Shown: piece by piece, positions 1 through 64,000 of the stretch
How the letters are laid out: every line of letters begins with the position of its first letter
Numbering within the stretch: the stretch's first letter is position 1
DNA from: Sinomonas mesophila
GTDB lineage: Bacteria > Actinomycetota > Actinomycetes > Actinomycetales > Micrococcaceae
DNA: 64,000 nt
Assembly (NCBI RefSeq): GCF_001999765.1
Contig: NZ_MTIC01000013.1
Coordinates: 124,001 to 188,000, forward strand
Direction of reading: 5' to 3'
Translations under genes and position numbers: made by a program
Notes under the pieces: model-generated
Databases searched by the model: none
The model's input: only the letters and a program-made list of their open reading frames with translations
Told to the model about the DNA's origin: nothing

Positions 1-1
1 C

Positions 2-208
2 GGCAGCGACCAGCTTCAGAGGGCCGTCCACAAGCTCAAAGGCTCCGCCGGGAACATCGGAGCCACTCGAGCCGCCGAGCTCTGCCGCAAGCTCGAGCAG
101 AGAGGGCGCCAGGGCATCGGGGTCGAACCTCTCCTGCTCGACGAGCTCGAGGCCGAACTCGACCGCGTGAACGAATCCCTCCGCCGGACCCTCTCCTCCG
201 AGCACTAG
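2..208 (+). CDS. HPt-domain signalling protein, C-terminal end (partial)
   Basis: The reading frame is open from the left edge of the window and stops with TAG at 206-208, so only the last 68 residues are seen. They contain the histidine-phosphotransfer signature H-K-L-K-G-S-A-G-N-I-G; the His codon is CAC at 29-31 and is the predicted phospho-acceptor. An acidic, helical tail follows, as in the four-helix HPt bundle. In known families HPt domains pass phosphate between a hybrid sensor kinase and a response regulator, and they often end a multidomain hybrid kinase. Whether this is a free HPt protein or the end of a larger kinase cannot be told. It converges with the glycosylase gene: its stop and the opposing stop are adjacent. 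Confidence 0.8.
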   Translation, partial: GSDQLQRAVHKLKGSAGNIGATRAAELCRKLEQRGRQGIGVEPLLLDELEAELDRVNESLRRTLSSEH

Positions 209-1243
209 CTAGTGCCAGCGGTGGTCCTGGACCGTTATGCGGGGCCCGAACCTCGGCGCCCGGACGCCGGAGGCGCCGAGCAGCCGCACGACTCGCTGCC
301 GGTGGCCCCGCCACGGCTCGAGCAGGCGCAGCATGCCGGCGTCATCCGTCCGCTCGCCGGTGAGCGCGTAGCCGACGAACTTCGCGAGGTGGTAGTCGCC
401 GACCGAGATCGAGTCGGGGTCCGCGTGCGTGCGCTGGGTGACCTCGGCTGCGGTCCACACGCCGATGCCGGGAATCGTCTGGAGCGCGGTGGAGGCCTCC
501 TCCGCCGGGCGCGCCGCGAGCCGCTCGAGGGCCGACGCCGAGCGCAGCGCCCGCATGACCGTCGCCGAGCGCTGCGGCCCGACGCCCGCGCGGTGCCACT
601 CCCAGGACGGGATCCCCAGCCAGCCGGCGGCGTCCGGGGCGACCATGAGCCCGGCCGGTGCCACCGTCCCCGCTCCCGGGGCCGGTGTCCCGTGCCGGCG
701 GACGAGGCAGCGGTACGCGCGCCGTGCCTCCAGCGTCGTGACCTTCTGCTCGAGGACCGTGGGCACGAGCGCCTCCACGATCCGCCCCGTCGCGGGGAGC
801 CTCAGGGCCGGGTGCCGCCGCCTCGCCTCGCGCACGAGCGGGGGGAGCGTCGCGAGGTAGGCCTCGTCGTCGAACGCGGACCAGTCGTCGGTGAGGCCCA
901 GCATGCGCGGCGCCCCCTCGACGGCCGACGCCGCGCCCTCGCCCCACGCGCGCGCCCTCAGCCGCGCGCCGTCGTGCGTCACGAGGAGCGACGCCGTGCC
1001 CTCCGGCGTGCGGAAGGCGGCCCACAGGCCCCCGGCGGCGCGGGCGAAGCACGGGTCGCCGTCGCCGCGCTGGAGGGGGAACCAGGTCGCGGCCAGCGAG
1101 TAGTGGTCTGGGGCGTCCCAGGATTGCCCAGCGTCGGGCCCGTGCTGCCCGTGCCCATGGTCGCGCCCGCGCACGTGAGCCCGCTGGCCCTGGAGGGGCC
1201 GGCCGCGGTGCCAGCCAGGGGAGGAGACGGGAGCGATGGTCAC
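209..1243 (-). CDS. DNA-3-methyladenine glycosylase II-like (HhH-GPD) protein
   Basis: The 344-residue protein belongs to the helix-hairpin-helix/GPD superfamily that excises alkylated bases in base-excision repair. The hairpin is the segment L-Q-T-I-P-G-I-G-V-W-T-A at about residue 255. It is followed by V-G-D-Y-H-L, whose Asp is the expected catalytic residue of AlkA-type enzymes. The N-terminal half resembles the AlkA N-terminal domain. No Cys cluster for an iron-sulfur site is seen, which argues against the Nth/MutY group. The start is GTG (1241-1243); the first 45 residues look weakly conserved, so a later start is possible. It is transcribed alone, divergent from the VOC gene. Confidence 0.8.
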   Translation of the reverse strand: MTIAPVSSPGWHRGRPLQGQRAHVRGRDHGHGQHGPDAGQSWDAPDHYSLAATWFPLQRGDGDPCFARAAGGLWAAFRTPEGTASLLVTHDGARLRARAWGEGAASAVEGAPRMLGLTDDWSAFDDEAYLATLPPLVREARRRHPALRLPATGRIVEALVPTVLEQKVTTLEARRAYRCLVRRHGTPAPGAGTVAPAGLMVAPDAAGWLGIPSWEWHRAGVGPQRSATVMRALRSASALERLAARPAEEASTALQTIPGIGVWTAAEVTQRTHADPDSISVGDYHLAKFVGYALTGERTDDAGMLRLLEPWRGHRQRVVRLLGASGVRAPRFGPRITVQDHRWH

Positions 1244-1387
1244 GGCATCATCGTGCCACGGACTGCCGACAGGACTCGCGGAGCGATCGCTCCTTCGCCC
1301 CGGGTTCCCTTGACGCGGGCGACGCGCGCCGAAACAATCCCACTGTGGCGCGCGTCACGCGCCCGTTCCCTCCGCGGAAGGATGGCC

Positions 1388-1810
1388 ATGTCCGGAAAAG
1401 TCGTGCACTTCGAGATCCCCGCGGACGACAAGGAACGCGCGCGCACCTTCTACACCGAGGCCTTCGGCTGGAACCTCATCCCGGTGCCCGAGATGGACTA
1501 CACGATGGTCGGCACGACGCCCAGCGACGAGACGGGCGCGCCCACCGAGCCGGGTGCCATCAACGGCGGGATGTTCACGCGCGGCGCGGACTTCCCGACG
1601 ACGCCCGTCATCACGGTCGACGTCGCGGACATCGACGCGGCACTGGCCCGCGTCGAGCAGCTCGGCGGGAGCACCGTCACGCCCAAGATCCCCGTCGGGG
1701 ACATGGGCTTCGCGGCGTACTTCAAGGACACCGAGGGCAATGTCATGGGGCTCTGGCAGAACGCCGGACCCAACCCAGGGCAGTCCTCCCAGCCCCCAGC
1801 CCAGGGCTGA
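1388..1810 (+). CDS. VOC-family (glyoxalase/bleomycin-resistance fold) protein
   Basis: The 140-residue protein has two beta-alpha-beta-beta-beta modules of the vicinal-oxygen-chelate fold. The first begins V-V-H-F-E-I-P-A-D-D and continues through A-R-T-F-Y-T-E-A-F-G-W. The second carries F-K-D-T-E-G-N-V-M-G-L-W, whose acidic residue is in the usual metal-ligand position. Such proteins bind metals or small molecules; the substrate cannot be assigned. GGAAGG upstream favours the ATG at 1388 over the one at 1382. It ends in a Pro/Gln-rich tail. It leads a + strand run and is followed after 39 bp by the sheath-like gene. Confidence 0.8.
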   Translation: MSGKVVHFEIPADDKERARTFYTEAFGWNLIPVPEMDYTMVGTTPSDETGAPTEPGAINGGMFTRGADFPTTPVITVDVADIDAALARVEQLGGSTVTPKIPVGDMGFAAYFKDTEGNVMGLWQNAGPNPGQSSQPPAQG

Positions 1811-1849
1811 GGCAGGGGCTCTGGCGGAACGGCGGACGGCGGAACGGGC

Positions 1850-3070
1850 ATGGCCCCCGAGATCGCGCGCTCGGCGCCGTCCTCGACGGCGTTCGTGGGG
1901 CGCGCACCGCACGGGCCCGCGGACGAGCCCGTGCACGTCGGCTCGTGGGACCGGTTCGAGGAGGTCTTCGGCGCGGCGGACGGCTCCGAGGCGCTGGACG
2001 CCCCAGAGGCGGCGCTGGCCGCCGCCGTGCGCGGCTTCTTCGCCAACGGAGGGTCAGAGGCGATGGTCGTCCGCGTCCCGCGCCGCGGTCAGACCGGGCA
2101 AGGTCCCGCCGCCGGAGCCCACGGCGAGGCCGCGGCGACCGCGGACTTCGTCGGCGGCGAGCGGCGTGCCACCGGGACGGGCCTGTATGCGCTCGACACG
2201 GGGCCGGCCGGCGTCGACGACGTCGACCTCCTCGTGATCCCGCCCTACCTCCCGGCCCCTCCGGGGGAGTCCTTCGGGGACGTGGACTACCAGGGCCTCC
2301 TCCCCGAGGCCCTCGCGTGGTGCGCGGCCCGGCGCGCGCTCATGGTGCTCGACCCGCCCGCCGGGTGGGGTTCGGTCGCCGAGGTCGACCCCGCGCACCC
2401 GGCGCTCGCGCACGCCTCCCCGGACGCGGCGCTGTACTTCCCGCGCGTCCGGCGGGCCGACGGCGTGCGGGGAGTCCCGCCGTCGGGCGCCGTCGCGGGG
2501 GTCATCGCCCGGACGGACGCGGCGCGCGGGCCGTGGAAGTCGCCGGCGGGGCTCGACGCGCGGCTCGCCGGCTGCGAGCCCGAGGTGGCCGTCGGAGCCG
2601 ACGCCTCGACCATGCTCAACGGCTACGGGATCTGCCCCCTGCGCACCTTCACGGGCTCGGGCCCGGTCGTCTGGGGGGCACGCACGACGGCGGCCGGCTC
2701 GGCGGAGTGGCGGTACATCGCCGTCCGCCGCACGGCGCTCGCGGTGCTCCAGGACGTGGGCCGCGGGACGGCCTGGGCCGCTTCCGAGCCGAACGGTCGC
2801 CGGCTCTGGGAGGCCCTCCGGGCGACGGTCGAGGAGTACGTGCAGGCCCTATGGCGGGACGGGGCGTTCCCCGGCTGGACCCCCGACGTGAGCTACTTCG
2901 TGCGCTGCGGCGAGGACACGGCTTCGCGGGAGGAACACGCCGCAGGGACGGCCGTCGTGCTGATCGGCCTCGCGGTCCAGCGGGCGGGGGAATTCTCCCT
3001 CCTGAGGGTGCCCGTCGCGACCGCGGATGCAGCCGCTACCACGCCGCCAGCGGCTAGAGTTGGGGCGTGA
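1850..3070 (+). CDS. Orphan phage-tail-sheath-family protein
   Basis: The 406-residue protein matches the tail sheath family of contractile phage tails, R-type pyocins and extracellular contractile injection systems. Visible hallmarks are the N-terminal STAFVGRAPHGPADEPVHVGS segment type (residues 12-32) followed by a W-D-R-F-E-E-V-F-G strand; A-V-R-G-F-F-A-N-G-G near 60; P-S-G-A-V-A-G-V-I-A-R-T-D near 210; V-V-W-G-A-R-T near 273; E-W-R-Y-I-A-V-R-R near 286; and S-E-P-N-G-R-R-L-W near 313. Sheaths are usually somewhat longer, and the middle (80-210) is divergent. No tube, baseplate, spike, terminator or AAA+ gene lies nearby, so a contractile machine is not encoded here. Its stop overlaps the GTG of the cystathionine beta-synthase gene by 4 bases. 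The role is unknown; a domesticated sheath or a partner of machinery encoded elsewhere are both possible. Confidence 0.75.
   Translation: MAPEIARSAPSSTAFVGRAPHGPADEPVHVGSWDRFEEVFGAADGSEALDAPEAALAAAVRGFFANGGSEAMVVRVPRRGQTGQGPAAGAHGEAAATADFVGGERRATGTGLYALDTGPAGVDDVDLLVIPPYLPAPPGESFGDVDYQGLLPEALAWCAARRALMVLDPPAGWGSVAEVDPAHPALAHASPDAALYFPRVRRADGVRGVPPSGAVAGVIARTDAARGPWKSPAGLDARLAGCEPEVAVGADASTMLNGYGICPLRTFTGSGPVVWGARTTAAGSAEWRYIAVRRTALAVLQDVGRGTAWAASEPNGRRLWEALRATVEEYVQALWRDGAFPGWTPDVSYFVRCGEDTASREEHAAGTAVVLIGLAVQRAGEFSLLRVPVATADAAATTPPAARVGA
3055..3069 (+). promoter_or_regulatory. Probable leaderless promoter of the cystathionine beta-synthase gene
   Basis: The hexamer TAGAGT (3055-3060) lies six bases before the GTG start at 3067, inside the last codons of the sheath-like gene. 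No Shine-Dalgarno sequence precedes that GTG. This spacing would place transcription initiation on the start codon itself, the usual arrangement for leaderless actinobacterial mRNAs. It suggests the enzyme gene can be transcribed independently of the sheath-like gene. Confidence 0.5.
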
Positions 3071-4452
3071 AGTATGCCAACTCCGTCGTCGAGCTCATCG
3101 GCCGAACTCCCCTCGTCAGGCTGAACAAGGTCACCGAGGGGATCAAGGCAACGGTGCTCGTCAAGCTCGAGTACCTCAACCCCGGCGGGTCCATCAAGGA
3201 CCGCATCGCGCTGCGGATGATCGAGCAGGCGGAGGCGGACGGCCGGCTGGCGCCCGGCGGCACGATCGTCGAGCCCACGAGCGGCAACACCGGCGTCGGG
3301 CTGGCCCTCGTCGGGCAGCAGAAGGGCTACAACTGCATCTTCGTGGTCCCGGACAAGGTGGGCGAGGAGAAGCGCGCCGTCCTCGCGGCCTACGGCGCGG
3401 AGGTCGTCGTGACCCCCTCGGCCGTGGCCCCGGACTCGCCGCAGTCCTACTACGGCGTCTCGGACCGCCTTGTGAAGGAGATCCCCGGCGCCTTCAAGCC
3501 CGACCAGTTCTCCAACCCGGGCGCCCCCGCGAGCCACTACGAGACGACCGGCCCCGAGATCTGGGAGGACACGGACGGCAAGGTGACGCACGTCGTCATC
3601 GGCGCCGGGACCGGCGGGACCATCACGGGCACGGGCCGCTTCCTCAAGGAGGCCTCGAAGGACAGGCCCGCGTCCGAGGGCGGGCGCGTGAGGGTGATCG
3701 GCGCCGATCCCGAGGGCTCGGTGTACTCGGGCGGCACGGGCCGGCCCTACTTCGTCGAGGGCGTCGGCGAGGACATGTGGCCGGCGAACTACGACAAGAG
3801 CGTCCCGGACGAGGTGCTCGCCGTGAGCGACGCCGACTCGTTCGCGATGACCCGCCGGCTCGCGCGGGAGGAGGGCCTCCTCGTCGGCGGCTCCTCCGGC
3901 ATGGCGGTCGTGGCGGCCCTGCGCGCGGCGAGGGACCTGCCCGAGGACGCGGTCGTCGTCGTCATCCTCCCGGACTCCGGGCGCGGCTACCTCGCCAAGA
4001 TCTTCAACGACGACTGGATGCGCTCCTACGGCTTCCTGCCGAGCGGGTCCGAGAGGACCGTCGGGGAACTGCTCCAGGGCAAGGACGGCCGCATGCCGGA
4101 CCTCGTCCACACGCACCCGAACGAGTCCGTGCGCGAGGTCATCGACATCATGACGGAGTACGGGGTGAGCCACATCCCCGTGCTCTCCGCCGAGCCGCCC
4201 GTTGTCATGGGCGAGGTGCTCGGCGCCGTCGACGAGCGCACGCTCTCGGCGAAGCTGTTCCGCGGGGAAGTCAAGCTCACGGACAAGATCGGCGAGCACA
4301 TGGGCGAGCGCCTGCCCGTGATCGGCTCGCTCGAGGGGCAGGCCTCCCTGTTGAAGATGCTCAGCGAGGAGGACGCCGTCATGGTCACCTTCGTCGGCGC
4401 CCCGATCGGGATCCTGACCCGCCACGACCTCCTGGCCAACCTGAACAAGTAA
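3067..4452 (+). CDS. cbs: Cystathionine beta-synthase
   Basis: The 461-residue PLP enzyme condenses serine with homocysteine to cystathionine, the first step of transsulfuration towards cysteine. The N-terminal fold-type II domain has the PLP lysine in G-G-S-I-K-D-R (Lys44) and the substrate loop T-S-G-N-T-G (71-76). A tandem pair of CBS (Bateman) domains fills about residues 345-461 and separates it from plain cysteine synthases, which lack them. There is no N-terminal haem domain. The start is GTG, overlapping the sheath-like stop as GTGA. The cystathionine gamma-synthase gene follows after 29 bp, so both steps that make cystathionine from different precursors sit side by side. Confidence 0.92.
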   Translation: MKYANSVVELIGRTPLVRLNKVTEGIKATVLVKLEYLNPGGSIKDRIALRMIEQAEADGRLAPGGTIVEPTSGNTGVGLALVGQQKGYNCIFVVPDKVGEEKRAVLAAYGAEVVVTPSAVAPDSPQSYYGVSDRLVKEIPGAFKPDQFSNPGAPASHYETTGPEIWEDTDGKVTHVVIGAGTGGTITGTGRFLKEASKDRPASEGGRVRVIGADPEGSVYSGGTGRPYFVEGVGEDMWPANYDKSVPDEVLAVSDADSFAMTRRLAREEGLLVGGSSGMAVVAALRAARDLPEDAVVVVILPDSGRGYLAKIFNDDWMRSYGFLPSGSERTVGELLQGKDGRMPDLVHTHPNESVREVIDIMTEYGVSHIPVLSAEPPVVMGEVLGAVDERTLSAKLFRGEVKLTDKIGEHMGERLPVIGSLEGQASLLKMLSEEDAVMVTFVGAPIGILTRHDLLANLNK

Positions 4453-4481
4453 GCACGAGTGACGAACGAGGGGACCTACCG

Positions 4482-5654
4482 ATGACCGAGCAGCAGCCGA
4501 CCACCGGCTTCAACACCCGCGCGATCCACGCGGGCCAGGCCTTCGAGCCGCGCACGGGCGCCGTCGTGCCCCCGCTGCACTTCTCGTCGACCTACGCCCA
4601 GGACGGGATCGGCGGGCTGCGCGAGGGCTACGAGTACGGCCGCGGGACCAACCCGACCCGGGACTCGCTCCAGGAGCAGCTCGCGGCGCTCGAGGGCGGG
4701 CGCCACGCATTCTCCTTCAGCTCGGGCCTCGCCGCCGAGGACGCGCTCATCCGCGCCCTGTGCCGGCCGGGGGACCGGATCGTGCTCGGCAACGACGCCT
4801 ACGGGGGCACGTACCGGCTCATCTCGCGCGTCCTGGGCCCGTGGGGCATCGAGAACCAGCCCGTGGACATGTCGGACCTCGAGGCGGTGCGCGCGGCGGT
4901 GGGGACCGGCGGCGCCGACAGCGCCCGGATCGTGTGGCTCGAGACGCCGTCCAACCCGCTCATGAAGATCACCGACATCGCCGCGGTCGCGCAGATCGCC
5001 CACGACGCCGGGGCGGTCTTCGTCGTCGACAACACCTTCGCGTCCCCCTACCTGCAGACCCCGCTCGCGCTCGGCGCGGACGTCGTCGTGCACTCGACCA
5101 CGAAGTACATCGGCGGGCACTCCGACGTCGTGGGCGGCGCCCTCGTGCTCGACGACGATGAGATGGCCGGGAAGATCGGCTTCGTCCAGTACGCCGTCGG
5201 CGCCGTCTCGGGGCCGATGGACGCGTTCCTCACGACGCGCGGGCTCAAGACCCTCGGGGTGCGCATGGAGCGCCACTCGGACAACGCCCAGCAGATCGCC
5301 GAGTGGCTCGTGGGCCGGCCCGGCGTCGAGAGCGTGCTCTACCCGGGCCTGCCGGACCACCCGGGCCACGAGCTCGCGGCGCGCCAGATGCGTCGCTTCG
5401 GCGGGATGGTCTCCGTCCAGTTCACCGGCGGGGAGTCCTCGGCCCGGAAAGTCGCCGAGTCCACTGAGCTGTTCACGCTCGCCGAGTCCCTCGGCGGCAT
5501 CGAGTCGCTCATGAACTACCCGTCGGAGATGACGCACGCCTCCGTCAAGGGCACCGAGCTGGCCGTTCCGGTGAACCTCGTGCGCCTTTCCGTCGGCATC
5601 GAGGATGCCGACGACCTCATCGCCGACCTCGACCAGGCCATCTCCCGCCTCTAG
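4482..5654 (+). CDS. metB: Cystathionine gamma-synthase
   Basis: The 390-residue Cys/Met-metabolism PLP enzyme joins an activated homoserine with cysteine to give cystathionine. The PLP lysine is Lys208 in H-S-T-T-K-Y-I-G-G-H, and Y-G-R-G-T-N-P-T-R (52-60) is the family phosphate-binding segment. The start is ATG 4482 with a GAGGGGA ribosome site 8 bases upstream. Homologues in this family also include cystathionine gamma-lyase and O-acetylhomoserine sulfhydrylase, and sequence inspection cannot fully exclude lyase activity. Next to cystathionine beta-synthase, a lyase role would complete reverse transsulfuration. Confidence 0.85.
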   Translation: MTEQQPTTGFNTRAIHAGQAFEPRTGAVVPPLHFSSTYAQDGIGGLREGYEYGRGTNPTRDSLQEQLAALEGGRHAFSFSSGLAAEDALIRALCRPGDRIVLGNDAYGGTYRLISRVLGPWGIENQPVDMSDLEAVRAAVGTGGADSARIVWLETPSNPLMKITDIAAVAQIAHDAGAVFVVDNTFASPYLQTPLALGADVVVHSTTKYIGGHSDVVGGALVLDDDEMAGKIGFVQYAVGAVSGPMDAFLTTRGLKTLGVRMERHSDNAQQIAEWLVGRPGVESVLYPGLPDHPGHELAARQMRRFGGMVSVQFTGGESSARKVAESTELFTLAESLGGIESLMNYPSEMTHASVKGTELAVPVNLVRLSVGIEDADDLIADLDQAISRL

Positions 5655-5680
5655 CGACCCACCCCCAAGGATTCCCTGAC

Positions 5681-6616
5681 ATGCCGCAGCCCTCCTCCGC
5701 GCCCTCCCTCACCAAGGCCCCCTGGTTCCGCCCGGCCGCGATCGCCGTCGGGGCCGTCGTGGCCCTCGCGGTCCTCGTGCTCGCGGCCAAGTGGCTGCGC
5801 AGCACGGAGGGCGTGGCCTCGTTCATCCAGACCTACCCGGGGCACGCCCCACTGCCGGTAGGCACCGAGGCCGGGCTGCCCGCGTGGCTGAACTGGCAGC
5901 ACTTCCTCAACCTGCTCTTCATCGTCCTGATCGTGCGCTCGGGCTTGCAGGTCCGCTACACGACGCGGCCGCAGGGCTACTGGAAGCGCAACAACAAGGG
6001 GCTCGTCAAGACCAAGGGCCAGCCCAAGAAGATCAGCCTCGATCTGTGGTTCCACCTGTGCCTCGACGTGCTGTGGGTGCTCAACGGGCTCGTGTTCATC
6101 GTGCTGATCTTCGCTACCGGCCACTGGGTGCGGCTCGTGCCCACGACGTGGGAGGTCTTCCCGCACGCCCTGTCGACGGCGGTCCAGTACGCGTCGCTGG
6201 ACTGGCCGCTCGAGAACGGCTGGATCAACTACAACGCGCTCCAGCAGCTGACCTACTTCGCCGTCGTGTTCATCGCGGCCCCGCTGGCGATCATCACGGG
6301 CCTGCGCATGTCCGGCGCGTGGCCGGCCAAGGCGCCGCGCCTGAACAAGGCCTTCCCGATGGAGTGGGCCCGGGCCGTGCACTTCCCGGTCATGGCGTTC
6401 TTCGTCGTGTTCGTCGTCGTCCACGTCACGCTCGTGCTCACGACGGGCGCGCTGCGGAACCTCAACCACATGTTCGCTGCGCACGACGGCGGCGACTGGC
6501 TCGGGTTCGTCTTCTTCGCCGTCGCGGTGCTCGTCATCGTGGGCCTGTGGTTCCTCGCCCGGCCGCTCTTCCTCCGGCCCGTGGCCTCCCTCATGGGCAC
6601 GGTGACGAGGAACTAG
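5681..6616 (+). CDS. Integral-membrane b-type cytochrome (cytochrome b/b6-domain)
   Basis: The 311-residue protein has about five hydrophobic segments: an N-terminal anchor near 15-38, then segments near 70-90, 125-150, 195-215, 235-260 and 285-305. Histidines placed for two b haems are visible in W-Q-H-F-L, L-W-F-H-L-C, R-A-V-H-F-P and V-V-H-V-T. The pattern is that of di-haem cytochrome b subunits of formate dehydrogenase or thiosulfate reductase type. These normally pass electrons between quinone and a periplasmic molybdenum oxidoreductase, often a YedY/sulfite-oxidase-like protein. No such partner is adjacent, so its redox partner is unknown. It follows metB after 26 bp on the same strand, which fits a link to sulfur metabolism. 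Confidence 0.75.
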   Translation: MPQPSSAPSLTKAPWFRPAAIAVGAVVALAVLVLAAKWLRSTEGVASFIQTYPGHAPLPVGTEAGLPAWLNWQHFLNLLFIVLIVRSGLQVRYTTRPQGYWKRNNKGLVKTKGQPKKISLDLWFHLCLDVLWVLNGLVFIVLIFATGHWVRLVPTTWEVFPHALSTAVQYASLDWPLENGWINYNALQQLTYFAVVFIAAPLAIITGLRMSGAWPAKAPRLNKAFPMEWARAVHFPVMAFFVVFVVVHVTLVLTTGALRNLNHMFAAHDGGDWLGFVFFAVAVLVIVGLWFLARPLFLRPVASLMGTVTRN

Positions 6617-6652
6617 CGCGGGGACCACGCCGGGCGTCCCCGCGGTCGGCCG

Positions 6653-7048
6653 TCAGGAGTAGCGGAGCCGCTCGGAGGCGATGTACCAGCGGCCGTGGCG
6701 CTCCTCGCAGGCGAGGACGGCGGAGCCGGCGAGGTCGATCTCGGTGCCGTCGGCCGAGGTCCCGGAGACGGTCCACTCGACGAGGACCTCGGCCTGCCAC
6801 CCGTCCTCGACGACGCCGGTGACTGTGACCGTGAGGGGGAGTCCGAGGCGCATGCGGTCCTCGATGGCGACGGCGGGTGCCACGGTCACTGCGCCCTTGG
6901 AGTCTTCGGCGTCGCCGAGCCTGACGGTCGCGCTGGGCAGGTACAGGTCCCCGAGGGCGTCGGCGTCGCGGTCCGCGAAGCCCTTGACGAAGGCGCGGCA
7001 CAGTTGCGCGAGCGAACGCTCCTGCTCGTCCCCCGGGCGGTCCGCCAT
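6653..7048 (-). CDS. SnoaL/NTF2-like fold protein
   Basis: The 131-residue protein shows an N-terminal helix with F-V-K-G-F-A-D-R-D-A-D-A-L-G-D-L-Y, then alternating strands ending in G-R-W-Y-I-A-S-E-R. This is the layout of the NTF2/SnoaL cone fold used by small isomerases and by accessory subunits of unknown function. GGAAGG seven bases upstream supports ATG 7048 over longer versions of the frame. No catalytic set can be named. It is divergent from the kinase gene, with 79 bp between them. Confidence 0.65.
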   Translation of the reverse strand: MADRPGDEQERSLAQLCRAFVKGFADRDADALGDLYLPSATVRLGDAEDSKGAVTVAPAVAIEDRMRLGLPLTVTVTGVVEDGWQAEVLVEWTVSGTSADGTEIDLAGSAVLACEERHGRWYIASERLRYS

Positions 7049-7127
7049 GACCGTTCCTTCCCGCCGGGCCGCACCTCGGCCGTCCGTCCGGACGGGACTT
7101 CCCCGCCGACCTGCCAGAATGGGCCGC

Positions 7128-8687
7128 ATGAGCGAGCGAACTCCGTTCTTCCCCGCCCGCGAACGCCGCCTGCGGCTCGCGGAGCTGGGCGTCCTGGACC
7201 GGCGTCGGACCCTTGTGGGGCTCGTGCTGGCGCTCGCCCTTCCAGCCATCGTCGAACTGGCGGTCGTCGCGACTGGATACAATAACTTCCCGATCATCAT
7301 GCTACTGCAGCTCGTCGCGGCCGTCCTCGTGGCCGTGGTGGGCGGGCTGTGGCCCGCGGTGACCGCCGCGGTCGTGGCCGCGCTCGTGCTCAACTGGTTC
7401 TCGACCGATCCCGTGGGCAGTTTCGTCGTCGCCGAGCCGGAGGCCGTCGTCGAGCTCGCGGTCTTCCTCGCCGTCGCGTGCTCCGTGGCCCTCGCCGTCG
7501 GCGCGTCGGTGCGGCGCTACGAGCAGGCGACCCGCGCCGCCGCCGAGTCGGACGCGATGAGCGAGCTCGCGCTCGGCATCCTCGGCTCGACCGCGGACAC
7601 CGAGGAATTCCTGGAGCGAGTGCGCGCGACCCTCGGCCTCCGCGCCGTCACGCTCCTGGCCCGCCACACGGACGACGACGAGGGGCGGCTCGGCGGCGCC
7701 GCCGCGCCCCCCGGGGCCCTCCGGCGCGGAGGGTGGGATGTCCTCGCGAGCGTCGGCGAGGCACCGCCGGTGACCCACGCGGCCGCGGACGACGCGGTCG
7801 CCCCCGATGGCTGGTACACCCTCCTGGCCGCCGGGCGCCGGCTCGATCCGGGGGAGCGGCGCATGATGCAGGCCTTCGGTGCCTACTTCGTGGCCATGCG
7901 CCAGCGCGCCCAGCTCGTGCGCAGCCGCGAGGACAATCGCCGCCTCGTGGAGGGCAACACGATCCGCACCGCCATCCTGCGGGCGGTCTCGCACGACCTC
8001 CGCACGCCCCTGGCCGGGATCAAGCTGAGCGTGAGCAGCCTGCGCCAGCCCGCCGTCGAGTTCGCCCCCGACGAGGAGGCCGAGCTCCTCGCGACGATCG
8101 AGGACTGCACGGACCGGCTCGCCCTCCTCGTGGACAACCTCTTGGACATGTCCCGGATCACGGCGGACACGGTCCGCCCCCTCCTGCAGCCCGTGCACTG
8201 GCGCGAGGTCCTCCCCCGCGTGCTGCCCGAGGGTGGCCGCGTCGTCGACGTCATCCCCCCGCATTCGCCGCCGGTCGACGCCGACCCCGTGCTCCTCGAC
8301 CGGGTCGTGGCCAACCTGCTCGAGAACGCCCTGCGCTACGCGCCCGGGCAGGTCGTCGAGTTCACGGCACGGGCGGGGTCCCCGGGTCCCGACGGCCGGC
8401 CGTGCGGCGAGCTGCGCATCATCGACCACGGCATCGGGGTTCCGCCGCAGGACCTGCTGACGATCTTCCGCCCCTTCCAGCGGCTCGGCGACGCGCCCGC
8501 GCGCGGCGGCGTGGGACTGGGCCTCGCCGTCGCGAAGGGCTTCGTCGAGGCGATGGGCGGCCGGATCGAGGCCGAGGAGACCCCGGGCGGCGGGCTCACC
8601 ATGGTCGTGTCGCTCCCGCTGTCCCAGGGCGCCGCCCCCGGAGGGGAAGGCCAGCGCCGGGAGGACGCCGATGGCCGCCTCCCCTGA
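7128..8687 (+). CDS. KdpD-like sensor histidine kinase lacking the Kdp sensor domain
   Basis: The 519-residue protein starts with a DUF4118-type membrane block (about four helices, residues 30-120). A GAF-like linker follows, then a HisKA domain with the phospho-acceptor in S-H-D-L-R-T-P-L (His289), then an HATPase domain with N-L-L-E-N-A and G-L-G-L-A-V-A-K. Full-length KdpD carries about 370 further N-terminal residues (KdpD sensor plus USP domains), and none are present. The start could also be ATG 7119. The response regulator gene begins 17 bases before its stop. No kdpFABC genes lie in the window, so control of potassium uptake is not shown. Confidence 0.8.
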   Translation: MSERTPFFPARERRLRLAELGVLDRRRTLVGLVLALALPAIVELAVVATGYNNFPIIMLLQLVAAVLVAVVGGLWPAVTAAVVAALVLNWFSTDPVGSFVVAEPEAVVELAVFLAVACSVALAVGASVRRYEQATRAAAESDAMSELALGILGSTADTEEFLERVRATLGLRAVTLLARHTDDDEGRLGGAAAPPGALRRGGWDVLASVGEAPPVTHAAADDAVAPDGWYTLLAAGRRLDPGERRMMQAFGAYFVAMRQRAQLVRSREDNRRLVEGNTIRTAILRAVSHDLRTPLAGIKLSVSSLRQPAVEFAPDEEAELLATIEDCTDRLALLVDNLLDMSRITADTVRPLLQPVHWREVLPRVLPEGGRVVDVIPPHSPPVDADPVLLDRVVANLLENALRYAPGQVVEFTARAGSPGPDGRPCGELRIIDHGIGVPPQDLLTIFRPFQRLGDAPARGGVGLGLAVAKGFVEAMGGRIEAEETPGGGLTMVVSLPLSQGAAPGGEGQRREDADGRLP

Positions 8688-9372
8688 CCTCACGCCCACC
8701 ACTGTGCTCGTCGTCGAGGACGAGGCCCAGATCGCCCGCGCCCTGCAGATCAACCTGCGCGTCCACGGCTACGAGGCCCTGACCGTGCCGAGCGGCGAGG
8801 CGGCCCTCGCCCTCGCGGCCGAGCGGCACCTCGACATCGTGGTCCTCGATCTGGGGCTGCCCGGGATGGACGGGGTCGAGGTGATCCGGCGCCTGCGCGA
8901 GTGGACCTCGGTGCCGATCATCGTGCTCTCGGCGAGGCACGGCTCCGAGGACAAGGTCGAGGCACTCGACGCTGGCGCCGACGACTACGTGACCAAGCCG
9001 TTCGGCCTCGAGGAGCTCCTCGCCCGGCTGCGCGCCGCGGCCCGCCGGGGGCAGCGCCCGCCCGAGGAGGCCGCCCGGGTGCAGATGGGGGACCTGAGCG
9101 TCGACCTCGCGGCGCGGCGCGTGACACGCAACGGCCGCCAGGTGCGCCTGACGCCGACCGAGTGGAGCATCCTGGCCCTCCTCGTCCGGCGCCCGGGGGC
9201 GCTCGTGACCCAGCGCGAGATTCTGATGCAGGTGTGGGGACCGGCGTACGCGAAGGAGACGCAGTACCTGCGCGTCTACCTCGCCCAGCTGCGGCGCAAG
9301 CTTGAGGACGATCCCGCCCACCCGCGCCACCTTCACACCGAGGCCGGGATGGGCTACCGCTTCGACCCCTAG
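8671..9372 (+). CDS. kdpE: KdpE-type OmpR-family response regulator
   Basis: The 233-residue regulator has a receiver domain with acidic pair Glu16/Asp17, phospho-acceptor Asp60 in V-V-L-D-L-G-L-P and Lys109 in Y-V-T-K-P-F. An OmpR winged helix follows (about 140-230, ending G-M-G-Y-R-F). The receiver text P-I-I-V-L-S-A-R-H-G-S-E-D-K is characteristic of KdpE. The 17-base overlap with the kinase gene implies coupled translation. Its targets are not visible, because no high-affinity potassium transporter gene is in the window. Confidence 0.82.
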   Translation: MAASPDLTPTTVLVVEDEAQIARALQINLRVHGYEALTVPSGEAALALAAERHLDIVVLDLGLPGMDGVEVIRRLREWTSVPIIVLSARHGSEDKVEALDAGADDYVTKPFGLEELLARLRAAARRGQRPPEEAARVQMGDLSVDLAARRVTRNGRQVRLTPTEWSILALLVRRPGALVTQREILMQVWGPAYAKETQYLRVYLAQLRRKLEDDPAHPRHLHTEAGMGYRFDP

Positions 9373-9404
9373 CCAGCCTCAGCGCGCGGCCCGCGGGTGG
9401 CGCG

Positions 9405-9416
9405 TACCCTGAGGGC
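9405..9416 (+). promoter_or_regulatory. Probable leaderless promoter of the MOSC gene
   Basis: TACCCT (9405-9410) stands six bases before ATG 9417, and there is no Shine-Dalgarno sequence in between. This places the expected transcription start on the initiation codon. Confidence 0.45.
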
Positions 9417-10064
9417 ATGAAGTCAGCCGTGATCCAGGCCGTGTGCCGCGTCCACCAGCTCCTGTCGGACGAGGGGACGGTGGGCGTGACCGCGATCGAC
9501 AAGCGCCCGGTCGAGGGCTCGGTGCGCGTGCGCCGGCTCGGCCTGCACGGCGACGTCCAGGCCGACCGCGCGAACCACGGCGGCGAGGACAAGGCGCTCT
9601 ACGCGTACTCGGCGTCCGACGCCGCGTGGTGGGCCGAGGCGCTCGGCCGCGACGTCCCGCCGGGGTACTTCGGCGAGAACCTGCGCATCGAGGGCCTCGA
9701 GGCGTCCGAAGCGGTCATCGGCGAGCGCTGGCGCACGAGCGGCGGCGTCGTCCTCGAGGTGACGATGCCGCGCATCCCGTGCGCGACCTTCGGCCGCCGC
9801 ATCGGCGTCGAGCGCTGGGCGCGGCGCTTCACCGAGGAGGGCCGCCCCGGGGCGTACCTGCGGGTCGTGGACCTCGGCGAGGTTGCCGCGGGGGACACGC
9901 TCGCCGTCGTCCACACCCCGCCGCACGGCGTGACGGTCGGGGAGTGGTTCCGGGAACCGACCCGGGCGCGGGCCGAGGCGCTCCTGGACGCCGATGCCGA
10001 GGGCGAGTTCCGCATGGCGCCGGCCCTGCGCCGCTACGTCGAGCAGGCCGCGGCAGGCGCGTAG
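9417..10064 (+). CDS. MOSC-domain protein (YiiM-like)
   Basis: The 215-residue protein has the MOSC beta-barrel pattern: G-L-H-G-D-V-Q-A-D-R-A-N-H-G-G, then K-A-L-Y-A-Y, then F-G-E-N-L and a single conserved Cys in R-I-P-C-A-T-F. MOSC proteins handle sulfur bound to molybdenum cofactor or reduce N-hydroxylated compounds with Moco. The YiiM group acts on hydroxylaminopurines. The C-terminal 3-alpha extension (about 160-210) is present. No cofactor-synthesis genes are nearby. Confidence 0.8.
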   Translation: MKSAVIQAVCRVHQLLSDEGTVGVTAIDKRPVEGSVRVRRLGLHGDVQADRANHGGEDKALYAYSASDAAWWAEALGRDVPPGYFGENLRIEGLEASEAVIGERWRTSGGVVLEVTMPRIPCATFGRRIGVERWARRFTEEGRPGAYLRVVDLGEVAAGDTLAVVHTPPHGVTVGEWFREPTRARAEALLDADAEGEFRMAPALRRYVEQAAAGA

Positions 10065-10134
10065 CCGCGGGTCCTGTGCCCAAGCTCACCGCCGCCGACG
10101 AGCGGCCGGTGGGAGGGCGCCGTCGTGCATGCCG

Positions 10135-10158
10135 TATAGTGGATGCATCCCCCACTAT
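10135..10158 (+). promoter_or_regulatory. Promoter-like TATAGT and overlapping palindrome in the deaD leader
   Basis: The stretch 10065-10381 (317 bp) holds no gene. It contains a -10-like TATAGT at 10135-10140 and, overlapping it, the inverted repeat ATAGTGG (10136-10142) / CCACTAT (10152-10158). A further small hairpin, GCCCGC-GGA-GCGGGC, lies near 10214-10228. A transcript starting near 10147 would carry about 235 untranslated bases before the helicase start. Long structured leaders are typical of cold-shock-type helicase genes, so either an operator or an RNA switch is possible. Confidence 0.4.
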
Positions 10159-10381
10159 CCGGAATTCCCTTCTCCTGCCCAATTCTTGAGGCAGGACTGG
10201 TTGCGTGTTGGGGCCCGCGGAGCGGGCAATTTCATAGGGGAGTCCGGCTGAAGGAAACGCTGTACGGGTGCATGTGGCGCCGGACGCAGCGAAGGAAGCC
10301 CTGGCACGGGATTGAGAGAGCGCTGGGCTTCGGTACCGACCGACGAGCCCCCGGCTCCCAAGAACCCGACAGGACACCTGC

Positions 10382-12541
10382 ATGTCTGAATCCACCCAGG
10401 ACGTCACGCCCGAGACCGCCGAGCTGACGGCCGACGCGGCCCCCGAGATCACGGCCGCCCCCGAGAGCACCGCGGCGCCCGAGATCACGGCCGCCCCCGA
10501 GAGCACCGCGGCGCCCGAGGCCACTGCGGCTCCCGCGACTGCTGCCGCTGCGCCCGAAGCCCCCGCCGAGCCCCAGGAAGACGGCGACGGCGTTCGATTC
10601 TCCGACCTCGGCATCGACGCGCGCATCCTCGCCGCCCTGGACGACGTCGGCTACGAGAAGCCCTCGCCCATCCAGGCCGCGACGATCCCGCTCCTGCTCG
10701 AGGGCCGCGACGTCGTCGGCCTCGCGCAGACCGGCACCGGCAAGACGGCCGCCTTCGCCGTCCCCGCTCTGTCCCGCCTCGCCGAGCTGCACGACCTGAA
10801 CGGCCCCTCCCGCTCGACCCAGGCGCTGGTGCTCGCACCGACTCGCGAACTGGCGCTGCAGGTGGCGGAGGCCTTCACGTCGTACGCCAAGCACCTCGAG
10901 GACTTCACGGTCCTCCCGGTCTACGGCGGCTCCGCCTACGGCCCCCAGCTGGCCGGCCTGCGCCGCGGCGCCCAGGTCGTCGTCGGCACGCCCGGCCGCG
11001 TCATCGACCACATCGAGAAGGGCTCGCTGGACCTCTCGGAACTCCAGTACCTCGTCCTCGACGAGGCCGACGAGATGCTCCGCATGGGCTTCGCCGAGGA
11101 CGTCGAGCGCATCTTCCAGGAGACCTCCGAGGGCCGCCAGGTGGCCCTCTTCTCCGCGACGATGCCCTCGCAGATCCGCCGGATGTCGAAGCAGTACCTC
11201 AACAACCCGGAGGAGGTCACGGTCAAGTCCAAGACCACGACCTCCGCGAACATCCGCCAGCGCTACGTGCAGGTCATGGGCCCGCACAAGCTGGATGCCC
11301 TGACCCGGATCCTCGAGGTCGAGGAGTTCGACGGCGTGATCGCCTTCGTGCGCACCAAGATGGCCACCGAGGACCTCGCCGAGAAGCTCAAGGCGCGTGG
11401 CTTCCAGGCCGCCGCGATCAACGGCGACATCGCCCAGGCCCAGCGCGAGCGCACGGTCGAGGCCCTGCGGGCCGGCAAGGTCGACATCCTCGTGGCGACC
11501 GACGTCGCGGCGCGCGGCCTCGACGTCGAGCGCATCAGCCACGTCGTCAACTACGACATCCCCACGGACACCGAGAGCTACGTGCACCGGATCGGCCGCA
11601 CGGGCCGCGCCGGCCGCAGCGGCGACGCGATCCTGTTCATGACCCCGCGCGAGAAGTACCTCCTGCGCGCGATCGAGAAGGCCACGCGCCAGGCCGTCGA
11701 GCAGATGCACCTGCCGACCGCCGAGACGGTGAACTCGCTGCGCATGAGCAAGTTCGCGGACCAGATCACGGAGACCCTCGAGTCCGAGGACGTCGCGATG
11801 TTCCGCGACCTCATCGCCTCCTACGAGGAGGAGCACAAGGTCCCCGCGGCCGAGATCGCGGCGGCGCTTGCCGTCATGGTCCAGGGCGACCAGCCGTTCT
11901 TCGTCCAGGAGCTCCCGGCCACGCCGGACTTCCAGAAGCGCGAGCGCGGCAAGGACGGCTTCGGCTCCCGCGGCCCGTCCCGCGGCGTGACCGAGGGGAA
12001 CGCGACCTACCGGATCGCCGTCGGCCGCCGCCAGCGCGTGCTGCCGGGCTCGATCGTGGGCGCCCTCGCCAACGAGGGCGGCTTCCACTCGAGTCAGATC
12101 GGCGGGATCGACATCCGCGCCGACCACTCGCTCGTCGAGCTCCCCGCCGAGCTCTCCGCCGAGCAGTGGCAGGCCCTCTCCAAGACCCGGATCGGCGGGG
12201 AGCTCATCAAGCTCGAGCTCGACACGGGCCGCCGCCCCAGCCGCGAGCGCGAGGGCGGCTACGAGGACCGTGGCGGGCGCGGCGGTGGCCGGGGCGGCTT
12301 CCGCGGAAACCGCAGCGACTACAGCAACCGCAGCGACTACGGCGACCGCGGGGACCGGGGCTTCGGCGACCGTGGCGCACGCGGCGGCTTCGGCGGTGAG
12401 CGTGGCGATCGCGGTGACCGGGGCGGCCGCGGCGGCTTCGGCGGCGACCGCGATCGTGGCTTCGGCGGCGACCGTGGTGGCTTCGGCGGCGACCGCAAGC
12501 CCCGCTACGGCAAGGACGGCGGCCGCGGCCGCAAGTGGTGA
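10382..12541 (+). CDS. deaD: DEAD-box ATP-dependent RNA helicase
   Basis: The 719-residue helicase has an Ala/Pro/Glu-rich N-terminus (1-60), then Q motif, [15 protein letters not shown] and [10 protein letters not shown] motifs of the two RecA cores. A DbpA-like RNA-binding domain (about 535-615) and a long Gly/Arg/Asp-rich tail with R-G-G-type repeats follow. DeaD/CsdA proteins unwind RNA during ribosome assembly and mRNA decay, especially in the cold. The N-terminus contains a perfect 36-bp tandem duplication (10445-10480 and 10481-10516) encoding twelve residues twice. A strong GC hairpin follows the stop. Confidence 0.93.
10445..10516 (+). repeat. Perfect 36-bp tandem duplication inside deaD
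   Basis: Two identical 36-bp units are abutted at 10445-10480 and 10481-10516. They preserve the frame and duplicate the dodecapeptide beginning E-I-T-A-A-P in the low-complexity N-terminus. The exact identity suggests a recent slippage event. Confidence 0.85.
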
Positions 12542-12571
12542 CTCGGACCGGGCCCATCCCGCGATGATCCA

Positions 12572-12603
12572 GCAGGGCGCCTCCCCTCAGGGAGGCGCCC
12601 TGC
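12572..12603 (+). terminator. Hairpin terminator after deaD
   Basis: CAGGGCGCCTCCC at 12573-12585 pairs perfectly with GGGAGGCGCCCTG at 12590-12602 across a CTCA loop, and the G-C pair at 12572/12603 extends the stem. There is no U tract, as in many actinobacterial terminators. Confidence 0.7.
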
Positions 12604-12694
12604 GGCGTCCTCCGGGGCCCGTGACAGCCCGTCCGCCGTGGCGTTCCGCCGATTTGTCGCCACGTCCAGCGGTGCGGTAAAGTATCTGTCTGTT

Positions 12695-12766
12695 GCCCCC
12701 CTAGCTCAGTGGTAGAGCGCCATCTTGGTAAGATGGAGGTCACGGGATCGATTCCCGTGGGGGGCT
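12695..12766 (+). tRNA. tRNA-Thr (anticodon GGT)
   Basis: The acceptor stem is GCCCCCC (12695-12701) with GGGGGGC (12759-12765) and discriminator T12766. The D-arm GCTC/GAGC, the anticodon stem CCATC/GATGG with loop TTGGTAA (anticodon GGT, 12727-12729) and the T-arm with ATCGATT loop are all intact. CCA is not encoded. Confidence 0.95.
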
Positions 12767-12780
12767 CTCGCAAGGAGGGT

Positions 12781-12822
12781 CCGTGTCAACCGGTCGTTGA
12801 CCGGATGGCACGGCCTTTTTCC
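12781..12822 (+). terminator. Rho-independent terminator between tRNA-Thr and tRNA-Met
   Basis: CCGTG (12781-12785) pairs with CACGG (12809-12813), and CCGGTC (12790-12795) with GACCGG (12799-12804). A T5 run follows at 12816-12820. It separates the two tRNA genes into different transcripts. Confidence 0.75.
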
Positions 12823-12830
12823 TTGTGTGT

Positions 12831-12904
12831 GGCGGTGTAGCTCAGCTGGTTAGAGCGCACGACTCATAATCGTGAGGTCCCGGGATCGAGTCCCGGCACC
12901 GCTA
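12831..12904 (+). tRNA. tRNA-Met (anticodon CAT, elongator type)
   Basis: The acceptor is GGCGGTG (12831-12837) with CACCGCT (12897-12903), giving a G-U first pair, and discriminator A12904. The anticodon loop is CTCATAA inside a CACGA/TCGTG stem. The paired first position and sequence resemble elongator rather than initiator tRNA-Met. CCA is not encoded. Confidence 0.93.
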
Positions 12905-12911
12905 CGATCAA

Positions 12912-12940
12912 GGGGTCCGTCCCGAGGACGGGCCCCTTTG
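12912..12940 (+). terminator. Hairpin terminator after tRNA-Met
   Basis: GGGGTCCGTCC (12912-12922) pairs with GGACGGGCCCC (12926-12936) with one G-U pair, followed by TTT. Confidence 0.7.
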
Positions 12941-12967
12941 TCGTCCCCGCGCCCCGAAGAAGGTGCC

Positions 12968-13975
12968 ATGTCCGAACCCGCCATGCCCCCCACCGCTGCG
13001 CACCCGACCGCTTCGCGGTCCCGCCTCATCTACGGCTGCATGGGCCTTGGCGGGGCCTGGGGGTCCCCGCACTACGGCGCCGCCGAGGTCGACCACGCCG
13101 CCGAGGCCATCGAGGCCGCGCAGGGCATCGGCATCGACCGCTTCGACCACGCGGACATCTACCGCGGCGGCACATCGGAGTCGGTCTTCGGGGAGGTGCT
13201 CGCCCGCAGCGCGGGGCTCCGCGAGCGGGTCTGGATCCAGGGCAAGGTCGGCATCCGCCTCGGCGAGGACGGCCTCGACGCCTACTACGACCTGAGCGCC
13301 GAGGCCATCGAGGACCGCGTCCGCAGCACGCTCGGGCGACTGCGCACAGACTACCTCGACTGCCTGCTCCTGCACCGTCCCGACCCGCTGCTCGACCCCG
13401 CGGAGGTGGGTGCCGCCGTCGTCCGCCTGCTCGACTCCGGCGCGGTCCGCGCCGTCGGCGTCTCGAACTTCTCCGCCGCTCAGATGGCCGCCCTCGAGGA
13501 CCACCTGCCCGGCCCGCTCGCGGCGAACCAGCTCGAGCTGAGCCTCGGCCGGCACGACTTCGTGGACAGCGGCATCCTCGTCAACCACGCCGAGGGCACC
13601 GGCGTCGCGTTCCCGCACGGGACGCTCGAGCACTGCGCGCGCACGGGCGCCGAGGTGCAGGCGTGGTCGCCGCTCGCCGGCGGTCGGTACACCGGGCGGC
13701 CGACGGCGCGCCACGACCAGGCGGGGCCGCACGCCGAGGCGGAGGTCGGCACGGGGCGGCTTGTCGGGGAGATGGCGCAGGCGAAGGGCGTCACGCGCGA
13801 GGCGATCGTCCTGGGCTGGCTCATGCGCCACCCGGCGCGCATCGCCCCCGTCATCGGCTCGGCGAACCCCGCGCGGATCGCCGCGTGCGCGGGTGCCGAG
13901 GGCGTCGCGGCGGCCATGACCCGGCCTGAGTGGTACGCGCTCTACACGGCAGCGAGGGGCCGGCGCGTGCCCTGA
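12968..13975 (+). CDS. Aldo/keto reductase family oxidoreductase
   Basis: The 335-residue TIM-barrel protein resembles the YdhF subgroup of NADPH-dependent aldo/keto reductases. Catalytic residues are visible: Asp in F-D-H-A-D-I-Y (with the Tyr acid/base two residues on), Lys in I-Q-G-K-V-G-I and His in C-L-L-L-H-R-P-D. The cofactor segment V-I-G-S-A-N-P-A-R-I is near the C-terminus. ATG 12968 follows AGAAGGTG. The substrate is unknown. It stands where rpmG would be expected in the ancestral gene order. Confidence 0.85.
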   Translation: MSEPAMPPTAAHPTASRSRLIYGCMGLGGAWGSPHYGAAEVDHAAEAIEAAQGIGIDRFDHADIYRGGTSESVFGEVLARSAGLRERVWIQGKVGIRLGEDGLDAYYDLSAEAIEDRVRSTLGRLRTDYLDCLLLHRPDPLLDPAEVGAAVVRLLDSGAVRAVGVSNFSAAQMAALEDHLPGPLAANQLELSLGRHDFVDSGILVNHAEGTGVAFPHGTLEHCARTGAEVQAWSPLAGGRYTGRPTARHDQAGPHAEAEVGTGRLVGEMAQAKGVTREAIVLGWLMRHPARIAPVIGSANPARIAACAGAEGVAAAMTRPEWYALYTAARGRRVP

Positions 13976-14091
13976 CGCGGGGGCCGGTTGGCTCAAAACG
14001 CTAACGATTGGATTAATCCCTTGTGCTGGCCATAACTGCGATGCGACCATCATTTGCACCGGCAGTTAACTCTCGAAAGTCAGGTGCAAAA

Positions 14092-14649
14092 ATGCGCGCT
14101 TCGGTCCGTTCCTTCGCTTCGGCACTGGTCGCGGCCATGGGGGTCACTCTCCTCATGGCGCCGTCCGCTTCCGCAGCAACCCAGGTGGTCAGTGACAAGT
14201 ACAGCGGGGAATTCGCCTTCGCGAGCTCTGAGACGAGGAGCCCCGACGGGTGCATCGTGTCCCGGAAGGATCTGCTGGCCTTCGACAAGGGGTTCGGCCC
14301 CATGGTGGGGTACTACGACTTCATGGCGAATGAGTGCACCCATGTGCTTCTGCAGTACGTGGAGGGGATGGCCCCTGCAGAGGTCTTCGACTTCAACCGC
14401 AACGCGGTCCACGCGAAGGCAGCCGTGCCGCTCACGGATGGGACCACGCTCGACGTCGATCTGCACTGGAACGCCGTGGGCGCGCCGACCCAGCAGGGAT
14501 TCAGCGTGAGGTTCGTCGAGCCGGGCGTCTACCACTACGTCTCCACGAGCTCGGGATCGTTCTCCGAGGCATCCCTGAGCGGCGCACCGCTCTTCGACGA
14601 GGCGCACATCTCGCAGTCGAAGGGCAGCAGGCTGGAGATCCGCCACTAG
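14092..14649 (+). CDS. Secreted protein of unknown function
   Basis: I do not recognise a family. The 185-residue protein begins with a clear Sec signal peptide: R-A-S-V-R-S, a hydrophobic core, then A-P-S-A-S-A-A with likely cleavage near residue 30. The mature part is about 155 residues, rich in aromatic and charged residues, with two Cys (in D-G-C-I-V and N-E-C-T-H) that could form a disulfide. Codon choice looks less GC-extreme than in the neighbours, consistent with transfer. ATG 14092 was chosen because it starts the signal peptide; an upstream in-frame start at 14023 would hide it. A terminator hairpin follows. Confidence 0.65.
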   Translation: MRASVRSFASALVAAMGVTLLMAPSASAATQVVSDKYSGEFAFASSETRSPDGCIVSRKDLLAFDKGFGPMVGYYDFMANECTHVLLQYVEGMAPAEVFDFNRNAVHAKAAVPLTDGTTLDVDLHWNAVGAPTQQGFSVRFVEPGVYHYVSTSSGSFSEASLSGAPLFDEAHISQSKGSRLEIRH

Positions 14650-14660
14650 CTTCCGCGACC

Positions 14661-14698
14661 GGGGCCTGCTTCGGCGAGAACCTGCCGAGGCAGGCCCC
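14661..14698 (+). terminator. Hairpin terminator after the secreted-protein gene
   Basis: GGGGCCTGC (14661-14669) pairs with GCAGGCCCC (14690-14698). An inner TCGGC/GCCGA stem extends it. Confidence 0.6.
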
Positions 14699-14778
14699 TG
14701 CTCGTTCACCTCGGCACGGAGGCGGCCGGCACTTGGCCCTGCTGGTAGATCGCCGGCTCGAATCCGACAGGGGGGTCT

Positions 14779-15918
14779 CTAGTTGGCGAATGGGGCACTG
14801 AGGACGGATTCCCGGAGCCGGGCTTGGGCCAGCGCCTGTCCGGCGTAGGCGGCTCCTCGGGCCACCGAGAGGCCGATGACCTGCGGCACCACTCTGATCT
14901 CGGGGGCGCTGGGCAGGTTCTGCGCCAGTCGCCTGCGTGCCTCGGGGAGGACCTCCTCGGCGAGCGGACTCAGGCGGCCCACGAAGTAGACGGATTCCGG
15001 GTCCAGCGTGACCGCAACGGCAGTCACGGCCGTCACGATCGCGGTCGTGAACGCCTCCACCACCTCCGGAAGGGACGGCGCCTCCTGCGGCTCGGACCAG
15101 AGGGCCTCGACGCGCTCCAGCTCCAGTCCGCGGGCCCGGGCGAACCGCAACAGGCCCTTGCCGCTCAGCAGCCCGTCGAGGGTCTCGCTGCCGACGCCTG
15201 AGTAGAGGACGCCGAGATCTCCGAAGGCCGCCGTGCGCCCCTGGGTGATCTCGTGATCGGTGCAGCTCGCGAAGTTCAGCGCCGAACTGAGCATGAACAA
15301 GGCAGCATTGCCGATGTGGGCATCCTCCTTGAGGATGCCCCGCAAGGAGGCGCTGGCGTCGCTGTCCAGCACGACGGGAGCCTTCACTCGGTCCTCAAGG
15401 ACCTTCTGGAAACGGGAACCCAGAAAGATTTTCCGTGATTCGGGCGTCTCATGAATGGCAGAGCCGTTGCGAAGGCGGCCGGGCATCGCCGCGACGACCT
15501 GGCGCAGTGGTCCTTCGGCCGACTCACTCGTCTCCGCGACCAGGTCCGCGAGCCACTCGGCAGTGGTCTCGATGTCACCGCCCTCGATGCTGGGGACGAT
15601 GGCATGGGTGATCTCGCGGCCTCTCAGATCGGTGACCAGGACGCACGTGGTCTGCGCCCCGAAGGCGATGCCGACGATGTGCCCCGCCGTGCCGGGCACA
15701 TCCAGATACGTGGAACGCCGGCCCCGACCGACCATCTCGTCGACTCCCTGCTCGACCACGAATCCATCGAGACGGAGCTCTTCCACCTTCCGGGAGACCG
15801 TGGCCTGGCTCAGGCGCGTCAGTTCGATCACCCTGCTGCGCGTCAGAGGCGCCTCGGAAAGGACCGCGTCGAGGACCGACGCCTTGTTGTAGCCGCGTGC
15901 TGCAGGGTTGCCGCTCAT
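14779..15918 (-). CDS. ROK-family transcriptional regulator of the adjacent catabolic cluster
   Basis: The 379-residue protein has an N-terminal winged helix (R-S-R-V-I-E-L-T-R-L-S-Q-A-T-V-S-R-K, about 28-45). A degenerate ROK/actin-like ATPase fold follows with V-G-I-A-F-G-A-Q-T-T near 85. The usual ROK zinc motif C-x-C-G-x-x-G-C and a clear sugar-kinase active site are absent, so it is probably a repressor that binds a ligand without phosphorylating it. It lies beside a solute-binding lipoprotein gene and the HAD-kinase-PLP enzyme operon, which it likely controls. ATG 15918 has no strong ribosome site. Confidence 0.75.
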   Translation of the reverse strand: MSGNPAARGYNKASVLDAVLSEAPLTRSRVIELTRLSQATVSRKVEELRLDGFVVEQGVDEMVGRGRRSTYLDVPGTAGHIVGIAFGAQTTCVLVTDLRGREITHAIVPSIEGGDIETTAEWLADLVAETSESAEGPLRQVVAAMPGRLRNGSAIHETPESRKIFLGSRFQKVLEDRVKAPVVLDSDASASLRGILKEDAHIGNAALFMLSSALNFASCTDHEITQGRTAAFGDLGVLYSGVGSETLDGLLSGKGLLRFARARGLELERVEALWSEPQEAPSLPEVVEAFTTAIVTAVTAVAVTLDPESVYFVGRLSPLAEEVLPEARRRLAQNLPSAPEIRVVPQVIGLSVARGAAYAGQALAQARLRESVLSAPFAN

Positions 15919-15989
15919 AGGCCAACCTTAAATGGGTAGATCGGTCACTGCCTCACCCATGGAATCGGCGGCGACCCCGCCAGCGGGGC

Positions 15990-16023
15990 AGCCCGCCCCG
16001 GCAGCACACTGCCGGGACGGGCT
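15990..16023 (-). terminator. Hairpin terminator of the solute-binding lipoprotein gene
   Basis: The arms 15990-16004 and 16009-16023 pair over 15 positions with one mismatch across a CACA loop, 12 bases beyond the stop codon. Confidence 0.6.
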
Positions 16024-16035
16024 AGGGGGCTCGTC

Positions 16036-16962
16036 CTAGCGGATCGTCGCTTCGGTGATGGCTGATTCATTGAGGCCCCAGTACCCCAGGGACTCCTTGT
16101 ACTGCGGGCTCTCAAGCATGGACTGGATCGCCTTCTGCAGGGCCGGTGTCAAGGGTGATCCCTTCTTCAGTCCCATGGCGACGTGGGTGTTCGTGCGGGT
16201 GTCCATCCTCGGCTCCAGGACGGTGAAGTGGCCGGGCTGCTGGGCCTGCGCCCAGGCCAGGCCGCTGGCGTCGTAGAAGACACCGTCAACGCGCTTGGAG
16301 TCCAGCTGCGTCAGGGCCTCCTGGATGTTGGGCAGCGTCACGGCGTTGATCGCCGGCTTGCCCTGGGAGGTGCAGGTCCACTCCGAGACGTTCGGCAGGT
16401 GCTTCAGCTGCTGGGTGGAGCCCTTGGTTACGGCAACGTTCTTGCCGCACAGTGCCTCGTTGGTCAGATTCTGCGGGTTGCCGTCGGGTACTGCTACGGC
16501 CGAGCCGCCCTTGAGGTAGTTGATCATGTCCATGACCTTGAGCCGCTCTTCCGTGGCGGACATGGTGGTGGCGGTGAAGTCGTAGCGGCCGCCGTCGATG
16601 CCGGGGACGATCGTGTCGAACGCCGTGTTCTCGAACTTGAGCTTCAGTCCCAGCTTCTTGGCCACAATGCGGGCGAGATCCGGGTTCACGCCGATCGGCG
16701 TGACATTGTCCTCCGCGAGGAACGTCATGGGCGGGGAGCTCAGGTCCATGGCGACGATGAGTTCGCCCTTGTCCTTGGAGGACTGCGGCAGCAGTGCCAC
16801 GGCCGCGGGGTCAGGCTGGACGCCCTCGGAGATGTCTCGGGTGTTCTGCGTCTTGGGGAGTTCCGTCGTCTGGCTGCTGCTGGCGTTGGCGCCGCACGCG
16901 GTGAGCGCCAGCAGGGCAGCGAGCCCTGCTGCTGCGAGGTGAATCGTGCTTCTGGTCTTCAT
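16036..16962 (-). CDS. Amino-acid-type ABC transporter substrate-binding lipoprotein
   Basis: The 308-residue protein has a lipoprotein signal peptide ending in the lipobox L-T-A-C (Cys at about 23). A type-2 periplasmic binding fold of the polar-amino-acid (SBP_bac_3) group follows: G-E-L-I-V-A-M-D, then P-I-G-V-N-P-D-L-A-R, Y-D-F-T-A-T-T-M-S-A-T-E-E-R, and the hinge strands around 170-215. It would capture a small amine or amino acid outside the membrane. No permease or ATPase gene is adjacent, so it must share a transporter encoded elsewhere. It is divergent from the HAD gene across 297 bp. Confidence 0.85.
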   Translation of the reverse strand: MKTRSTIHLAAAGLAALLALTACGANASSSQTTELPKTQNTRDISEGVQPDPAAVALLPQSSKDKGELIVAMDLSSPPMTFLAEDNVTPIGVNPDLARIVAKKLGLKLKFENTAFDTIVPGIDGGRYDFTATTMSATEERLKVMDMINYLKGGSAVAVPDGNPQNLTNEALCGKNVAVTKGSTQQLKHLPNVSEWTCTSQGKPAINAVTLPNIQEALTQLDSKRVDGVFYDASGLAWAQAQQPGHFTVLEPRMDTRTNTHVAMGLKKGSPLTPALQKAIQSMLESPQYKESLGYWGLNESAITEATIR

Positions 16963-17142
16963 GGTGCTTCCGTTCGACTGGTCTCAGGCGGCGAGAACCG
17001 CTGAGCGAAGAGTGATTCGGGGGAGTGTGAGGTGGATCTCGTTCAACATCCACCATGAATAGAACTCATCCATACGTCGATTGTCAACATCCTCCAGGAG
17101 CTTTCAGTCCAATCCAATTGAGAACCGATCTCGGAAGAACTG

Positions 17143-17171
17143 TTGACGATCTACATCCGCCACTATAGATT
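17143..17171 (+). promoter_or_regulatory. Promoter of the HAD-kinase-PLP-enzyme operon
   Basis: The 297-bp intergenic region 16963-17259 is markedly more AT-rich than its surroundings. It holds TTGACG at 17143-17148, followed 17 bases later by TAGATT (17166-17171); the overlapping TATAGA would give a 15-base spacer. A transcript from here would have a leader of about 80 bases before ATG 17260. I saw no convincing operator palindrome for the ROK regulator. Confidence 0.5.
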
Positions 17172-17259
17172 CAGAGTGCATAAAAAAGCCGCGGCAGGTG
17201 CGGGACGGACTCCAGGGGACGAGCGCCGGCCTCACCTACGCTCTTCCGAAGGGACCCTC

Positions 17260-17931
17260 ATGCCCACCAACTTCCGGCCGAAGTACATCTCCTTCGACTG
17301 CTACGGAACGCTCATCAACTTCAACATCGACCCCACCACGCGGCGCCTGCTGGATGGCCGGCTGCCCGAGGAGCAGTGGCCTGCCTTCAAGGCCATGTTC
17401 CGGGGCTTCCGCTACGACGCGGTGTGCGGCGACTACAAGCCCTACGACCAGATCTTCCAGGACTCCTTCGACCGCGTCTGCAAGCGCTGGGGCCTGGCCC
17501 CGACCGAGGGCGCCGGCGCGGAGTTCGCCGAGGCAGTCCGCGGCTGGGTTCCCCACGAGGACGTCCCCGCCCCGCTGAAGACGATGGGCGAGAACTACCA
17601 GCTCGTGATCCTGTCCAACGCCGAGGACAGCTACCTGGACATCACTGTCCCGAGGCTCGGCGCCGAGTTCCATGCTGTCCTCACCGCTGAGCAGGCGCAG
17701 GCCTACAAGCCGCGCTACCAGGCCTTCGAGCACATGCTCGACACCCTGAACGCCTCGCCCGAGGACTTCCTCCACGTCTCCTCGCACACGCGGTACGACC
17801 TCATGCCCATGCATGACCTCGGCTTCCCCAACACCATCTACCTCGACCGCGGCTACGACCCGCACAGCCCCGGCTACAACTACACGACCGTCTACTCCCT
17901 GGAGGAGCTCAACAAGAACCTGGGCCTCTGA
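17260..17931 (+). CDS. HAD-superfamily hydrolase (haloacid dehalogenase type II-like)
   Basis: The 223-residue protein has the HAD nucleophile Asp13 in S-F-D-C-Y-G-T-L, motif II Ser in I-L-S-N-A-E-D, and motif III Lys in A-Y-K-P-R-Y. These match L-2-haloacid dehalogenases and related phosphatases. In type II dehalogenases the last motif is usually S-S-N-x-x-D; here it reads V-S-S-H-T-R-Y-D, with His in place of the Asn. The true reaction may therefore be different, for example phosphate ester hydrolysis. ATG 17260 has GAAGGGA upstream. It heads the operon with the kinase and the class-III PLP enzyme. Confidence 0.75.
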   Translation: MPTNFRPKYISFDCYGTLINFNIDPTTRRLLDGRLPEEQWPAFKAMFRGFRYDAVCGDYKPYDQIFQDSFDRVCKRWGLAPTEGAGAEFAEAVRGWVPHEDVPAPLKTMGENYQLVILSNAEDSYLDITVPRLGAEFHAVLTAEQAQAYKPRYQAFEHMLDTLNASPEDFLHVSSHTRYDLMPMHDLGFPNTIYLDRGYDPHSPGYNYTTVYSLEELNKNLGL

Positions 17932-17939
17932 CGCTTCCC

Positions 17940-17992
17940 GAGGCAGAAGGCGTCCATCATTCTGGATTCCTCGTAGGGGCGCCTTCTGCCTC
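17940..17992 (+). repeat. Intercistronic long-loop hairpin between HAD and kinase genes
   Basis: GAGGCAGAAGGCG (17940-17952) pairs perfectly over 13 bp with CGCCTTCTGCCTC (17980-17992), enclosing a 27-base loop. It lies between two same-strand genes and could attenuate read-through or stabilise an upstream mRNA after processing. Confidence 0.65.
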
Positions 17993-18046
17993 CCCGGGGG
18001 ACATCGGCTCCTGACCTTTTCCTTCGACCATTGAGAGCGTGACATC

Positions 18047-19180
18047 ATGAGCGACACTGCCTTCATCGACGCCGTCGCATCCGAGAGCGGCCTCCTTGCG
18101 GAGCAGTCCCAGCTTGAGGACTCGGCTGTCTTGCGGCTCCTGGATCAGTTCTACGGGCTGGAGGGCGAGCTCATCCGGATCCCCACCGAGAAGGACGAGA
18201 CCTTCCGCCTCCAGAACGACGACGGAAACTATCTGGTGAAGCTGTCGCCCTCGGATGAGGACCCCATGATCGTCCAGCTCCAGACGGCGTGCATGGAGCA
18301 CCTCGAGCGGGCCGCGCCTGAGCTTCCGGTCCAGCGCGTTGTCAGAAATCTCGACGGGGGCTCGGAAGTCCTCGTCCCCGCGTCTCGGGGGCCGTTTGAC
18401 CGAGTGCTCCGGGTGATGCAGTTCATGCCGGGACAGTTGCTGGCCAACGACACGCCGTCCGCCGCCCAGCTCCGCTCCGTGGGCGCAAGCCTTGCCCGTC
18501 TGAACCGTGCGCTGCAGGACTTCGATCATCCTCGTGCCAACCGGAGGCTCCTGTGGGACCTCAAGCATTTCCACCGCATGCGGCCGCTTCTTGACTATGT
18601 CGATGACGGAGCAAGGCGATCCTTGGCCGAGGGCATCTTCGACCAGTTCGATCGAGCGGTGGTGCCGCTTCTCGGCACTCTCACCTCCCAGGTGATCCAT
18701 GGAGACTTCAGCCCCTTCAACGTCATCGTCAACCCGGGCAGTCCGGACTACGTGACGGGGATCATCGATTTCGGGGATGCTGTGCGCACCCCCGTGATCT
18801 TCGATATCAGCGTCACCATGGCCAACCTCCTGGGAGCGGACCCGGACAGGCCGTGGGAGCGCGCGCTCCGGGTCCTCGAGGGCTATCAGAGCCTCCGCCC
18901 GCTGCCCGTCCACGAGCTGGAAGCGCTGGTCGCCGCGGCTCCGGCCCGCCTTCTCCTGCGGGCCCTCATCACGCAATGGCGGGCAACCCAGTTGCCCGAA
19001 CGACGTGATTACCTCCTTTCCCACTCCAAGCCCGACTGGGACCGGCTCGCCTTCACCTCGCGGCCCCGGCACCCACAGTTCGCTTCACATCCTGACCCCG
19101 ACGAACCAAGCCACAGGAGAGACCTTGAGCACTACTGCCTCAGTCCGCAAGCCATCCAAGGCCATGATCAACGGCTTTGA
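18047..19180 (+). CDS. APH-fold phosphotransferase, hydroxylysine-kinase-like
   Basis: The 377-residue kinase has the aminoglycoside/choline kinase fold. Seen are the N-lobe strand Y-L-V-K-L-S, the catalytic loop H-G-D-F-S-P-F-N-V-I (about 223-232) and the metal motif I-I-D-F-G-D. Its N-terminus (D-S-A-V-L-R-L-L-D-Q-F-Y-G-L-E-G) resembles the 5-hydroxylysine kinase group. In vertebrates that kinase acts before a class-III PLP phospho-lyase, and a gene of that class follows here. The substrate is therefore probably a hydroxylated amino acid or amino alcohol (inference). The last 56 bases overlap the next gene in another frame. Confidence 0.75.
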   Translation: MSDTAFIDAVASESGLLAEQSQLEDSAVLRLLDQFYGLEGELIRIPTEKDETFRLQNDDGNYLVKLSPSDEDPMIVQLQTACMEHLERAAPELPVQRVVRNLDGGSEVLVPASRGPFDRVLRVMQFMPGQLLANDTPSAAQLRSVGASLARLNRALQDFDHPRANRRLLWDLKHFHRMRPLLDYVDDGARRSLAEGIFDQFDRAVVPLLGTLTSQVIHGDFSPFNVIVNPGSPDYVTGIIDFGDAVRTPVIFDISVTMANLLGADPDRPWERALRVLEGYQSLRPLPVHELEALVAAAPARLLLRALITQWRATQLPERRDYLLSHSKPDWDRLAFTSRPRHPQFASHPDPDEPSHRRDLEHYCLSPQAIQGHDQRL

Positions 19181-20480
19181 CCCGGCACGCCTCAGCGAGC
19201 TCCCCGACCACATCCAGGAGAACATCCGACGCCGGGAACAGAGCCTGGGCCCGAGCTACCGGCTCTTCTACAACACCCCGGTGGAAGCCGTCCGCGGCCA
19301 GGGGACCAAGCTGTACGACAGCGAGGGGAACGAGTACCTGGACGCCTACAACAACGTCCCCAGCGTGGGCCACGCCCACCCGCGCGTCGTGGCTGCCGTC
19401 CACGAGCAGATGCAGAAGCTGAATACGAACACCCGCTACGTCCAGGAGTCCATCCTCGACTACTCGGAGCAGCTCCTCTCGACGTTCCCCGCCGAGCTCG
19501 GGCACGTCATGTACACCTGCACCGGCTCGGAAGCCAATGACCTCGCCATGCGCGTGGCGAAGTACGTCACGGGCAACCAGGGCATCATCGTCACCGCCGG
19601 CGCCTACCACGGCCTGACGACTGAGGTAGCCGCGTTCTCGCCGTCGCTCGGCGTGGGCGTCCCCCTCGGTGCCAATGTCAGGGTCATCGACGCGCCCGAC
19701 ACCCTCCGCTATGCGCGCCAGGGATCCCTCGAGGACCACCTGCGGAACCAGGTGCGTGCCGCCATTGCTGACCTGCAGCGCCACGGCGTCGGACTGGCAG
19801 CCTTCATCGCCGACAGCATCTTCTCCTCTGACGGCGTCTTCGCCGGCCCGGCGGGCTTCCTCCGGCCGATCATCGAAGAAGTCCAGGCCGCCGGCGGCCT
19901 GTACGTCGCGGATGAGGTCCAGCCGGGCTTCGGGCGCACGGGCGAGCAATGGTGGGGCTTCCAGCGCCACGGCATCGTCCCGGACATCGTCACCATGGGC
20001 AAGCCCATGGGCAACGGCATCCCCATCTCCGCGGCAGTCTTCAAGCCCGAGCTGCTCGTCGAGTTCGGGAAGAACATCCGCTACTTCAACACCTTCGGCG
20101 GGAACACCGTCGCGATCGCAGCGGCCCAGGCAGTCCTGGACGTGATCCGCGAGGAGTCCCTTATGGAGAACGCCCTCAAGGTCGGCGAACAGATCCAAAC
20201 CGGGCTGCGGGAACTCGGCCAGGGCCTGGAGCAGGTCGCCGAGGTCCGCGGGAGCGGCCTGTTCATCGGCGTCGACCTCGTGACCGACCGGTCCACCCTG
20301 ACTCCCGACGGCGAAACCGCCGCCTACATCGTGAACAGGCTCCGCGAGGAACGAATCCTCATCTCCGCATGTGGAGCCCAGGGCAACGTCCTGAAGCTCC
20401 GCCCCCCGATGCCATTCTCCACGAACGACGCAGACCGCCTGCTCGAAGCGATGGGCCGCATCTTCCGAGACCTGCACTGA
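19125..20480 (+). CDS. Class-III aminotransferase-fold PLP enzyme, phospho-lyase-like
   Basis: The 451-residue enzyme has the class-III fold: Y-N-N-V-P-S-V-G-H near 83, T-G-S-E-A-N-D near 135, V-A-D-E-V-Q-P-G-F-G-R-T-G near 263 and PLP lysine Lys293 in T-M-G-K-P-M-G-N-G. The latter segments are close to ethanolamine-phosphate and phosphohydroxylysine phospho-lyases. Those enzymes remove phosphate and ammonia from a phosphorylated amine. The best start is TTG 19125, four bases after AGGAGA; ATG 19164 lacks a ribosome site. With the kinase this forms a likely phosphorylate-then-eliminate pathway. Plain transamination is the alternative. Confidence 0.75.
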   Translation: MSTTASVRKPSKAMINGFDPARLSELPDHIQENIRRREQSLGPSYRLFYNTPVEAVRGQGTKLYDSEGNEYLDAYNNVPSVGHAHPRVVAAVHEQMQKLNTNTRYVQESILDYSEQLLSTFPAELGHVMYTCTGSEANDLAMRVAKYVTGNQGIIVTAGAYHGLTTEVAAFSPSLGVGVPLGANVRVIDAPDTLRYARQGSLEDHLRNQVRAAIADLQRHGVGLAAFIADSIFSSDGVFAGPAGFLRPIIEEVQAAGGLYVADEVQPGFGRTGEQWWGFQRHGIVPDIVTMGKPMGNGIPISAAVFKPELLVEFGKNIRYFNTFGGNTVAIAAAQAVLDVIREESLMENALKVGEQIQTGLRELGQGLEQVAEVRGSGLFIGVDLVTDRSTLTPDGETAAYIVNRLREERILISACGAQGNVLKLRPPMPFSTNDADRLLEAMGRIFRDLH

Positions 20481-20760
20481 TCTCACTCATCATCGACACC
20501 CCCATCCCGACCAATCCGGAAAGCCGATCGCGGCGGACTCGGCCGGGATGCGGGCCGTGAGGTGGCGGGCGCTGACCTCGTCAGCCCGCGCTGAGCCTTC
20601 GATGGCGTCAGCGTCCGCACCCCTCTACGCTTCAACACTTCACAGACAGGAACGCTCCCGAGATGCCCGTCAAGCTCGAGCTGCACCCGTTCTTCGCGCA
20701 GCCGAATGTCCATGCCGGACGTGGCACGAGTGGCCACGTCGCTCGGGTGATTCCCGAGGC

Positions 20761-21939
20761 CTAGGGCAGGTCGATCTCGAGCGAGCGGGCGGCTACGTCG
20801 TCGAGGGCACGGCGCACGGCCCCGAGGGTCACGGCCCGACCGCCGAGCGGTGAGACCTCGACTCGGGCCGGCGTCGCCGTGAGCGCCGGGAGCTGGGCGC
20901 GGATCCGGGGGAGGAGCCGCGACGCCGCGTCCGCGACGGCCCCGCCGATCACGACGAGCTCGGGGTTGAACACGGTGGAGAGGATCGCCACGACGCGGGC
21001 CATCACGAGCGCGATCCGGTCGAGCACCGCCCTCGCCGCCTCATCGCCGTCCGTCGCCGCGGCGAAGACCGCCTCGGCGCTCACCTCTTCGGGCGGCATG
21101 CCGCCGAGGCCGCCCTCGGTGGCTGCTTCGGCGCCCCACTCGCGCGCGAGCTGGGCGATGCCTGCCGGCGCGCCGACGCCGTCGACCATGCTCAGGAACG
21201 CGAGCTCGCCGAAGCCGCCGCCGTGCCCGCGCAGGAGCCGCCCGGACTCCAGGACGCCCGCGCCGACGCGTTCGCCCGCGAGCATGACGGCGACGTCCTC
21301 GACGCCCCGGGCGGCCCCCCGCCACTGCTCGGCGAGGGCCGCGAGGTTGGCATCGTTCTCGAGCAGGACCCGCCAGCCGAAGCGCTCGTCCAGGGCCTCG
21401 GCGAGCCCGAAGTCGAACTGGCCCCAGAAGGCCTGCCCGCCCACGACGCGCCCCTCGCGGTCCACGGGCGCGGCCATGCCGGCGCCGACGGCGAGGACGT
21501 CCCGCGGGCTCCGGCCGCAGGCCTCGAGCGCCCGCAGGGCCGTCGCCGCGATGGTGTCGATGCGCTGGGCCTCGGCCTCCGCGGGCATGCCGCTCGTGGC
21601 CTGGGCGAGGGTCTCGCCGCGCAGGTCGGCAACGAGCACCGTGGCCTTGGCGACGCCGAGGTCGATCCCGAGCACGGCCCCGGCGTCGGCCCGGAACGCG
21701 AAGCGGCGCGCGGGGCGGCCCTTCTGCGGCCCCGGGCCGCGGGGGACGTCCGGTTCCTCGGCCCAGCCGCGCTGCACGAGGTCCTCGCACACGGCGATGA
21801 CCGTGGCGCGCGTGAGCCGGGTGTGGTCCATGAGCTCGCTCACGCTCAGCACGCCGGAGGCCCTTCTCAGCACCTCGAGCACGGCGCGCGCGTTGACCCA
21901 GCGGACCAGGTGCGGCCCCGGCGCGGTGACGTCCTGCAT
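20761..21939 (-). CDS. ROK-family regulator divergent from the alpha-glucosidase gene
   Basis: The 392-residue protein has an N-terminal winged helix (V-S-E-L-M-D-H-T-R-L-T-R-A-T-V, about 32-46) and a ROK domain with L-G-I-D-L-G-V-A-K-A-T near 88 and V-V-I-G-G-A-V-A near 330. The zinc motif C-x-C-G-x-x-G-C is absent. GGGAGGT upstream supports ATG 21939. The paired gene encodes a GH13 enzyme, and a perfect 17-bp palindrome lies between them, so it likely represses that gene until a sugar is present. The 280 bp beyond its stop (20481-20760) contain no gene I can support. Confidence 0.8.
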   Translation of the reverse strand: MQDVTAPGPHLVRWVNARAVLEVLRRASGVLSVSELMDHTRLTRATVIAVCEDLVQRGWAEEPDVPRGPGPQKGRPARRFAFRADAGAVLGIDLGVAKATVLVADLRGETLAQATSGMPAEAEAQRIDTIAATALRALEACGRSPRDVLAVGAGMAAPVDREGRVVGGQAFWGQFDFGLAEALDERFGWRVLLENDANLAALAEQWRGAARGVEDVAVMLAGERVGAGVLESGRLLRGHGGGFGELAFLSMVDGVGAPAGIAQLAREWGAEAATEGGLGGMPPEEVSAEAVFAAATDGDEAARAVLDRIALVMARVVAILSTVFNPELVVIGGAVADAASRLLPRIRAQLPALTATPARVEVSPLGGRAVTLGAVRRALDDVAARSLEIDLP

Positions 21940-21987
21940 TGGCCTTGACCTCCCTCGCGGACGCTTCACATAATATTCATGCGACTA

Positions 21988-22004
21988 AATTTAGAGTCTA
22001 AATT
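21988..22004. promoter_or_regulatory. Perfect 17-bp palindromic operator for the ROK regulator
   Basis: AATTTAGA-G-TCTAAATT is an exact inverted repeat in a short AT-rich patch between divergent regulator and alpha-glucosidase starts. ROK regulators bind AT-rich palindromes of this size. A -10-like TAATAT stands just upstream at 21971-21976. Confidence 0.7.
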
Positions 22005-22063
22005 AGAGGCTCGCCTGCGGGCCAGATGCCTCGAACCGCAACGACAATCCTCAAGGAGCATCG

Positions 22064-23746
22064 GTGTCCACCACCCCCGCGACCCCCGCCCCCGACGCCG
22101 ACTGGTGGCGCCAGGCCGCCGTCTACCAGATCTACCCGCGGAGCTTCGCCGACGCCAACGGCGACGGCATCGGAGACCTCAAGGGCATCACCTCGCGCGT
22201 TCCCTACCTCAAGCAGCTCGGGATCGACGCCGTGTGGCTGAGCCCCTTCTACCCCTCGGCCCTCGCCGACGGCGGGTACGACGTGGACGATTACCGGGAC
22301 GTCGACCCGAAGCTCGGCACCCTCGAGGACTTCGACGAGATGTCCGCGGCCCTCCACGAGGCCGGCATCCGGGTGATCGTGGACATCGTCCCGAACCACA
22401 CCTCCGACCGGCACGAGTGGTTCAAGGAGGCCCTCGCCTCGCCGAAGGGCTCGGCGGCGCGCGAGCGCTACATCTTCCGCGACGGCCAGGGCGCCGACGG
22501 CGAGCTGCCGCCCAATGACTGGACCTCGATCTTCGGGGGCGGTGCCTGGGAGCGCGTCACCGAGCCGGATGGGACGCCCGGGCAGTGGTACTTCCACCTC
22601 TTCGCCATGGAGCAGCCCGACCTCAACTGGGACAACCCCGAGGTGCACGAGGACTTCAAGAAGACCCTGCGCTTCTGGTCCGACCGCGGCGTCGACGGCT
22701 TCCGCGTGGACGTGGCCCACGGCCTCAAGAAGGACATGGACGCGGCCCACGACGACCTCGAGACGATCCACCGCGCCGACCTCTTCTCGCTCGGCGAGCA
22801 CCCGCTCTGGGACCGCGACGAGGTCCACTCCATCTACGCCGGGTGGCGCGAGATCTTCAACGAGTACACCCCGCCGCGCACGGCCGTCGCCGAGGCGTGG
22901 GTCCACGCGGACCGCCGCGCCAAGTACGCCTCCCCGGAGGGCCTCGGCCAGGCGTTCAACTTCGACCTCCTCCAGGCCGACTTCGACGCCGGGCAGTACC
23001 GCGAGATCATCGCCACGAACCTCGCGGAGGCGGCCGCCACCGGCGCGTCCTCGACGTGGGTCTTCTCCAACCACGACGTCGTCCGCCACGCGACCCGCTA
23101 CGGCCTCCCGAAGGGCGGCGGCCACATCGGAGTGGGCCAGGACGGCAGGGACTGGCTCCTGCGCGGAGGCGACCCGGCGGAGGTCGACGTCGAGCTCGGC
23201 CTCCGCCGGGCCAAGGCCGCGACGGCGCTCATGCTCGCGCTCCCGGGATCGGCCTACCTGTACCAGGGCGAGGAGCTTGGCCTGCAGGAGGTCGGCGAGA
23301 TCCCGGACTCCGAGCGTCAGGACCCCACGTTCTTCCGCAACCCCGGCATCGAGGTGGGCCGGGACGGCTGCCGCGTGCCGCTCCCGTGGGAGCAGGAGGG
23401 CACCTCGTTCGGCTTCGGCTCCGGCGGGTCCCACCTGCCGCAGCCGGCGTGGTTCGGCCGGTACGCCGCGAGCGTCCAGGAGGCGGACGCCGGCTCGACC
23501 CTCGCGTTCTACCGCCGCGCCCTCGCCCTGCGGCACGAGCTCCAGGGTGCGGAGCGGCTCACGTGGCACGAGAGCGCCGACGACGACGTGCTGCACTTCG
23601 AGCGGCCCGGCGGCTGGCACGTCGTGGCCAACTTCGGCGACGCGCCGGTGAACCTGCCCGAGGGCGACCTCCTGCTCGTGAGCGCGGAGGCCGAGGAGGG
23701 CAAGCTTCCGGCCGGCGCGACCGCCTGGATCCGTTCCCAGGGCTGA
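22064..23746 (+). CDS. GH13 alpha-glucosidase (oligo-1,6-/maltase type)
   Basis: The 560-residue glycoside hydrolase has the GH13 regions: V-Y-Q-I-Y-P-R-S-F near 20, D-I-V-P-N-H-T-S near 106, nucleophile Asp216 in F-R-V-D-V-A-H, acid/base Glu277 in V-A-E-A-W-V and Asp338 in S-N-H-D-V-V. The absence of a signal peptide indicates cytoplasmic cleavage of imported oligosaccharides. The GTG start has AAGGAG six bases upstream. No sugar transporter is adjacent. Regulation by the divergent ROK protein through the palindrome is likely. Confidence 0.9.
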   Translation: MSTTPATPAPDADWWRQAAVYQIYPRSFADANGDGIGDLKGITSRVPYLKQLGIDAVWLSPFYPSALADGGYDVDDYRDVDPKLGTLEDFDEMSAALHEAGIRVIVDIVPNHTSDRHEWFKEALASPKGSAARERYIFRDGQGADGELPPNDWTSIFGGGAWERVTEPDGTPGQWYFHLFAMEQPDLNWDNPEVHEDFKKTLRFWSDRGVDGFRVDVAHGLKKDMDAAHDDLETIHRADLFSLGEHPLWDRDEVHSIYAGWREIFNEYTPPRTAVAEAWVHADRRAKYASPEGLGQAFNFDLLQADFDAGQYREIIATNLAEAAATGASSTWVFSNHDVVRHATRYGLPKGGGHIGVGQDGRDWLLRGGDPAEVDVELGLRRAKAATALMLALPGSAYLYQGEELGLQEVGEIPDSERQDPTFFRNPGIEVGRDGCRVPLPWEQEGTSFGFGSGGSHLPQPAWFGRYAASVQEADAGSTLAFYRRALALRHELQGAERLTWHESADDDVLHFERPGGWHVVANFGDAPVNLPEGDLLLVSAEAEEGKLPAGATAWIRSQG

Positions 23747-23770
23747 TCTCTCGCCGGGGGGGCTGACAGC

Positions 23771-23825
23771 GCCGGAGGCCTGCGGCGGAAGGGGGCTTCT
23801 GGCCCTTCCGCCGCAGGCCTCCGGC
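23771..23825 (+). terminator. Perfect 23-bp-stem hairpin after the alpha-glucosidase gene
   Basis: Bases 23771-23793 are the exact reverse complement of 23803-23825, with a 9-base loop. It ends 46 bases before the next start. The structure should stop or strongly shield transcripts; there is no U tract. Confidence 0.75.
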
Positions 23826-23870
23826 ATGAAATCCTTTGACGCATTCCGAGACGCTGCCGAGGAGGAAGCC

Positions 23871-24311
23871 ATGTCCGAACTCAATCTCGACTACGGCCCG
23901 GGGGCTCGCCACGAGAGCCATGATCTGGCCGAGGAGCGATGCTGGGCTCTCCTGGGTGCCTCGGGACTGGGGCGTGTCGGCTTTGTGTCCGAGGGGCGGG
24001 TGAGGGTGTTTCCGGTCAACTACATCGTGCTCCACGGGGCCCTCTACTTTCGCACCTCGCGGGACGGTGTGGTTGCCTCGAGCCTCCCGCAGCAGGGCGC
24101 CGCGCTCCAGACGGACTCCGCGAGCCCGGCCCTCCAGTCCGGCTGGTCGGTCCTCGTCTCGGGCGCCGCTGAGGCCGTCGAGGACCGCGAGGAGCTCACC
24201 GTGCTGTTCGGCCACATGACCGACGAGCCCTGGGCCGGGGGGATCCGGGACCTCTTCGTGCGCATTGTGCCCGAGAGCGTGAGCGGGCGGCAGGTCTACC
24301 TCGCGCACTGA
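23871..24311 (+). CDS. Pyridoxamine-5'-phosphate-oxidase-fold protein
   Basis: The 146-residue protein has the split-barrel pattern L-G-R-V-G-F-V-S-E-G-R-V-R-V-F-P-V-N-Y (about 33-51), then A-L-Y-F-R-T-S and W-S-V-L-V-S-G-A-A. This fits the actinobacterial PNPOx-like/F420- or flavin-binding families rather than true PdxH. GAGGAGG six bases upstream decides ATG 23871; the earlier ATG 23826 touches the hairpin. The cofactor cannot be assigned. Confidence 0.8.
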   Translation: MSELNLDYGPGARHESHDLAEERCWALLGASGLGRVGFVSEGRVRVFPVNYIVLHGALYFRTSRDGVVASSLPQQGAALQTDSASPALQSGWSVLVSGAAEAVEDREELTVLFGHMTDEPWAGGIRDLFVRIVPESVSGRQVYLAH

Positions 24312-24432
24312 TGCACCGACGGGCTCAATAAATCCAGCGTATTGACATATCACGCGTTGCGGCGTGAACTGGAATCATCACCGGGATGGGGGCCCGATTC
24401 TTCGACCGAGCACCGTGAGTCAGGGGAGTCAC

Positions 24433-24630
24433 ATGGCCGAGCAGGACCACGGGGGCGCGAGCGCCCCCGTGCGACATACCGAGGCGGGGGAGCACGCGGC
24501 GCACGCGCGTGAACCAGAGGCCCGTGAACCGGAGGCGCGCAGCGGCCCCAGGCCGGATGAGCGCTCCGACATCCAGTGGTGGGAGGCGTGCGGCGGCTGG
24601 AGCGTCCGCTACGCCATGGGCACGTTCTGA
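24433..24630 (+). CDS. Small hydrophilic protein of unknown function
   Basis: A 65-residue frame has AGGGGAG placed correctly before ATG 24433, and a TTGACA element at 24342-24347 in an AT-rich stretch upstream. The first 45 residues are Glu/Ala/Arg/Pro-rich and probably disordered. The end is W-W-E-A-C-G-G-W-S-V-R-Y-A-M-G-T-F, a compact aromatic segment with one Cys. No family is recognised. The frame is short, so it is only a probable gene. Confidence 0.45.
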   Translation: MAEQDHGGASAPVRHTEAGEHAAHAREPEAREPEARSGPRPDERSDIQWWEACGGWSVRYAMGTF

Positions 24631-24698
24631 GGACTGCGCGGCATCCCTCATCCCTGTGACCGACGCGGCATAATGTGCCAGCCGGGGGCGTCGGGGGC

Positions 24699-24710
24699 TA
24701 CCGTTGAACC
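24699..24710 (+). promoter_or_regulatory. Probable leaderless promoter of the citE-like gene
   Basis: TACCGT (24699-24704) lies six bases before ATG 24711, with no Shine-Dalgarno sequence. Confidence 0.45.
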
Positions 24711-25592
24711 ATGACCTCAACGACTGCCGCCGACTCGGCACGCCCGGCCAGCGAGGGCCGCCCGTCCCGATCGATCAGCCCCGAGATCGCCCGCTCGTGG
24801 CTGCTCGTCAACGCGATGAAGACGGAGCTCTTCGACGAGTCCGCGGCCTCCCGCGCCGACGCGATCATCCTCGACATCGAGGACGCCGTGGACCCCTCGC
24901 AGAAGGACCACGCGCGCGCGAACGTCGCCGGCTGGCTCGGCGGCGGCGGCCGCGCATGGGTGCGCATCAACGACGCCACGAGCCCGTTCTGGGCCGACGA
25001 CCTCGCGGGCCTGCGCGGCAACCCCGGCCTGCTCGGCGTCATGCTCGCCAAGACCGAGTCCGCGGACCAGGTCACCGAGAGCTTCCACCGCATGGACGGC
25101 AAGACGCCGGTGATCCCGCTCGTCGAGTCCGCCGTGGGCATCGAGGAGGCCAACCACATCGCCAAGGCCCAGGGCGCGTTCCGGCTCGCCTTCGGCTCCG
25201 GCGACTTCCGCCGCGACACGGGCATGGCTGCGACCCAGGAGGCCATGGCCTACCCACGCGCGAAGCTCGTCGTCGCGTCCCGCGTGGGAAACCTGCCGGG
25301 CCCGATCGACGGCCCGACCGTCGGCACCAACCACCCGATCCTGCGCGAGCAGAGCGCCATCACCGTCATGATGGGCATGACCGGCAAGCTGTGCCTCGCG
25401 ATCGACCAGACGACCGTGATCAACGAGGTCATCAGCCCGACGCCGTCCGACGTCGCGTGGGCCTCCGACTTCATGCGCGACTTCGAGGCCAACGGCCGCG
25501 TCATCCGCGACGGCTCCGACCTGCCGCGCCTCGGCCGCGCCGAGAAGATCATGAAGCTCGCCATGGCCTTCGGCGTCCAGCCGGCGCTCTGA
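24711..25592 (+). CDS. HpcH/HpaI-family (CitE-like) lyase
   Basis: The 293-residue TIM-barrel protein is like the beta subunit of citrate lyase and malyl-CoA/citramalyl-CoA lyases. Seen are I-I-L-D-I-E-D-A-V near 50, W-V-R-I-N-D near 82, P-L-V-E-S-A-V-G-I-E near 128 with the metal-binding Glu, and F-G-S-G-D-F-R-R-D near 160. No alpha or gamma citrate-lyase subunits are present, as is normal for stand-alone CitE-like enzymes that act on CoA thioesters. The exact substrate is unknown. Confidence 0.8.
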   Translation: MTSTTAADSARPASEGRPSRSISPEIARSWLLVNAMKTELFDESAASRADAIILDIEDAVDPSQKDHARANVAGWLGGGGRAWVRINDATSPFWADDLAGLRGNPGLLGVMLAKTESADQVTESFHRMDGKTPVIPLVESAVGIEEANHIAKAQGAFRLAFGSGDFRRDTGMAATQEAMAYPRAKLVVASRVGNLPGPIDGPTVGTNHPILREQSAITVMMGMTGKLCLAIDQTTVINEVISPTPSDVAWASDFMRDFEANGRVIRDGSDLPRLGRAEKIMKLAMAFGVQPAL

Positions 25593-25602
25593 CGGCCGGC
25601 GC

Positions 25603-25827
25603 ATGCTCAACGACTTCTGGGAGACCGCGTCCCCGCTGTACAGGAAGGTCGTGCTCTCGGGCATGGCCTTCCTGGGGGTGGGGATCGCGCTCACCATCGC
25701 CGCGAACCTCGGCCGCGTCACGTGGCTTCTCTATGCGTCGATGGCGATCATCGGCATCGGCCTCGTCACGCACCTGGTCGGGATCGGCATCCGGGTGCGT
25801 GACGCGCGCCGGCGCGCGGGGCGCTAA
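25603..25827 (+). CDS. Small membrane protein (DUF3188-like)
   Basis: The 74-residue protein has two membrane helices (about 18-36 and 42-62) and a basic tail R-D-A-R-R-R-A-G-R, a positive-inside end. It begins 10 bp after the citE-like stop and is probably co-transcribed. No function is known. Confidence 0.7.
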   Translation: MLNDFWETASPLYRKVVLSGMAFLGVGIALTIAANLGRVTWLLYASMAIIGIGLVTHLVGIGIRVRDARRRAGR

Positions 25828-25837
25828 GCCCACCACC

Positions 25838-25911
25838 CGGGGTCACCTCCCAACGTTCCGGGGTCACCTTCCTGCGATGCGGGGTCACCTTCCTGCGATG
25901 CGGGGTCACCT
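25838..25911. repeat. Tandem array A: four copies, 21-bp period
   Basis: CGGGGTCACCT starts at 25838, 25859, 25880 and 25901, an exact 21-bp period; copies two and three are identical over the full unit ending TTCCTGCGATG. The array lies between convergent genes and ends at the stop codon of the SulP gene. It has no variable spacers, so it is not a CRISPR. Confidence 0.9.
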
Positions 25912-25920
25912 CCCCGGGCG

Positions 25921-27624
25921 CTACGCTCCCGTCGCCTCGCGCGCCCGCCTCACGTGGCTCCGGGCGTGCTCCACGGCGTCCTCGAGGGAGTCGAAGAGGT
26001 GCTTGTGGTGGCGCAGCTCGGCGATGACCCCCACCCTCCGCACGAGCTCGAGGTGCTGCTCCTGGACCCCCTTGAGCAGGACCGTGATGCCGCGGGCCTC
26101 AAGCGTGCGGATGACCTCCACGAGCGCCTGCGCGCCGGTGGCATCGAGGTAGCGCAGCTGGGACAAGCGCAGCACCACGACCTCGACGCCCTCCACGGAG
26201 GCGAGCTCATGGAGGATCCGCTCGGCGGCGCCGAAGAACATCAGACCGTCGAGGCGGAAGACGGCGATGTGCTCGTCGCCGTCGTGCGCCGGGCCTGCGA
26301 TGGGCTCACGGCGCACCGTGCCGAGCTTCGCGAACTGGCGAAGCGTGAGCAGCGCCGCAGCGACGAGGCCGATCTGGATGGCGACGATGAGGTCGAACGA
26401 GACCGTGATGATCGCCGTCAGCACGAACGCGAGCGCGTCGTGCCGGGTCGAGCCCAGGATGCTCCGGGCCGTCCGCAGCGACACCATCCGCGCCGCCGTC
26501 ACCATGAGCACCCCCGCGAGGGCCGCCAGCGGGATCTGTCCCACGAGCTGCGCCGCGAGGTACACGACGCCGAGCAGCACGAGGGCGTGGACGACCGCCG
26601 CAAGCCGTGTGCGGGCGCCCGAGCGGACGTTGACGGCGGTCCGGGCGATCGCGCCCGTGGCCGGCATGCCGCCGAACAGGCCCGCAGCGATCGAGGCGAG
26701 TCCTTGGCCCACGAGCTCGCGGTCCGGGTTGTACGTGCCGGTCGTGCGGCCCTCCGGTCCGGTCAGCCCGGACGCGACGCGCGCCGAGAGCAGGGACTCG
26801 ATGGCCGCGAGGGCCGCGATCGCGAGCGCGGGCCCGGCCAGGTCCGGCGCCGTGGCGAGGTCCAGCGCGGGAAGCGCGGGTGCCGGGAGCGACGTCGGCA
26901 GCTCGCCGATCCGTTCGACGTCGAGCCCCAACACCGCGACCGCCGCGGAGGCGACGAGAATGGCGATGAGGCTCGCCGGCAGGGCCCGGTGGAGGCGCGG
27001 GACGAGGAGCATGACCGCCGCGACGAGCACGACGACGGCGACGCTCGCCCCGGCGCGCGGCCACGGCGACGAGGCGAGCGCCTCAGCCGCGGCAGCGGCC
27101 GTGTTGTGCCCGGGCGCGACATCGGCCGACACCGCGAGCGGGACCTGCTGGAGGAAGATGATGACGCCGATCCCGAGGGTGAAGCCCTCCACGACCGGCC
27201 ACGGGATGTACGCGACGGCCCTGCCGAGCCTGGACGCCCCGAGCGCCACGAGCACGACGCCGGCGCCGAGACTCAGCAGCGCGACCGCGCCGACGCCGTG
27301 GGTCGCCACGATGGGTGCGAGGACGACGACCATGGCGCCGGTCGGGCCGGAGACCTGCACGTGGGAGCCGCCGAACACGGCCGCGACGAAGCCCGCGACG
27401 ATCGCGGTGATGAGGCCCGCCTCCGCGCCCACGCCCGAGCTCACGCCGAACGCGAGAGCGAGCGGCAGCGCCACGATCCCGACGGTGACGCCGGCGACGA
27501 GGTCCTGACGCCAGGTCCGGCCCAGCTGGGCGTAGTCGGAGCGGCGGGGGAGGAGCGCCGCCGTCGCGTGGAGCGTCTGGGTGGCGGGGGCGACCCGGGG
27601 CGAGGGCGAGCCGACGGCGGTCAC
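25921..27624 (-). CDS. SulP-family anion transporter with STAS domain
   Basis: The 567-residue transporter has about 12 hydrophobic segments between residues 30 and 430, with the SulP signatures V-Q-V-S-G-P-T-G-A and a cytoplasmic STAS domain at about 450-550 (L-R-Y-L-D-A-T-G-A-Q-A-L). SulP proteins move sulfate, bicarbonate or dicarboxylates, and the anion is not determined. The start GTG 27624 overlaps the ArsR stop as GTGA, so the pair is one operon. In the STAS segment the position usually phosphorylated in anti-sigma antagonists is Thr rather than Ser. Confidence 0.88.
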   Translation of the reverse strand: MTAVGSPSPRVAPATQTLHATAALLPRRSDYAQLGRTWRQDLVAGVTVGIVALPLALAFGVSSGVGAEAGLITAIVAGFVAAVFGGSHVQVSGPTGAMVVVLAPIVATHGVGAVALLSLGAGVVLVALGASRLGRAVAYIPWPVVEGFTLGIGVIIFLQQVPLAVSADVAPGHNTAAAAAEALASSPWPRAGASVAVVVLVAAVMLLVPRLHRALPASLIAILVASAAVAVLGLDVERIGELPTSLPAPALPALDLATAPDLAGPALAIAALAAIESLLSARVASGLTGPEGRTTGTYNPDRELVGQGLASIAAGLFGGMPATGAIARTAVNVRSGARTRLAAVVHALVLLGVVYLAAQLVGQIPLAALAGVLMVTAARMVSLRTARSILGSTRHDALAFVLTAIITVSFDLIVAIQIGLVAAALLTLRQFAKLGTVRREPIAGPAHDGDEHIAVFRLDGLMFFGAAERILHELASVEGVEVVVLRLSQLRYLDATGAQALVEVIRTLEARGITVLLKGVQEQHLELVRRVGVIAELRHHKHLFDSLEDAVEHARSHVRRAREATGA

Positions 27625-28034
27625 CGCGCGCCGCCGTCGTGCGCTCCGGTGCCGGCCGAGGCGGGGGCGCCCACGGCGGACACGTCGGGGAGCGCCGCTG
27701 CGGCCGCGAGGCGCTCGTGCGAGCCGGCGAGCGTGTCCAGGAGGAACGTCCGGGCGATCGCGAGGAGCTCGGCGACCGCGGGGTGGGCGAGCGAGTAGAC
27801 GACGGTGTTCGCGGTGCGGACGCTCGTGACGACGCCGTGCCGGCGCAGTGTGGCGAGGTGCTGGGAGAGGTGGGACGCCTCGAGGCCCGTCTCGGCGAGC
27901 AGATGGCTCACGGGGCACGACTGCCCTGCGGAGGCGGTGAGGATCTCGAGGACGCGGATGCGGGCCGGGTGCGCAAGCCCCTTGAAGAGGTTCGCCTTGA
28001 TCTCGTAGAGGGGCGCCTCGCGGTCGCTGAACAT
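27621..28034 (-). CDS. ArsR-family transcriptional regulator
   Basis: The 137-residue winged-helix repressor has the recognition helix region E-A-S-H-L-S-Q-H-L-A-T-L-R-R-H-G (about 50-65) and a wing with T-A-N-T-V-V-Y-S-L. One Cys (S-C-P-V-S) lies in the helix that forms metal sites in some ArsR proteins, but the C-V-C pair is missing, so the signal may not be a metal. ATG 28034 has GGAGG four bases upstream. It is translationally coupled to the SulP gene and likely controls it through the palindrome in its own promoter. Confidence 0.85.
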   Translation of the reverse strand: MFSDREAPLYEIKANLFKGLAHPARIRVLEILTASAGQSCPVSHLLAETGLEASHLSQHLATLRRHGVVTSVRTANTVVYSLAHPAVAELLAIARTFLLDTLAGSHERLAAAAALPDVSAVGAPASAGTGAHDGGAR

Positions 28035-28054
28035 GATGCCTCCAGATGATGACT

Positions 28055-28068
28055 TGATGAATTCATCA
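28055..28068. promoter_or_regulatory. Perfect 14-bp palindrome, probable ArsR operator
   Basis: TGATGAATTCATCA is an exact palindrome 20 bp upstream of the ArsR start and 38 bp upstream of the hadA-like start. It lies in the shared divergent region and could affect both directions. Confidence 0.65.
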
Positions 28069-28094
28069 TATCGATGCTGGCGAGGGGCACCGGA

Positions 28095-28106
28095 TAGGCT
28101 TTCCCC
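28095..28106 (+). promoter_or_regulatory. Probable leaderless promoter of the hadA-like gene
   Basis: TAGGCT (28095-28100) stands six bases before ATG 28107, with no Shine-Dalgarno sequence. Confidence 0.5.
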
Positions 28107-28556
28107 ATGGCCATCAACCCCGACCTGCAGGGCCGCGTCTACCCGGCCGCCGAGGCTTACGACGTCGGCCGCGAGAAGATCCGCGAGTTCGCGCGCGCCG
28201 TCAAGGCGCAGCACCCAGCCCATTTCGACCTCGACGCCGCCCGGGCCCTCGGGCACGCGGACCTCGTCGCGCCGCCGTCGTTCGCGATCATCGTCGCCCA
28301 GCGCGCGGATGCCCGGCTCATCGAGGACCCGGAGTCCGGCATCGACTTCTCCCGCGTCGTCCACGCCGAGCAGCGCTTCATCCACCACCGGCCGATCGTC
28401 GCCGGCGACCGGCTCGTCGCGGAGCTGCACGTGGACCAGGTCCGCGCGATGGGCGGCGGGGCGATGATCACGACCCGCGCCGAGATTTCAGGCGAGGACG
28501 GCGGCAAGGTCGCCACCACGACGTCGTCGATCCTCGTGAGGGGGGAGGGCCAGTGA
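28107..28556 (+). CDS. MaoC-like dehydratase N-domain protein (HadA-like)
   Basis: The 149-residue hot-dog protein matches the FAS1-like dehydratase domain found in mycobacterial HadA: F-A-R-A-V-K-A-Q-H-P-A-H-F-D near 33, A-P-P-S-F near 58, and E-Q-R-F-I-H-H-R-P-I-V-A-G-D near 91. It lacks the full MaoC catalytic Asp/His pair, as HadA does, and should act as a heterodimer with the next gene product, overlapping by GTGA. In mycobacteria the pair dehydrates 3-hydroxyacyl-ACP in FAS-II. Here the chemistry may be a related hydratase step. Confidence 0.8.
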   Translation: MAINPDLQGRVYPAAEAYDVGREKIREFARAVKAQHPAHFDLDAARALGHADLVAPPSFAIIVAQRADARLIEDPESGIDFSRVVHAEQRFIHHRPIVAGDRLVAELHVDQVRAMGGGAMITTRAEISGEDGGKVATTTSSILVRGEGQ

Positions 28557-29008
28557 GCGCCGTGTCCGTCAGCAGGCCCCGGTTCGAGACCCTGGAGAAG
28601 GGCGCCGAGATCGGCCGCCGCGAGATCTCCGTGACGCGCTCCGACCTCGTCACGTACGCCGGGGCGTCCGGGGACTTCAACCCGATCCACTGGAACAACG
28701 ACTTCGCCGTCTCGGTCGAACTGCCCGGGGTCATCGCCCACGGCATGTTCACGATGGGCGCGGCCGTCCAGCTCGTCGTCGACTGGGCCGGCGACCCGGC
28801 CGCCGTCATCGACTACCAGACCCGGTTCACGAAGCCCGTCCCCGTCGCGGACACGACCGGCACCGACGCCCCGGGCGCCGTCGTCGAGATCGTGGGCACC
28901 GTCGGGGCGCTCGACGCCGAGGCCCGCACCGCGCGCATCGACCTTGCCGTGACCTGCGCCGGCCAGCGCGTGCTGACCAAGGCGCAGGCGGTCGTGAAGC
29001 TCCCGTGA
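28553..29008 (+). CDS. MaoC-family hot-dog dehydratase (HadB-like)
   Basis: The 151-residue protein carries the MaoC active-site segment Y-A-G-A-S-G-D-F-N-P-I-H, with Asp and His five residues apart, then G-V-I-A-H-G-M. This is the catalytic subunit type that pairs with the HadA-like protein. Both junctions are 4-base GTGA overlaps (upstream and with murB), so translation is coupled across three genes. Confidence 0.82.
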   Translation: MSAVSVSRPRFETLEKGAEIGRREISVTRSDLVTYAGASGDFNPIHWNNDFAVSVELPGVIAHGMFTMGAAVQLVVDWAGDPAAVIDYQTRFTKPVPVADTTGTDAPGAVVEIVGTVGALDAEARTARIDLAVTCAGQRVLTKAQAVVKLP

Positions 29009-30069
29009 CCCAGACGCTCCTGTCGTCCCTGACCACCTCCGAGGTCGGCGGCCCCGCGGCGCGGTACGAAGAGGCGCGCACCGAGGCGGAGATCATCGAC
29101 GCCGTGCGCACCGCCGACGCCGCGGGCGAGCCGCTGCTCATCATCGCCGGCGGCTCGAACCTCGTCGTGTCCGACGACGGCTACCCCGGGACCGTCCTGA
29201 AGATCGCGTCGGAGGGGCTCGCCGTCGAGACGGCGGACACGTGCGGCGGCGCGTGCCTGACAGTCCAGGCCGGGCACGTGTGGGACGACGTCGTCGACTA
29301 CGCCGTGCGCCACGCCTTCAGCGGGCTCGAGGCCCTCTCCGGCATCCCCGGCTCGACCGGGGCGACTCCCGTGCAGAACGTGGGCGCGTACGGCGCCGAC
29401 GTCTCGCAGACCATCTGGCAGGTGCGCACGTGGGACCGTCAGGCCGGGGCGGTCAAGACGTTCGTCCCGGGCGAGCTGCGGTTCAGCTACCGCGACTCGC
29501 TGCTCAAGCAGACCACGGTTGAGGGCTCGCCGCGGTACGTCGTGCTGAGCGTGTCCTTCCAGCTCCCGCTCGGCCGCACGAGCGCCCCCGTGCGCTACGC
29601 GGAGCTCGCGCGGGCGCTCGGCATCGAGCAGGGGGAGCGGGCCTCGGCCCTCGAGGTGCGGCGCGAGGTCCTGCGCCTGCGTGCGTCCAAGGGCATGGTC
29701 CTTGACCCTGCCGACCGGGACACGTTCTCGACCGGCTCGTTCTTCACGAACCCCGTGCTGAGCGAGGCCGACGCCGCCGCCCTGCCCGAGGGCGCGCCCC
29801 GGTACCCCGCGGGGGAAGGGCTCGTGAAGACCTCCGCAGCCTGGCTCATCGAGCGCGCGGGCTTCCCCAAGGGCTATGGGCTCGCGCCGGACAGCGTGAC
29901 CGGCGGGCGCGCGTCCCTCTCGACGAAGCACACCCTGGCCCTGACCAACCGCGGCGACGCGAGCGCGAAGGACCTCCTGGCCCTCGCGCGCGACGTGCGG
30001 GACGGCGTCCGGCGCGAGTTCGGGATCGAGCTGCACAACGAGCCTCTGCTCATCGGCCTGGAGCTCTGA
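29005..30069 (+). CDS. murB: UDP-N-acetylenolpyruvoylglucosamine reductase
   Basis: The 354-residue flavoenzyme reduces UDP-GlcNAc-enolpyruvate to UDP-MurNAc in peptidoglycan synthesis. The FAD segment is I-I-A-G-G-S-N-L-V-V near 47, with G-I-P-G-S-T-G-A-T-P-V-Q-N-V-G-A-Y-G near 114 and the catalytic Ser in S-T-G-S-F-F-T-N-P near 247. The insert between domains suggests type I. The GTG start overlaps the HadB-like stop. The hadA-hadB-murB order is a known Micrococcaceae arrangement. Confidence 0.93.
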   Translation: MTQTLLSSLTTSEVGGPAARYEEARTEAEIIDAVRTADAAGEPLLIIAGGSNLVVSDDGYPGTVLKIASEGLAVETADTCGGACLTVQAGHVWDDVVDYAVRHAFSGLEALSGIPGSTGATPVQNVGAYGADVSQTIWQVRTWDRQAGAVKTFVPGELRFSYRDSLLKQTTVEGSPRYVVLSVSFQLPLGRTSAPVRYAELARALGIEQGERASALEVRREVLRLRASKGMVLDPADRDTFSTGSFFTNPVLSEADAAALPEGAPRYPAGEGLVKTSAAWLIERAGFPKGYGLAPDSVTGGRASLSTKHTLALTNRGDASAKDLLALARDVRDGVRREFGIELHNEPLLIGLEL

Positions 30070-30115
30070 GCCGCCCGCCCGTGTGACGGCTGCGCCTCTC
30101 AGGCATGATGGGGGC

Positions 30116-31243
30116 ATGGGACAGTCAGCCCGGTCACTGGGCACGACGACGCTCGCCCGACTCAGGCTCGCCGCGCAGGGGCTGCTCCCGGCCGCCTCCG
30201 TGGGGGAGGCGCTCGGGCAGGCAGCCGACCCGGTCGAGGCCGTCCGCCGCATGGGCGCCCTTCAGAGCCAAGACCTGCAGTCGGGGCTGCTCGCCGCGGG
30301 CGTGCGGACGCGGGCAGCGTCGGGCCGCGCCACGGCGTCGGGTGTGGCGGACGCCCTGGCGAGCGGCGCCGTCGTCCGCACCTGGACCATGCGCGGCACG
30401 CTCTTCCTCGTCGCGGCCGAGGACGCGAGGGCGTTCGTCCGGCTCGCCGCGGAGCGCATCATGCATGTGGCCTCGCCGCGGCACCGCGAGCTGGGGATTG
30501 GGAGCGAGGACGTCGACGCCGTCCGCCGCGTCGCCGAGTCCGCGCTCGAGGGCGGCAAGGGGCTGACCCGGCCCGAGCTGTTCGAGGCGTTCGAGGCGGC
30601 CGGCCAGGCCACGAAGGGCCAGCGGGGGATCCACCTGCTCTCGATCCTGAGCCACCGGCTCGTGCTCGTGCAGGGACCCCTGCGCGGGCGGCAGCAGGAG
30701 TTCCGGCTCGCGGACGAGTGGCTTCCCGCCGACGACGGGCCGCGCGGCGATGACGCGCTCGAGGCCATCGCCCGCAGGTACATCGCCTCCCACGGGCCCG
30801 TCGGCGAGCGTGACTTCGCCTGGTGGCTCGCCCAGCCGCTCGGGGTCGTCCGCGGGCCGTTCCGCGCCGCCGCTGCGGATGCCGACGTCGTCTCCTTCGA
30901 TGGCCGGGAGCTGTACTGCCTGCCGGACGTCGCCGCGCTCGCCGGGACGCGCGTGGGGGAGCGGGCCGCCGTGGCGGTGCCGGGCTACGACGAGCTTGCC
31001 ATCGGCTACCCGGACCGGTCTGTGGCGATCCCGCCGGAGTACCTCGACCGCGTGATCCCGGGAGTCAACGGGGTCTTCAAGGCGATGGTCGTGGTGGGCG
31101 GCCGGGCCGTCGGGACGTGGACCAAGGGAGGGAAGGCCTCGGCGCCGCGTCCCGAGCCGGCCCTGTACGAGGACCTCTCCCCGGCCGCATCCGCGGGGGT
31201 CGCGAAGGCCCTCGCCCGCATCGAGGCCTACTGGGCGGGGTAG
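30116..31243 (+). CDS. AlkZ/YcaQ-like winged-helix DNA glycosylase-family protein
   Basis: The 375-residue protein contains the winged-helix family (HTH_42) pattern: R-M-G-A-L-Q-S-Q-D-L-Q near 45, T-W-T-M-R-G-T-L-F-L near 92, G-E-R-D-F-A-W-W near 230. Characterised relatives (AlkZ, YcaQ) unhook interstrand crosslinks or excise alkylated bases using a Q-x-Q/Q-x-D motif; Q-S-Q-D here matches that region. CATGAT six bases before ATG 30116 may be a -10 for a leaderless mRNA. The in-frame GTG 30083 is less likely. Confidence 0.8.
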   Translation: MGQSARSLGTTTLARLRLAAQGLLPAASVGEALGQAADPVEAVRRMGALQSQDLQSGLLAAGVRTRAASGRATASGVADALASGAVVRTWTMRGTLFLVAAEDARAFVRLAAERIMHVASPRHRELGIGSEDVDAVRRVAESALEGGKGLTRPELFEAFEAAGQATKGQRGIHLLSILSHRLVLVQGPLRGRQQEFRLADEWLPADDGPRGDDALEAIARRYIASHGPVGERDFAWWLAQPLGVVRGPFRAAAADADVVSFDGRELYCLPDVAALAGTRVGERAAVAVPGYDELAIGYPDRSVAIPPEYLDRVIPGVNGVFKAMVVVGGRAVGTWTKGGKASAPRPEPALYEDLSPAASAGVAKALARIEAYWAG

Positions 31244-31262
31244 GGGACCCGCGCTGGTCGGG

Positions 31263-31282
31263 GCCCCACCCGAGCGTGGGGC
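31263..31282 (+). terminator. Hairpin after the AlkZ-like gene
   Basis: GCCCCAC (31263-31269) and GTGGGGC (31276-31282) pair perfectly around a 6-base loop, 20 bases past the stop. Confidence 0.5.
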
Positions 31283-31343
31283 GGCCACGCCTCCGGCCGG
31301 ATTGGCTGTATAGCCGGCCCGCATCTGCTGCCGAAGCCCGCAT

Positions 31344-31413
31344 GGGCTGCCCTTCGCCGCATCTGCGGCCCGGAGCAGGGCCGCCCTTGCGGCGGAGGGC
31401 AGGTGATGCGGTT
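31344..31413. repeat. REP-like palindromic element, left copy
   Basis: A 30-bp core at 31344-31373, with palindrome GCCGCA-TC-TGCGGC, matches 24 of 30 positions in a core right of the next gene. An inverted partner (GGCGGAGGGCAGGTGATGCGG region, 31391-31411) follows, so the element can fold as a paired stem, as REP/BIME units do. The rest of 31244-31532 holds only this and a terminator. Confidence 0.55.
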
Positions 31414-31532
31414 CCGCCGGGCTCGGTGGGGCGGAGCTGATCGGGACCCACGCGGCCAAATCCACGGCGCAGTTGTCCACAGGCGGGCGTTGGCTCGTTG
31501 CCCGGGGCTCGAGCGCACGCGAGGATCGCCGC

Positions 31533-32507
31533 ATGGACAGACGGATTGCGGAGGCCCTCATCGGAGCCAGATGGCCGGCTTCGGATGTTGTTTCCACGGC
31601 TGGTCTTCGCGCCGCCGGCATCGATGACCGGCTCGTGACCAGCGCGGTCCGCGCGGGCGCCGTCGTGCGTCTGCGTCGCGGGGCCTACATCCTGGCCCGT
31701 CGCTGGCAGGCCCTCGCTCCATGGGAGAAGGACCTGGCCCGCGTTGAGGCACATTGCGAGGCCACCGGGGCCGCGGCCGTCTACTGCCTCTCCAGCGCCG
31801 CGAGGCTCCACGGGCTTGCGGTGTGGAGCCCGACGCTTGCGAGGCACGCGGCAGCGCCGGTTCATGTGGCGACAGACTATGCCGGCTCAAGGACGAGCCG
31901 TGGCCCGGACGCTTTGTCCCATCAGCTCGGCCTCCGGCAGGAGGACGTTGTCGTCGTGGTGCGGGGCACGAGGCGCCTGAGGGCAACGTCATTGGCCCGG
32001 ACTGTAGCGGATTGCGCCCGGTTCCTGCCGTTCGAGGAGGCCGTGGTGATCGGCGACAGCGCCCTCCATCAGGGCGTCCCGATGGACGACATCGTGCAGG
32101 CACTCGCGGCAGGATCAACGCGTGGTCGCAGGAGGGCGATCAAGGTTCTGAGCTTCCTTGAGCCTGCGACGGAGTCTGTCGGTGAGTCCCGTACGCGGAT
32201 GCTCCTCGAACAACTGGGCTTCGACAAGCCCGTGGTCCAGCTCGGGCTGCACACCCCGGACGGGACCTACCGGGCGGACTTCGCGTGGGTCGAGCTCAAG
32301 ATCATCATCGAGTTCGACGGCGAGGGCAAGTACTTGGACTACCAGCCGGCACCGGCGGTGCTGCTAGCCGAGCGGCGCCGGGAGAGCCTCCTCATGGAAC
32401 AGGGCTGGATCTTCGTGAGGCTCCGGTGGGCCGACCTGGAGCGCCCCGACGACGTGCGACGCAGGCTCGATGCCGCCATCGCCCGCGCGCAGCGGCGTTC
32501 GGCGTGA
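31533..32507 (+). CDS. AbiEi-type antitoxin-domain/DUF559-like protein
   Basis: The 324-residue protein begins with a winged-helix like AbiEi antitoxins (S-T-A-G-L-R-A-A-G-I-D-D-R-L-V near 21, V-V-R-L-R-R-G-A-Y near 44). It ends with a DUF559/Vsr-like nuclease fold: E-S-R-T-R-M-L-L-E near 216, then Y-R-A-D-F-A-W-V and I-I-E-F-D-G-E-G-K-Y near 250. E, D and E-x-K residues are in the order of that nuclease superfamily. No AbiEii toxin follows. The gene stands alone between two REP-like elements, which suggests a transferable cassette. Function is not known. Confidence 0.65.
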   Translation: MDRRIAEALIGARWPASDVVSTAGLRAAGIDDRLVTSAVRAGAVVRLRRGAYILARRWQALAPWEKDLARVEAHCEATGAAAVYCLSSAARLHGLAVWSPTLARHAAAPVHVATDYAGSRTSRGPDALSHQLGLRQEDVVVVVRGTRRLRATSLARTVADCARFLPFEEAVVIGDSALHQGVPMDDIVQALAAGSTRGRRRAIKVLSFLEPATESVGESRTRMLLEQLGFDKPVVQLGLHTPDGTYRADFAWVELKIIIEFDGEGKYLDYQPAPAVLLAERRRESLLMEQGWIFVRLRWADLERPDDVRRRLDAAIARAQRRSA

Positions 32508-32544
32508 GGGGACAGCGCGCCTGCGGCCGGCAGAGGACCCGGAA

Positions 32545-32605
32545 CAGCTGCCCCCAGCCGCATGTGCGGCCCGGATCCCGGCAGCTGATGCGGCTGAGGG
32601 CAGCC
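32545..32605. repeat. REP-like palindromic element, right copy
   Basis: The core 32545-32574 contains GCCGCA-TG-TGCGGC. An inverted partner at 32581-32605 (GCTGATGCGGCTGAGGGCAG) follows within 6 bp. It matches the left copy in sequence and internal order. Confidence 0.55.
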
Positions 32606-32656
32606 CGTGCGGCCGAGGCCGGAGGGCAACGCCGAGGGCTGCAGCACAATGCCGAA

Positions 32657-32686
32657 GGGGGCCGGATCCCAGCGGATCCGGCCCCC
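32657..32686. terminator. Bidirectional hairpin terminator
   Basis: GGGGGCCGGATCC (32657-32669) pairs perfectly with GGATCCGGCCCCC (32674-32686) around CAGC, between convergent genes. Confidence 0.75.
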
Positions 32687-32703
32687 TCGAGGTCGCTCGG
32701 ACG

Positions 32704-33831
32704 TCAGAGCGTGCCGGTGGCGATCTTGAGCATGCGGCGCAGCGGCTCGGCGGCGCCCCACAGGAGTTGGTCGCCGACGGTGAAGGCCGAGATGTACTCA
32801 GGCCCCATCTCGAGCTTGCGGATGCGGCCCACCGGGATGTCGAGGGTGCCCGAGGCGGCCACAGGGGTCAGCTGCTCCATCGAGGCCTGCTTCTCGTTCG
32901 GGACCACGGTGGCCCACTCGTTGTCCTCGGCGAGGAGCTTCTCGATCTCCGCCACGGAGAGGTCCTCGCGCAGCTTGAGCGTGAGCGCCTGCGAGTGCGA
33001 GCGCATGGCGCCGATGCGCACGCACAGGCCGTCCATGACCACGGGCTCGAGCGCGGAGCCCGCGGCGGTGCCGAGGATCTTGTTCGTCTCGACGCCGGCC
33101 TTCCACTCCTCCTTGGACTGGCCGTTGCCGAGGTCCGCGTCGATCCAGGGGATGAGCGAGCCCGCGAGCGGGACCCCGAACTGGGTCGCGTCCACGCCGC
33201 CGCGCTGGGCCGCGAGGACCTTGCGGTCGATCTCGAGGATGGCCGACGCCGGGTCGGACAGCTCCGCGGCGACCTCGCCGTTGAGCGTGCCGAACTGGGT
33301 GAGGAGCTCGCGCATGTGGCGCGCCCCGCCGCCGGAGGCGGCCTGGTACGTCATGGACGTGCCCCACTCGACGAGGTTGTTCCGGAACAGCCCGCCGAGG
33401 CCCATGAGCATGCACGAGACGGTGCAGTTGCCGCCGACGAAGTCCTTCACGCCGGAGGCGAGGCCCTCGTCGATGACCGTCCGGTTGACCGGGTCGAGGA
33501 CGATGATCGAGTCCTCGTTCATGCGCAGCGTCGAGGCGGCGTCGATCCAGAGGCCGTCCCAGCCGCGGGCGCGCAGCTCGGGCTGCACCCTCTTGGTGTA
33601 GTCGCCTCCCTGCGCGGTGACGATGATCGGGAGCTTGGCGAGCGCGTCGACGTCGAACGCGTCCTGGAGGGGTCCCGCGCCGTCAGCGAACGACGGGGCA
33701 GCGCCGCCCGCGTTGGACGTCGAGAAGAACACGGGGTTGATCGAGGCGAAATCGCCCTCATCCTGCATGCGCTCCATGAGCACGGAGCCGACCATGCCAC
33801 GCCAGCCGACGAAGCCTACCGAAGAAGTCAT
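32704..33831 (-). CDS. asd: Aspartate-semialdehyde dehydrogenase
   Basis: The 375-residue enzyme makes aspartate semialdehyde for lysine, threonine, methionine and diaminopimelate. The NADP loop is [12 protein letters not shown] (6-17), and catalytic Cys136 is in [14 protein letters not shown] and the length are typical of the enterobacterial-type branch rather than the shorter form common in other actinobacteria. TAGAAT (33839-33844, complement) seven bases before ATG 33831 predicts a leaderless mRNA. No lysC is adjacent. Confidence 0.93.
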
Positions 33832-33923
33832 GGGTTCTATTCTACGGACGACGGCGAGTGCTCGCCTGTGGTGTGCATCTCACCCGGGGGTGGGGCCCCG
33901 CTCGGACCCGCCCCCGGGGAGAG

Positions 33924-34325
33924 TCACTTGATCGGATCAGGGAGACCGCGCTTGCGGCGCAGGGCCTTGGCCCGGGCCTCCCGGAGGGTGGCCTGCCCGC
34001 CGATCCACGTGAAGGCGGCCGACACGGCGGCAGCGAGAAGGCCCAGCCACACGGGGCCCTCTGGGGTCCAGAACGAGACGACGAAAGCCACGGCGCACAC
34101 GAGGGTTAGCCCCACCATCACGACCGACAGGATCGTCATGCCCCACACGCTGCGGACCTGGGACTCGAGGCCGTGGGTGGAGTTGCCGTACTCGTCGAGG
34201 GTGTAGCTGTGGAGTTCGCCGTCCTTGCCGCGGGCGAGGATGCGATGCCCGCCCTGAGTGGCGAGCTCCCGGTGGAGCGCGCGGGCCTGCTCGTCACGGA
34301 GGGCCCTCAGGGGATCCTTCGCCAT
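33924..34325 (-). CDS. Two-helix membrane protein of the WXG100 cassette
   Basis: The 133-residue protein has a basic, soluble N-terminus (about 1-60), two membrane helices (about 63-85 and 90-110) and a strongly basic end R-E-A-R-A-K-A-L-R-R-K-R. It begins two bases downstream of the stop of the preceding gene and belongs to the same operon as the WXG100-type protein. It could act as a membrane partner or immunity protein for that product (inference). No family is recognised. Confidence 0.6.
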   Translation of the reverse strand: MAKDPLRALRDEQARALHRELATQGGHRILARGKDGELHSYTLDEYGNSTHGLESQVRSVWGMTILSVVMVGLTLVCAVAFVVSFWTPEGPVWLGLLAAAVSAAFTWIGGQATLREARAKALRRKRGLPDPIK

Positions 34326-34327
34326 GG

Positions 34328-34978
34328 TCAGCCGCGACGGATGTCGTCGATCGCGGCGAGCAGAGCGGCGTCGTCGGCGGGGAGCTCGTCCACGGAGTCG
34401 GTCTCCGGGACGTAGGTGCCAACCGTCCATGCGGAGCCACCGCGCTTGACGAGGAGTCGGCGGCCCTGCGCATTGTCGGGGCGCCCCAGGGCTGCGCCGC
34501 CGTCGGGGTTCTGCTCGAGGTGCTTGCGCAGGATGAACAGCATCGTCTCGGCGGCCGAAAGGTCTGGGCGCTGCGCCATCGCCCACCACGTGTTGAACGC
34601 GCGGGGCTGGAGGAGGATGCCGATTCCCTCCGCCTCGACGAGGGCAAGGCGGTCGATCGAGTCGGCTGTCAGGAGGGACAGGTTCACGACGCGCTCGGCG
34701 TGGCCCAGCGCGTGGGCCAGGGCGGCGATCGGGCCGGAGACCTCGAGCTCCTCGTCGGGCGTGGCCGTGGCCAGGCCCCGGGCCACGAGGGACGAGGCCC
34801 CCGCGGACACCACCAGCTCGTTGCCGAGCTGGTCTGCCAGGCCAAGGGCCACCGCCGTCGATTCCGTCGACGGCCCGGGCTGGAAGGCGAACAGGGCTGC
34901 GAGCTCGGCGAAGCCGAGGCCGATCTGGTCCGGGGAGTCTGTCGACGGCGTCGGGGTCTGCTCTGCGGTACTCGTCAT
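34328..34978 (-). CDS. Conserved-type soluble protein of the WXG100 cassette, possibly EspG-like
   Basis: The 216-residue protein is soluble and alpha/beta, without signal or membrane segments. Features seen are L-G-F-A-E-L-A-A-L near 20, a G-L-A-T-A-T-P-D-E-E turn near 70, and W-T-V-G-T-Y-V-P-E-T-D near 183. Its placement between a WXG100-type gene and a membrane protein gene, its size and its strand layout recall EspG chaperones of type VII secretion, but I see no decisive motif. It could also be a cytosolic immunity protein. It begins 18 bp after the WXG100-type stop. Confidence 0.5.
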   Translation of the reverse strand: MTSTAEQTPTPSTDSPDQIGLGFAELAALFAFQPGPSTESTAVALGLADQLGNELVVSAGASSLVARGLATATPDEELEVSGPIAALAHALGHAERVVNLSLLTADSIDRLALVEAEGIGILLQPRAFNTWWAMAQRPDLSAAETMLFILRKHLEQNPDGGAALGRPDNAQGRRLLVKRGGSAWTVGTYVPETDSVDELPADDAALLAAIDDIRRG

Positions 34979-34996
34979 GGAAGCCTCCTGTTGGGG

Positions 34997-35998
34997 TCAG
35001 AATCCGAAGAAGTCGCCGACGGCCTTGGCGCCGTCGGAAATGGCTCCGCCGACGGCCTTGGCTCCGTCAGCCACGGCGCTGGCAGCACCGTCCACGGCGT
35101 TCCTGACGGCCGGCACGTTGTCGTAGAGCGTCCATCCTGCCGTGATGACGCCGGCGATGACGTTGGCGGGTGGCGGAGCGAAGACCGACGCGACTCCCAG
35201 CGCGGCCTTGGCGGACGAGGCGATGCCGCCCGCAACGTTGCCCTCGCTGAACTTGTCGATGGCCGAGATCCCGTCGATGCCGGCCCCGAGCACGCCGAGG
35301 CCCTTGGTGGCGACGTTGAAGGCCTTGAAGGCCCGCGAGTCCTCGGCGAGGCCGACGAGTTTGTGCCAGTTGCCGCTCACGGCGTCGCTCGACGCGTTGA
35401 AGGCACGGCTCAGGCCTGCCGCCAGCGCCTCGTCGGGCCAGTTCTGCGGCTTCGCCACATCCCACGCCAGCCGCGCGTAGGACGAGAACGGGTTGACGAC
35501 TCCGGCCCCGAAGGTCTTCGCCATGACCGAGAGGTCGAAGACCCCGGCCCGGATCTTCGGGAAGGCCTTGATCATCGACCAGGTGGACCAGCCCTTGCGG
35601 AAGGGCGAGTTCTTGTCCTCGAGCCAGTTCGGGATCCAGGGGTTGTCCTTGTTGTCCGTGGTTCCCGCACCGCCGGGTCCGCCCGGGGCGCCTGGCCCCG
35701 GCGCGCTCGCGGTGCGCGCCCCGAGCTCGGCGCTCGCCGTCTCCTGCGCCTCGGCGTTGGCCGCAAGAGTGCGGGCGTTCTCGCTCAGCGTGGCGGCGAG
35801 CTTCGCAAACGCGGGGCGGTGCAGCTGGGCCCACTGGCGGGTGAACTCCTCGGCGTCCTTGCCACCCCACACCTGCGGCAGGCGCGACGTGAGCTGGTCG
35901 ATCGACCTCTGGACATTCTTGATCGACGTCGACTTCATCGTGAACTGCTTGCCGAGCGCCCTGAGCTGCTCAGGGTTCGCCCCTTGCTTGATCGTCAA
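34997..35998 (-). CDS. WXG100-like N-terminal domain protein with hydrophobic Gly/Ala-rich C-terminus
   Basis: The 333-residue protein starts with two amphipathic helices joined by a turn L-P-Q-V-W-G-G-K-D-A (about 37-46), the W-x-G hallmark of ESX/type VII secreted proteins. Y-x-x-x-D/E-like export text was not found. A Pro/Gly linker (about 100-125) leads to a C-terminal region with several Gly/Ala/Val-rich, membrane-seeking stretches (about 230-333), ending with repeats of A-D-G-A-K-A-V-G. The start is TTG 35998, five bases after AGGGGGG; the longer frame adds uncharacteristic residues. The layout is like secreted polymorphic toxins of Gram-positives, but no known toxin domain is recognised. 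No EccC ATPase is in the window. Confidence 0.6.
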   Translation of the reverse strand: MTIKQGANPEQLRALGKQFTMKSTSIKNVQRSIDQLTSRLPQVWGGKDAEEFTRQWAQLHRPAFAKLAATLSENARTLAANAEAQETASAELGARTASAPGPGAPGGPGGAGTTDNKDNPWIPNWLEDKNSPFRKGWSTWSMIKAFPKIRAGVFDLSVMAKTFGAGVVNPFSSYARLAWDVAKPQNWPDEALAAGLSRAFNASSDAVSGNWHKLVGLAEDSRAFKAFNVATKGLGVLGAGIDGISAIDKFSEGNVAGGIASSAKAALGVASVFAPPPANVIAGVITAGWTLYDNVPAVRNAVDGAASAVADGAKAVGGAISDGAKAVGDFFGF

Positions 35999-36131
35999 CG
36001 TTCCCCCCCTTCGTGCAATGTCTGCAGCCAACGTACCGGTGTTCTCATCGGCTTCGCGATGGGGACGTCTCCCCACGGCGAGGCGGCACGCACCAGCCGT
36101 CTCCCGGGGGTCCGCGTTCTCCAGGGGCTCA

Positions 36132-36195
36132 GGAATCTAGCTTCGCCGAAACCTATGCCCTGCGGAATCTAGCTTCGCCGAAACCTATGCCCTGC
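36132..36195. repeat. 32-bp perfect tandem duplication at the end of the DHFR gene
   Basis: The unit starting GGAATCTAGCTTCGCC occurs at 36132-36163 and again at 36164-36195, followed by a third GGAAT. The right copy includes the last four codons and stop of the dihydrofolate reductase gene (36185-36195); the left copy is a downstream duplicate. The period is not a multiple of three. Confidence 0.85.
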
Positions 36196-36742
36196 GGAAT
36201 TCCGCGATGCGGTACCGCACGCCCGAGACCGAGGTGAGCCATCCGCCGTCGTCCGGGGTCACGGCCTCGAGCCGCCACTGGGTCCCGAGCGGGGGCGCGA
36301 AGGTGTCCCCGTCGGCGTCGCTGTCCAGGATCGTCACCATCGCGAGGTCCGCGAGCGGCATGGCCTCGGCGAAGATCTCCCCTCCGCCGATCACCCACAC
36401 GAGGTCGCCGCCCTCGGCCTCGGCCGCCGTTGCGAGCGCCTCGTCGAGGGAGTGCACGACGACGGTTCCGCTCGCCTCCCAGCGGGGCTGGCGCGTGATG
36501 ACGATGTTCGTCCGGCCGGCGAAGGGCCGGTACTTCTCGGGGATCGAGTCCCACGTCCGCCGGCCCATCACGACGGGATGGCCCGCCGTCGTCGCGGCGA
36601 AGTGCTTCATGTCCTCCGGCACGTGCCACGGCATGCCGCCGTCGCGGCCGATCACGCCCTCCTGGGTCTGGGCCCAGATGAGCCCGATCGTGGGGCGCGC
36701 GCCTTCGGAGCCCGTCACACCGCTGGCCATGCTGCCGTTCAT
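36185..36742 (-). CDS. folA: Dihydrofolate reductase
   Basis: The 185-residue enzyme reduces dihydrofolate to tetrahydrofolate. Motifs seen are [15 protein letters not shown] near 31 with the active-site acidic residue in the E-D pair, [12 protein letters not shown] near 57, and W-V-I-G-G-G-E-I-F near 115. The start overlaps the thymidylate synthase stop by 4 bases. A 32-bp duplication has copied its last codons downstream. Confidence 0.93.
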
Positions 36743-37557
36743 ACGGCCACTGATGCCTTGATCGCGGGGTGGTGCCGGTAGCCCAGCACCTCGAAATCCT
36801 CGAACCGGTAGTCGAAGATGCTCTCGGGGCGGCGCGTGAAGGCCAGGCGCGGCGGCTCGAAGGGCTCGCGCGAGAGCTGCTCGCGGACCTGCTCGAGGTG
36901 GTTGTCGTAGATGTGGCAGTCACCGCCGGTCCAGACGAGCTCGCCCACACCGAGGTCGAGCTGCTGCGCGACCATGTGGGTCAGGAGCGCGTAGGAGGCG
37001 ATGTTGAAGGGGACGCCGAGGAACATGTCCGCGCTGCGCTGGTACAGCTGGCACGAGAGCTTCGCCGGCCCCTCCTCGGAGGGCGCGACGTAGAACTGGA
37101 AGAACGCGTGGCACGGGGGCAGGGCCATGTTGTCGATCTCGGCCACGTTCCACGCCGAGACGATGTGGCGGCGCGAGTCGGGGTTCGTGCGCAGGGACTC
37201 CATGAGCCCCGCGATCTGGTCGATGTGCCGCCCGTCCGGCGTGGGCCACGAGCGCCACTGGACGCCGTAGACGGGTCCCAGCTCGCCGTCGTCGTCCGCC
37301 CACTCGTCCCAGATCGTGACGCCCTGCTCCTGGAGCCAGCGCACGTTCGACTCGCCCCGCAGGAACCACAGCAGCTCGAGCGCCACCGACTTGAAGTGCA
37401 CGCGCTTCGTCGTCACGAGCGGGAAGCCCGCGGAGAAGTCGAAGCGGATCTGGCGGCCGAAGACGCTGCGCGTCCCCGTGCCGGTGCGGTCGGCCTTGTG
37501 GACTCCGTGCTCGAGGACGTCGCGCAGGAGGTCCTCATAAGGGGTCGGGATGCTCAC
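36739..37557 (-). CDS. thyA: Thymidylate synthase (ThyA)
   Basis: The 272-residue enzyme methylates dUMP with methylene-THF. The catalytic Cys149 is in A-L-P-P-C-H, with [12 protein letters not shown] and the C-terminal K-A-S-V-A-V. GTG 37557 is preceded by TAGACT (37564-37569, complement) at six bases, another leaderless signature. It is coupled to the dihydrofolate reductase gene, which regenerates the folate it oxidises. Confidence 0.95.
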
Positions 37558-37570
37558 TCGGCCAGTCTAG

Positions 37571-38545
37571 TCAGTCGTCGAACGGCCGGACCTGCTCCAG
37601 CGCGACGACACGTGGGGGGCCGGCCACGGGCACGTGGAACACGAGGAGCTCGCCGGGCGCGAGGTACGGGTCCGAGGACGGGAGCCTGGCCTCGAGTCCC
37701 TCCTCGAGATAGACCGAGAACTGCTTCAGCAGGGTCGGCAGGACGGGCCGGTGCGAGCAGATCACCGAGGGCTTCCCCTTGTCAAACAGGCGCACGACGT
37801 CGGCGGCGGCCTTGTGCGGCCGGCGATCGTGGCGGTGCTCGGTCAGGTCCTCGGAGAGCTTGAGCTTGATCTTCACCCTCGAGGCGCGCACGTAGGGCAG
37901 CACCGTGTCGACGCAGCGCCGCCACGGGCTCGTCACGACCCGGGTCGGCCTCCACACGCTCAGGAGCCTGCCGACGGCCTGGGCCTGCCGGACGCCGGTC
38001 GCGGCGAGCGTGCGGTCGCCCTCGGCCTTGGTCCACGAGCCGCGCGGCTTCGCCTTGGCGTGGCGAAGGAGGATGAGCGGCCGGGTGTCGAGCGCGCCCC
38101 GGACGTCCTCCTCCTCGAGGGCGTCGAGCGGCTCGACGTCCGAGCGGTTGCTCAGGAGGAGCCGGGCCTCCTCGGCGCTGCACCAGTGCACCGCGTCGAC
38201 CTCGTCGCCGTCGGGCATGATCCTGTCCCCGGGGCCCACGTGCATCGCCCAGTAGTGGACGGACTTGAGCCCCGCGACGACCTCGTAGTGCGTCGTGGGC
38301 AGCGGGATCCCGAGGGGGACGTCGAGCCCGATCTCCTCGCGGATCTCCCGCGAGGCGCACTCGTGGAGCGTCTCGCCGTTGTCGAGCTTGCCCTTGGGCC
38401 AGGACCAGTCGTCGTAGCGGGGCCGGTGGATGAGGAGCACCTCGAGTCCCCCGGCGTTGTGCCGCCAGGGAATCGCCCCGGCGGCGCGTACCACGACGGG
38501 GTTCTCCCCGGCGGCGGGGCGGCCCTCGACCGGCGTGTCCGACAT
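37571..38545 (-). CDS. mutT1: NUDIX hydrolase fused to histidine phosphatase (MutT1-type)
   Basis: The 324-residue protein joins an N-terminal NUDIX domain, with the box G-K-L-D-N-G-E-T through R-E-I-R-E-E-I-G (52-73), to a C-terminal histidine-phosphatase domain with the L-L-R-H-A-K-A motif near 160. This architecture is that of mycobacterial MutT1, which hydrolyses 8-oxo-(d)GTP and dinucleoside polyphosphates. It overlaps the polyphosphate kinase stop by one base (TGATG), so the two are coupled. Confidence 0.85.
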   Translation of the reverse strand: MSDTPVEGRPAAGENPVVVRAAGAIPWRHNAGGLEVLLIHRPRYDDWSWPKGKLDNGETLHECASREIREEIGLDVPLGIPLPTTHYEVVAGLKSVHYWAMHVGPGDRIMPDGDEVDAVHWCSAEEARLLLSNRSDVEPLDALEEEDVRGALDTRPLILLRHAKAKPRGSWTKAEGDRTLAATGVRQAQAVGRLLSVWRPTRVVTSPWRRCVDTVLPYVRASRVKIKLKLSEDLTEHRHDRRPHKAAADVVRLFDKGKPSVICSHRPVLPTLLKQFSVYLEEGLEARLPSSDPYLAPGELLVFHVPVAGPPRVVALEQVRPFDD

Positions 38546-40941
38546 CAGCGGCGGCTCGCAGCGCGCTGCCGCGCCCTGGAGGCGAGCAGCCAGGACTGGA
38601 TGTCCTCGTGGTGATGCCCGTTCCCGTCGAGGTGGTGGCGCGTCCACTCGCCCTCGCGGTCGAGGTGCCACGACGACGTGCTGTCGGCGAGGTACCGGTC
38701 CAGGAGCCCGATGAGCTCGGCGATGTCCTCGCGGCTGCGCAGCTGGACGAGGGCCTCGACGCGGCGGTCGAGGTTGCGGTGCATCATGTCCGCCGAGCCG
38801 ATGTACACGACCGGGTTGCCCCCGTTGGCGAACGCGAAGACCCGCGAGTGCTCGAGGAAGCGCCCCAGGACGGAGCGGACGGTGATGTTCTCGCTCAGGC
38901 CGGGCACGCCGGGGCGCAGCGCGCAGATCCCGCGGACGATCACATCGACCTTCACCCCGGCCTGCGAGGCCCGGTAGAGCGCGTCGATGACGGCCTCGTC
39001 CACCATCGAGTTGACCTTGATGATGACCCGGGCGCGCAGCCCTGCGCGGGCGTTGCGGATCTCGGCCTCGATGCGGTCGATGAGGCCCGAGCGGACGGAG
39101 CGCGGCGCCACGAGCAGGCGCTTGAACGTGGACTTCGGCGCGTACCCGGAGAGCTGGTTGAAGAGCTTCGAGAGGTCCTCGCCCACCTGCTCGTCGCAGG
39201 TCAACAGGCCGAGGTCCTCGTAGTAGCGGGCCGTGCGCGGGTGGTAGTTGCCCGTGCCGATGTGGCAGTACCGTCGCAGCCCGTCGTTCTCCTGGCGCAC
39301 GACGAGGGAGAGCTTGCAGTGCGTCTTGAGCCCCACGATGCCGTACACGACGTGCACGCCCGCCTGCTCAAGCTTGCGCGCCCACGAGATGTTGGCCTGC
39401 TCGTCGAAGCGGGCCTTGATCTCGACGAGCGCGAGGACCTGCTTCCCGGCCTCGGCGGCGTCGATGAGCGCGTCCACGATCGGCGAGTCGCCGGACGTGC
39501 GGTACAGGGTCTGCTTGATCGCCTGGACCTTCGGGTCCGCCGCGGCCTGCTCGAGGAACGCCTGCACGGACGTCGAGAACGAGTCGTAGGGGTGCTGGAG
39601 GAGGATGTCGCGGCGGCGCATCGCGGCGAACACATTGGCCGCCTTGGACGTCTCGGACTCGTTGAGGAACCGCGACGTGTGCGCGAGGTGCTTGGGGTAG
39701 TGCAGGTCGGCGCGGTCGATCCCGGCGATGACGCTGAGCCCGCGCAGGTCCAGCGGGGTCGGCAGCTGGTACACCTCGCTCTCCTCGACCCCGAGCTCGC
39801 GCACGAGCAGGGCGAGGATGTTCGGGTTGATGTCGTCCGTGACCTCGAGCCGCACCGGGGGCCCGAAGCGCCGGCGCAGGAGCTCCTTCTCGAGGGCCTG
39901 GAGGAGGTTCTCGGCGTCGTCCTCCTCGACCTCGAGGTCCTCGTTGCGCGTCACGCGGAACGTGTGGTGCTCGAGCACTTCCATGCCCGGGAAGAGCTGG
40001 TCGAGGTGGACGGCGATGAGCTCCTCGAGTGCGATGAAGCGCGCCCTCCGGCCCGAGACGGTCCCGGCGCGGGGGCCGTCGATCGAGATGAGGCGGGGAA
40101 GCTGGTCCGGGACCTTGAGGCGCGCGAAGAGCTCCTTGTCGCTGATCGGGTTGCGGACCACGACGGCGAGGTTGAGCGAGAGCCCCGAGATGTACGGGAA
40201 CGGGTGGGCGGGGTCCACGGCGAGCGGGGTCAGGATCGGGAAGACCTGCTCCGCGAACATCTGGCTCAGGCGGCCCCTGGCCTCGTCGTCCAGCTCGGAC
40301 CAGTGCACGAGGTGGATGCGTTCCTGCTCGAGCGCGGGGCGGATCTGCTCGGCGAAGACGCGGGCGTGCCGCTCCTGGAGCTCGTGGGCCGCCTCCGAGA
40401 TCTGGTCGAGCACCTCGATGGGGCTCAGGCCCGCGGGGGAGGGGACGGCGAGGCCGGTCGCGATGCGGCGCTTGAGCCCCGCGACGCGGACCATGAAGAA
40501 CTCGTCGAGGTTCGAGGCGAAGATCGAGAGGAAGTTGACCCGCTCGAGGAGGTACAGCGAGGGGTCCTCGGCGAGCTCGAGCACGCGCGCGTTGAACGCG
40601 AGCCAGCTCAGCTCGCGGTCGAGGAAGCGGTCCGGCCCGACGACCTCGCCCTCGGGCTCGAGCCGCGGGGCGAACTCCGGGATGTCGATCCGGTCCTGGG
40701 TCGCGCGGGAGGGCGGGACCTCCGACGAGCCGAAGACGGGCTGGGTGCGCGGTGCGGCCGCCGCGGACGACGCCGCCTCGACGCCCACCGCCGGGGCGTC
40801 GCCGAGCGCTGTGGTGAGCTCTTCGGCCGCCTGGGCGGAGGCGCCGTCGGTCGCGGCGAGGCTGCCGCCGAAGGCGGTGAGGGTCGTGTCAGTCTGCGGC
40901 GCCGTTGCTGCACTGCTCTCGTTCTGGGCGGCTTCAGTCAT
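38545..40941 (-). CDS. ppk1: Polyphosphate kinase 1
   Basis: The 798-residue enzyme makes polyphosphate from ATP reversibly. The four PPK1 domains are recognisable: L-S-W-L-A-F-N-A-R near 110, P-Y-I-S-G-L-S-L-N near 252, the catalytic-His region L-K-T-H-C-K-L, and C-H-I-G-T-G-N-Y-H. An extra Ala-rich N-terminus of about 90 residues is present. GGAGG precedes ATG 40941. Coupling with MutT1 puts phosphate storage and nucleotide clean-up under one control. Confidence 0.93.
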
Positions 40942-40980
40942 GGTTCCTCCGCAGGAGCTGGTCTCTTGCAGACAACCCTA

Positions 40981-41961
40981 CTAGCGCGCGGCGCCCGCGG
41001 GGGCATACAGGATGTCCTGGTCCCACAGCGTGAAGCCGAGGCGGCGGTACAGGGCCACCGCGGCCCGGTTGTCCGCATCCGTGTAGAGCATGACCGTCGC
41101 GAGGCCCTGCCCGTGCAGGTGGTCGATGCCGTGGAGGGTCAGGGCGCGCCCGAGGCCGCGGCCCTGCGCCTCGGGCACGACGCCGACGGCGTAGACCTCG
41201 CCGATGGCCCGGTGCTCGCCGTGGGCCGGGTGGACCTTGGTCCAGTGGAAGCCGAGGATCCTGTCCTCGGGGTCGACGGCGAGGAAGAACCCCGCGGGGT
41301 CGAACCAGTCCTCCGCCATGCGGGCCTCGAGGTCGCTGCGGCGCAGCGCCCCCTGCTCGGGGTGGTTCGCGAAGGCGGCCCGGTTGGCCTCGAGCCACGC
41401 ATCCTCGTCCTGGCCGGGCCGGAAGGGGCGGATCGTCACGCCGTCGGGCAGCGGCCCCTCGGCCTCGTGCGGGTGGCGGACGAGCACCATCTTCCACAGC
41501 TGGCGCTCCGCGACGAAGCCGTAGGTGGCGGCCAGCTCGGCGGCCGCCTCATGGTTGCCGTGGGACCAGGCCTTGAGGCCCGTGAAGCCCGCCGCGCCGC
41601 GCAGCTCGCGGACCGCCTCGACGAGCCGCATGCCCACGCCCTGGTTGCGGTAGTTCGGGTGCACGGCCAGCTCGGCCACCCCGGAGCCGTCGGGGGCGAA
41701 GGCGATCGCGGCGAGCCCCGCGAGGTCCTCCGGTGCGGAGGACCCCGCGGTGTCGTCGAGCGCGTGGACGGCGACCGTGAGCAGCTCCTCGGAGCGGGTC
41801 TGCGGCGAGCGCATGAGGACAGTGGTCTGCTCCGAGAGGGAGGGGTTGCCGTCAGAGTCCTCGGCGGCCGCGAGGAGGTCGCGGATCTCGGACCAGAGGG
41901 CCTGCGGGACGCGGCCCTCGACGACGGTGGCGGGCCAGTCCTGCGGGTATGCGCTCGTCAT
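40981..41961 (-). CDS. mshD: Mycothiol synthase
   Basis: The 326-residue protein has two tandem GNAT domains: V-H-P-N-Y-R-N-Q-G-V-G near 105 and V-V-P-E-A-Q-G-R-G-L-G near 262 bind acetyl-CoA. The second domain has L-Y-T-D-A-D-N-R-A-A-V-A-L-Y, typical of MshD. It acetylates Cys-GlcN-Ins, the last step of mycothiol synthesis. TAGCCT (41969-41974, complement) seven bases before ATG 41961 suggests a leaderless mRNA. Confidence 0.9.
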   Translation of the reverse strand: MTSAYPQDWPATVVEGRVPQALWSEIRDLLAAAEDSDGNPSLSEQTTVLMRSPQTRSEELLTVAVHALDDTAGSSAPEDLAGLAAIAFAPDGSGVAELAVHPNYRNQGVGMRLVEAVRELRGAAGFTGLKAWSHGNHEAAAELAATYGFVAERQLWKMVLVRHPHEAEGPLPDGVTIRPFRPGQDEDAWLEANRAAFANHPEQGALRRSDLEARMAEDWFDPAGFFLAVDPEDRILGFHWTKVHPAHGEHRAIGEVYAVGVVPEAQGRGLGRALTLHGIDHLHGQGLATVMLYTDADNRAAVALYRRLGFTLWDQDILYAPAGAAR

Positions 41962-42021
41962 GAACGCAAGGCTAGCGAATGACGGTGGGATTGGAGCGGG
42001 CGCGGTGCCGAGATGTCGTTT

Positions 42022-42050
42022 TTGACCCCCGCGGCGACCTCCTGTAATGT
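42022..42050 (+). promoter_or_regulatory. Strong promoter for a candidate small RNA
   Basis: TTGACC (42022-42027) and TAATGT (42045-42050) are separated by exactly 17 bases. This is the best housekeeping-like promoter seen in the window, yet no gene starts within 290 bp downstream. Confidence 0.6.
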
Positions 42051-42055
42051 CATGG

Positions 42056-42190
42056 TCCTGCCGCGGCAGCGCGGCACGAGGGGGATCCACCAGTGGGGTG
42101 GCTTCGATACGTTCGACCCGTATGTCCTCCACCCTTTGCGAGGGCCCCGCACGGCGACCAGTACAGCGCGTGCGGGGCCCTCGCCGTCGT
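42056..42190 (+). ncRNA. Candidate structured small RNA (novel)
   Basis: Downstream of the promoter lie two hairpins. The first is GGGTGG (42096-42101)/CCACCC (42129-42134) enclosing ATACG (42107-42111)/CGTAT (42119-42123). The second is a perfect 16-bp stem, 42138-42153 with 42169-42184, which can serve as a terminator. No tRNA cloverleaf, and no recognised Rfam-type motif that I can name. The remainder to the GntR start (42351) shows nothing further, giving a 389-bp gene-free interval overall. Confidence 0.5.
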
Positions 42191-42337
42191 CCGCGCCCCT
42201 CTCGACGGCGCCCCACCGGGCATCCCGCGCCGCCTGTACAGACAGGACGAGCCCCGGACGCCATCTGTTGCCAAGTGTTTCCCGTAAGTTCACCCGCGAT
42301 CGGCCCCGAGGCCAGCAATAGGGCGGATCCGCACTTG

Positions 42338-42350
42338 TACGCTCAGGGCC
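42338..42350 (+). promoter_or_regulatory. Probable leaderless promoter of the gntR gene
   Basis: TACGCT (42338-42343) stands seven bases before ATG 42351, with no Shine-Dalgarno sequence. Confidence 0.4.
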
Positions 42351-43112
42351 ATGACCTCTGAGACCGGTGCGCCGCCTCCCCTGCACCGCCAGCTCGAGGC
42401 GGAGATCCGCGCCCGGATCGCCTCGGGTCGGTGGCGCCCCGGGACGAGCCTTCCGAGCGAGGCGTCGCTGAGCACGGAGTTCGGCGTGTCCCGCGGCACC
42501 GTGCGGCAGGCGCTCACGGGCCTGCGCGACGAGGGGCTCCTCTTCGGCGGGCGGGGCCGGCGCCCGATCGTGCGCTCGGGGGCCAAGAGCCAGCCGTTCT
42601 CGACCTTCCTGTCCTTCACCGAATGGGCCCGCAGCCAGGGGCTCAACCCCGGACAGCGCACCCTCGAGGTCGCGCGCCGGGAGGCGGGCGCGGAGGCGTG
42701 CTGCGCCCTCGGGCTCTCCGACGGAACGCAGGTCGTGGACATCCTCCGGCTGCGCCTGCTCGACGGCGAGCCGGCCATGCTCGAGCGCAGCTCGTTCGTG
42801 CTCGACGTCGGGAGGCTCATCTTCGACTTCGACGCGGAGTCCGGGTCCATCTTCGAGTTCCTCGGCCGTCGCGGCGTGGCCCTCGACAGGGCCCATCACA
42901 CGATCGACGCAGTGGCGGCCTCGACCGCGGACGCGCAGCTGCTCGGGATCCAGGGCGGCTCGCCGCTCCTGCGCGAGCGGAGGACGACGTACGACACGAG
43001 CGGGCGCCCCGTCGAGTACTCCGATGACCGCTACCTTCCGACGCTGACCAACTTCAGCATCGAGAACCGCGTCGGCCGGGCCGCGCCGCTCGTGCGGCAC
43101 AGGCCGAGCTGA
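42351..43112 (+). CDS. GntR/HutC-type regulator with UTRA domain
   Basis: The 253-residue regulator has an N-terminal GntR winged helix: L-P-S-E-A-S-L-S-T-E-F-G-V-S-R-G-T-V-R-Q (about 38-57). A UTRA ligand domain follows (about 85-245; I-F-E-F-L, L-L-R-E-R-R-T-T-Y-D near 205). Such repressors usually answer to a sugar phosphate, amino sugar or histidine-pathway metabolite. No target operon is adjacent. Confidence 0.85.
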   Translation: MTSETGAPPPLHRQLEAEIRARIASGRWRPGTSLPSEASLSTEFGVSRGTVRQALTGLRDEGLLFGGRGRRPIVRSGAKSQPFSTFLSFTEWARSQGLNPGQRTLEVARREAGAEACCALGLSDGTQVVDILRLRLLDGEPAMLERSSFVLDVGRLIFDFDAESGSIFEFLGRRGVALDRAHHTIDAVAASTADAQLLGIQGGSPLLRERRTTYDTSGRPVEYSDDRYLPTLTNFSIENRVGRAAPLVRHRPS

Positions 43113-43117
43113 GCTCG

Positions 43118-43813
43118 TCAGACGTCGCTGAGCTCATCCTCGCTCAGCCGTGTCAGCGTGAGCCGGTAGCCGACGTTCCGCACCGTGCCGATGAGTCCCT
43201 CGTGGTCCGGGCCGAGCTTGGCCCGGAGGCGGCGGACGTGCACGTCGACGGTCCGCGTGCCGCCGTAGTAGTCGTAGCCCCACACCTCCGTGAGCAGCTG
43301 CTGGCGGGTGAACACCCGGCCGGGGTGCTGAGCGAGGTACTTGAGCAGCTCGAACTCCTTGAACGTCAGGTTCAGGGCCTCGCCGTTGACCTTGGCCGTG
43401 TAGCTCGCCTCGTCGATCACGACGCCGGCCGCCCGGATCTCCGTCTCGGGCTCCTCCGCCGCCGCGGTCCGGGAGATCGCGAGCCGGACGCGCGCCTCGA
43501 CTTCGGCAGGCCCCGCCGAGTCGAGGATGATGTCGTCCACGCTCCACGCGGACGAGACGGCGGCCATGCCGCCCTCGGTCAGGATGAGGATGAGCGGCGC
43601 GCCCAGGCCGGTGGCCCTCAGGAGCTGCGTGAGGGACCGGGAGCCGACGAGGTCCTTGCGCGCGTCGAGGAAGATGACGTCGCACGGCTCGGCGTCGAGC
43701 AGGGCCGTCGGCTCCGCCGGCAGGATGTGGACACGGTGATTGAGCAGCTCGAGCGCAGGGAGGACGTCGACCGACGAGCCCTGGGCGTTCGTCAGCAGCA
43801 GGATGTGCGACAC
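43118..43813 (-). CDS. glnR: GlnR-type orphan OmpR-family regulator
   Basis: The 231-residue protein begins L-L-L-T-N-A and continues [13 protein letters not shown], very like actinobacterial GlnR. The receiver retains Asp50 (D-V-I-F-L-D), but the acidic pocket is incomplete, as in GlnR proteins that work without phosphorylation. The C-terminal OmpR domain ends R-N-V-G-Y-R-L. No kinase gene is adjacent. In Streptomyces and mycobacteria it is the global nitrogen regulator and lies near mshD, as it does here. Confidence 0.85.
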
Positions 43814-43971
43814 GGTTCCTCCCGAGGATCTGGCTGCACGACGTCGGGCAGAGGTACCTTTGAAAGCCGATTATAGGCGGCGCCAGCCCGAAGCCGTCGG
43901 ATGTGTCACGCCCATCGAGTCGCAGCCCCAGCTCCCATGAGGCAGGATGGCACTGTGATGGAGACGGCACG

Positions 43972-44763
43972 GTGACTGGGGGACGCAACGCCGACCACGA
44001 CGGGGGCGGCCACCGGGTGAAGCCCTGGGTCGGGTCGGTCTCATCGGGGGCCATCGCCGTCGCCGGCACGTCCGCCGTCGTCGCGGCGAGCTGGGGCGGC
44101 CCGCTCGTCCAGCTCGTGGCCGTCGCCGTCGTGGCCGTCGCCGTCGGCTTCGGCTGGCCGCACTTCCTCGGCATCCCCGCAAAGAAGACGAACAGCGCGG
44201 TGATCGCCGGCGCCGGCATCGCCTCGGCCGCCGCCGCGGCGCTCGTCCCCGGGCCCGAGTATCTCGTGTGGACGCCCCTCGCGGTCGGGGTGGGCGTCAT
44301 GGCGGTCACGGTCGTGCAGCTGATTCGCGGGACGGGCCAGAGCCACCGGCTCGAGTCGGTCTTCGGGGCGGGCGCGGGCGTGTTCCTGTGCAGCCTCGGC
44401 GCCGGCTGGATCGCGACGGCCCGGCTCACCGGCGCGGGGTCCATGCTCCTCGTGGCGGGCATCAGCACCGTGGTCGCCCTCCTCGTGGGCATGATCCGCT
44501 GGCCGGACACGCTCGTCGCGCCGCTCGCGATCGCGTTCGCGGGCCTCGCGGCGCCCCTCGCGGGGCTCGTCCTCGGGGACGTCGCCGTCGTCCCCGCCGC
44601 CGTCGCGGGACTGGCCATCGGCGCGGTGCTCGCCGCCTTCCGCCGGCTCAACAGCATGCGCCCCTCGCGGCTCGCGCCGCCGGGCCTCGTGGCCCTGGGC
44701 CTCGCGCCGGCGTTCGCCGTGGGCGCGCTCGCCTACTTCCTGGACCGGATGCTCGTCCCCTGA
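43972..44763 (+). CDS. Multi-pass membrane protein of unknown function
   Basis: The 263-residue protein has about eight hydrophobic segments from residue 25 on and a charged N-terminus. No transporter motif is recognised. The start is GTG 43972, with GGAGA seven bases upstream. It is divergent from glnR (158 bp) and might answer to it. Confidence 0.65.
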   Translation: MTGGRNADHDGGGHRVKPWVGSVSSGAIAVAGTSAVVAASWGGPLVQLVAVAVVAVAVGFGWPHFLGIPAKKTNSAVIAGAGIASAAAAALVPGPEYLVWTPLAVGVGVMAVTVVQLIRGTGQSHRLESVFGAGAGVFLCSLGAGWIATARLTGAGSMLLVAGISTVVALLVGMIRWPDTLVAPLAIAFAGLAAPLAGLVLGDVAVVPAAVAGLAIGAVLAAFRRLNSMRPSRLAPPGLVALGLAPAFAVGALAYFLDRMLVP

Positions 44764-44838
44764 GGCCGGGCCTGCCGACCCGGGCCTCATAGGCGTCCCT
44801 GTGGCAGCCGTCACGGACAGGCGCGGGGGGCGAGGCGC

Positions 44839-44850
44839 TACGATGACGCT
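44839..44850 (+). promoter_or_regulatory. Probable leaderless promoter of the 37-residue membrane protein gene
   Basis: TACGAT (44839-44844) lies six bases before ATG 44851. Confidence 0.45.
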
Positions 44851-44964
44851 ATGAGCGTTGTTGCCTTCGAGATCTTCTTCCTTGTCCTCCTCGCCGTCGC
44901 CGGCATCTCCATGGCGTGGTTCGCCGGCCTCGTCGTCTGGAAGCTGTTCAAGGGCCAGCGCTGA
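44851..44964 (+). CDS. 37-residue single-span membrane protein
   Basis: The frame encodes M-S-V-V-A-F-E, one hydrophobic helix (about 7-30) and a basic end K-L-F-K-G-Q-R, a positive-inside topology. The leaderless -10 six bases upstream supports expression. It precedes the nitrobindin-like gene by 45 bp. Function unknown; such mini-proteins often modulate a larger membrane protein. Confidence 0.6.
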   Translation: MSVVAFEIFFLVLLAVAGISMAWFAGLVVWKLFKGQR

Positions 44965-45009
44965 GGCTGGTTCCCACCCACCACGTGAGCGAGGCCTGAA
45001 GGAAGCACT

Positions 45010-45654
45010 GTGCCGATTGAGATCCCGTCCGGTCTGACCCCCGAGCTCGTCCCGCTGTCGTGGCTGATCGGGGAGTGGGAAGGGCGGGGCCGCCTCGGCG
45101 CCGGCGAGGCCGGCGACGAGCATTTCGTCCAGCGGGCCGTGTTCGCCCACAGCGGCTTCCCCTACCTGACCTACACCGCGGAGAGCTGGCTCGCCGACGA
45201 GCAGGGCAACAGGATCCGCCCGCTCTCGACCGAGACCGGCTTCTGGCAGCTCGACCGCCCGCTCACCGACGCTGACGGCGGCCCGGGCCTCGTCCCCGCG
45301 GATATCGTCCCGGCGTACACGTCGGCCGAGCAGGTCGAGTCCCTGCGCAACGTCCAGGACGCCTTCGACCTCGCCGTCACGATCCTGCACCCGGGCAGCA
45401 TCGCCGAGCTCTACTACGGCCAGATCAAGGGCCCGCAGATCGAGCTCTCGACCGACGCCGTGCTCCGCGGCGCCCACTCGCGCGACTACAAGGCGGCGAC
45501 CCGGATCTTCGGCCTCGTCAACGGCGACCTCTTCTGGCGCTGGGACGCGGCCCTCGGCGGCAACGCCCTCGCCCCGCACGCCTCGGCGATCCTGCGCCGT
45601 GTCTCAGCCCCGGCCGCGGACCAGCCGCCCGCCGAGGGCGGGGACTCCCACTGA
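45010..45654 (+). CDS. FABP-like/nitrobindin-family protein
   Basis: The 214-residue beta-barrel protein opens with W-L-I-G-E-W-E-G-R-G (about 18-27), the family signature of haem-binding nitrobindins. A late His in the barrel (R-G-A-H-S-R-D) may be the haem ligand region. Related proteins bind b haem and isomerise peroxynitrite. GTG 45010 follows GGAAGCACT. It shares a strand with ygfZ, 48 bp downstream. Confidence 0.8.
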   Translation: MPIEIPSGLTPELVPLSWLIGEWEGRGRLGAGEAGDEHFVQRAVFAHSGFPYLTYTAESWLADEQGNRIRPLSTETGFWQLDRPLTDADGGPGLVPADIVPAYTSAEQVESLRNVQDAFDLAVTILHPGSIAELYYGQIKGPQIELSTDAVLRGAHSRDYKAATRIFGLVNGDLFWRWDAALGGNALAPHASAILRRVSAPAADQPPAEGGDSH

Positions 45655-45702
45655 GGGAATCACCGAGGGAGTGAACCGACGCCCGCGCGCGTTGACACAG
45701 AT

Positions 45703-46854
45703 ATGACCTACGCATCCCCACTGCTCAGCCGCCTCGGCGCCGTCGCGGACGGCGGGCCCGACGCGGGCGTCGCCGCGCACTACGGCGATCCCGTGCGCGA
45801 GCAGCGCGAGCTCGCCGCCGGGCGGGCCGCCGTCGACCTCTCCCACCGCGGCGTCGTGACCGTGGCCGGCCCGGACCGGCTCACATGGCTCACGACCCTC
45901 TCCTCGCAGCAGGTCTCCGGCCTGCGCCCCGGCGAGTCGAGCGAGCTGCTCCTGCTCAGCATCCAGGGCCGGATCGAGTACGACGCGCGGATCGTGGACG
46001 ACGGCGAGTGCGCGTGGCTGCTCGTCGAGCCGGCCGAGGCCGAGGGGCTCGCGGCTTGGCTCACGTCGATGAAGTTCATGCTCCGCGTCGAGGTCGAGGA
46101 CGCCTCGGCCCGCTGGGCGGTGCTCGCCGCGACGCGCCGGCTCGACGCCCTCGCCCCGTTCGGCCCGGGTGGCACTGGCGGCGCCCAGCTCGTCTGGGAG
46201 GACCCGTGGCCGCACGTGGCCCCGGGCGGCACGAGCTACGCGGCCGTCGAGGACGCGCGCCACCCTGGGCTCGAGCGGCCGTGGTTCGAGCACGTCGTCG
46301 AGCTGTCCCGCCTCGAGGAGGCCGCGGACGCGCTCGCGGCCGACGGCGTGGGGCTTGCGGGCGCGATGGCCGCCGAGGCGCTGCGCATCGCCGCGTGGCG
46401 TCCGCGCTGGGGCACCGAGACGGACGAGCGCACGATCCCGCACGAGCTCGACCTCCTGCGCACCGCCGTGCACCTGGCCAAGGGCTGCTACAAGGGCCAG
46501 GAGACGATCGCCCGCGTGCACAACCTCGGCCACCCGCCGCGGCGGCTGACCCTCCTCCAGCTCGACGGGTCAACGCACACGCTCCCCGCCGCGGGCAGCA
46601 GCGTCTACGCCGCCGGCGCCGGCCCGGACACGGGGGCCAAGCCCGTGGGCCGCGTGACGTCCGCGGCCCTGCACTGGGAGATGGGGCCGATCGCCCTCGC
46701 CGTCCTCAAGCGCAGCACCGACCCCGCGGCGCCGCTCACGGTCGTGGGCGAGGCTGAGGGTGAGGCGTATGCCGCGTCGCAGGAGGTTATCGTTGCCCCG
46801 GAGGCCGGCGCCGCCGTCGCCCGCCCGACAGGATTCCTGAGGAGGAACGCATGA
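45703..46854 (+). CDS. ygfZ: YgfZ/GcvT-family folate-binding protein
   Basis: The 383-residue protein resembles the aminomethyltransferase fold and has the K-G-C-Y-K-G-Q-E signature (about 263-270), whose Cys is needed for YgfZ function in iron-sulfur cluster enzymes. Segments W-L-T-T-L-S-S-Q-Q and R-I-E-Y-D are also typical. It overlaps the ankyrin gene by four bases (ATGA). Confidence 0.85.
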   Translation: MTYASPLLSRLGAVADGGPDAGVAAHYGDPVREQRELAAGRAAVDLSHRGVVTVAGPDRLTWLTTLSSQQVSGLRPGESSELLLLSIQGRIEYDARIVDDGECAWLLVEPAEAEGLAAWLTSMKFMLRVEVEDASARWAVLAATRRLDALAPFGPGGTGGAQLVWEDPWPHVAPGGTSYAAVEDARHPGLERPWFEHVVELSRLEEAADALAADGVGLAGAMAAEALRIAAWRPRWGTETDERTIPHELDLLRTAVHLAKGCYKGQETIARVHNLGHPPRRLTLLQLDGSTHTLPAAGSSVYAAGAGPDTGAKPVGRVTSAALHWEMGPIALAVLKRSTDPAAPLTVVGEAEGEAYAASQEVIVAPEAGAAVARPTGFLRRNA

Positions 46855-47288
46855 GCGAGCACGCGCACGGCCAGCAGGCCCGGGACGCGCAGAACGACGC
46901 CGCCCCGGACGAGGACGTCGTCGCCCTCGCCGGGAAGCTCTTCGACGCGGCCCGCGCCGGGGACGAGGCGGTGCTGCGCGCGTACCTCGCGGCCGGCGCG
47001 CCGGCGTCGCTCGCCAACCAGTCCGGCGACACGCTCATCATGCTCGCCGCGTACCACGGCCACGCAGGCGCCGTCCGCCTCCTCGGCGAGCACGGCGCCG
47101 ATGCGAACGCCGCCAACGACCGCGGCCAGACCCCGCTCGCCGGCGCGGTGTTCAAGGGCTACGCCGAGGTCGCCGAGGCCCTCCTGGCCCTCGGCGCGGA
47201 CCCCGACGCCGGGGCCCCGACCGCCCGCGAGGCGGCGCAGATGTTCGGCCGCGCGGAGATCCTCGGCCTCTTCGGCACCGCCCGCTAG
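46851..47288 (+). CDS. Ankyrin-repeat protein
   Basis: The 145-residue protein has about three ankyrin repeats: A-A-R-A-G-D-E-A-V-L-R-A-Y-L near 31, G-D-T-L-I-M-L-A-A-Y-H-G-H-A-G near 58, and G-Q-T-P-L-A-G-A-V-F-K-G-Y near 92. It has no signal or membrane segment, and an acidic N-terminus. Repeats of this type bind proteins; bacterial examples next to catalase or YgfZ-like genes are of unknown role. Its start is coupled to ygfZ. Confidence 0.82.
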   Translation: MSEHAHGQQARDAQNDAAPDEDVVALAGKLFDAARAGDEAVLRAYLAAGAPASLANQSGDTLIMLAAYHGHAGAVRLLGEHGADANAANDRGQTPLAGAVFKGYAEVAEALLALGADPDAGAPTAREAAQMFGRAEILGLFGTAR

Positions 47289-47498
47289 CCGACCCCGGGC
47301 CGCGCCTCCCACCCGCATGGGGAGAACTCCCCGCGGGCTGGGTCTCCCACCGACGCTGGGGTAACCTCGTGGGTGCCGGCGCGCCTGATGACGACAGTCT
47401 GAGGACAGGGCGCCGGCCAGCACAGACCGCAGGGAACTGGGCCGCTGCCACTGTGCCATGGGTGGGGCGTGTTCCGCGAGGGGAACGGGAGAATCAGA

Positions 47499-50400
47499 GT
47501 GCGTCGAGCCGGGGGGTTGCTGCGCCGCCATGCCGCGAAGGCGATCACGGGGACCGCGATGTCCCTTGTCGCGGCGGTCCTTGTGGCCGCGGCGATCTTC
47601 TACCCGGGCTTCCGCTCCGTCTCCGCCGAGCTCAATGACGGCGGTGTGTGGGTCACCAACGGCTCGATGAACATGGTGGGCCACCTCAACTTCTCCTCCA
47701 AGATCCTCGACAGCGGGCTCGCCGCGCGCTCGTCGAGCTTCGACGTCGTCCAGCAGGGCCGGTCCGTCGCGGTCCAGGACAAGGGCGTCGGGACCCTGAG
47801 CCCGGTCGACGCCGCGGAGGTCCGCCTCACCGCCGACCTGTCGTTCGGCGGCAGCAGCGCGGCGGCGTTCGGCACGACGACGGCGGCCCTCGCCGATCCG
47901 GGCAGGGGACGCCTGTGGGCGCTCGGCCTCGACAGCCTCACGGGCTTCAACCCCGAGACCACCGAGCCGACGGTCGAGGACGTGCCCGGCGTCGTTGCGA
48001 CGGTGACCACGGAGAACGAGGTCGTGGGCGTCTCCCCGGCCCGCGCCGAGATCGTCCGCGTGCCGGAGGGCGGCGAGCCGCGCTTTACGAAGGTCGACGG
48101 CCTGAGCACCTCCGCGAAGGTCCAGCTCGCGGCGGTCGGGGGCGACGCCGTCGTCCTCGACGCCGGCTCCGGGACCCTGTTCCTGCCCGGCGGCGGCCGC
48201 GTCCAGCGCGACGTGTTCCGCAGCGCGCAGCTCCAGGAGAGCGGGCCCGACGCCGACGCGGTGGCGGTCGGAACGGCCGAGGGCGTCGCGCTCGTGCCGC
48301 TCGGCGGCGGCGAGCCCCGCGTGCTCCAGGCGGCGGGTGGGCGCGAGGGCCTGCCCGCGCGGCCCGTCCAGCAGAACGGATGCGTGTACGGCGCGTGGGC
48401 CGGCACGGGCGTCTACCTGCGCGCGTGCGGCTCGGGCGCCCCGGAGCTCAAGGACATCCCCTCCGTGCGGCCCGACTCCGAGCTCGTGTTCCGCACGAAC
48501 CGCGACCTCGTGGTGCTCAACGACGTCCGCGGCGGCAACGTCTGGCTCGTGACCGACCAGATGCAGCTCGTGAACAACTGGCAGGAAATCGTCCCCCAGA
48601 AGCAGACCAAGACGGGGGAGCAGGAGGATTCCGCGGAGGTCATGCTCCAGAAGGAGCTTCCCGACCGCAGCGAGGAGAACAAGCCGCCGACCGCGATGCC
48701 GGACGACTTCGGCGTCCGGCCGGGCCGCACGGTCATCCTGCCCGTGCTCCTGAACGACACCGATCCCGACGGCGACGTGCTCTCCGTCCGCGCGATCGGC
48801 GCTGCCCCGCGCCTCGGGCAGGTGCAGACGATCTTCAACGGCGCGGCCCTCCAGATCGTGGTCGGCGCGGAGGCCACCGGAACCGAGCCGTTCGACTACG
48901 AGGTCTCGGACGGGCGCGGGGGGACCGCGACCGCGCGCGTGAACCTCACCGTCCGCGAGGACACCGCGAACGTGGCGCCGCGCCAGGTGCGGGTCAACAC
49001 GATCGCCGTCGAGCAGGGCACCTCGGTCTCCCAGAACGTCCTCGGCGACTTCGTCGACCCGGACGGCGACGAGGTCTTCCTCGCCGGGGTGAGCACGGCG
49101 GGCGACGGCGACTCCGTCCGCTTCCAGACGGACGGCACCGTGATCTTCCAGGACGGCGGGAAGACGGTCGGCAGGAAGGAGATCACGGTCCGCGTCTCCG
49201 ACGGGCGGGACGTGGCCGAGGCGACGATCCGCGTCGACTCCCGCCCCCGGGGCACGCTGCCCCCGCAGACGACCCCGGACCACGTCCGCACGGGCACGGG
49301 CGAGCCCATCGTCGTCTCGCCGCTCGCGAACGACATCGACCCCTCGGGCGCCGGGCTGCGCCTGCTCAAGGTCGAGCCCGTGCCGGGCCTCGACGTCGTC
49401 ATGAACTCCGAGGACGGCACGTTCTCGGCGACGGCGGCCGAGCCCAAGGTCTACTACGCTGTCTACCTCGCGTCGAACGGCGCCGCGACGGCCCAGGGGC
49501 TCGTGCGCATCGACATCGAGCCACGGATGCAGGACTCGGGTGCGCCCGTGGCCGTGCGCGACGTCGCGCTCCTGCCCGCGGGCGGTAACGTCCTCGTGGA
49601 CCCGCTCGCGAACGACACGGACCCGGCCGGTGGAGTGCTCGTGGTCCAGTCGATCTCGCTCCCGCAGGGCGCGCCCGTGACCGTCTCGATCATCAACCAC
49701 GCCGTCCTGCGCATCACGGACACCCGCGGGCTCAAGGAGCCGCTCTCGATCGGGTACGTCATCTCGAACGGGGACAGGACCGCGAGCTCGACCGTCACGG
49801 TCACCCCGGTCCCGGCCCCCGAGAAGCTCGAGCCGCCGGTCGCGAAGAACGACGAGGTCGTCGTGCGGGCGGGGGACACCGTGACCATCCCGGTGCTGGG
49901 GAACGACTCGCACCCGAACAACGTCCCGATCACGCTCGATCCCGAGCTCGTCGAGGTCCCGGATTCCGCCATGGGGCACCTCTTCGTGGACCAGGAGACG
50001 CTGCGCTTCTCGGCGGGGCAGAATGCCGGGACCGTGTACGGGATCTACCAGGTCGTCGACCCGGCCGGGCAGAAGGATTCGGCCAAGGTCTCCATCACGA
50101 TCCGCGCCGCGGACCCGACGCAGAACGCCCAGCCCGTGCCGAAGAACCTCACGGCCCGCCTTCTCGCCGGGCACACGGCCAAGGTCGCCGTGCCGCTCGA
50201 CGGCGTCGACCCGGACGGCGACTCCGTGACGATCACGGGCATCGAGAAGGCGCCCGCCCTCGGCACCGCGATCGTCAAGGACGGCTACATCGAGTACAGC
50301 GCCGCGAACAACGCCAGCGGCAAGGACACCTTCACCTACGTCGTGGAGGACAGGTTCGGGGGCCGCGGCATCGCGACGGTCATGGTCGGCGTCGCCGCCG

Positions 50401-53400
50401 CGCCGAACTCGAACCAGAAGCCGATCGCGGGCGACGACACGGTCTCGGTCCGGCCGGGCCGGCCCGTCTCCGTCGACGTGCTCGCGAACGACACCGACCC
50501 GGACGGGGATACCGTGCGCCTCGTCGGCGACGGCTTCGACATCCCCGAGGGCGCCGAGGCGCGGGTGGACGAGGGCCGCGTCGTCGTCACCGCCCCCCAG
50601 CGGGCCGGGACCGCGACCGTGCGCTACACGATCGACGACGGGCGCGGCGGCCGCGCCGTGGGCAGCATCGTCGTCGAGGTCACCCCGGAGGCCGAGCTCA
50701 AGGCGCCGATCGCGCGCGACGACCGGGTCAACGCCATGGACGTCGCGGGCAAGACGACGTTCCAGGTTGACGTCCTCAAGAACGACGAGGACCCGGACGG
50801 CGTCGCGGCCGACCTCTCGGTCTCCGTGCCGCAGAGCGCGGCCGACGCCGGGACGACCGTGAGCGGACGGACCGTCACTGTCGCGCTCGCGCAGGAGCCG
50901 CAGGTCATCCCGTACACGGTCACCGACGTGGACGGACTCACGGCGACCGCGATCCTCTGGGTCCCCGGACTGCGCGACCAGCGGCCCGTCCTCAAGACCC
51001 TCGACCCGGCCAAGGCCAAGGCAGGCGAGGCGCTCGAGCTCCGGCTCTCGGACTACGTCGCCGTCCGGCCCGGCAAGACCCCGCGGATCACGACCGAGGG
51101 GGCCGTGACCGCCGTGGCCTCGGACGGCAGCCCGCTCGTCAAGGACGCCGGCACGCTCCGCTACACCGCGCTGCGCGAGTACGGCGGCCTCGCCTCGATC
51201 ACGTTCGAGGTCACCGACGGCTCCGGCCCGGACGACCCGGACGGGCTCAGGAGCGTCCTGACGGTCCCGATCGAGGTCGAGCCGACGGCCGACAAGCCGA
51301 ACACGCCGCCGACCTTCGCCACGAGCACCCTCGAGATGGCCCAGGGCGAGGACACCGCCCAGCTCGACCTCCGGGCCGCGACGAGCGATCCGGACCCGGG
51401 CGACATCGACCGGATGACATTCCGGCTGACCTCCGAGACACCTCCGGGCATGCAGGTCAGCCTCGACGGCTCGGTCCTCAAGGCCAAGGCCGACGGCGCC
51501 GCGAAGGGCTCGGGCGGGCAGGTCTCGGTCGAGGTCGACGACGGGCGCGGCAAGGTCTCCGGTGCCGTGGCCCTGCGGGTCGTGGGCTCGACGCGGCCCC
51601 TCGCCCTCGCCAACCCGGACGCGGTGCCCGAGGCCAAGGCGGGCGAGCCCGCGGACATCCCGGTGCTCGCCAACGACGCGAATCCGTTCCCCGGGACCCC
51701 GCTCAAGCTCCTGAGCGCGTCCACCGCGGGCGGCGGCTCGGCCCGGGTCGACGGCGACCGCGTCGTCGTGACCCCGAGCTCCGGCTTCCACGGCCAGCTC
51801 ACCGGCTCCTACCGCGTCCAGGACGCGACGGGCGACCCCGACCGCGAGGTCGAGGGAAGCTTCACCGTCATCGTGCGGGACCGGCCGGACGCCCCCAGCG
51901 CCCCCGTCGTCGACAGCATGGCGAGCCGCCAGGTCGTCCTGCACTGGGCGCCGCCGGCCACCAACGGCGCGGAGATCACGGGCTACAGGGTGCTCTTCAA
52001 CGGCGGCAGCCAGCCGTGCCCGACCAACACGTGCACGATCACCGGCCTGACCAACGGCACGCAGTACACGTTCACGGTCGTCGCGGTGAACGCCGTCGGG
52101 GAGTCGGCGCCGAGCCCCGCCTCGGCCCCGGTGACGCCGGACGCGAAGCCCGCCCAGCCCGCGCCGCCCCAGCTCACGCGCGGGGACAAGAGCATCAGCC
52201 TCGTCTGGACCCCGCCGGCCAACGAGGGCACGCCGATCACGAACTACACGATCGAGCTGTCCTCGTCCCAGGGCCTGACGCAGAAGACGGTCGGCAACGT
52301 CACGTCCCTCACGTGGGACGGGCTCACGAACGGCGTCGAGTACCGGGCCCGCATCCAGGCCAAGAACGGCGCCAAGGATCCGTCCGACTGGTCCGGGCTC
52401 TCCGCGGCGGCCAAGCCCGCCGGCGCGCCGTTCGCGCCGTCCGCCCCCACGGCGACGCGCACGACCTCGGCCGTCAACGGCGGCGTCGTCGACGTCGCGT
52501 GGGCCTCGGAGCCGCTCAAGAACAACGGCGACCCGGTCACGGGGTACGTGGTGAAGGTCTACCGCAACGGCGCCTTCGAGAAGCAGACGCCGCGCACCAC
52601 GGCCACGTCCCAGCAGGTCACGGGTCTGGACAACGCGAGCACGTATACGTTCTCGCTCGTCTCCTACAACACAGTGGGCGCGTCCCCCGAGGGGGCGCGG
52701 AGCAACGGCGTCGTGCCCTACGGCAAGCCCGGGGCGCCGACGAACCTGACCGCGAGGCCGACCAACACGTCCAACGCGGGCCAGCAGGTGCAGCTGGACT
52801 TCACGGCGCCGGCCAGCAACGGAGACGCGATCTCCGGCTACCAGTACTCCGTCAACGGCGGCACGTGGCAGAGCCTGTCCTCGAACAGGGTCGTGGGCGG
52901 GCTCACGAACGGCACGCAGTACAGCTTCACCGTCCGCGCCGTGAACTCGGCGGGCCCCGGGCCTGCCAGCAACGCCGACTCGGCCAACCCGTACGGCCAG
53001 CCCAGGAACCCGGTCGTGAGCGCCAGCCAGGACGGCATCCGCGTCCAGATGCAGTGGAACACCGGCGCGAACGGCGGCTACGACAACGGCCGCGAGAGCG
53101 TGGTCACGGTCGCGATCGACGGGAACCAGGTGGCGAACGACGGCGCGGCGACCGTGGGCGACGGCCCGGACCAGGCGCACTCGATCAGGGTCACGGCCTG
53201 CGTCAAGGGCGAGCCGACGAACTGCTCGACCAACTCCGCCTCGGCCCGGACCGCGTCCCCGAGCGCGAACCTCGCGAAGGGCGCACTGACCCAGGGGGCG
53301 TCGGGGTGCCCGTCGAACAACTGCTACTGGTTCGATGTCACGGGCCGGAACTTCCACCCCAACGCGACGGTCACGGTCAAGTGCTGGAACGACGGCGGAT

Positions 53401-53570
53401 CCCCGCACGTCTTCGCCCAGTACACGGACCAGACTGACGCGAACGGGTACTTCCGCAACGCGAACGACTGCTACCTCGGCAAGGACTCGAACAACTACTG
53501 GAACAACGGCTGGGTGACGGTCGACGACGGCAGAGGCGGCACCGCGAGATCGAACAACAACACGTGGTAG
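47499..53570 (+). CDS. Giant surface protein: tandem Ig/cadherin-like and fibronectin III domains
   Basis: The 2,023-residue protein has one N-terminal membrane anchor (about 15-38) and a beta-rich region to 390 that may be a propeller. About eleven Ig/cadherin-like modules follow (393-1460), many with N-D-T-D-P-D-G-D calcium-type turns, then about five fibronectin III modules (1462-1920) and a Cys-containing end (1924-2023; Cys in G-C-P-S-N-N-C-Y, V-K-C-W, N-D-C-Y). There is no sortase signal. GTG 47499 with GGGAGA upstream is chosen over 47469. Relatives in actinobacteria usually sit with MoxR, DUF58, transglutaminase, PP2C and FHA genes; none follows here. It is likely a cell-surface scaffold or adhesin. 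Confidence 0.85.
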   Translation: MRRAGGLLRRHAAKAITGTAMSLVAAVLVAAAIFYPGFRSVSAELNDGGVWVTNGSMNMVGHLNFSSKILDSGLAARSSSFDVVQQGRSVAVQDKGVGTLSPVDAAEVRLTADLSFGGSSAAAFGTTTAALADPGRGRLWALGLDSLTGFNPETTEPTVEDVPGVVATVTTENEVVGVSPARAEIVRVPEGGEPRFTKVDGLSTSAKVQLAAVGGDAVVLDAGSGTLFLPGGGRVQRDVFRSAQLQESGPDADAVAVGTAEGVALVPLGGGEPRVLQAAGGREGLPARPVQQNGCVYGAWAGTGVYLRACGSGAPELKDIPSVRPDSELVFRTNRDLVVLNDVRGGNVWLVTDQMQLVNNWQEIVPQKQTKTGEQEDSAEVMLQKELPDRSEENKPPTAMPDDFGVRPGRTVILPVLLNDTDPDGDVLSVRAIGAAPRLGQVQTIFNGAALQIVVGAEATGTEPFDYEVSDGRGGTATARVNLTVREDTANVAPRQVRVNTIAVEQGTSVSQNVLGDFVDPDGDEVFLAGVSTAGDGDSVRFQTDGTVIFQDGGKTVGRKEITVRVSDGRDVAEATIRVDSRPRGTLPPQTTPDHVRTGTGEPIVVSPLANDIDPSGAGLRLLKVEPVPGLDVVMNSEDGTFSATAAEPKVYYAVYLASNGAATAQGLVRIDIEPRMQDSGAPVAVRDVALLPAGGNVLVDPLANDTDPAGGVLVVQSISLPQGAPVTVSIINHAVLRITDTRGLKEPLSIGYVISNGDRTASSTVTVTPVPAPEKLEPPVAKNDEVVVRAGDTVTIPVLGNDSHPNNVPITLDPELVEVPDSAMGHLFVDQETLRFSAGQNAGTVYGIYQVVDPAGQKDSAKVSITIRAADPTQNAQPVPKNLTARLLAGHTAKVAVPLDGVDPDGDSVTITGIEKAPALGTAIVKDGYIEYSAANNASGKDTFTYVVEDRFGGRGIATVMVGVAAAPNSNQKPIAGDDTVSVRPGRPVSVDVLANDTDPDGDTVRLVGDGFDIPEGAEARVDEGRVVVTAPQRAGTATVRYTIDDGRGGRAVGSIVVEVTPEAELKAPIARDDRVNAMDVAGKTTFQVDVLKNDEDPDGVAADLSVSVPQSAADAGTTVSGRTVTVALAQEPQVIPYTVTDVDGLTATAILWVPGLRDQRPVLKTLDPAKAKAGEALELRLSDYVAVRPGKTPRITTEGAVTAVASDGSPLVKDAGTLRYTALREYGGLASITFEVTDGSGPDDPDGLRSVLTVPIEVEPTADKPNTPPTFATSTLEMAQGEDTAQLDLRAATSDPDPGDIDRMTFRLTSETPPGMQVSLDGSVLKAKADGAAKGSGGQVSVEVDDGRGKVSGAVALRVVGSTRPLALANPDAVPEAKAGEPADIPVLANDANPFPGTPLKLLSASTAGGGSARVDGDRVVVTPSSGFHGQLTGSYRVQDATGDPDREVEGSFTVIVRDRPDAPSAPVVDSMASRQVVLHWAPPATNGAEITGYRVLFNGGSQPCPTNTCTITGLTNGTQYTFTVVAVNAVGESAPSPASAPVTPDAKPAQPAPPQLTRGDKSISLVWTPPANEGTPITNYTIELSSSQGLTQKTVGNVTSLTWDGLTNGVEYRARIQAKNGAKDPSDWSGLSAAAKPAGAPFAPSAPTATRTTSAVNGGVVDVAWASEPLKNNGDPVTGYVVKVYRNGAFEKQTPRTTATSQQVTGLDNASTYTFSLVSYNTVGASPEGARSNGVVPYGKPGAPTNLTARPTNTSNAGQQVQLDFTAPASNGDAISGYQYSVNGGTWQSLSSNRVVGGLTNGTQYSFTVRAVNSAGPGPASNADSANPYGQPRNPVVSASQDGIRVQMQWNTGANGGYDNGRESVVTVAIDGNQVANDGAATVGDGPDQAHSIRVTACVKGEPTNCSTNSASARTASPSANLAKGALTQGASGCPSNNCYWFDVTGRNFHPNATVTVKCWNDGGSPHVFAQYTDQTDANGYFRNANDCYLGKDSNNYWNNGWVTVDDGRGGTARSNNNTW

Positions 53571-53644
53571 CCGGGGAACGGCGGGGAGGCGAGGAACCCG
53601 CCCGCGGGAGGACCGCCGTCGTCCGCGGCCACCGCCCGGAGGCG

Positions 53645-55117
53645 ATGGAGCGCCCGTGGCCGGCGCTGTGGTCCCTCGTCCTCGGGTTCTTCATGATCCT
53701 CGTCGACTCGACCATCGTCTCGGTCGCGAATCCGGCCATCATGCGCGGGCTCGGGGCGGACGTCAACGCCGTCATCTGGGTCACGAGCTCGTACCTGCTC
53801 TCGTATGCGGTGCCGCTGCTCATCACCGGCCGCCTCGGCGACCGCTTCGGCCCCAAGGCCATGTACCTCACGGGCCTCGTGATCTTCACGCTCTCGTCGC
53901 TGTGGTGCGGGCTCGCGGGGAGCATCGGCATGCTCATCGCGGCCCGGGCAGCGCAGGGCCTCGGCGCGGCGCTCATGACGCCGCAGACCATGGCTGTCAT
54001 CACGCGCATCTTCCCCCCGGACCGGCGCGGCGCCGCGATGGCGCTGTGGGGTGCGACGGCCGGCGTGGCGATGCTGGTGGGCCCGATCCTCGGCGGGCTC
54101 CTCGTGGACGGGCTCGGCTGGGAGTGGATCTTCTTCGTGAACGTGCCGCTCGGGATCGTCGCGTTCGCGGCGGCGTCCCGGTTCGTGCCCCGGCTCGCGA
54201 CGCACCCGCACCGGTTCGACCTGCTCGGCGTCGTGCTCAGCGCGGTCGGCATGTTCCTCATCGTGTTCGGCATCCAGGAGGGGCAGACCTACGCGTGGGG
54301 CAGCATCGCCGGGCCCGTCACGGTCTGGGGAGTGATCGCGGCCGGCGTCGTGGTCATGGCCGCGTTCGTCTGGTGGCAGCGCCGCACGCGCGGCGAGCCG
54401 CTCCTGCCCCTGGGCCTGTTCCGGGACCGCAACTTCTCGCTCGCGACCCTCGGGATGTCGACCGTGGGCTTCACCGTGACCTCGTTCGGCCTGCCCACGA
54501 TCTTCTACTACCAGCTCGTGCGCGGCATGACGCCGACGCAGTCGGCGCTCATGATGGTCCCCATGGCCCTGCTCTCGGGCGGCCTCGCGCCGCTCGGCGG
54601 GCGGGTCGTCGACAGGGGGCATGCCAAGGCCATGAACATCGCGGGCCTCGCGCTCTTCGCGCTCGGGCTCGTCCTGTACGCCGTGCTCCTGACGCCGGAC
54701 ACGCCGATCTGGCTGCTCCTGATCCCGAGCGGCGTCGTGGGCCTGGCCAACATCGGCATCTGGGGCCCGCTCGCGACGCTCGCCACACGGGGCCTCCCGC
54801 CGCACCAGGCAGGGGCCGGCTCGGGCGTCTACAACACGACCCGGCAGGTCGGCGCCGTGCTCGGCAGCGCCGCCATCGCGGCGCTCATGCAGGCCAGACT
54901 CGCGGCGGAGCTGCCCGCGCTCGGCTCCGGCGCTCCCGCGGGGGAGTACGCGGGCGGCACGCTTCCCGCCGAGCTCCATGCGGGCTTCGCTGCGGCGATG
55001 GCCCAGTCGGTGCTCCTGCCAGCCGGGGTCCTCGCCGTGGGCCTCGTGGTTGCCTTCTTCTTCCTGCGCGTGGCCCCCGCGGGCACGCCGGACTGCCCGG
55101 ACGACGCAGCCCCCTAG
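53645..55117 (+). CDS. EmrB/QacA-family MFS drug exporter
   Basis: The 490-residue protein has 14 predicted membrane helices, the DHA2 layout. It shows G-R-L-G-D-R-F-G-P-K (motif A, about 60), V-G-P-I-L-G-G-L-L (motif C) and D-S-T-I-V in helix 1 (motif D1). It should export drugs or lipids by proton antiport. ATG 53645 has GGAGG only two bases upstream; the in-frame GTG 53564, which overlaps the preceding stop, is an alternative. No regulator is adjacent. Confidence 0.85.
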   Translation: MERPWPALWSLVLGFFMILVDSTIVSVANPAIMRGLGADVNAVIWVTSSYLLSYAVPLLITGRLGDRFGPKAMYLTGLVIFTLSSLWCGLAGSIGMLIAARAAQGLGAALMTPQTMAVITRIFPPDRRGAAMALWGATAGVAMLVGPILGGLLVDGLGWEWIFFVNVPLGIVAFAAASRFVPRLATHPHRFDLLGVVLSAVGMFLIVFGIQEGQTYAWGSIAGPVTVWGVIAAGVVVMAAFVWWQRRTRGEPLLPLGLFRDRNFSLATLGMSTVGFTVTSFGLPTIFYYQLVRGMTPTQSALMMVPMALLSGGLAPLGGRVVDRGHAKAMNIAGLALFALGLVLYAVLLTPDTPIWLLLIPSGVVGLANIGIWGPLATLATRGLPPHQAGAGSGVYNTTRQVGAVLGSAAIAALMQARLAAELPALGSGAPAGEYAGGTLPAELHAGFAAAMAQSVLLPAGVLAVGLVVAFFFLRVAPAGTPDCPDDAAP

Positions 55118-55197
55118 CCACGCGGGCTCGGCCCCTGTGGACCGCGCGGACCGCCTGCACCATGCCGCTGCGGCCCGCGCGGTTTGGCGCCCGTCTG

Positions 55198-55290
55198 GCA
55201 CCGGTCTCGTTGCGAGGCCGGTGCCTCCCTGCGAGACCGGGGTGTTCCCGACCGGTCTCGCAGGGAAGCACCGGTGTCCGCCGAGACCGG
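55198..55290. repeat. Cluster of ACCGGTCTCG/CGAGACCGG inverted repeats
   Basis: The motif occurs four times in alternating orientation between 55198 and 55290. Two copies form a perfect 14-bp stem (55227-55240 with 55252-55265). It lies in the 360-bp convergent interval 55118-55477 and may end the MFS transcript. Confidence 0.65.
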
Positions 55291-55376
55291 TCCTTGCCAC
55301 CCGGTGGTCCGAGCCGCCACGTGCGAGGGTGCGGCGTGCGTCAGGGACGCCAAGGGCCCGACCTCGGCGTTTCCAG

Positions 55377-55475
55377 GGCCCCCATTTCGGCAGTCTGGGC
55401 CCCCATTTCGGCGCCCCAAGCCCCCATTTCGGCGTCCCAGGCCCCCATTTCGGCGTCCCAGGCCCCCATCTCGGC
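55377..55475. repeat. Tandem array B: five copies, 21-bp period
   Basis: GGCCCCCATTTCGGC-type units start at 55377, 55398, 55419, 55440 and 55461, exactly 21 bp apart; the third begins AG and the last reads ATC for ATT. The array stops two bases before the GNAT stop codon. No spacer variation, so not a CRISPR. Confidence 0.9.
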
Positions 55476-55477
55476 GA

Positions 55478-56185
55478 TCAGGGGCCGTGGGCCAGGCCGA
55501 CTGAGGCGATCCTGCCCGACGGCGTGATCCCCAGCCCGTCCGCGAGCCGCAGCCCGGCGATCTGGTGCGAGGCCACGTTGACCTGCACGATGAGCCCCTC
55601 CGCAAGCGCCTCGTGGATCGCCACGGCGGCGATGAACTTGCCCAGTCCGTGGTGCCGATGGACCGGGGCCACGAGCACGCCAAGGTCCGCGAGCAGCCCC
55701 TCGAACTCGGCGTACGCCGCGCAGGCGGCTGGCCCGTCGTCGAGCATGAGGGTGAAGCGGTGCTCGCGCCGCGAGATCTGCGCCGACGCGGCGTCGTCCG
55801 GCGGGCAGCGCATCTCGAGCTCGATCGCCTCGGGCGCCGCGCGGGAGATCTCCGGCTCGGTGCCCGGCTGGTCGAGCGGGAGGTAGTCGGCGAAGCCGAG
55901 GACGCCGGAGCGGAGCCCGTGCGCGCCGGCCCCGACGAGGCGCAGGAGCGCTCCGCCGGCGAGCAGGTCGTCGTCCGGCAGGTCCGCCCCGGCCTCGACG
56001 AGCGGCGTGGGGCCGCACAGGGCCAGCTGTCCGAAGAGCTCGACGGCGACCAGCTCGCCCGCGCTGTCGCGGCACCCGAGAAGGCGCCCGCCGTCGTCCG
56101 AGAAGCTCAGGTCCGGCAGCCCGAGCCGGCGCGCCCACGCGAGCCGGACCACGTCCCGGCTCCCCTCGTGGAAGGTCAAGACCAT
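55478..56185 (-). CDS. GNAT-family N-acetyltransferase
   Basis: The 235-residue protein has GNAT features in its C-terminal half: V-L-V-A-P-V-H-R-H-H-G-L-G-K (about 182-195), which is a diverged acetyl-CoA loop, then I-Q-V-N-V-A-S-H-Q-I-A-G-L-R. The N-terminal half is a divergent, acidic domain. The acceptor is unknown. It lies 19 bp after pfkA and is likely co-transcribed. Confidence 0.7.
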   Translation of the reverse strand: MVLTFHEGSRDVVRLAWARRLGLPDLSFSDDGGRLLGCRDSAGELVAVELFGQLALCGPTPLVEAGADLPDDDLLAGGALLRLVGAGAHGLRSGVLGFADYLPLDQPGTEPEISRAAPEAIELEMRCPPDDAASAQISRREHRFTLMLDDGPAACAAYAEFEGLLADLGVLVAPVHRHHGLGKFIAAVAIHEALAEGLIVQVNVASHQIAGLRLADGLGITPSGRIASVGLAHGP

Positions 56186-56204
56186 GCGCTCCTCGCCTCC
56201 CGGC

Positions 56205-57230
56205 TCAGCCGAAGAGGACTGCCGCCTCGTCGTAGCGGTGCTGCGGGACGGTCTTGAGCCGGCCGAGCGCGGCGTCGAAGCCCACGTGGGCGATCTCGGT
56301 GCCGTTGAGCGAGACCATCGTGCCCCAGCGGCCCTCGACCACGGAGTCGATGGCCGCCATCCCGAGGCGCGTCGCGAGGACGCGGTCGAACGCCGTCGGG
56401 ACGCCGCCGCGCTGGATGTGGCCGAGGATCGTGGCCCGCGTCTCGATGCCCGTGCGGGTCTCGATCTCGGGGGCGAGCTGCTCGGCGATGCCCCCGAGCC
56501 GGGGGCGGCCGAAGGTGTCGAGGCCGCGCTCGGAGTGCGGGGCGGCCATGCCCTCGAGCACGAAGCCCTCGGCGACGACGACGACGGGAGCGCGACCGCG
56601 GTCGTGGGCCATCTTGACCCACTCGACGATCTGGTCGATGCCCACCTTCTGCTCGGGGATGAGGATCGCGTGGGCGCCCGCGGCCATGCCCGCGTGCAGC
56701 GCGATCCAGCCGACGTGGCGGCCCATGACCTCGGCGATCATGCAGCGGTGGTGCGACTCGCCGGTCGTGCGGAGCCGGTCGATCGCCTCCGTGGCGATCT
56801 CGACGGCGGTGTCGAAGCCGAAGGTGTAGTCCGTGGCGTCGAGGTCGTTGTCGACCGTCTTGGGAACGCCTACGATCTTGAGGCCCGCGTCCGTGAGGCG
56901 CTTCGCTGCGGCCAGCGTGCCCTCGCCGCCGATCGCGATCATCGCCTCGATGCCGAGCCGCTCCATGTGGGCCTTGATGACCTCGGGGCCGCCGCCGGCC
57001 TCGAACGGGTTGGTCCGGGAGGTGCCGAGGATCGTGCCGCCCTGCTTCGCGATGCCGCGCACCATCGTGCGCGGGAGGTCGACGATGTCGCCCTCGACCA
57101 CGCCCCGCCAGCCGTCGCGGAATCCGACGAACGACTGGCCGTGGACGGCGATGCCCTTGAGCACGGCGCCGCGGATGACGGCGTTGAGTCCTGGGCAGTC
57201 GCCGCCGGAGGTGAGGATGCCGATCTTCAT
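56205..57230 (-). CDS. pfkA: 6-phosphofructokinase
   Basis: The 341-residue enzyme phosphorylates fructose 6-phosphate. Motifs are T-S-G-G-D-C-P-G-L-N (7-16), G-G-E-G-T-L near 101, P-K-T-V-D-N-D-L-D near 123 and I-L-G-H-I-Q-R-G-G near 285. Gly follows Glu in G-G-E-G-T, the ATP-type choice, while Lys in P-K-T-V-D-N-D is the pyrophosphate-type choice. This mixture is known from Streptomyces-group ATP-dependent enzymes. Confidence 0.93.
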   Translation of the reverse strand: MKIGILTSGGDCPGLNAVIRGAVLKGIAVHGQSFVGFRDGWRGVVEGDIVDLPRTMVRGIAKQGGTILGTSRTNPFEAGGGPEVIKAHMERLGIEAMIAIGGEGTLAAAKRLTDAGLKIVGVPKTVDNDLDATDYTFGFDTAVEIATEAIDRLRTTGESHHRCMIAEVMGRHVGWIALHAGMAAGAHAILIPEQKVGIDQIVEWVKMAHDRGRAPVVVVAEGFVLEGMAAPHSERGLDTFGRPRLGGIAEQLAPEIETRTGIETRATILGHIQRGGVPTAFDRVLATRLGMAAIDSVVEGRWGTMVSLNGTEIAHVGFDAALGRLKTVPQHRYDEAAVLFG

Positions 57231-57470
57231 GGAGGCCCTTTTCGGTTGGCGGCCGCCCCGCGTCGGAAGGTCAGAAGGGGGATGGCGACGTATGGCGCGG
57301 CCGGAACGTGTGATTCAGGAGCGCCTCATTGAGCCCACCGGACATTGTAGTCACGCCCGCCGCGGATCGTGACGCAGAGCACAGTTGCATGACGCGCCAG
57401 GCGGCTCACGACGGCGGGCGCCCGCCGGGCGCTGGGGCCCTCGCCGGGCCCTGGCCTCACCCCTCGGGAA

Positions 57471-57500
57471 GGGCCCCCGATCCTTGCGGATCGGGGGCCC
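57471..57500 (-). terminator. Hairpin terminator of the PspC gene
   Basis: The 13-bp arms 57471-57483 and 57488-57500 pair perfectly around TTGC, 12 bases past the PspC stop. Confidence 0.7.
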
Positions 57501-57512
57501 TCACGGTGCCGC

Positions 57513-57806
57513 TCAGACTGCTGGCCCCTTTGGCCCCTGGGGATCCGAGGGGCCCCGGCCGAGGCTGCGCCGGCGCAGGACGTCCTCGAGGATGATCCGC
57601 CCGTCCTGGTTCGGGATGAGGATCCACGCCGCGAGGTAGGCGAGGACCGCGGGCCCTGGCAGGAGGCACAGGAGCAAGAACCCGATGCGGACGAACGCGA
57701 CGTCCACGTTTGCCTTGGCCGCGAGGCCGGCCAGGACCCCTCCGAGGAGCCGGCGCGGTCCGCGCCTCAGGCCGCTCGAGCGGATGGCATTGAAGAACGT
57801 GTCCAT
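57513..57806 (-). CDS. Small PspC-domain membrane protein
   Basis: The 97-residue protein consists mainly of a PspC domain: L-L-G-G-V-L-A-G-L-A near 20, A-F-V-R-I-G-F near 37, and one or two membrane segments ending A-A-W-I-L-I-P. PspC proteins sense envelope stress at the membrane. It is the third gene of a minus-strand group with a LiaI-like and a PspC/LiaF-like gene. Confidence 0.85.
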   Translation of the reverse strand: MDTFFNAIRSSGLRRGPRRLLGGVLAGLAAKANVDVAFVRIGFLLLCLLPGPAVLAYLAAWILIPNQDGRIILEDVLRRRSLGRGPSDPQGPKGPAV

Positions 57807-57840
57807 GGGTCCTCCTGAAGTCTCACTCGGCTGTGCTCAC

Positions 57841-58149
57841 TTACGTTGCGGTGGGCGTGGCACCGGACCCTGAGGCACCGCCGTCCGCTCCCTGCGCGCC
57901 GCCCGCGGGGACCCCGCCGTCGGCCGCGCTGCGGCGACGCCGCCCCGCGGCGATCAGGCCTCCCACGACGAGGCCGAGCCCCGCGAGGAGCATGACGCCG
58001 GCCGCTGCATACCCCGGTTCCACGTGCAGCCAGCCTAGCCGGTCCGCCAGAATAAGGGCCCCCACGGCCATGACGACTGCCCCCCAGACGATCGTGCCCA
58101 CGGCGGGGCCCTGCTTCTCGGCCACGGGCCCGTAGTCCTGCGTGCTCAT
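57841..58149 (-). CDS. LiaI-like two-helix membrane protein
   Basis: The 102-residue protein has two membrane helices (about 19-37 and 46-65) with L-G-W-L near the junction, like the LiaI/LiaF transmembrane region family. A basic R-R-R-R and a Gly/Ala-rich tail follow. It begins one base after the PspC/LiaF-like stop. Confidence 0.65.
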   Translation of the reverse strand: MSTQDYGPVAEKQGPAVGTIVWGAVVMAVGALILADRLGWLHVEPGYAAAGVMLLAGLGLVVGGLIAAGRRRRSAADGGVPAGGAQGADGGASGSGATPTAT

Positions 58150-58150
58150 G

Positions 58151-59518
58151 TCACTTCTCCTCTTCGATGTGGACGCTGCTCAGGGAAGCGTCGAGTTCCA
58201 GCACGAGGGTCGCGCCCGGGCGGTCGGCGTTGTACGTCTGGGTCTCGTGCTGCGAGAGGCCGGCGACCGTGCGAGGACCCAGCCGGACCTCGGACATGCT
58301 CGCGTCGGCCCTGACCTCGACCGGGATGTCCTTCGGGATCTCGATCCCGACGGAGCTCAGTGCGACGTCCACCCGCACCGTCTCGTCCGCGGCCAGCGGC
58401 CCCGCGTTGTCGAGGGCTGACAGGTCGAGGGTGCCCTCCGACGCTGAGATCCGGTAGCCGTCCGAGGCCTCGGCGATGGTTGCCGGGGCGTAGGCCACGC
58501 GGGACGGCCCGCGCGTGTCGGCGAACCTGCTGACGCCCTGGGCGATCCCTGCCGAGACGATGGCCACGATCGCGAAGAGGGTCAGGATGCCGGCAGTGCG
58601 ACCGCGCAGCCCCGCCACGACGATCCCGAGGCCCAGGGCGATCGCCGCGATCGCCCAGATCCCGCCGGCCGTGCCCGCGGTCTGGATGCCGGCCCGGTCG
58701 AGGGCCAGCAGCGTCCCCGCGATGAGCGCCGTGAGGCCGACGACGACGGCCACGTACGCTCCGCCTGGCCCGCGCCGCCGGGGGACGGGCGGGGGAGGCG
58801 GGACGGGGGCCGGCGTCGGGACCGGGACGCCGTAGGAGGGCGGCGGCGGGACGGGCGCGCCGCCTGGCGCGCCTGGGGTGCCGCCCGGGGGCATGGCGTA
58901 CGACGGCGCGCCAGTCGCCTTCGCGTAGAACGCGTCGCCGGGCGCGGGGGCCGCGCCCGCCAGGGCCCTGCGTCGGCGGGATGCCCGCACGATGCCGTAT
59001 ACGGCGAAGACGACGACGGCGACCCAGAAGAGTCCCCAGAACGCCCCGCCCACGCCGCGCTCGCCGAACCAGAAGCCGGCCCGGGCGCCGCCGAGGCCCA
59101 GGATCGTCACGAGGACGCCGCCGGTCATGCCCGCCGTCCAGCGCCCGCGCCCCGCCTCCTGGACGTGGATCCGCCCGTCAGGCTCGGGCAGCAGGAGCCA
59201 GGCGAGGCCGTAGGCGAGGACGCCGACGCCGAGGAACAGCGCGGCGACGATGAAGAGGCCGCGGATGAGGATCGGATCGACGCCCCAGCGGTACGCGAGC
59301 CCGCTCGAGACGCCGCCGAGCCAGCGGTCGCCGCCGCGCACGACGCCGAGGCCGCGGATCCAGCCGAAGAAGTCGCTCTGGCGAGGCGCGCCGGGCATCG
59401 GGCCGGGCTGGGGCCCGGGAACCGGGCCGGGCTGGGGCCCGGGAACCGGGCCGGCCTGGGGCCCTGTGGCCGGTTCGGGATGGTCGGGATGGTCGGGATC
59501 AGGGTGCTGTGTGCTCAT
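58151..59518 (-). CDS. PspC-domain protein with LiaF-like C-terminal domain
   Basis: The 455-residue protein has a Pro-rich N-terminus with G-P-Q-P-G-P-V-P repeats (from 24-bp DNA repeats near 59401-59460), a PspC domain (about 58-110), more membrane helices (to about 300), and a beta-solenoid-like end (about 350-455, L-S-S-V-G-I-E-I and L-S-S-V-H-I-E). That end matches LiaF-type proteins, which restrain the LiaS kinase. Its promoter is shared with the divergent kinase (126 bp). Confidence 0.8.
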   Translation of the reverse strand: MSTQHPDPDHPDHPEPATGPQAGPVPGPQPGPVPGPQPGPMPGAPRQSDFFGWIRGLGVVRGGDRWLGGVSSGLAYRWGVDPILIRGLFIVAALFLGVGVLAYGLAWLLLPEPDGRIHVQEAGRGRWTAGMTGGVLVTILGLGGARAGFWFGERGVGGAFWGLFWVAVVVFAVYGIVRASRRRRALAGAAPAPGDAFYAKATGAPSYAMPPGGTPGAPGGAPVPPPPSYGVPVPTPAPVPPPPPVPRRRGPGGAYVAVVVGLTALIAGTLLALDRAGIQTAGTAGGIWAIAAIALGLGIVVAGLRGRTAGILTLFAIVAIVSAGIAQGVSRFADTRGPSRVAYAPATIAEASDGYRISASEGTLDLSALDNAGPLAADETVRVDVALSSVGIEIPKDIPVEVRADASMSEVRLGPRTVAGLSQHETQTYNADRPGATLVLELDASLSSVHIEEEK

Positions 59519-59644
59519 GCGTCCATCGTGTCGCCGCGCGCCCCCGCGCACCCATGGGGGGAACCCCTGAACGGACCCTGAGTGGACCCGGGGAAGCGCC
59601 CGGGAACGCCCCTGAGGAGGGCGAAAGGTGCTTGGATTGAGGGC

Positions 59645-60922
59645 ATGAACACCGTGCCCGCGCGCCCGCCGCTCGTCCGGGGCGAGGACCGCCTCATCGC
59701 GGGCGTGTGCTCGGGCCTCGCCCGGCACCTCGGGCTCCGCGTGGACGCGGTGCGGTGGGTCATGGCCGCAGCCTCGATCCTCGGCGGCGCCGGCCTCGTC
59801 TTCTACGCGTGGCTCTGGATCATGGTGCCCACCGCGGCGGAGGCGGCCAAGCGCGCCGCCCGCCGCCCGGCGTCGGCCATCGCGCCGGCCGTGAGCGCTG
59901 TCCCCGACCCCGGCCCCCCGGCCCGGCAGCGCGCCGTCCCGCGCTACGCGCGCGAGATCCTGCTCGGGCTCGTCCTGCTGCTCGGCGCGTTCGTGCTCGG
60001 GGGCAGCCTCGTCGGCGTCGACGTCCCCGTGGACACCGTCGTCCCCATCGCGGCGATCCTCGGCGGCGTCGCGCTGGCGTGGATGCAGCTGGACGAGGCG
60101 CGGCGCGAGCGGCTCGTCCGCGGAGCGGGCACCGAGCGCTGGACGGGCTGGCTGCGTCTCGGCGCGGGCCTGGCCCTCGTCGTCGCCGGCGTCACGCTCG
60201 CGGTCTCGGGCAGCCAGTGGAACCTGCTCGGCACGGCACTGCTCGCGTCCTTCGCGGTCCTCGCTGGGGTGGCCCTCGTGCTCCTGCCCTGGGGCCTCAC
60301 CTTCTGGCGCGAGTACGGGGCGGAGCGTGCCGCCCGGGTGCGCGAGGAGGAGCGCGCCGAGATCGCCGCGCACCTGCACGACTCGGTCCTCCAGACCCTC
60401 GCCCTCATCCAGCGCCGCGCGGGCAGCGAGGCCGACGTGACGCGCCTGGCGAGGGCGCAGGAGCGCGAGCTGCGCGAGTGGCTCTATCGCGACTCGCGAG
60501 CCTCGGGCGGCTCGTTCGAGGACCGGCTCACGGCGCTCGCGGCCGAGGTCGAGGGGGCCGTCGGCGCGCCGATCGACGTCGTCCTCGTGGGCGAGGCGCG
60601 GGACGGCGAGAACGGGGGGCGGGAGCGCCGGGACGCGTACGAGGCCCTGCTCCAGGCCTCGCGCGAGGCCATGCTCAACGCTGCCCGGCACGGCGGCGGC
60701 GGGCCCGTCTCGGTCTACGCCGAGTCGCGCGGCGGCACGGTCGAGGTCTTCGTGCGCGACCGCGGGCCGGGCTTCGACCTCGACGACGTCCCCGCGGACA
60801 GGCTCGGCGTCCGCGAGTCCATCATCGGCCGCATGCGCCGCCATGGGGGCGAGGCAGCCATCGCGAGCGGTCCCGGCGGCACCGAGGTGCGGCTGCGGCT
60901 GCCCGGAACGGAGGAGACATGA
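59645..60922 (+). CDS. LiaS/NarL-type sensor kinase fused to a PspC domain
   Basis: The 425-residue kinase begins with a PspC domain (about 10-65: L-I-A-G-V-C-S-G-L-A-R-H-L, W-L-W-I-M-V-P), has further helices to about 225, then the HisKA_3 dimerisation region with phospho-His245 in H-L-H-D-S-V-L-Q. A compact ATPase domain follows (N-A-A-R-H-G; G-P-G-F). Its regulator overlaps by ATGA. The fused PspC domain suggests membrane stress is sensed directly. Confidence 0.88.
   Translation: MNTVPARPPLVRGEDRLIAGVCSGLARHLGLRVDAVRWVMAAASILGGAGLVFYAWLWIMVPTAAEAAKRAARRPASAIAPAVSAVPDPGPPARQRAVPRYAREILLGLVLLLGAFVLGGSLVGVDVPVDTVVPIAAILGGVALAWMQLDEARRERLVRGAGTERWTGWLRLGAGLALVVAGVTLAVSGSQWNLLGTALLASFAVLAGVALVLLPWGLTFWREYGAERAARVREEERAEIAAHLHDSVLQTLALIQRRAGSEADVTRLARAQERELREWLYRDSRASGGSFEDRLTALAAEVEGAVGAPIDVVLVGEARDGENGGRERRDAYEALLQASREAMLNAARHGGGGPVSVYAESRGGTVEVFVRDRGPGFDLDDVPADRLGVRESIIGRMRRHGGEAAIASGPGGTEVRLRLPGTEET

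Positions 60923-64000: not shown

What the first reader, a model, noticed from the sequence alone, without database searches (positions are those of the whole stretch)
33924..35998. Three-gene WXG100-type cassette, possibly a type VII secretion effector with partners
A protein with a W-x-G helical hairpin and a long membrane-seeking C-terminus is followed within 20 bp by an unrecognised soluble protein and within 2 bp more by a basic two-helix membrane protein. Size and order resemble effector plus chaperone/immunity sets, yet none of the three belongs to a toxin family I recognise, and the secretion ATPase is not nearby.
Basis: partly seen in the sequence, partly recalled or inferred. Interest (0 to 1): 0.7.

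Follow-up and report, generated by a model that had tools for sequence, protein, structure and literature searches.

The report
Type VII effector with two partners
Three adjacent genes in a soil-type actinobacterium most likely encode a protein exported by a type VII secretion machine to disturb the membranes of rival bacteria, together with two partner proteins that keep it harmless at home; the set is conserved in dozens of related species and occurs only in those that have the machine.

Summary
On the minus strand lie a WXG100-domain protein (W, 333 aa, TTG start at 35998), a soluble protein (F0, 216 aa, 18 bp on) and a basic two-helix membrane protein (T, 133 aa, 2 bp further). W's first 90 residues pass Pfam's WXG100 cut-off; F0, T and W's C-terminus match no family. 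The set is a repeating cassette: 40 W-F0 pairs in 31 of 248 genomes of the family, at several chromosomal sites. All 31 genomes carry a close homologue of the T7SS ATPase that this genome encodes on another contig; none of 201 genomes without it has a cassette. W's N-terminus follows the species, while its C-terminus, F0 and T are exchanged together, as in polymorphic toxins. The C-termini are hydrophobic, unlike the enzyme-like C-termini of other WXG100 fusions in the family, which lack F0 and T. F0 and T also persist without W, like orphan immunity genes. Best reading: a T7SS-exported membrane-active antibacterial effector with a soluble partner specific to its C-terminus and a membrane immunity protein. 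Export is well supported; toxicity and the division of labour between F0 and T are inferred. An EspG-like chaperone reading of F0 was tested and not supported.

The parts
34997..35998 (-). W: WXG100-domain fusion protein, 333 aa, predicted T7SS substrate/effector
   Evidence: PF06013 33.9 bits, cut-off 27.3; 39% identity over 91 aa to the genome's own EsxA, E=1.1e-14; TTG start supported by homologues
35747..35980 (-). WXG100 domain of W (residues 7-84), species-specific export module
   Evidence: N-terminal similarity independent of C-terminal type once F0 and T are held constant (partial r = -0.01)
35000..35683 (-). C-terminal domain of W (residues about 106-333), helical, Gly/Ala-rich, hydrophobic; candidate membrane-active domain
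   Evidence: no Pfam match; hydrophobic compared with 12 other WXG100 fusions; exchanged together with F0 and T
34328..34978 (-). [quoted passage not shown]
   Evidence: no family match; C-F0 correlation 0.92, partial 0.73; 38 orphan copies beside 39 cassette copies in the tree
33924..34325 (-). T: basic membrane protein, 133 aa, two hydrophobic stretches; candidate immunity protein
   Evidence: 2TM or 3-4TM protein downstream of F0 in 36 of 39 cassettes; retained alone between dfrA and asd, and in tandem, elsewhere
47559..53570 (+). Associated, not part of the cassette: 2003 aa exported Ig/cadherin/fn3-repeat protein, candidate TsdI-like component of the same T7SS
   Evidence: Pfam Big_9, Cadherin_4, fn3; N-terminal signal/TM; present in exactly the 5 of 16 genus genomes that have the ATPase

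Best explanation
W is a substrate of this bacterium's own type VII secretion system: its N-terminal WXG100 hairpin is the export module, and its C-terminal ~220 residues are a hydrophobic, helical domain that inserts into and damages the membrane of neighbouring bacteria. F0 is a cytosolic protein that binds the C-terminal domain specifically and keeps it inactive and soluble in the producer (neutraliser, perhaps also export escort). T sits in the membrane and protects the cell from toxin arriving from outside. The three form one exchangeable toxin module that plugs onto a species-specific N-terminus. Shown by computation: the WXG100 domain, the conserved gene order, the strict co-occurrence with the T7SS ATPase, the joint exchange of C-terminus, F0 and T, and retention of F0 and T without W. 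Inferred: export itself, toxicity, membrane damage, and the roles of F0 and T.
For: WXG100 domain. 31 of 31 genomes with a W-F0 cassette have the EssC/EccC-type ATPase with N-terminal FHA, 0 of 201 genomes without it have a cassette (Fisher p = 5e-28, species not independent); within the genus 4 of 5 against 0 of 11 (p = 0.003). W's N-terminus is a paralogue of the EsxA at the T7SS locus. Modular exchange: C-F0 r = 0.92, C-T 0.86, N-F0 0.56; partial C-F0 0.73 and C-T 0.40, 0 of 2000 permutations each, while N-C is -0.01; example: this W and that of a congener share 68% in N but 43% in C, whereas the congener shares 33% in N and 55% in C with a species of another genus. C-termini of 39 F0 cassettes have mean GRAVY +0.15 against -0.39 for 12 other WXG100 fusions, some with enzyme-like C-termini and all with other partners. 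F0 is kept under purifying selection (dN/dS 0.08-0.22) without W in genomes that lack the T7SS; T is kept alone between dfrA and asd in other genera. Precedents: TelE/TipE, a pore-forming LXG toxin neutralised by a soluble protein (PMC10434224); TspA/TsaI, a membrane-depolarising toxin with membrane immunity (PMC7456083); orphan and tandem immunity genes (PMC9484751).
Against: No toxicity, export or binding was measured. No C-terminal domain matches a known pore-former. Single-sequence AlphaFold models were poor (pLDDT 39 and 47), so no fold supports the pore idea. The glycine pattern of this C-terminus is weak. Orphan F0 without T in T7SS-free congeners fits immunity only if F0 alone protects.
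Confidence: 0.62

Rival explanations
1. F0 is a dedicated secretion chaperone (EspG/EsaE- or Eag-like) that shields the hydrophobic C-terminus until export, and only T is immunity; the effector is otherwise as above.
For: F0 is one conserved family directly after W; it co-varies most strongly with the hydrophobic domain; T types vary more, as immunity proteins do; EspG-like chaperones exist in several T7SS types (PMC11217815).
Against: F0 is kept under purifying selection in genomes without the T7SS or W, where an export chaperone has no client. Profile comparison of F0 with EspG gave P = 0.036, no better than the best of 27 unrelated control families (0.032).
Confidence: 0.25
2. W is a T7SS-exported protein with a role in the producer's own envelope (structural or signalling) and F0 and T are assembly partners; no toxin is involved.
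For: No known toxin domain; usually one or two cassettes per genome; purifying selection on all three genes.
Against: C-terminus, F0 and T are exchanged between lineages as a unit while the N-terminus stays, tandem T copies and W-less F0 and T genes occur: the signature of a conflict system. A sister WXG100 fusion carries a lipase-like domain.
Confidence: 0.15
3. The C-terminal domain is an enzyme of an unrecognised family acting on membrane lipids or in the cytosol rather than a pore-former.
For: No homologue of known function, so an unknown activity cannot be excluded.
Against: Few His and Cys residues (means 1.9 and 0.6 per domain), high Gly content and hydrophobicity, partner T is a membrane protein.
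Confidence: 0.15

Closest known systems
TelE-TipE of Streptococcus gallolyticus (LXG pore-forming effector and DUF5085 immunity; PMC10434224)
   Same: T7SS effector with a Gly-rich hydrophobic C-terminus, a multi-pass membrane gene and a soluble gene downstream; the soluble partner binds the toxic region
   Different: LXG rather than WXG100 N-terminus; F0 has no match to DUF5085 or any Pfam family; here F0 lies directly after the effector and T after F0
TspA-TsaI of Staphylococcus aureus (PMC7456083)
   Same: T7SS-exported membrane-depolarising effector with membrane-bound immunity, tandem immunity copies
   Different: T is a two- or four-helix protein without DUF443 similarity; no F0-like protein reported there
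T7SSd of Actinomycetota (TsdA, C, D, H, I; PMC11217815)
   Same: The genome's machine has a WXG100 protein, an FtsK-type ATPase with N-terminal FHA, a Ser/Thr kinase and, unlinked, a large Ig-repeat exported protein
   Different: Adds PP2C, extra FHA, RDD, transglutaminase, DUF58 and MoxR genes; Ig protein is unlinked and lacks a clear C-terminal TM; Micrococcaceae and Arthrobacter are not mentioned in that paper's main text
EspG/EsaE chaperones (PF14011)
   Same: Soluble protein of similar size encoded with a WXG-type substrate
   Different: No significant profile similarity; F0 tracks the C-terminal, not the helical N-terminal, domain

Membership tests
WXG100 (PF06013) | score over the curated cut-off | tested here: met
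   33.9 bits vs 27.3; 37.7 in the genome search
WXG100 (PF06013) | W-x-G motif between two helices | tested here: met
   W44-G45-G46, W and the second G invariant in A2; helices 9-43 and 49-97 in a low-confidence model
WXG100 (PF06013) | free-standing protein of about 100 residues | tested here: not met
   333 aa with an extra 220 aa domain; NCBIfam TIGR03930 33.6 bits, below its cut-off of 44.85
LXG effectors | match to the LXG domain | tested here: not met
   no LXG hit at E up to 1
LXG effectors | adjacent small WXG100-like Lap partners | tested here: not met
   none next to W; the genome's EsxA-type hits are two EsxA copies and W itself
T7SS substrate | export that depends on the EccC/EssC ATPase | not testable with these tools
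   co-occurrence 31/31 vs 0/201 only
Polymorphic toxin cassette | variable C-terminus on conserved N-terminus, co-varying with downstream genes | tested here: met
Polymorphic toxin cassette | toxicity neutralised by the neighbour gene | not testable with these tools
   needs an expression assay
EspG chaperone (PF14011), for F0 | sequence or profile match | tested here: not met
   no hmmscan match; hhalign P=0.036, not better than controls
DUF5085 / TipE, for F0 | Pfam match | tested here: not met
   no such hit in any of 17 F0 proteins
TsaI / DUF443, SLATT, CptA, for T | score over the curated cut-off | tested here: not met
   SLATT_1 17.4 vs 26.3 and Cpta_toxin 15.5 vs 27.3 bits; no DUF443
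T7SSd machine | WXG100 protein, FHA-FtsK ATPase and kinase in one cluster | tested here: met
   C16 locus: EsxA, 1494 aa FtsK with FHA, Pkinase, FHA, PP2C
T7SSd machine | TsdI: large Ig-like protein with signal peptide and C-terminal TM | tested here: inconclusive
   2003 aa Ig/fn3 protein in the window, N-terminal signal but no C-terminal TM, unlinked; presence matches the ATPase in 16/16 genus genomes
T7SSd machine | TsdH single-TM protein; no ubiquitin-like protein | not tested
   not searched for

The most novel reading that the evidence does not exclude
A new class of type VII effector module in Actinomycetota with dual immunity: a membrane-active C-terminal domain family, a soluble C-terminus-specific antitoxin family (F0) and a membrane immunity protein, which move as one cassette between genera and chromosomal sites, away from the secretion locus, and whose antitoxin has been retained several times as an orphan in species that lost or never had the secretion system.
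Probability: 0.45. Interest if true: 0.75.

Novelty: new variant of a known kind. Interest (0 to 1): 0.6.

Why it matters
Antibacterial type VII effectors are known mainly from Bacillota; in Actinomycetota outside mycobacteria little is known of what the system exports. The cassette gives three protein families without an assigned function, a testable role for each, a rule that predicts which species carry them, and a marker that finds unlinked T7SS effectors by their partners rather than by proximity to the machine. It also ties a second gene of this window (47559-53570) to the same machine.

Tried and rejected
EspG relationship of F0: suggestive aligned motif but P = 0.036 against 0.032 for an unrelated control family, so rejected as evidence (the first alignment held wrong-frame rows and was redone). 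Weak Pfam hits of T (SLATT_1, Cpta_toxin) and PADLOC LeoBC (17.3 bits): below cut-offs or short, typical of helical hairpins. PDB matches of F0 (fascin, E 0.07): chance. AlphaFold2 of F0 and W without alignment: too poor to use, so no fold search was run; homologues from the genome search are not on that tool's list of permitted inputs and were not sent. The one genome-contig hit for F0 (L041) is an antisense reading near a gatA-like gene, spurious. Plasmid carriage: no match of W or F0 in 72,556 plasmids. No Rfam match at 28000-42000 and no sigma-70-like promoter in the region. My first gene caller missed genes in less GC-rich genomes; final counts rest on six-frame HMM searches.

Full report
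What is there. The three genes lie on the minus strand between dfrA (36185-36742) and asd (about 32704-33831). W (34997-35998, 333 aa) starts at a TTG preceded by a G-rich stretch, and homologues start at the same residue. F0 (34328-34978, 216 aa) follows after 18 bp with an AGGAGG six bases before its ATG, and T (33924-34325, 133 aa) after 2 bp. W matches the Pfam WXG100 family above its cut-off, 33.9 against 27.3 bits, and the W alignment finds EsxA crystal structures. F0 and the C-terminal part of W match nothing; T has only sub-threshold matches to other helical hairpins.

The secretion machine. The window lies on contig C8 of a 4.0 Mb draft genome. On C16 the genome encodes a 94 aa WXG100 protein (EsxA) next to a 1494 aa FtsK/SpoIIIE ATPase with an N-terminal FHA domain, followed by FHA proteins, a Ser/Thr kinase, PP2C, and further genes that read as RDD, transglutaminase, DUF58 and MoxR proteins (the last four named by eye). 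This resembles the T7SSd type described for Actinomycetota (PMC11217815). W's N-terminus is 39% identical to this EsxA over 91 residues. T7SSd includes a large Ig-like exported protein, TsdI; the window itself holds a 2003 aa Ig/cadherin/fn3-repeat protein at 47559-53570, and it is present in exactly the five of sixteen genus genomes that have the ATPase (1 in 4368 by chance). So part of the machine is probably only 12 kb away, although the ATPase is not.

A repeating cassette. In the genus, F0 relatives occur in 13 of 16 genomes. Neighbourhoods show two states: F0 alone between dfrA and asd, or W-F0-T in that order. Two congeners also carry a second W-F0-membrane-protein set between guaB and guaB2. 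In 248 genomes of the family F0 occurs in 49; fetching their loci and searching six frames gave 40 W-F0 pairs in 31 genomes, nearly all followed by a membrane protein with hydrophobic segments. Two genomes of another family of the order also have W-F0.

Tie to secretion. All 31 cassette genomes have a close homologue of the ATPase (47 of 248 genomes do); none of the other 201 has a cassette (Fisher p = 5e-28, which overstates the case because species are related). Of 18 genomes with F0 but no detected cassette, 15 lack the close ATPase homologue. Within the genus the contrast is 4 of 5 against 0 of 11, p = 0.003. The fifth ATPase-bearing congener has a WXG100 fusion with a different 263 aa partner and a membrane protein.

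Modular exchange. Over 36 cassettes I compared similarity matrices of the N-terminus, the C-terminus, F0 and T. C-F0 correlates 0.92, C-T 0.86, F0-T 0.84, while the N-terminus correlates only 0.55-0.60 with the rest. Holding the other two constant, C-F0 is 0.73, C-T 0.40, N-F0 0.11 and N-C -0.01. Concretely, W here and W of congener G004 share 68% in the N-terminus but 43% in the C-terminus and 36% in F0, whereas G004 and G023 of another genus share 33%, 55% and 56%. The N-terminus belongs to the species, as expected of an export module that must fit its own machine; C-terminus, F0 and T travel together. F0 is therefore more likely a partner of the C-terminal domain than of the helical hairpin.

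What the C-terminus may do. The 39 C-termini of the F0 cassettes are about 220 residues, Gly-rich (17%), poor in Cys and His, and more hydrophobic (GRAVY +0.15) than those of 12 other WXG100 fusions from the same bacteria (-0.39). Those others are mostly 450-550 aa, in part with enzyme-like C-termini (for instance a lipase-like domain), and sit beside lipoproteins or small soluble proteins, without F0 or T. The contrast suggests that F0 and T belong to a membrane-acting class. This is inference: hydropathy is moderate, no pore-former family matches, and the single-sequence models were poor.

What F0 and T may do. F0 copies without W form several clades nested among cassette copies; the tree needs about ten changes of state. 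The copies in the genus are under purifying selection, dN/dS 0.08-0.22, most of them in genomes without the secretion ATPase. T copies likewise persist alone between dfrA and asd in genera that lack W and F0 there, and occur in tandem beside some cassettes. Retained orphan and tandem copies are typical of T7SS immunity genes (PMC9484751). TelE of Streptococcus gallolyticus offers a precedent: a pore-forming T7SS effector whose soluble neighbour TipE neutralises it while the adjacent multi-pass protein does not (PMC10434224); TspA/TsaI is the precedent for membrane immunity (PMC7456083). I therefore prefer F0 as a C-terminus-binding neutraliser, possibly also an escort, and T as membrane immunity. 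The usual alternative, an EspG-like chaperone, was tested by profile comparison and did not rise above unrelated controls, and it does not explain F0 in genomes without a secretion system.

Limits. Similarity matrices and co-occurrence counts do not fully correct for shared ancestry. No export, toxicity or binding was measured. No paper found in the open library describes T7SS effectors of this bacterial family, but subscription papers and unpublished annotation were not searched.

Verdict. It is a new variant of a known kind: a T7SS polymorphic-effector cassette with three families of unassigned function, in a bacterial group where such effectors are little known.

Noticed in passing
window 47559-53570 (+): 2003 aa exported Ig/cadherin/fn3-repeat protein found only in the five genus genomes that have the T7SS ATPase; candidate TsdI-like component encoded apart from the T7SS locus.
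   Followed up: partly
L025:9912-10196 (-) and L026:9669-9953 (-): Two EsxA genes on different contigs differ at 2 of 285 bases with unrelated flanks; a congener also has two like EsxA proteins at the same two sites that are only 67% identical to these, which suggests gene conversion between unlinked copies.
   Followed up: partly
L205:4013-6383, L239, L245, L249: A sister cassette: WXG100 fusion with hydrophobic C-terminus, then an unrelated 257-266 aa soluble protein with a conserved LPTLTDEE(I/V)VALDG motif, with small membrane proteins nearby.
   Followed up: partly
L238, L244, L253 (and L236, L240-L243, L246, L247, L251, L252): Other WXG100 fusions, mostly 450-550 aa, with hydrophilic C-termini (one lipase-like), beside lipoproteins or small soluble proteins; three of them follow a 258-302 aa protein whose profile aligns with EspG at P=0.0014.
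   Followed up: partly
L191-L204: F0 relatives of about 230 aa, one per genome in what looks like a shared neighbourhood, without any WXG100 gene, in one genus of another family of the order.
   Followed up: no
window 36132-36195: Perfect 32-bp tandem duplication spanning the 3' end of dfrA and the space upstream of W.
   Followed up: no
L215, L217: T homologues outside the dfrA-asd site, one of them in tandem, without recognisable W or F0 neighbours.
   Followed up: no
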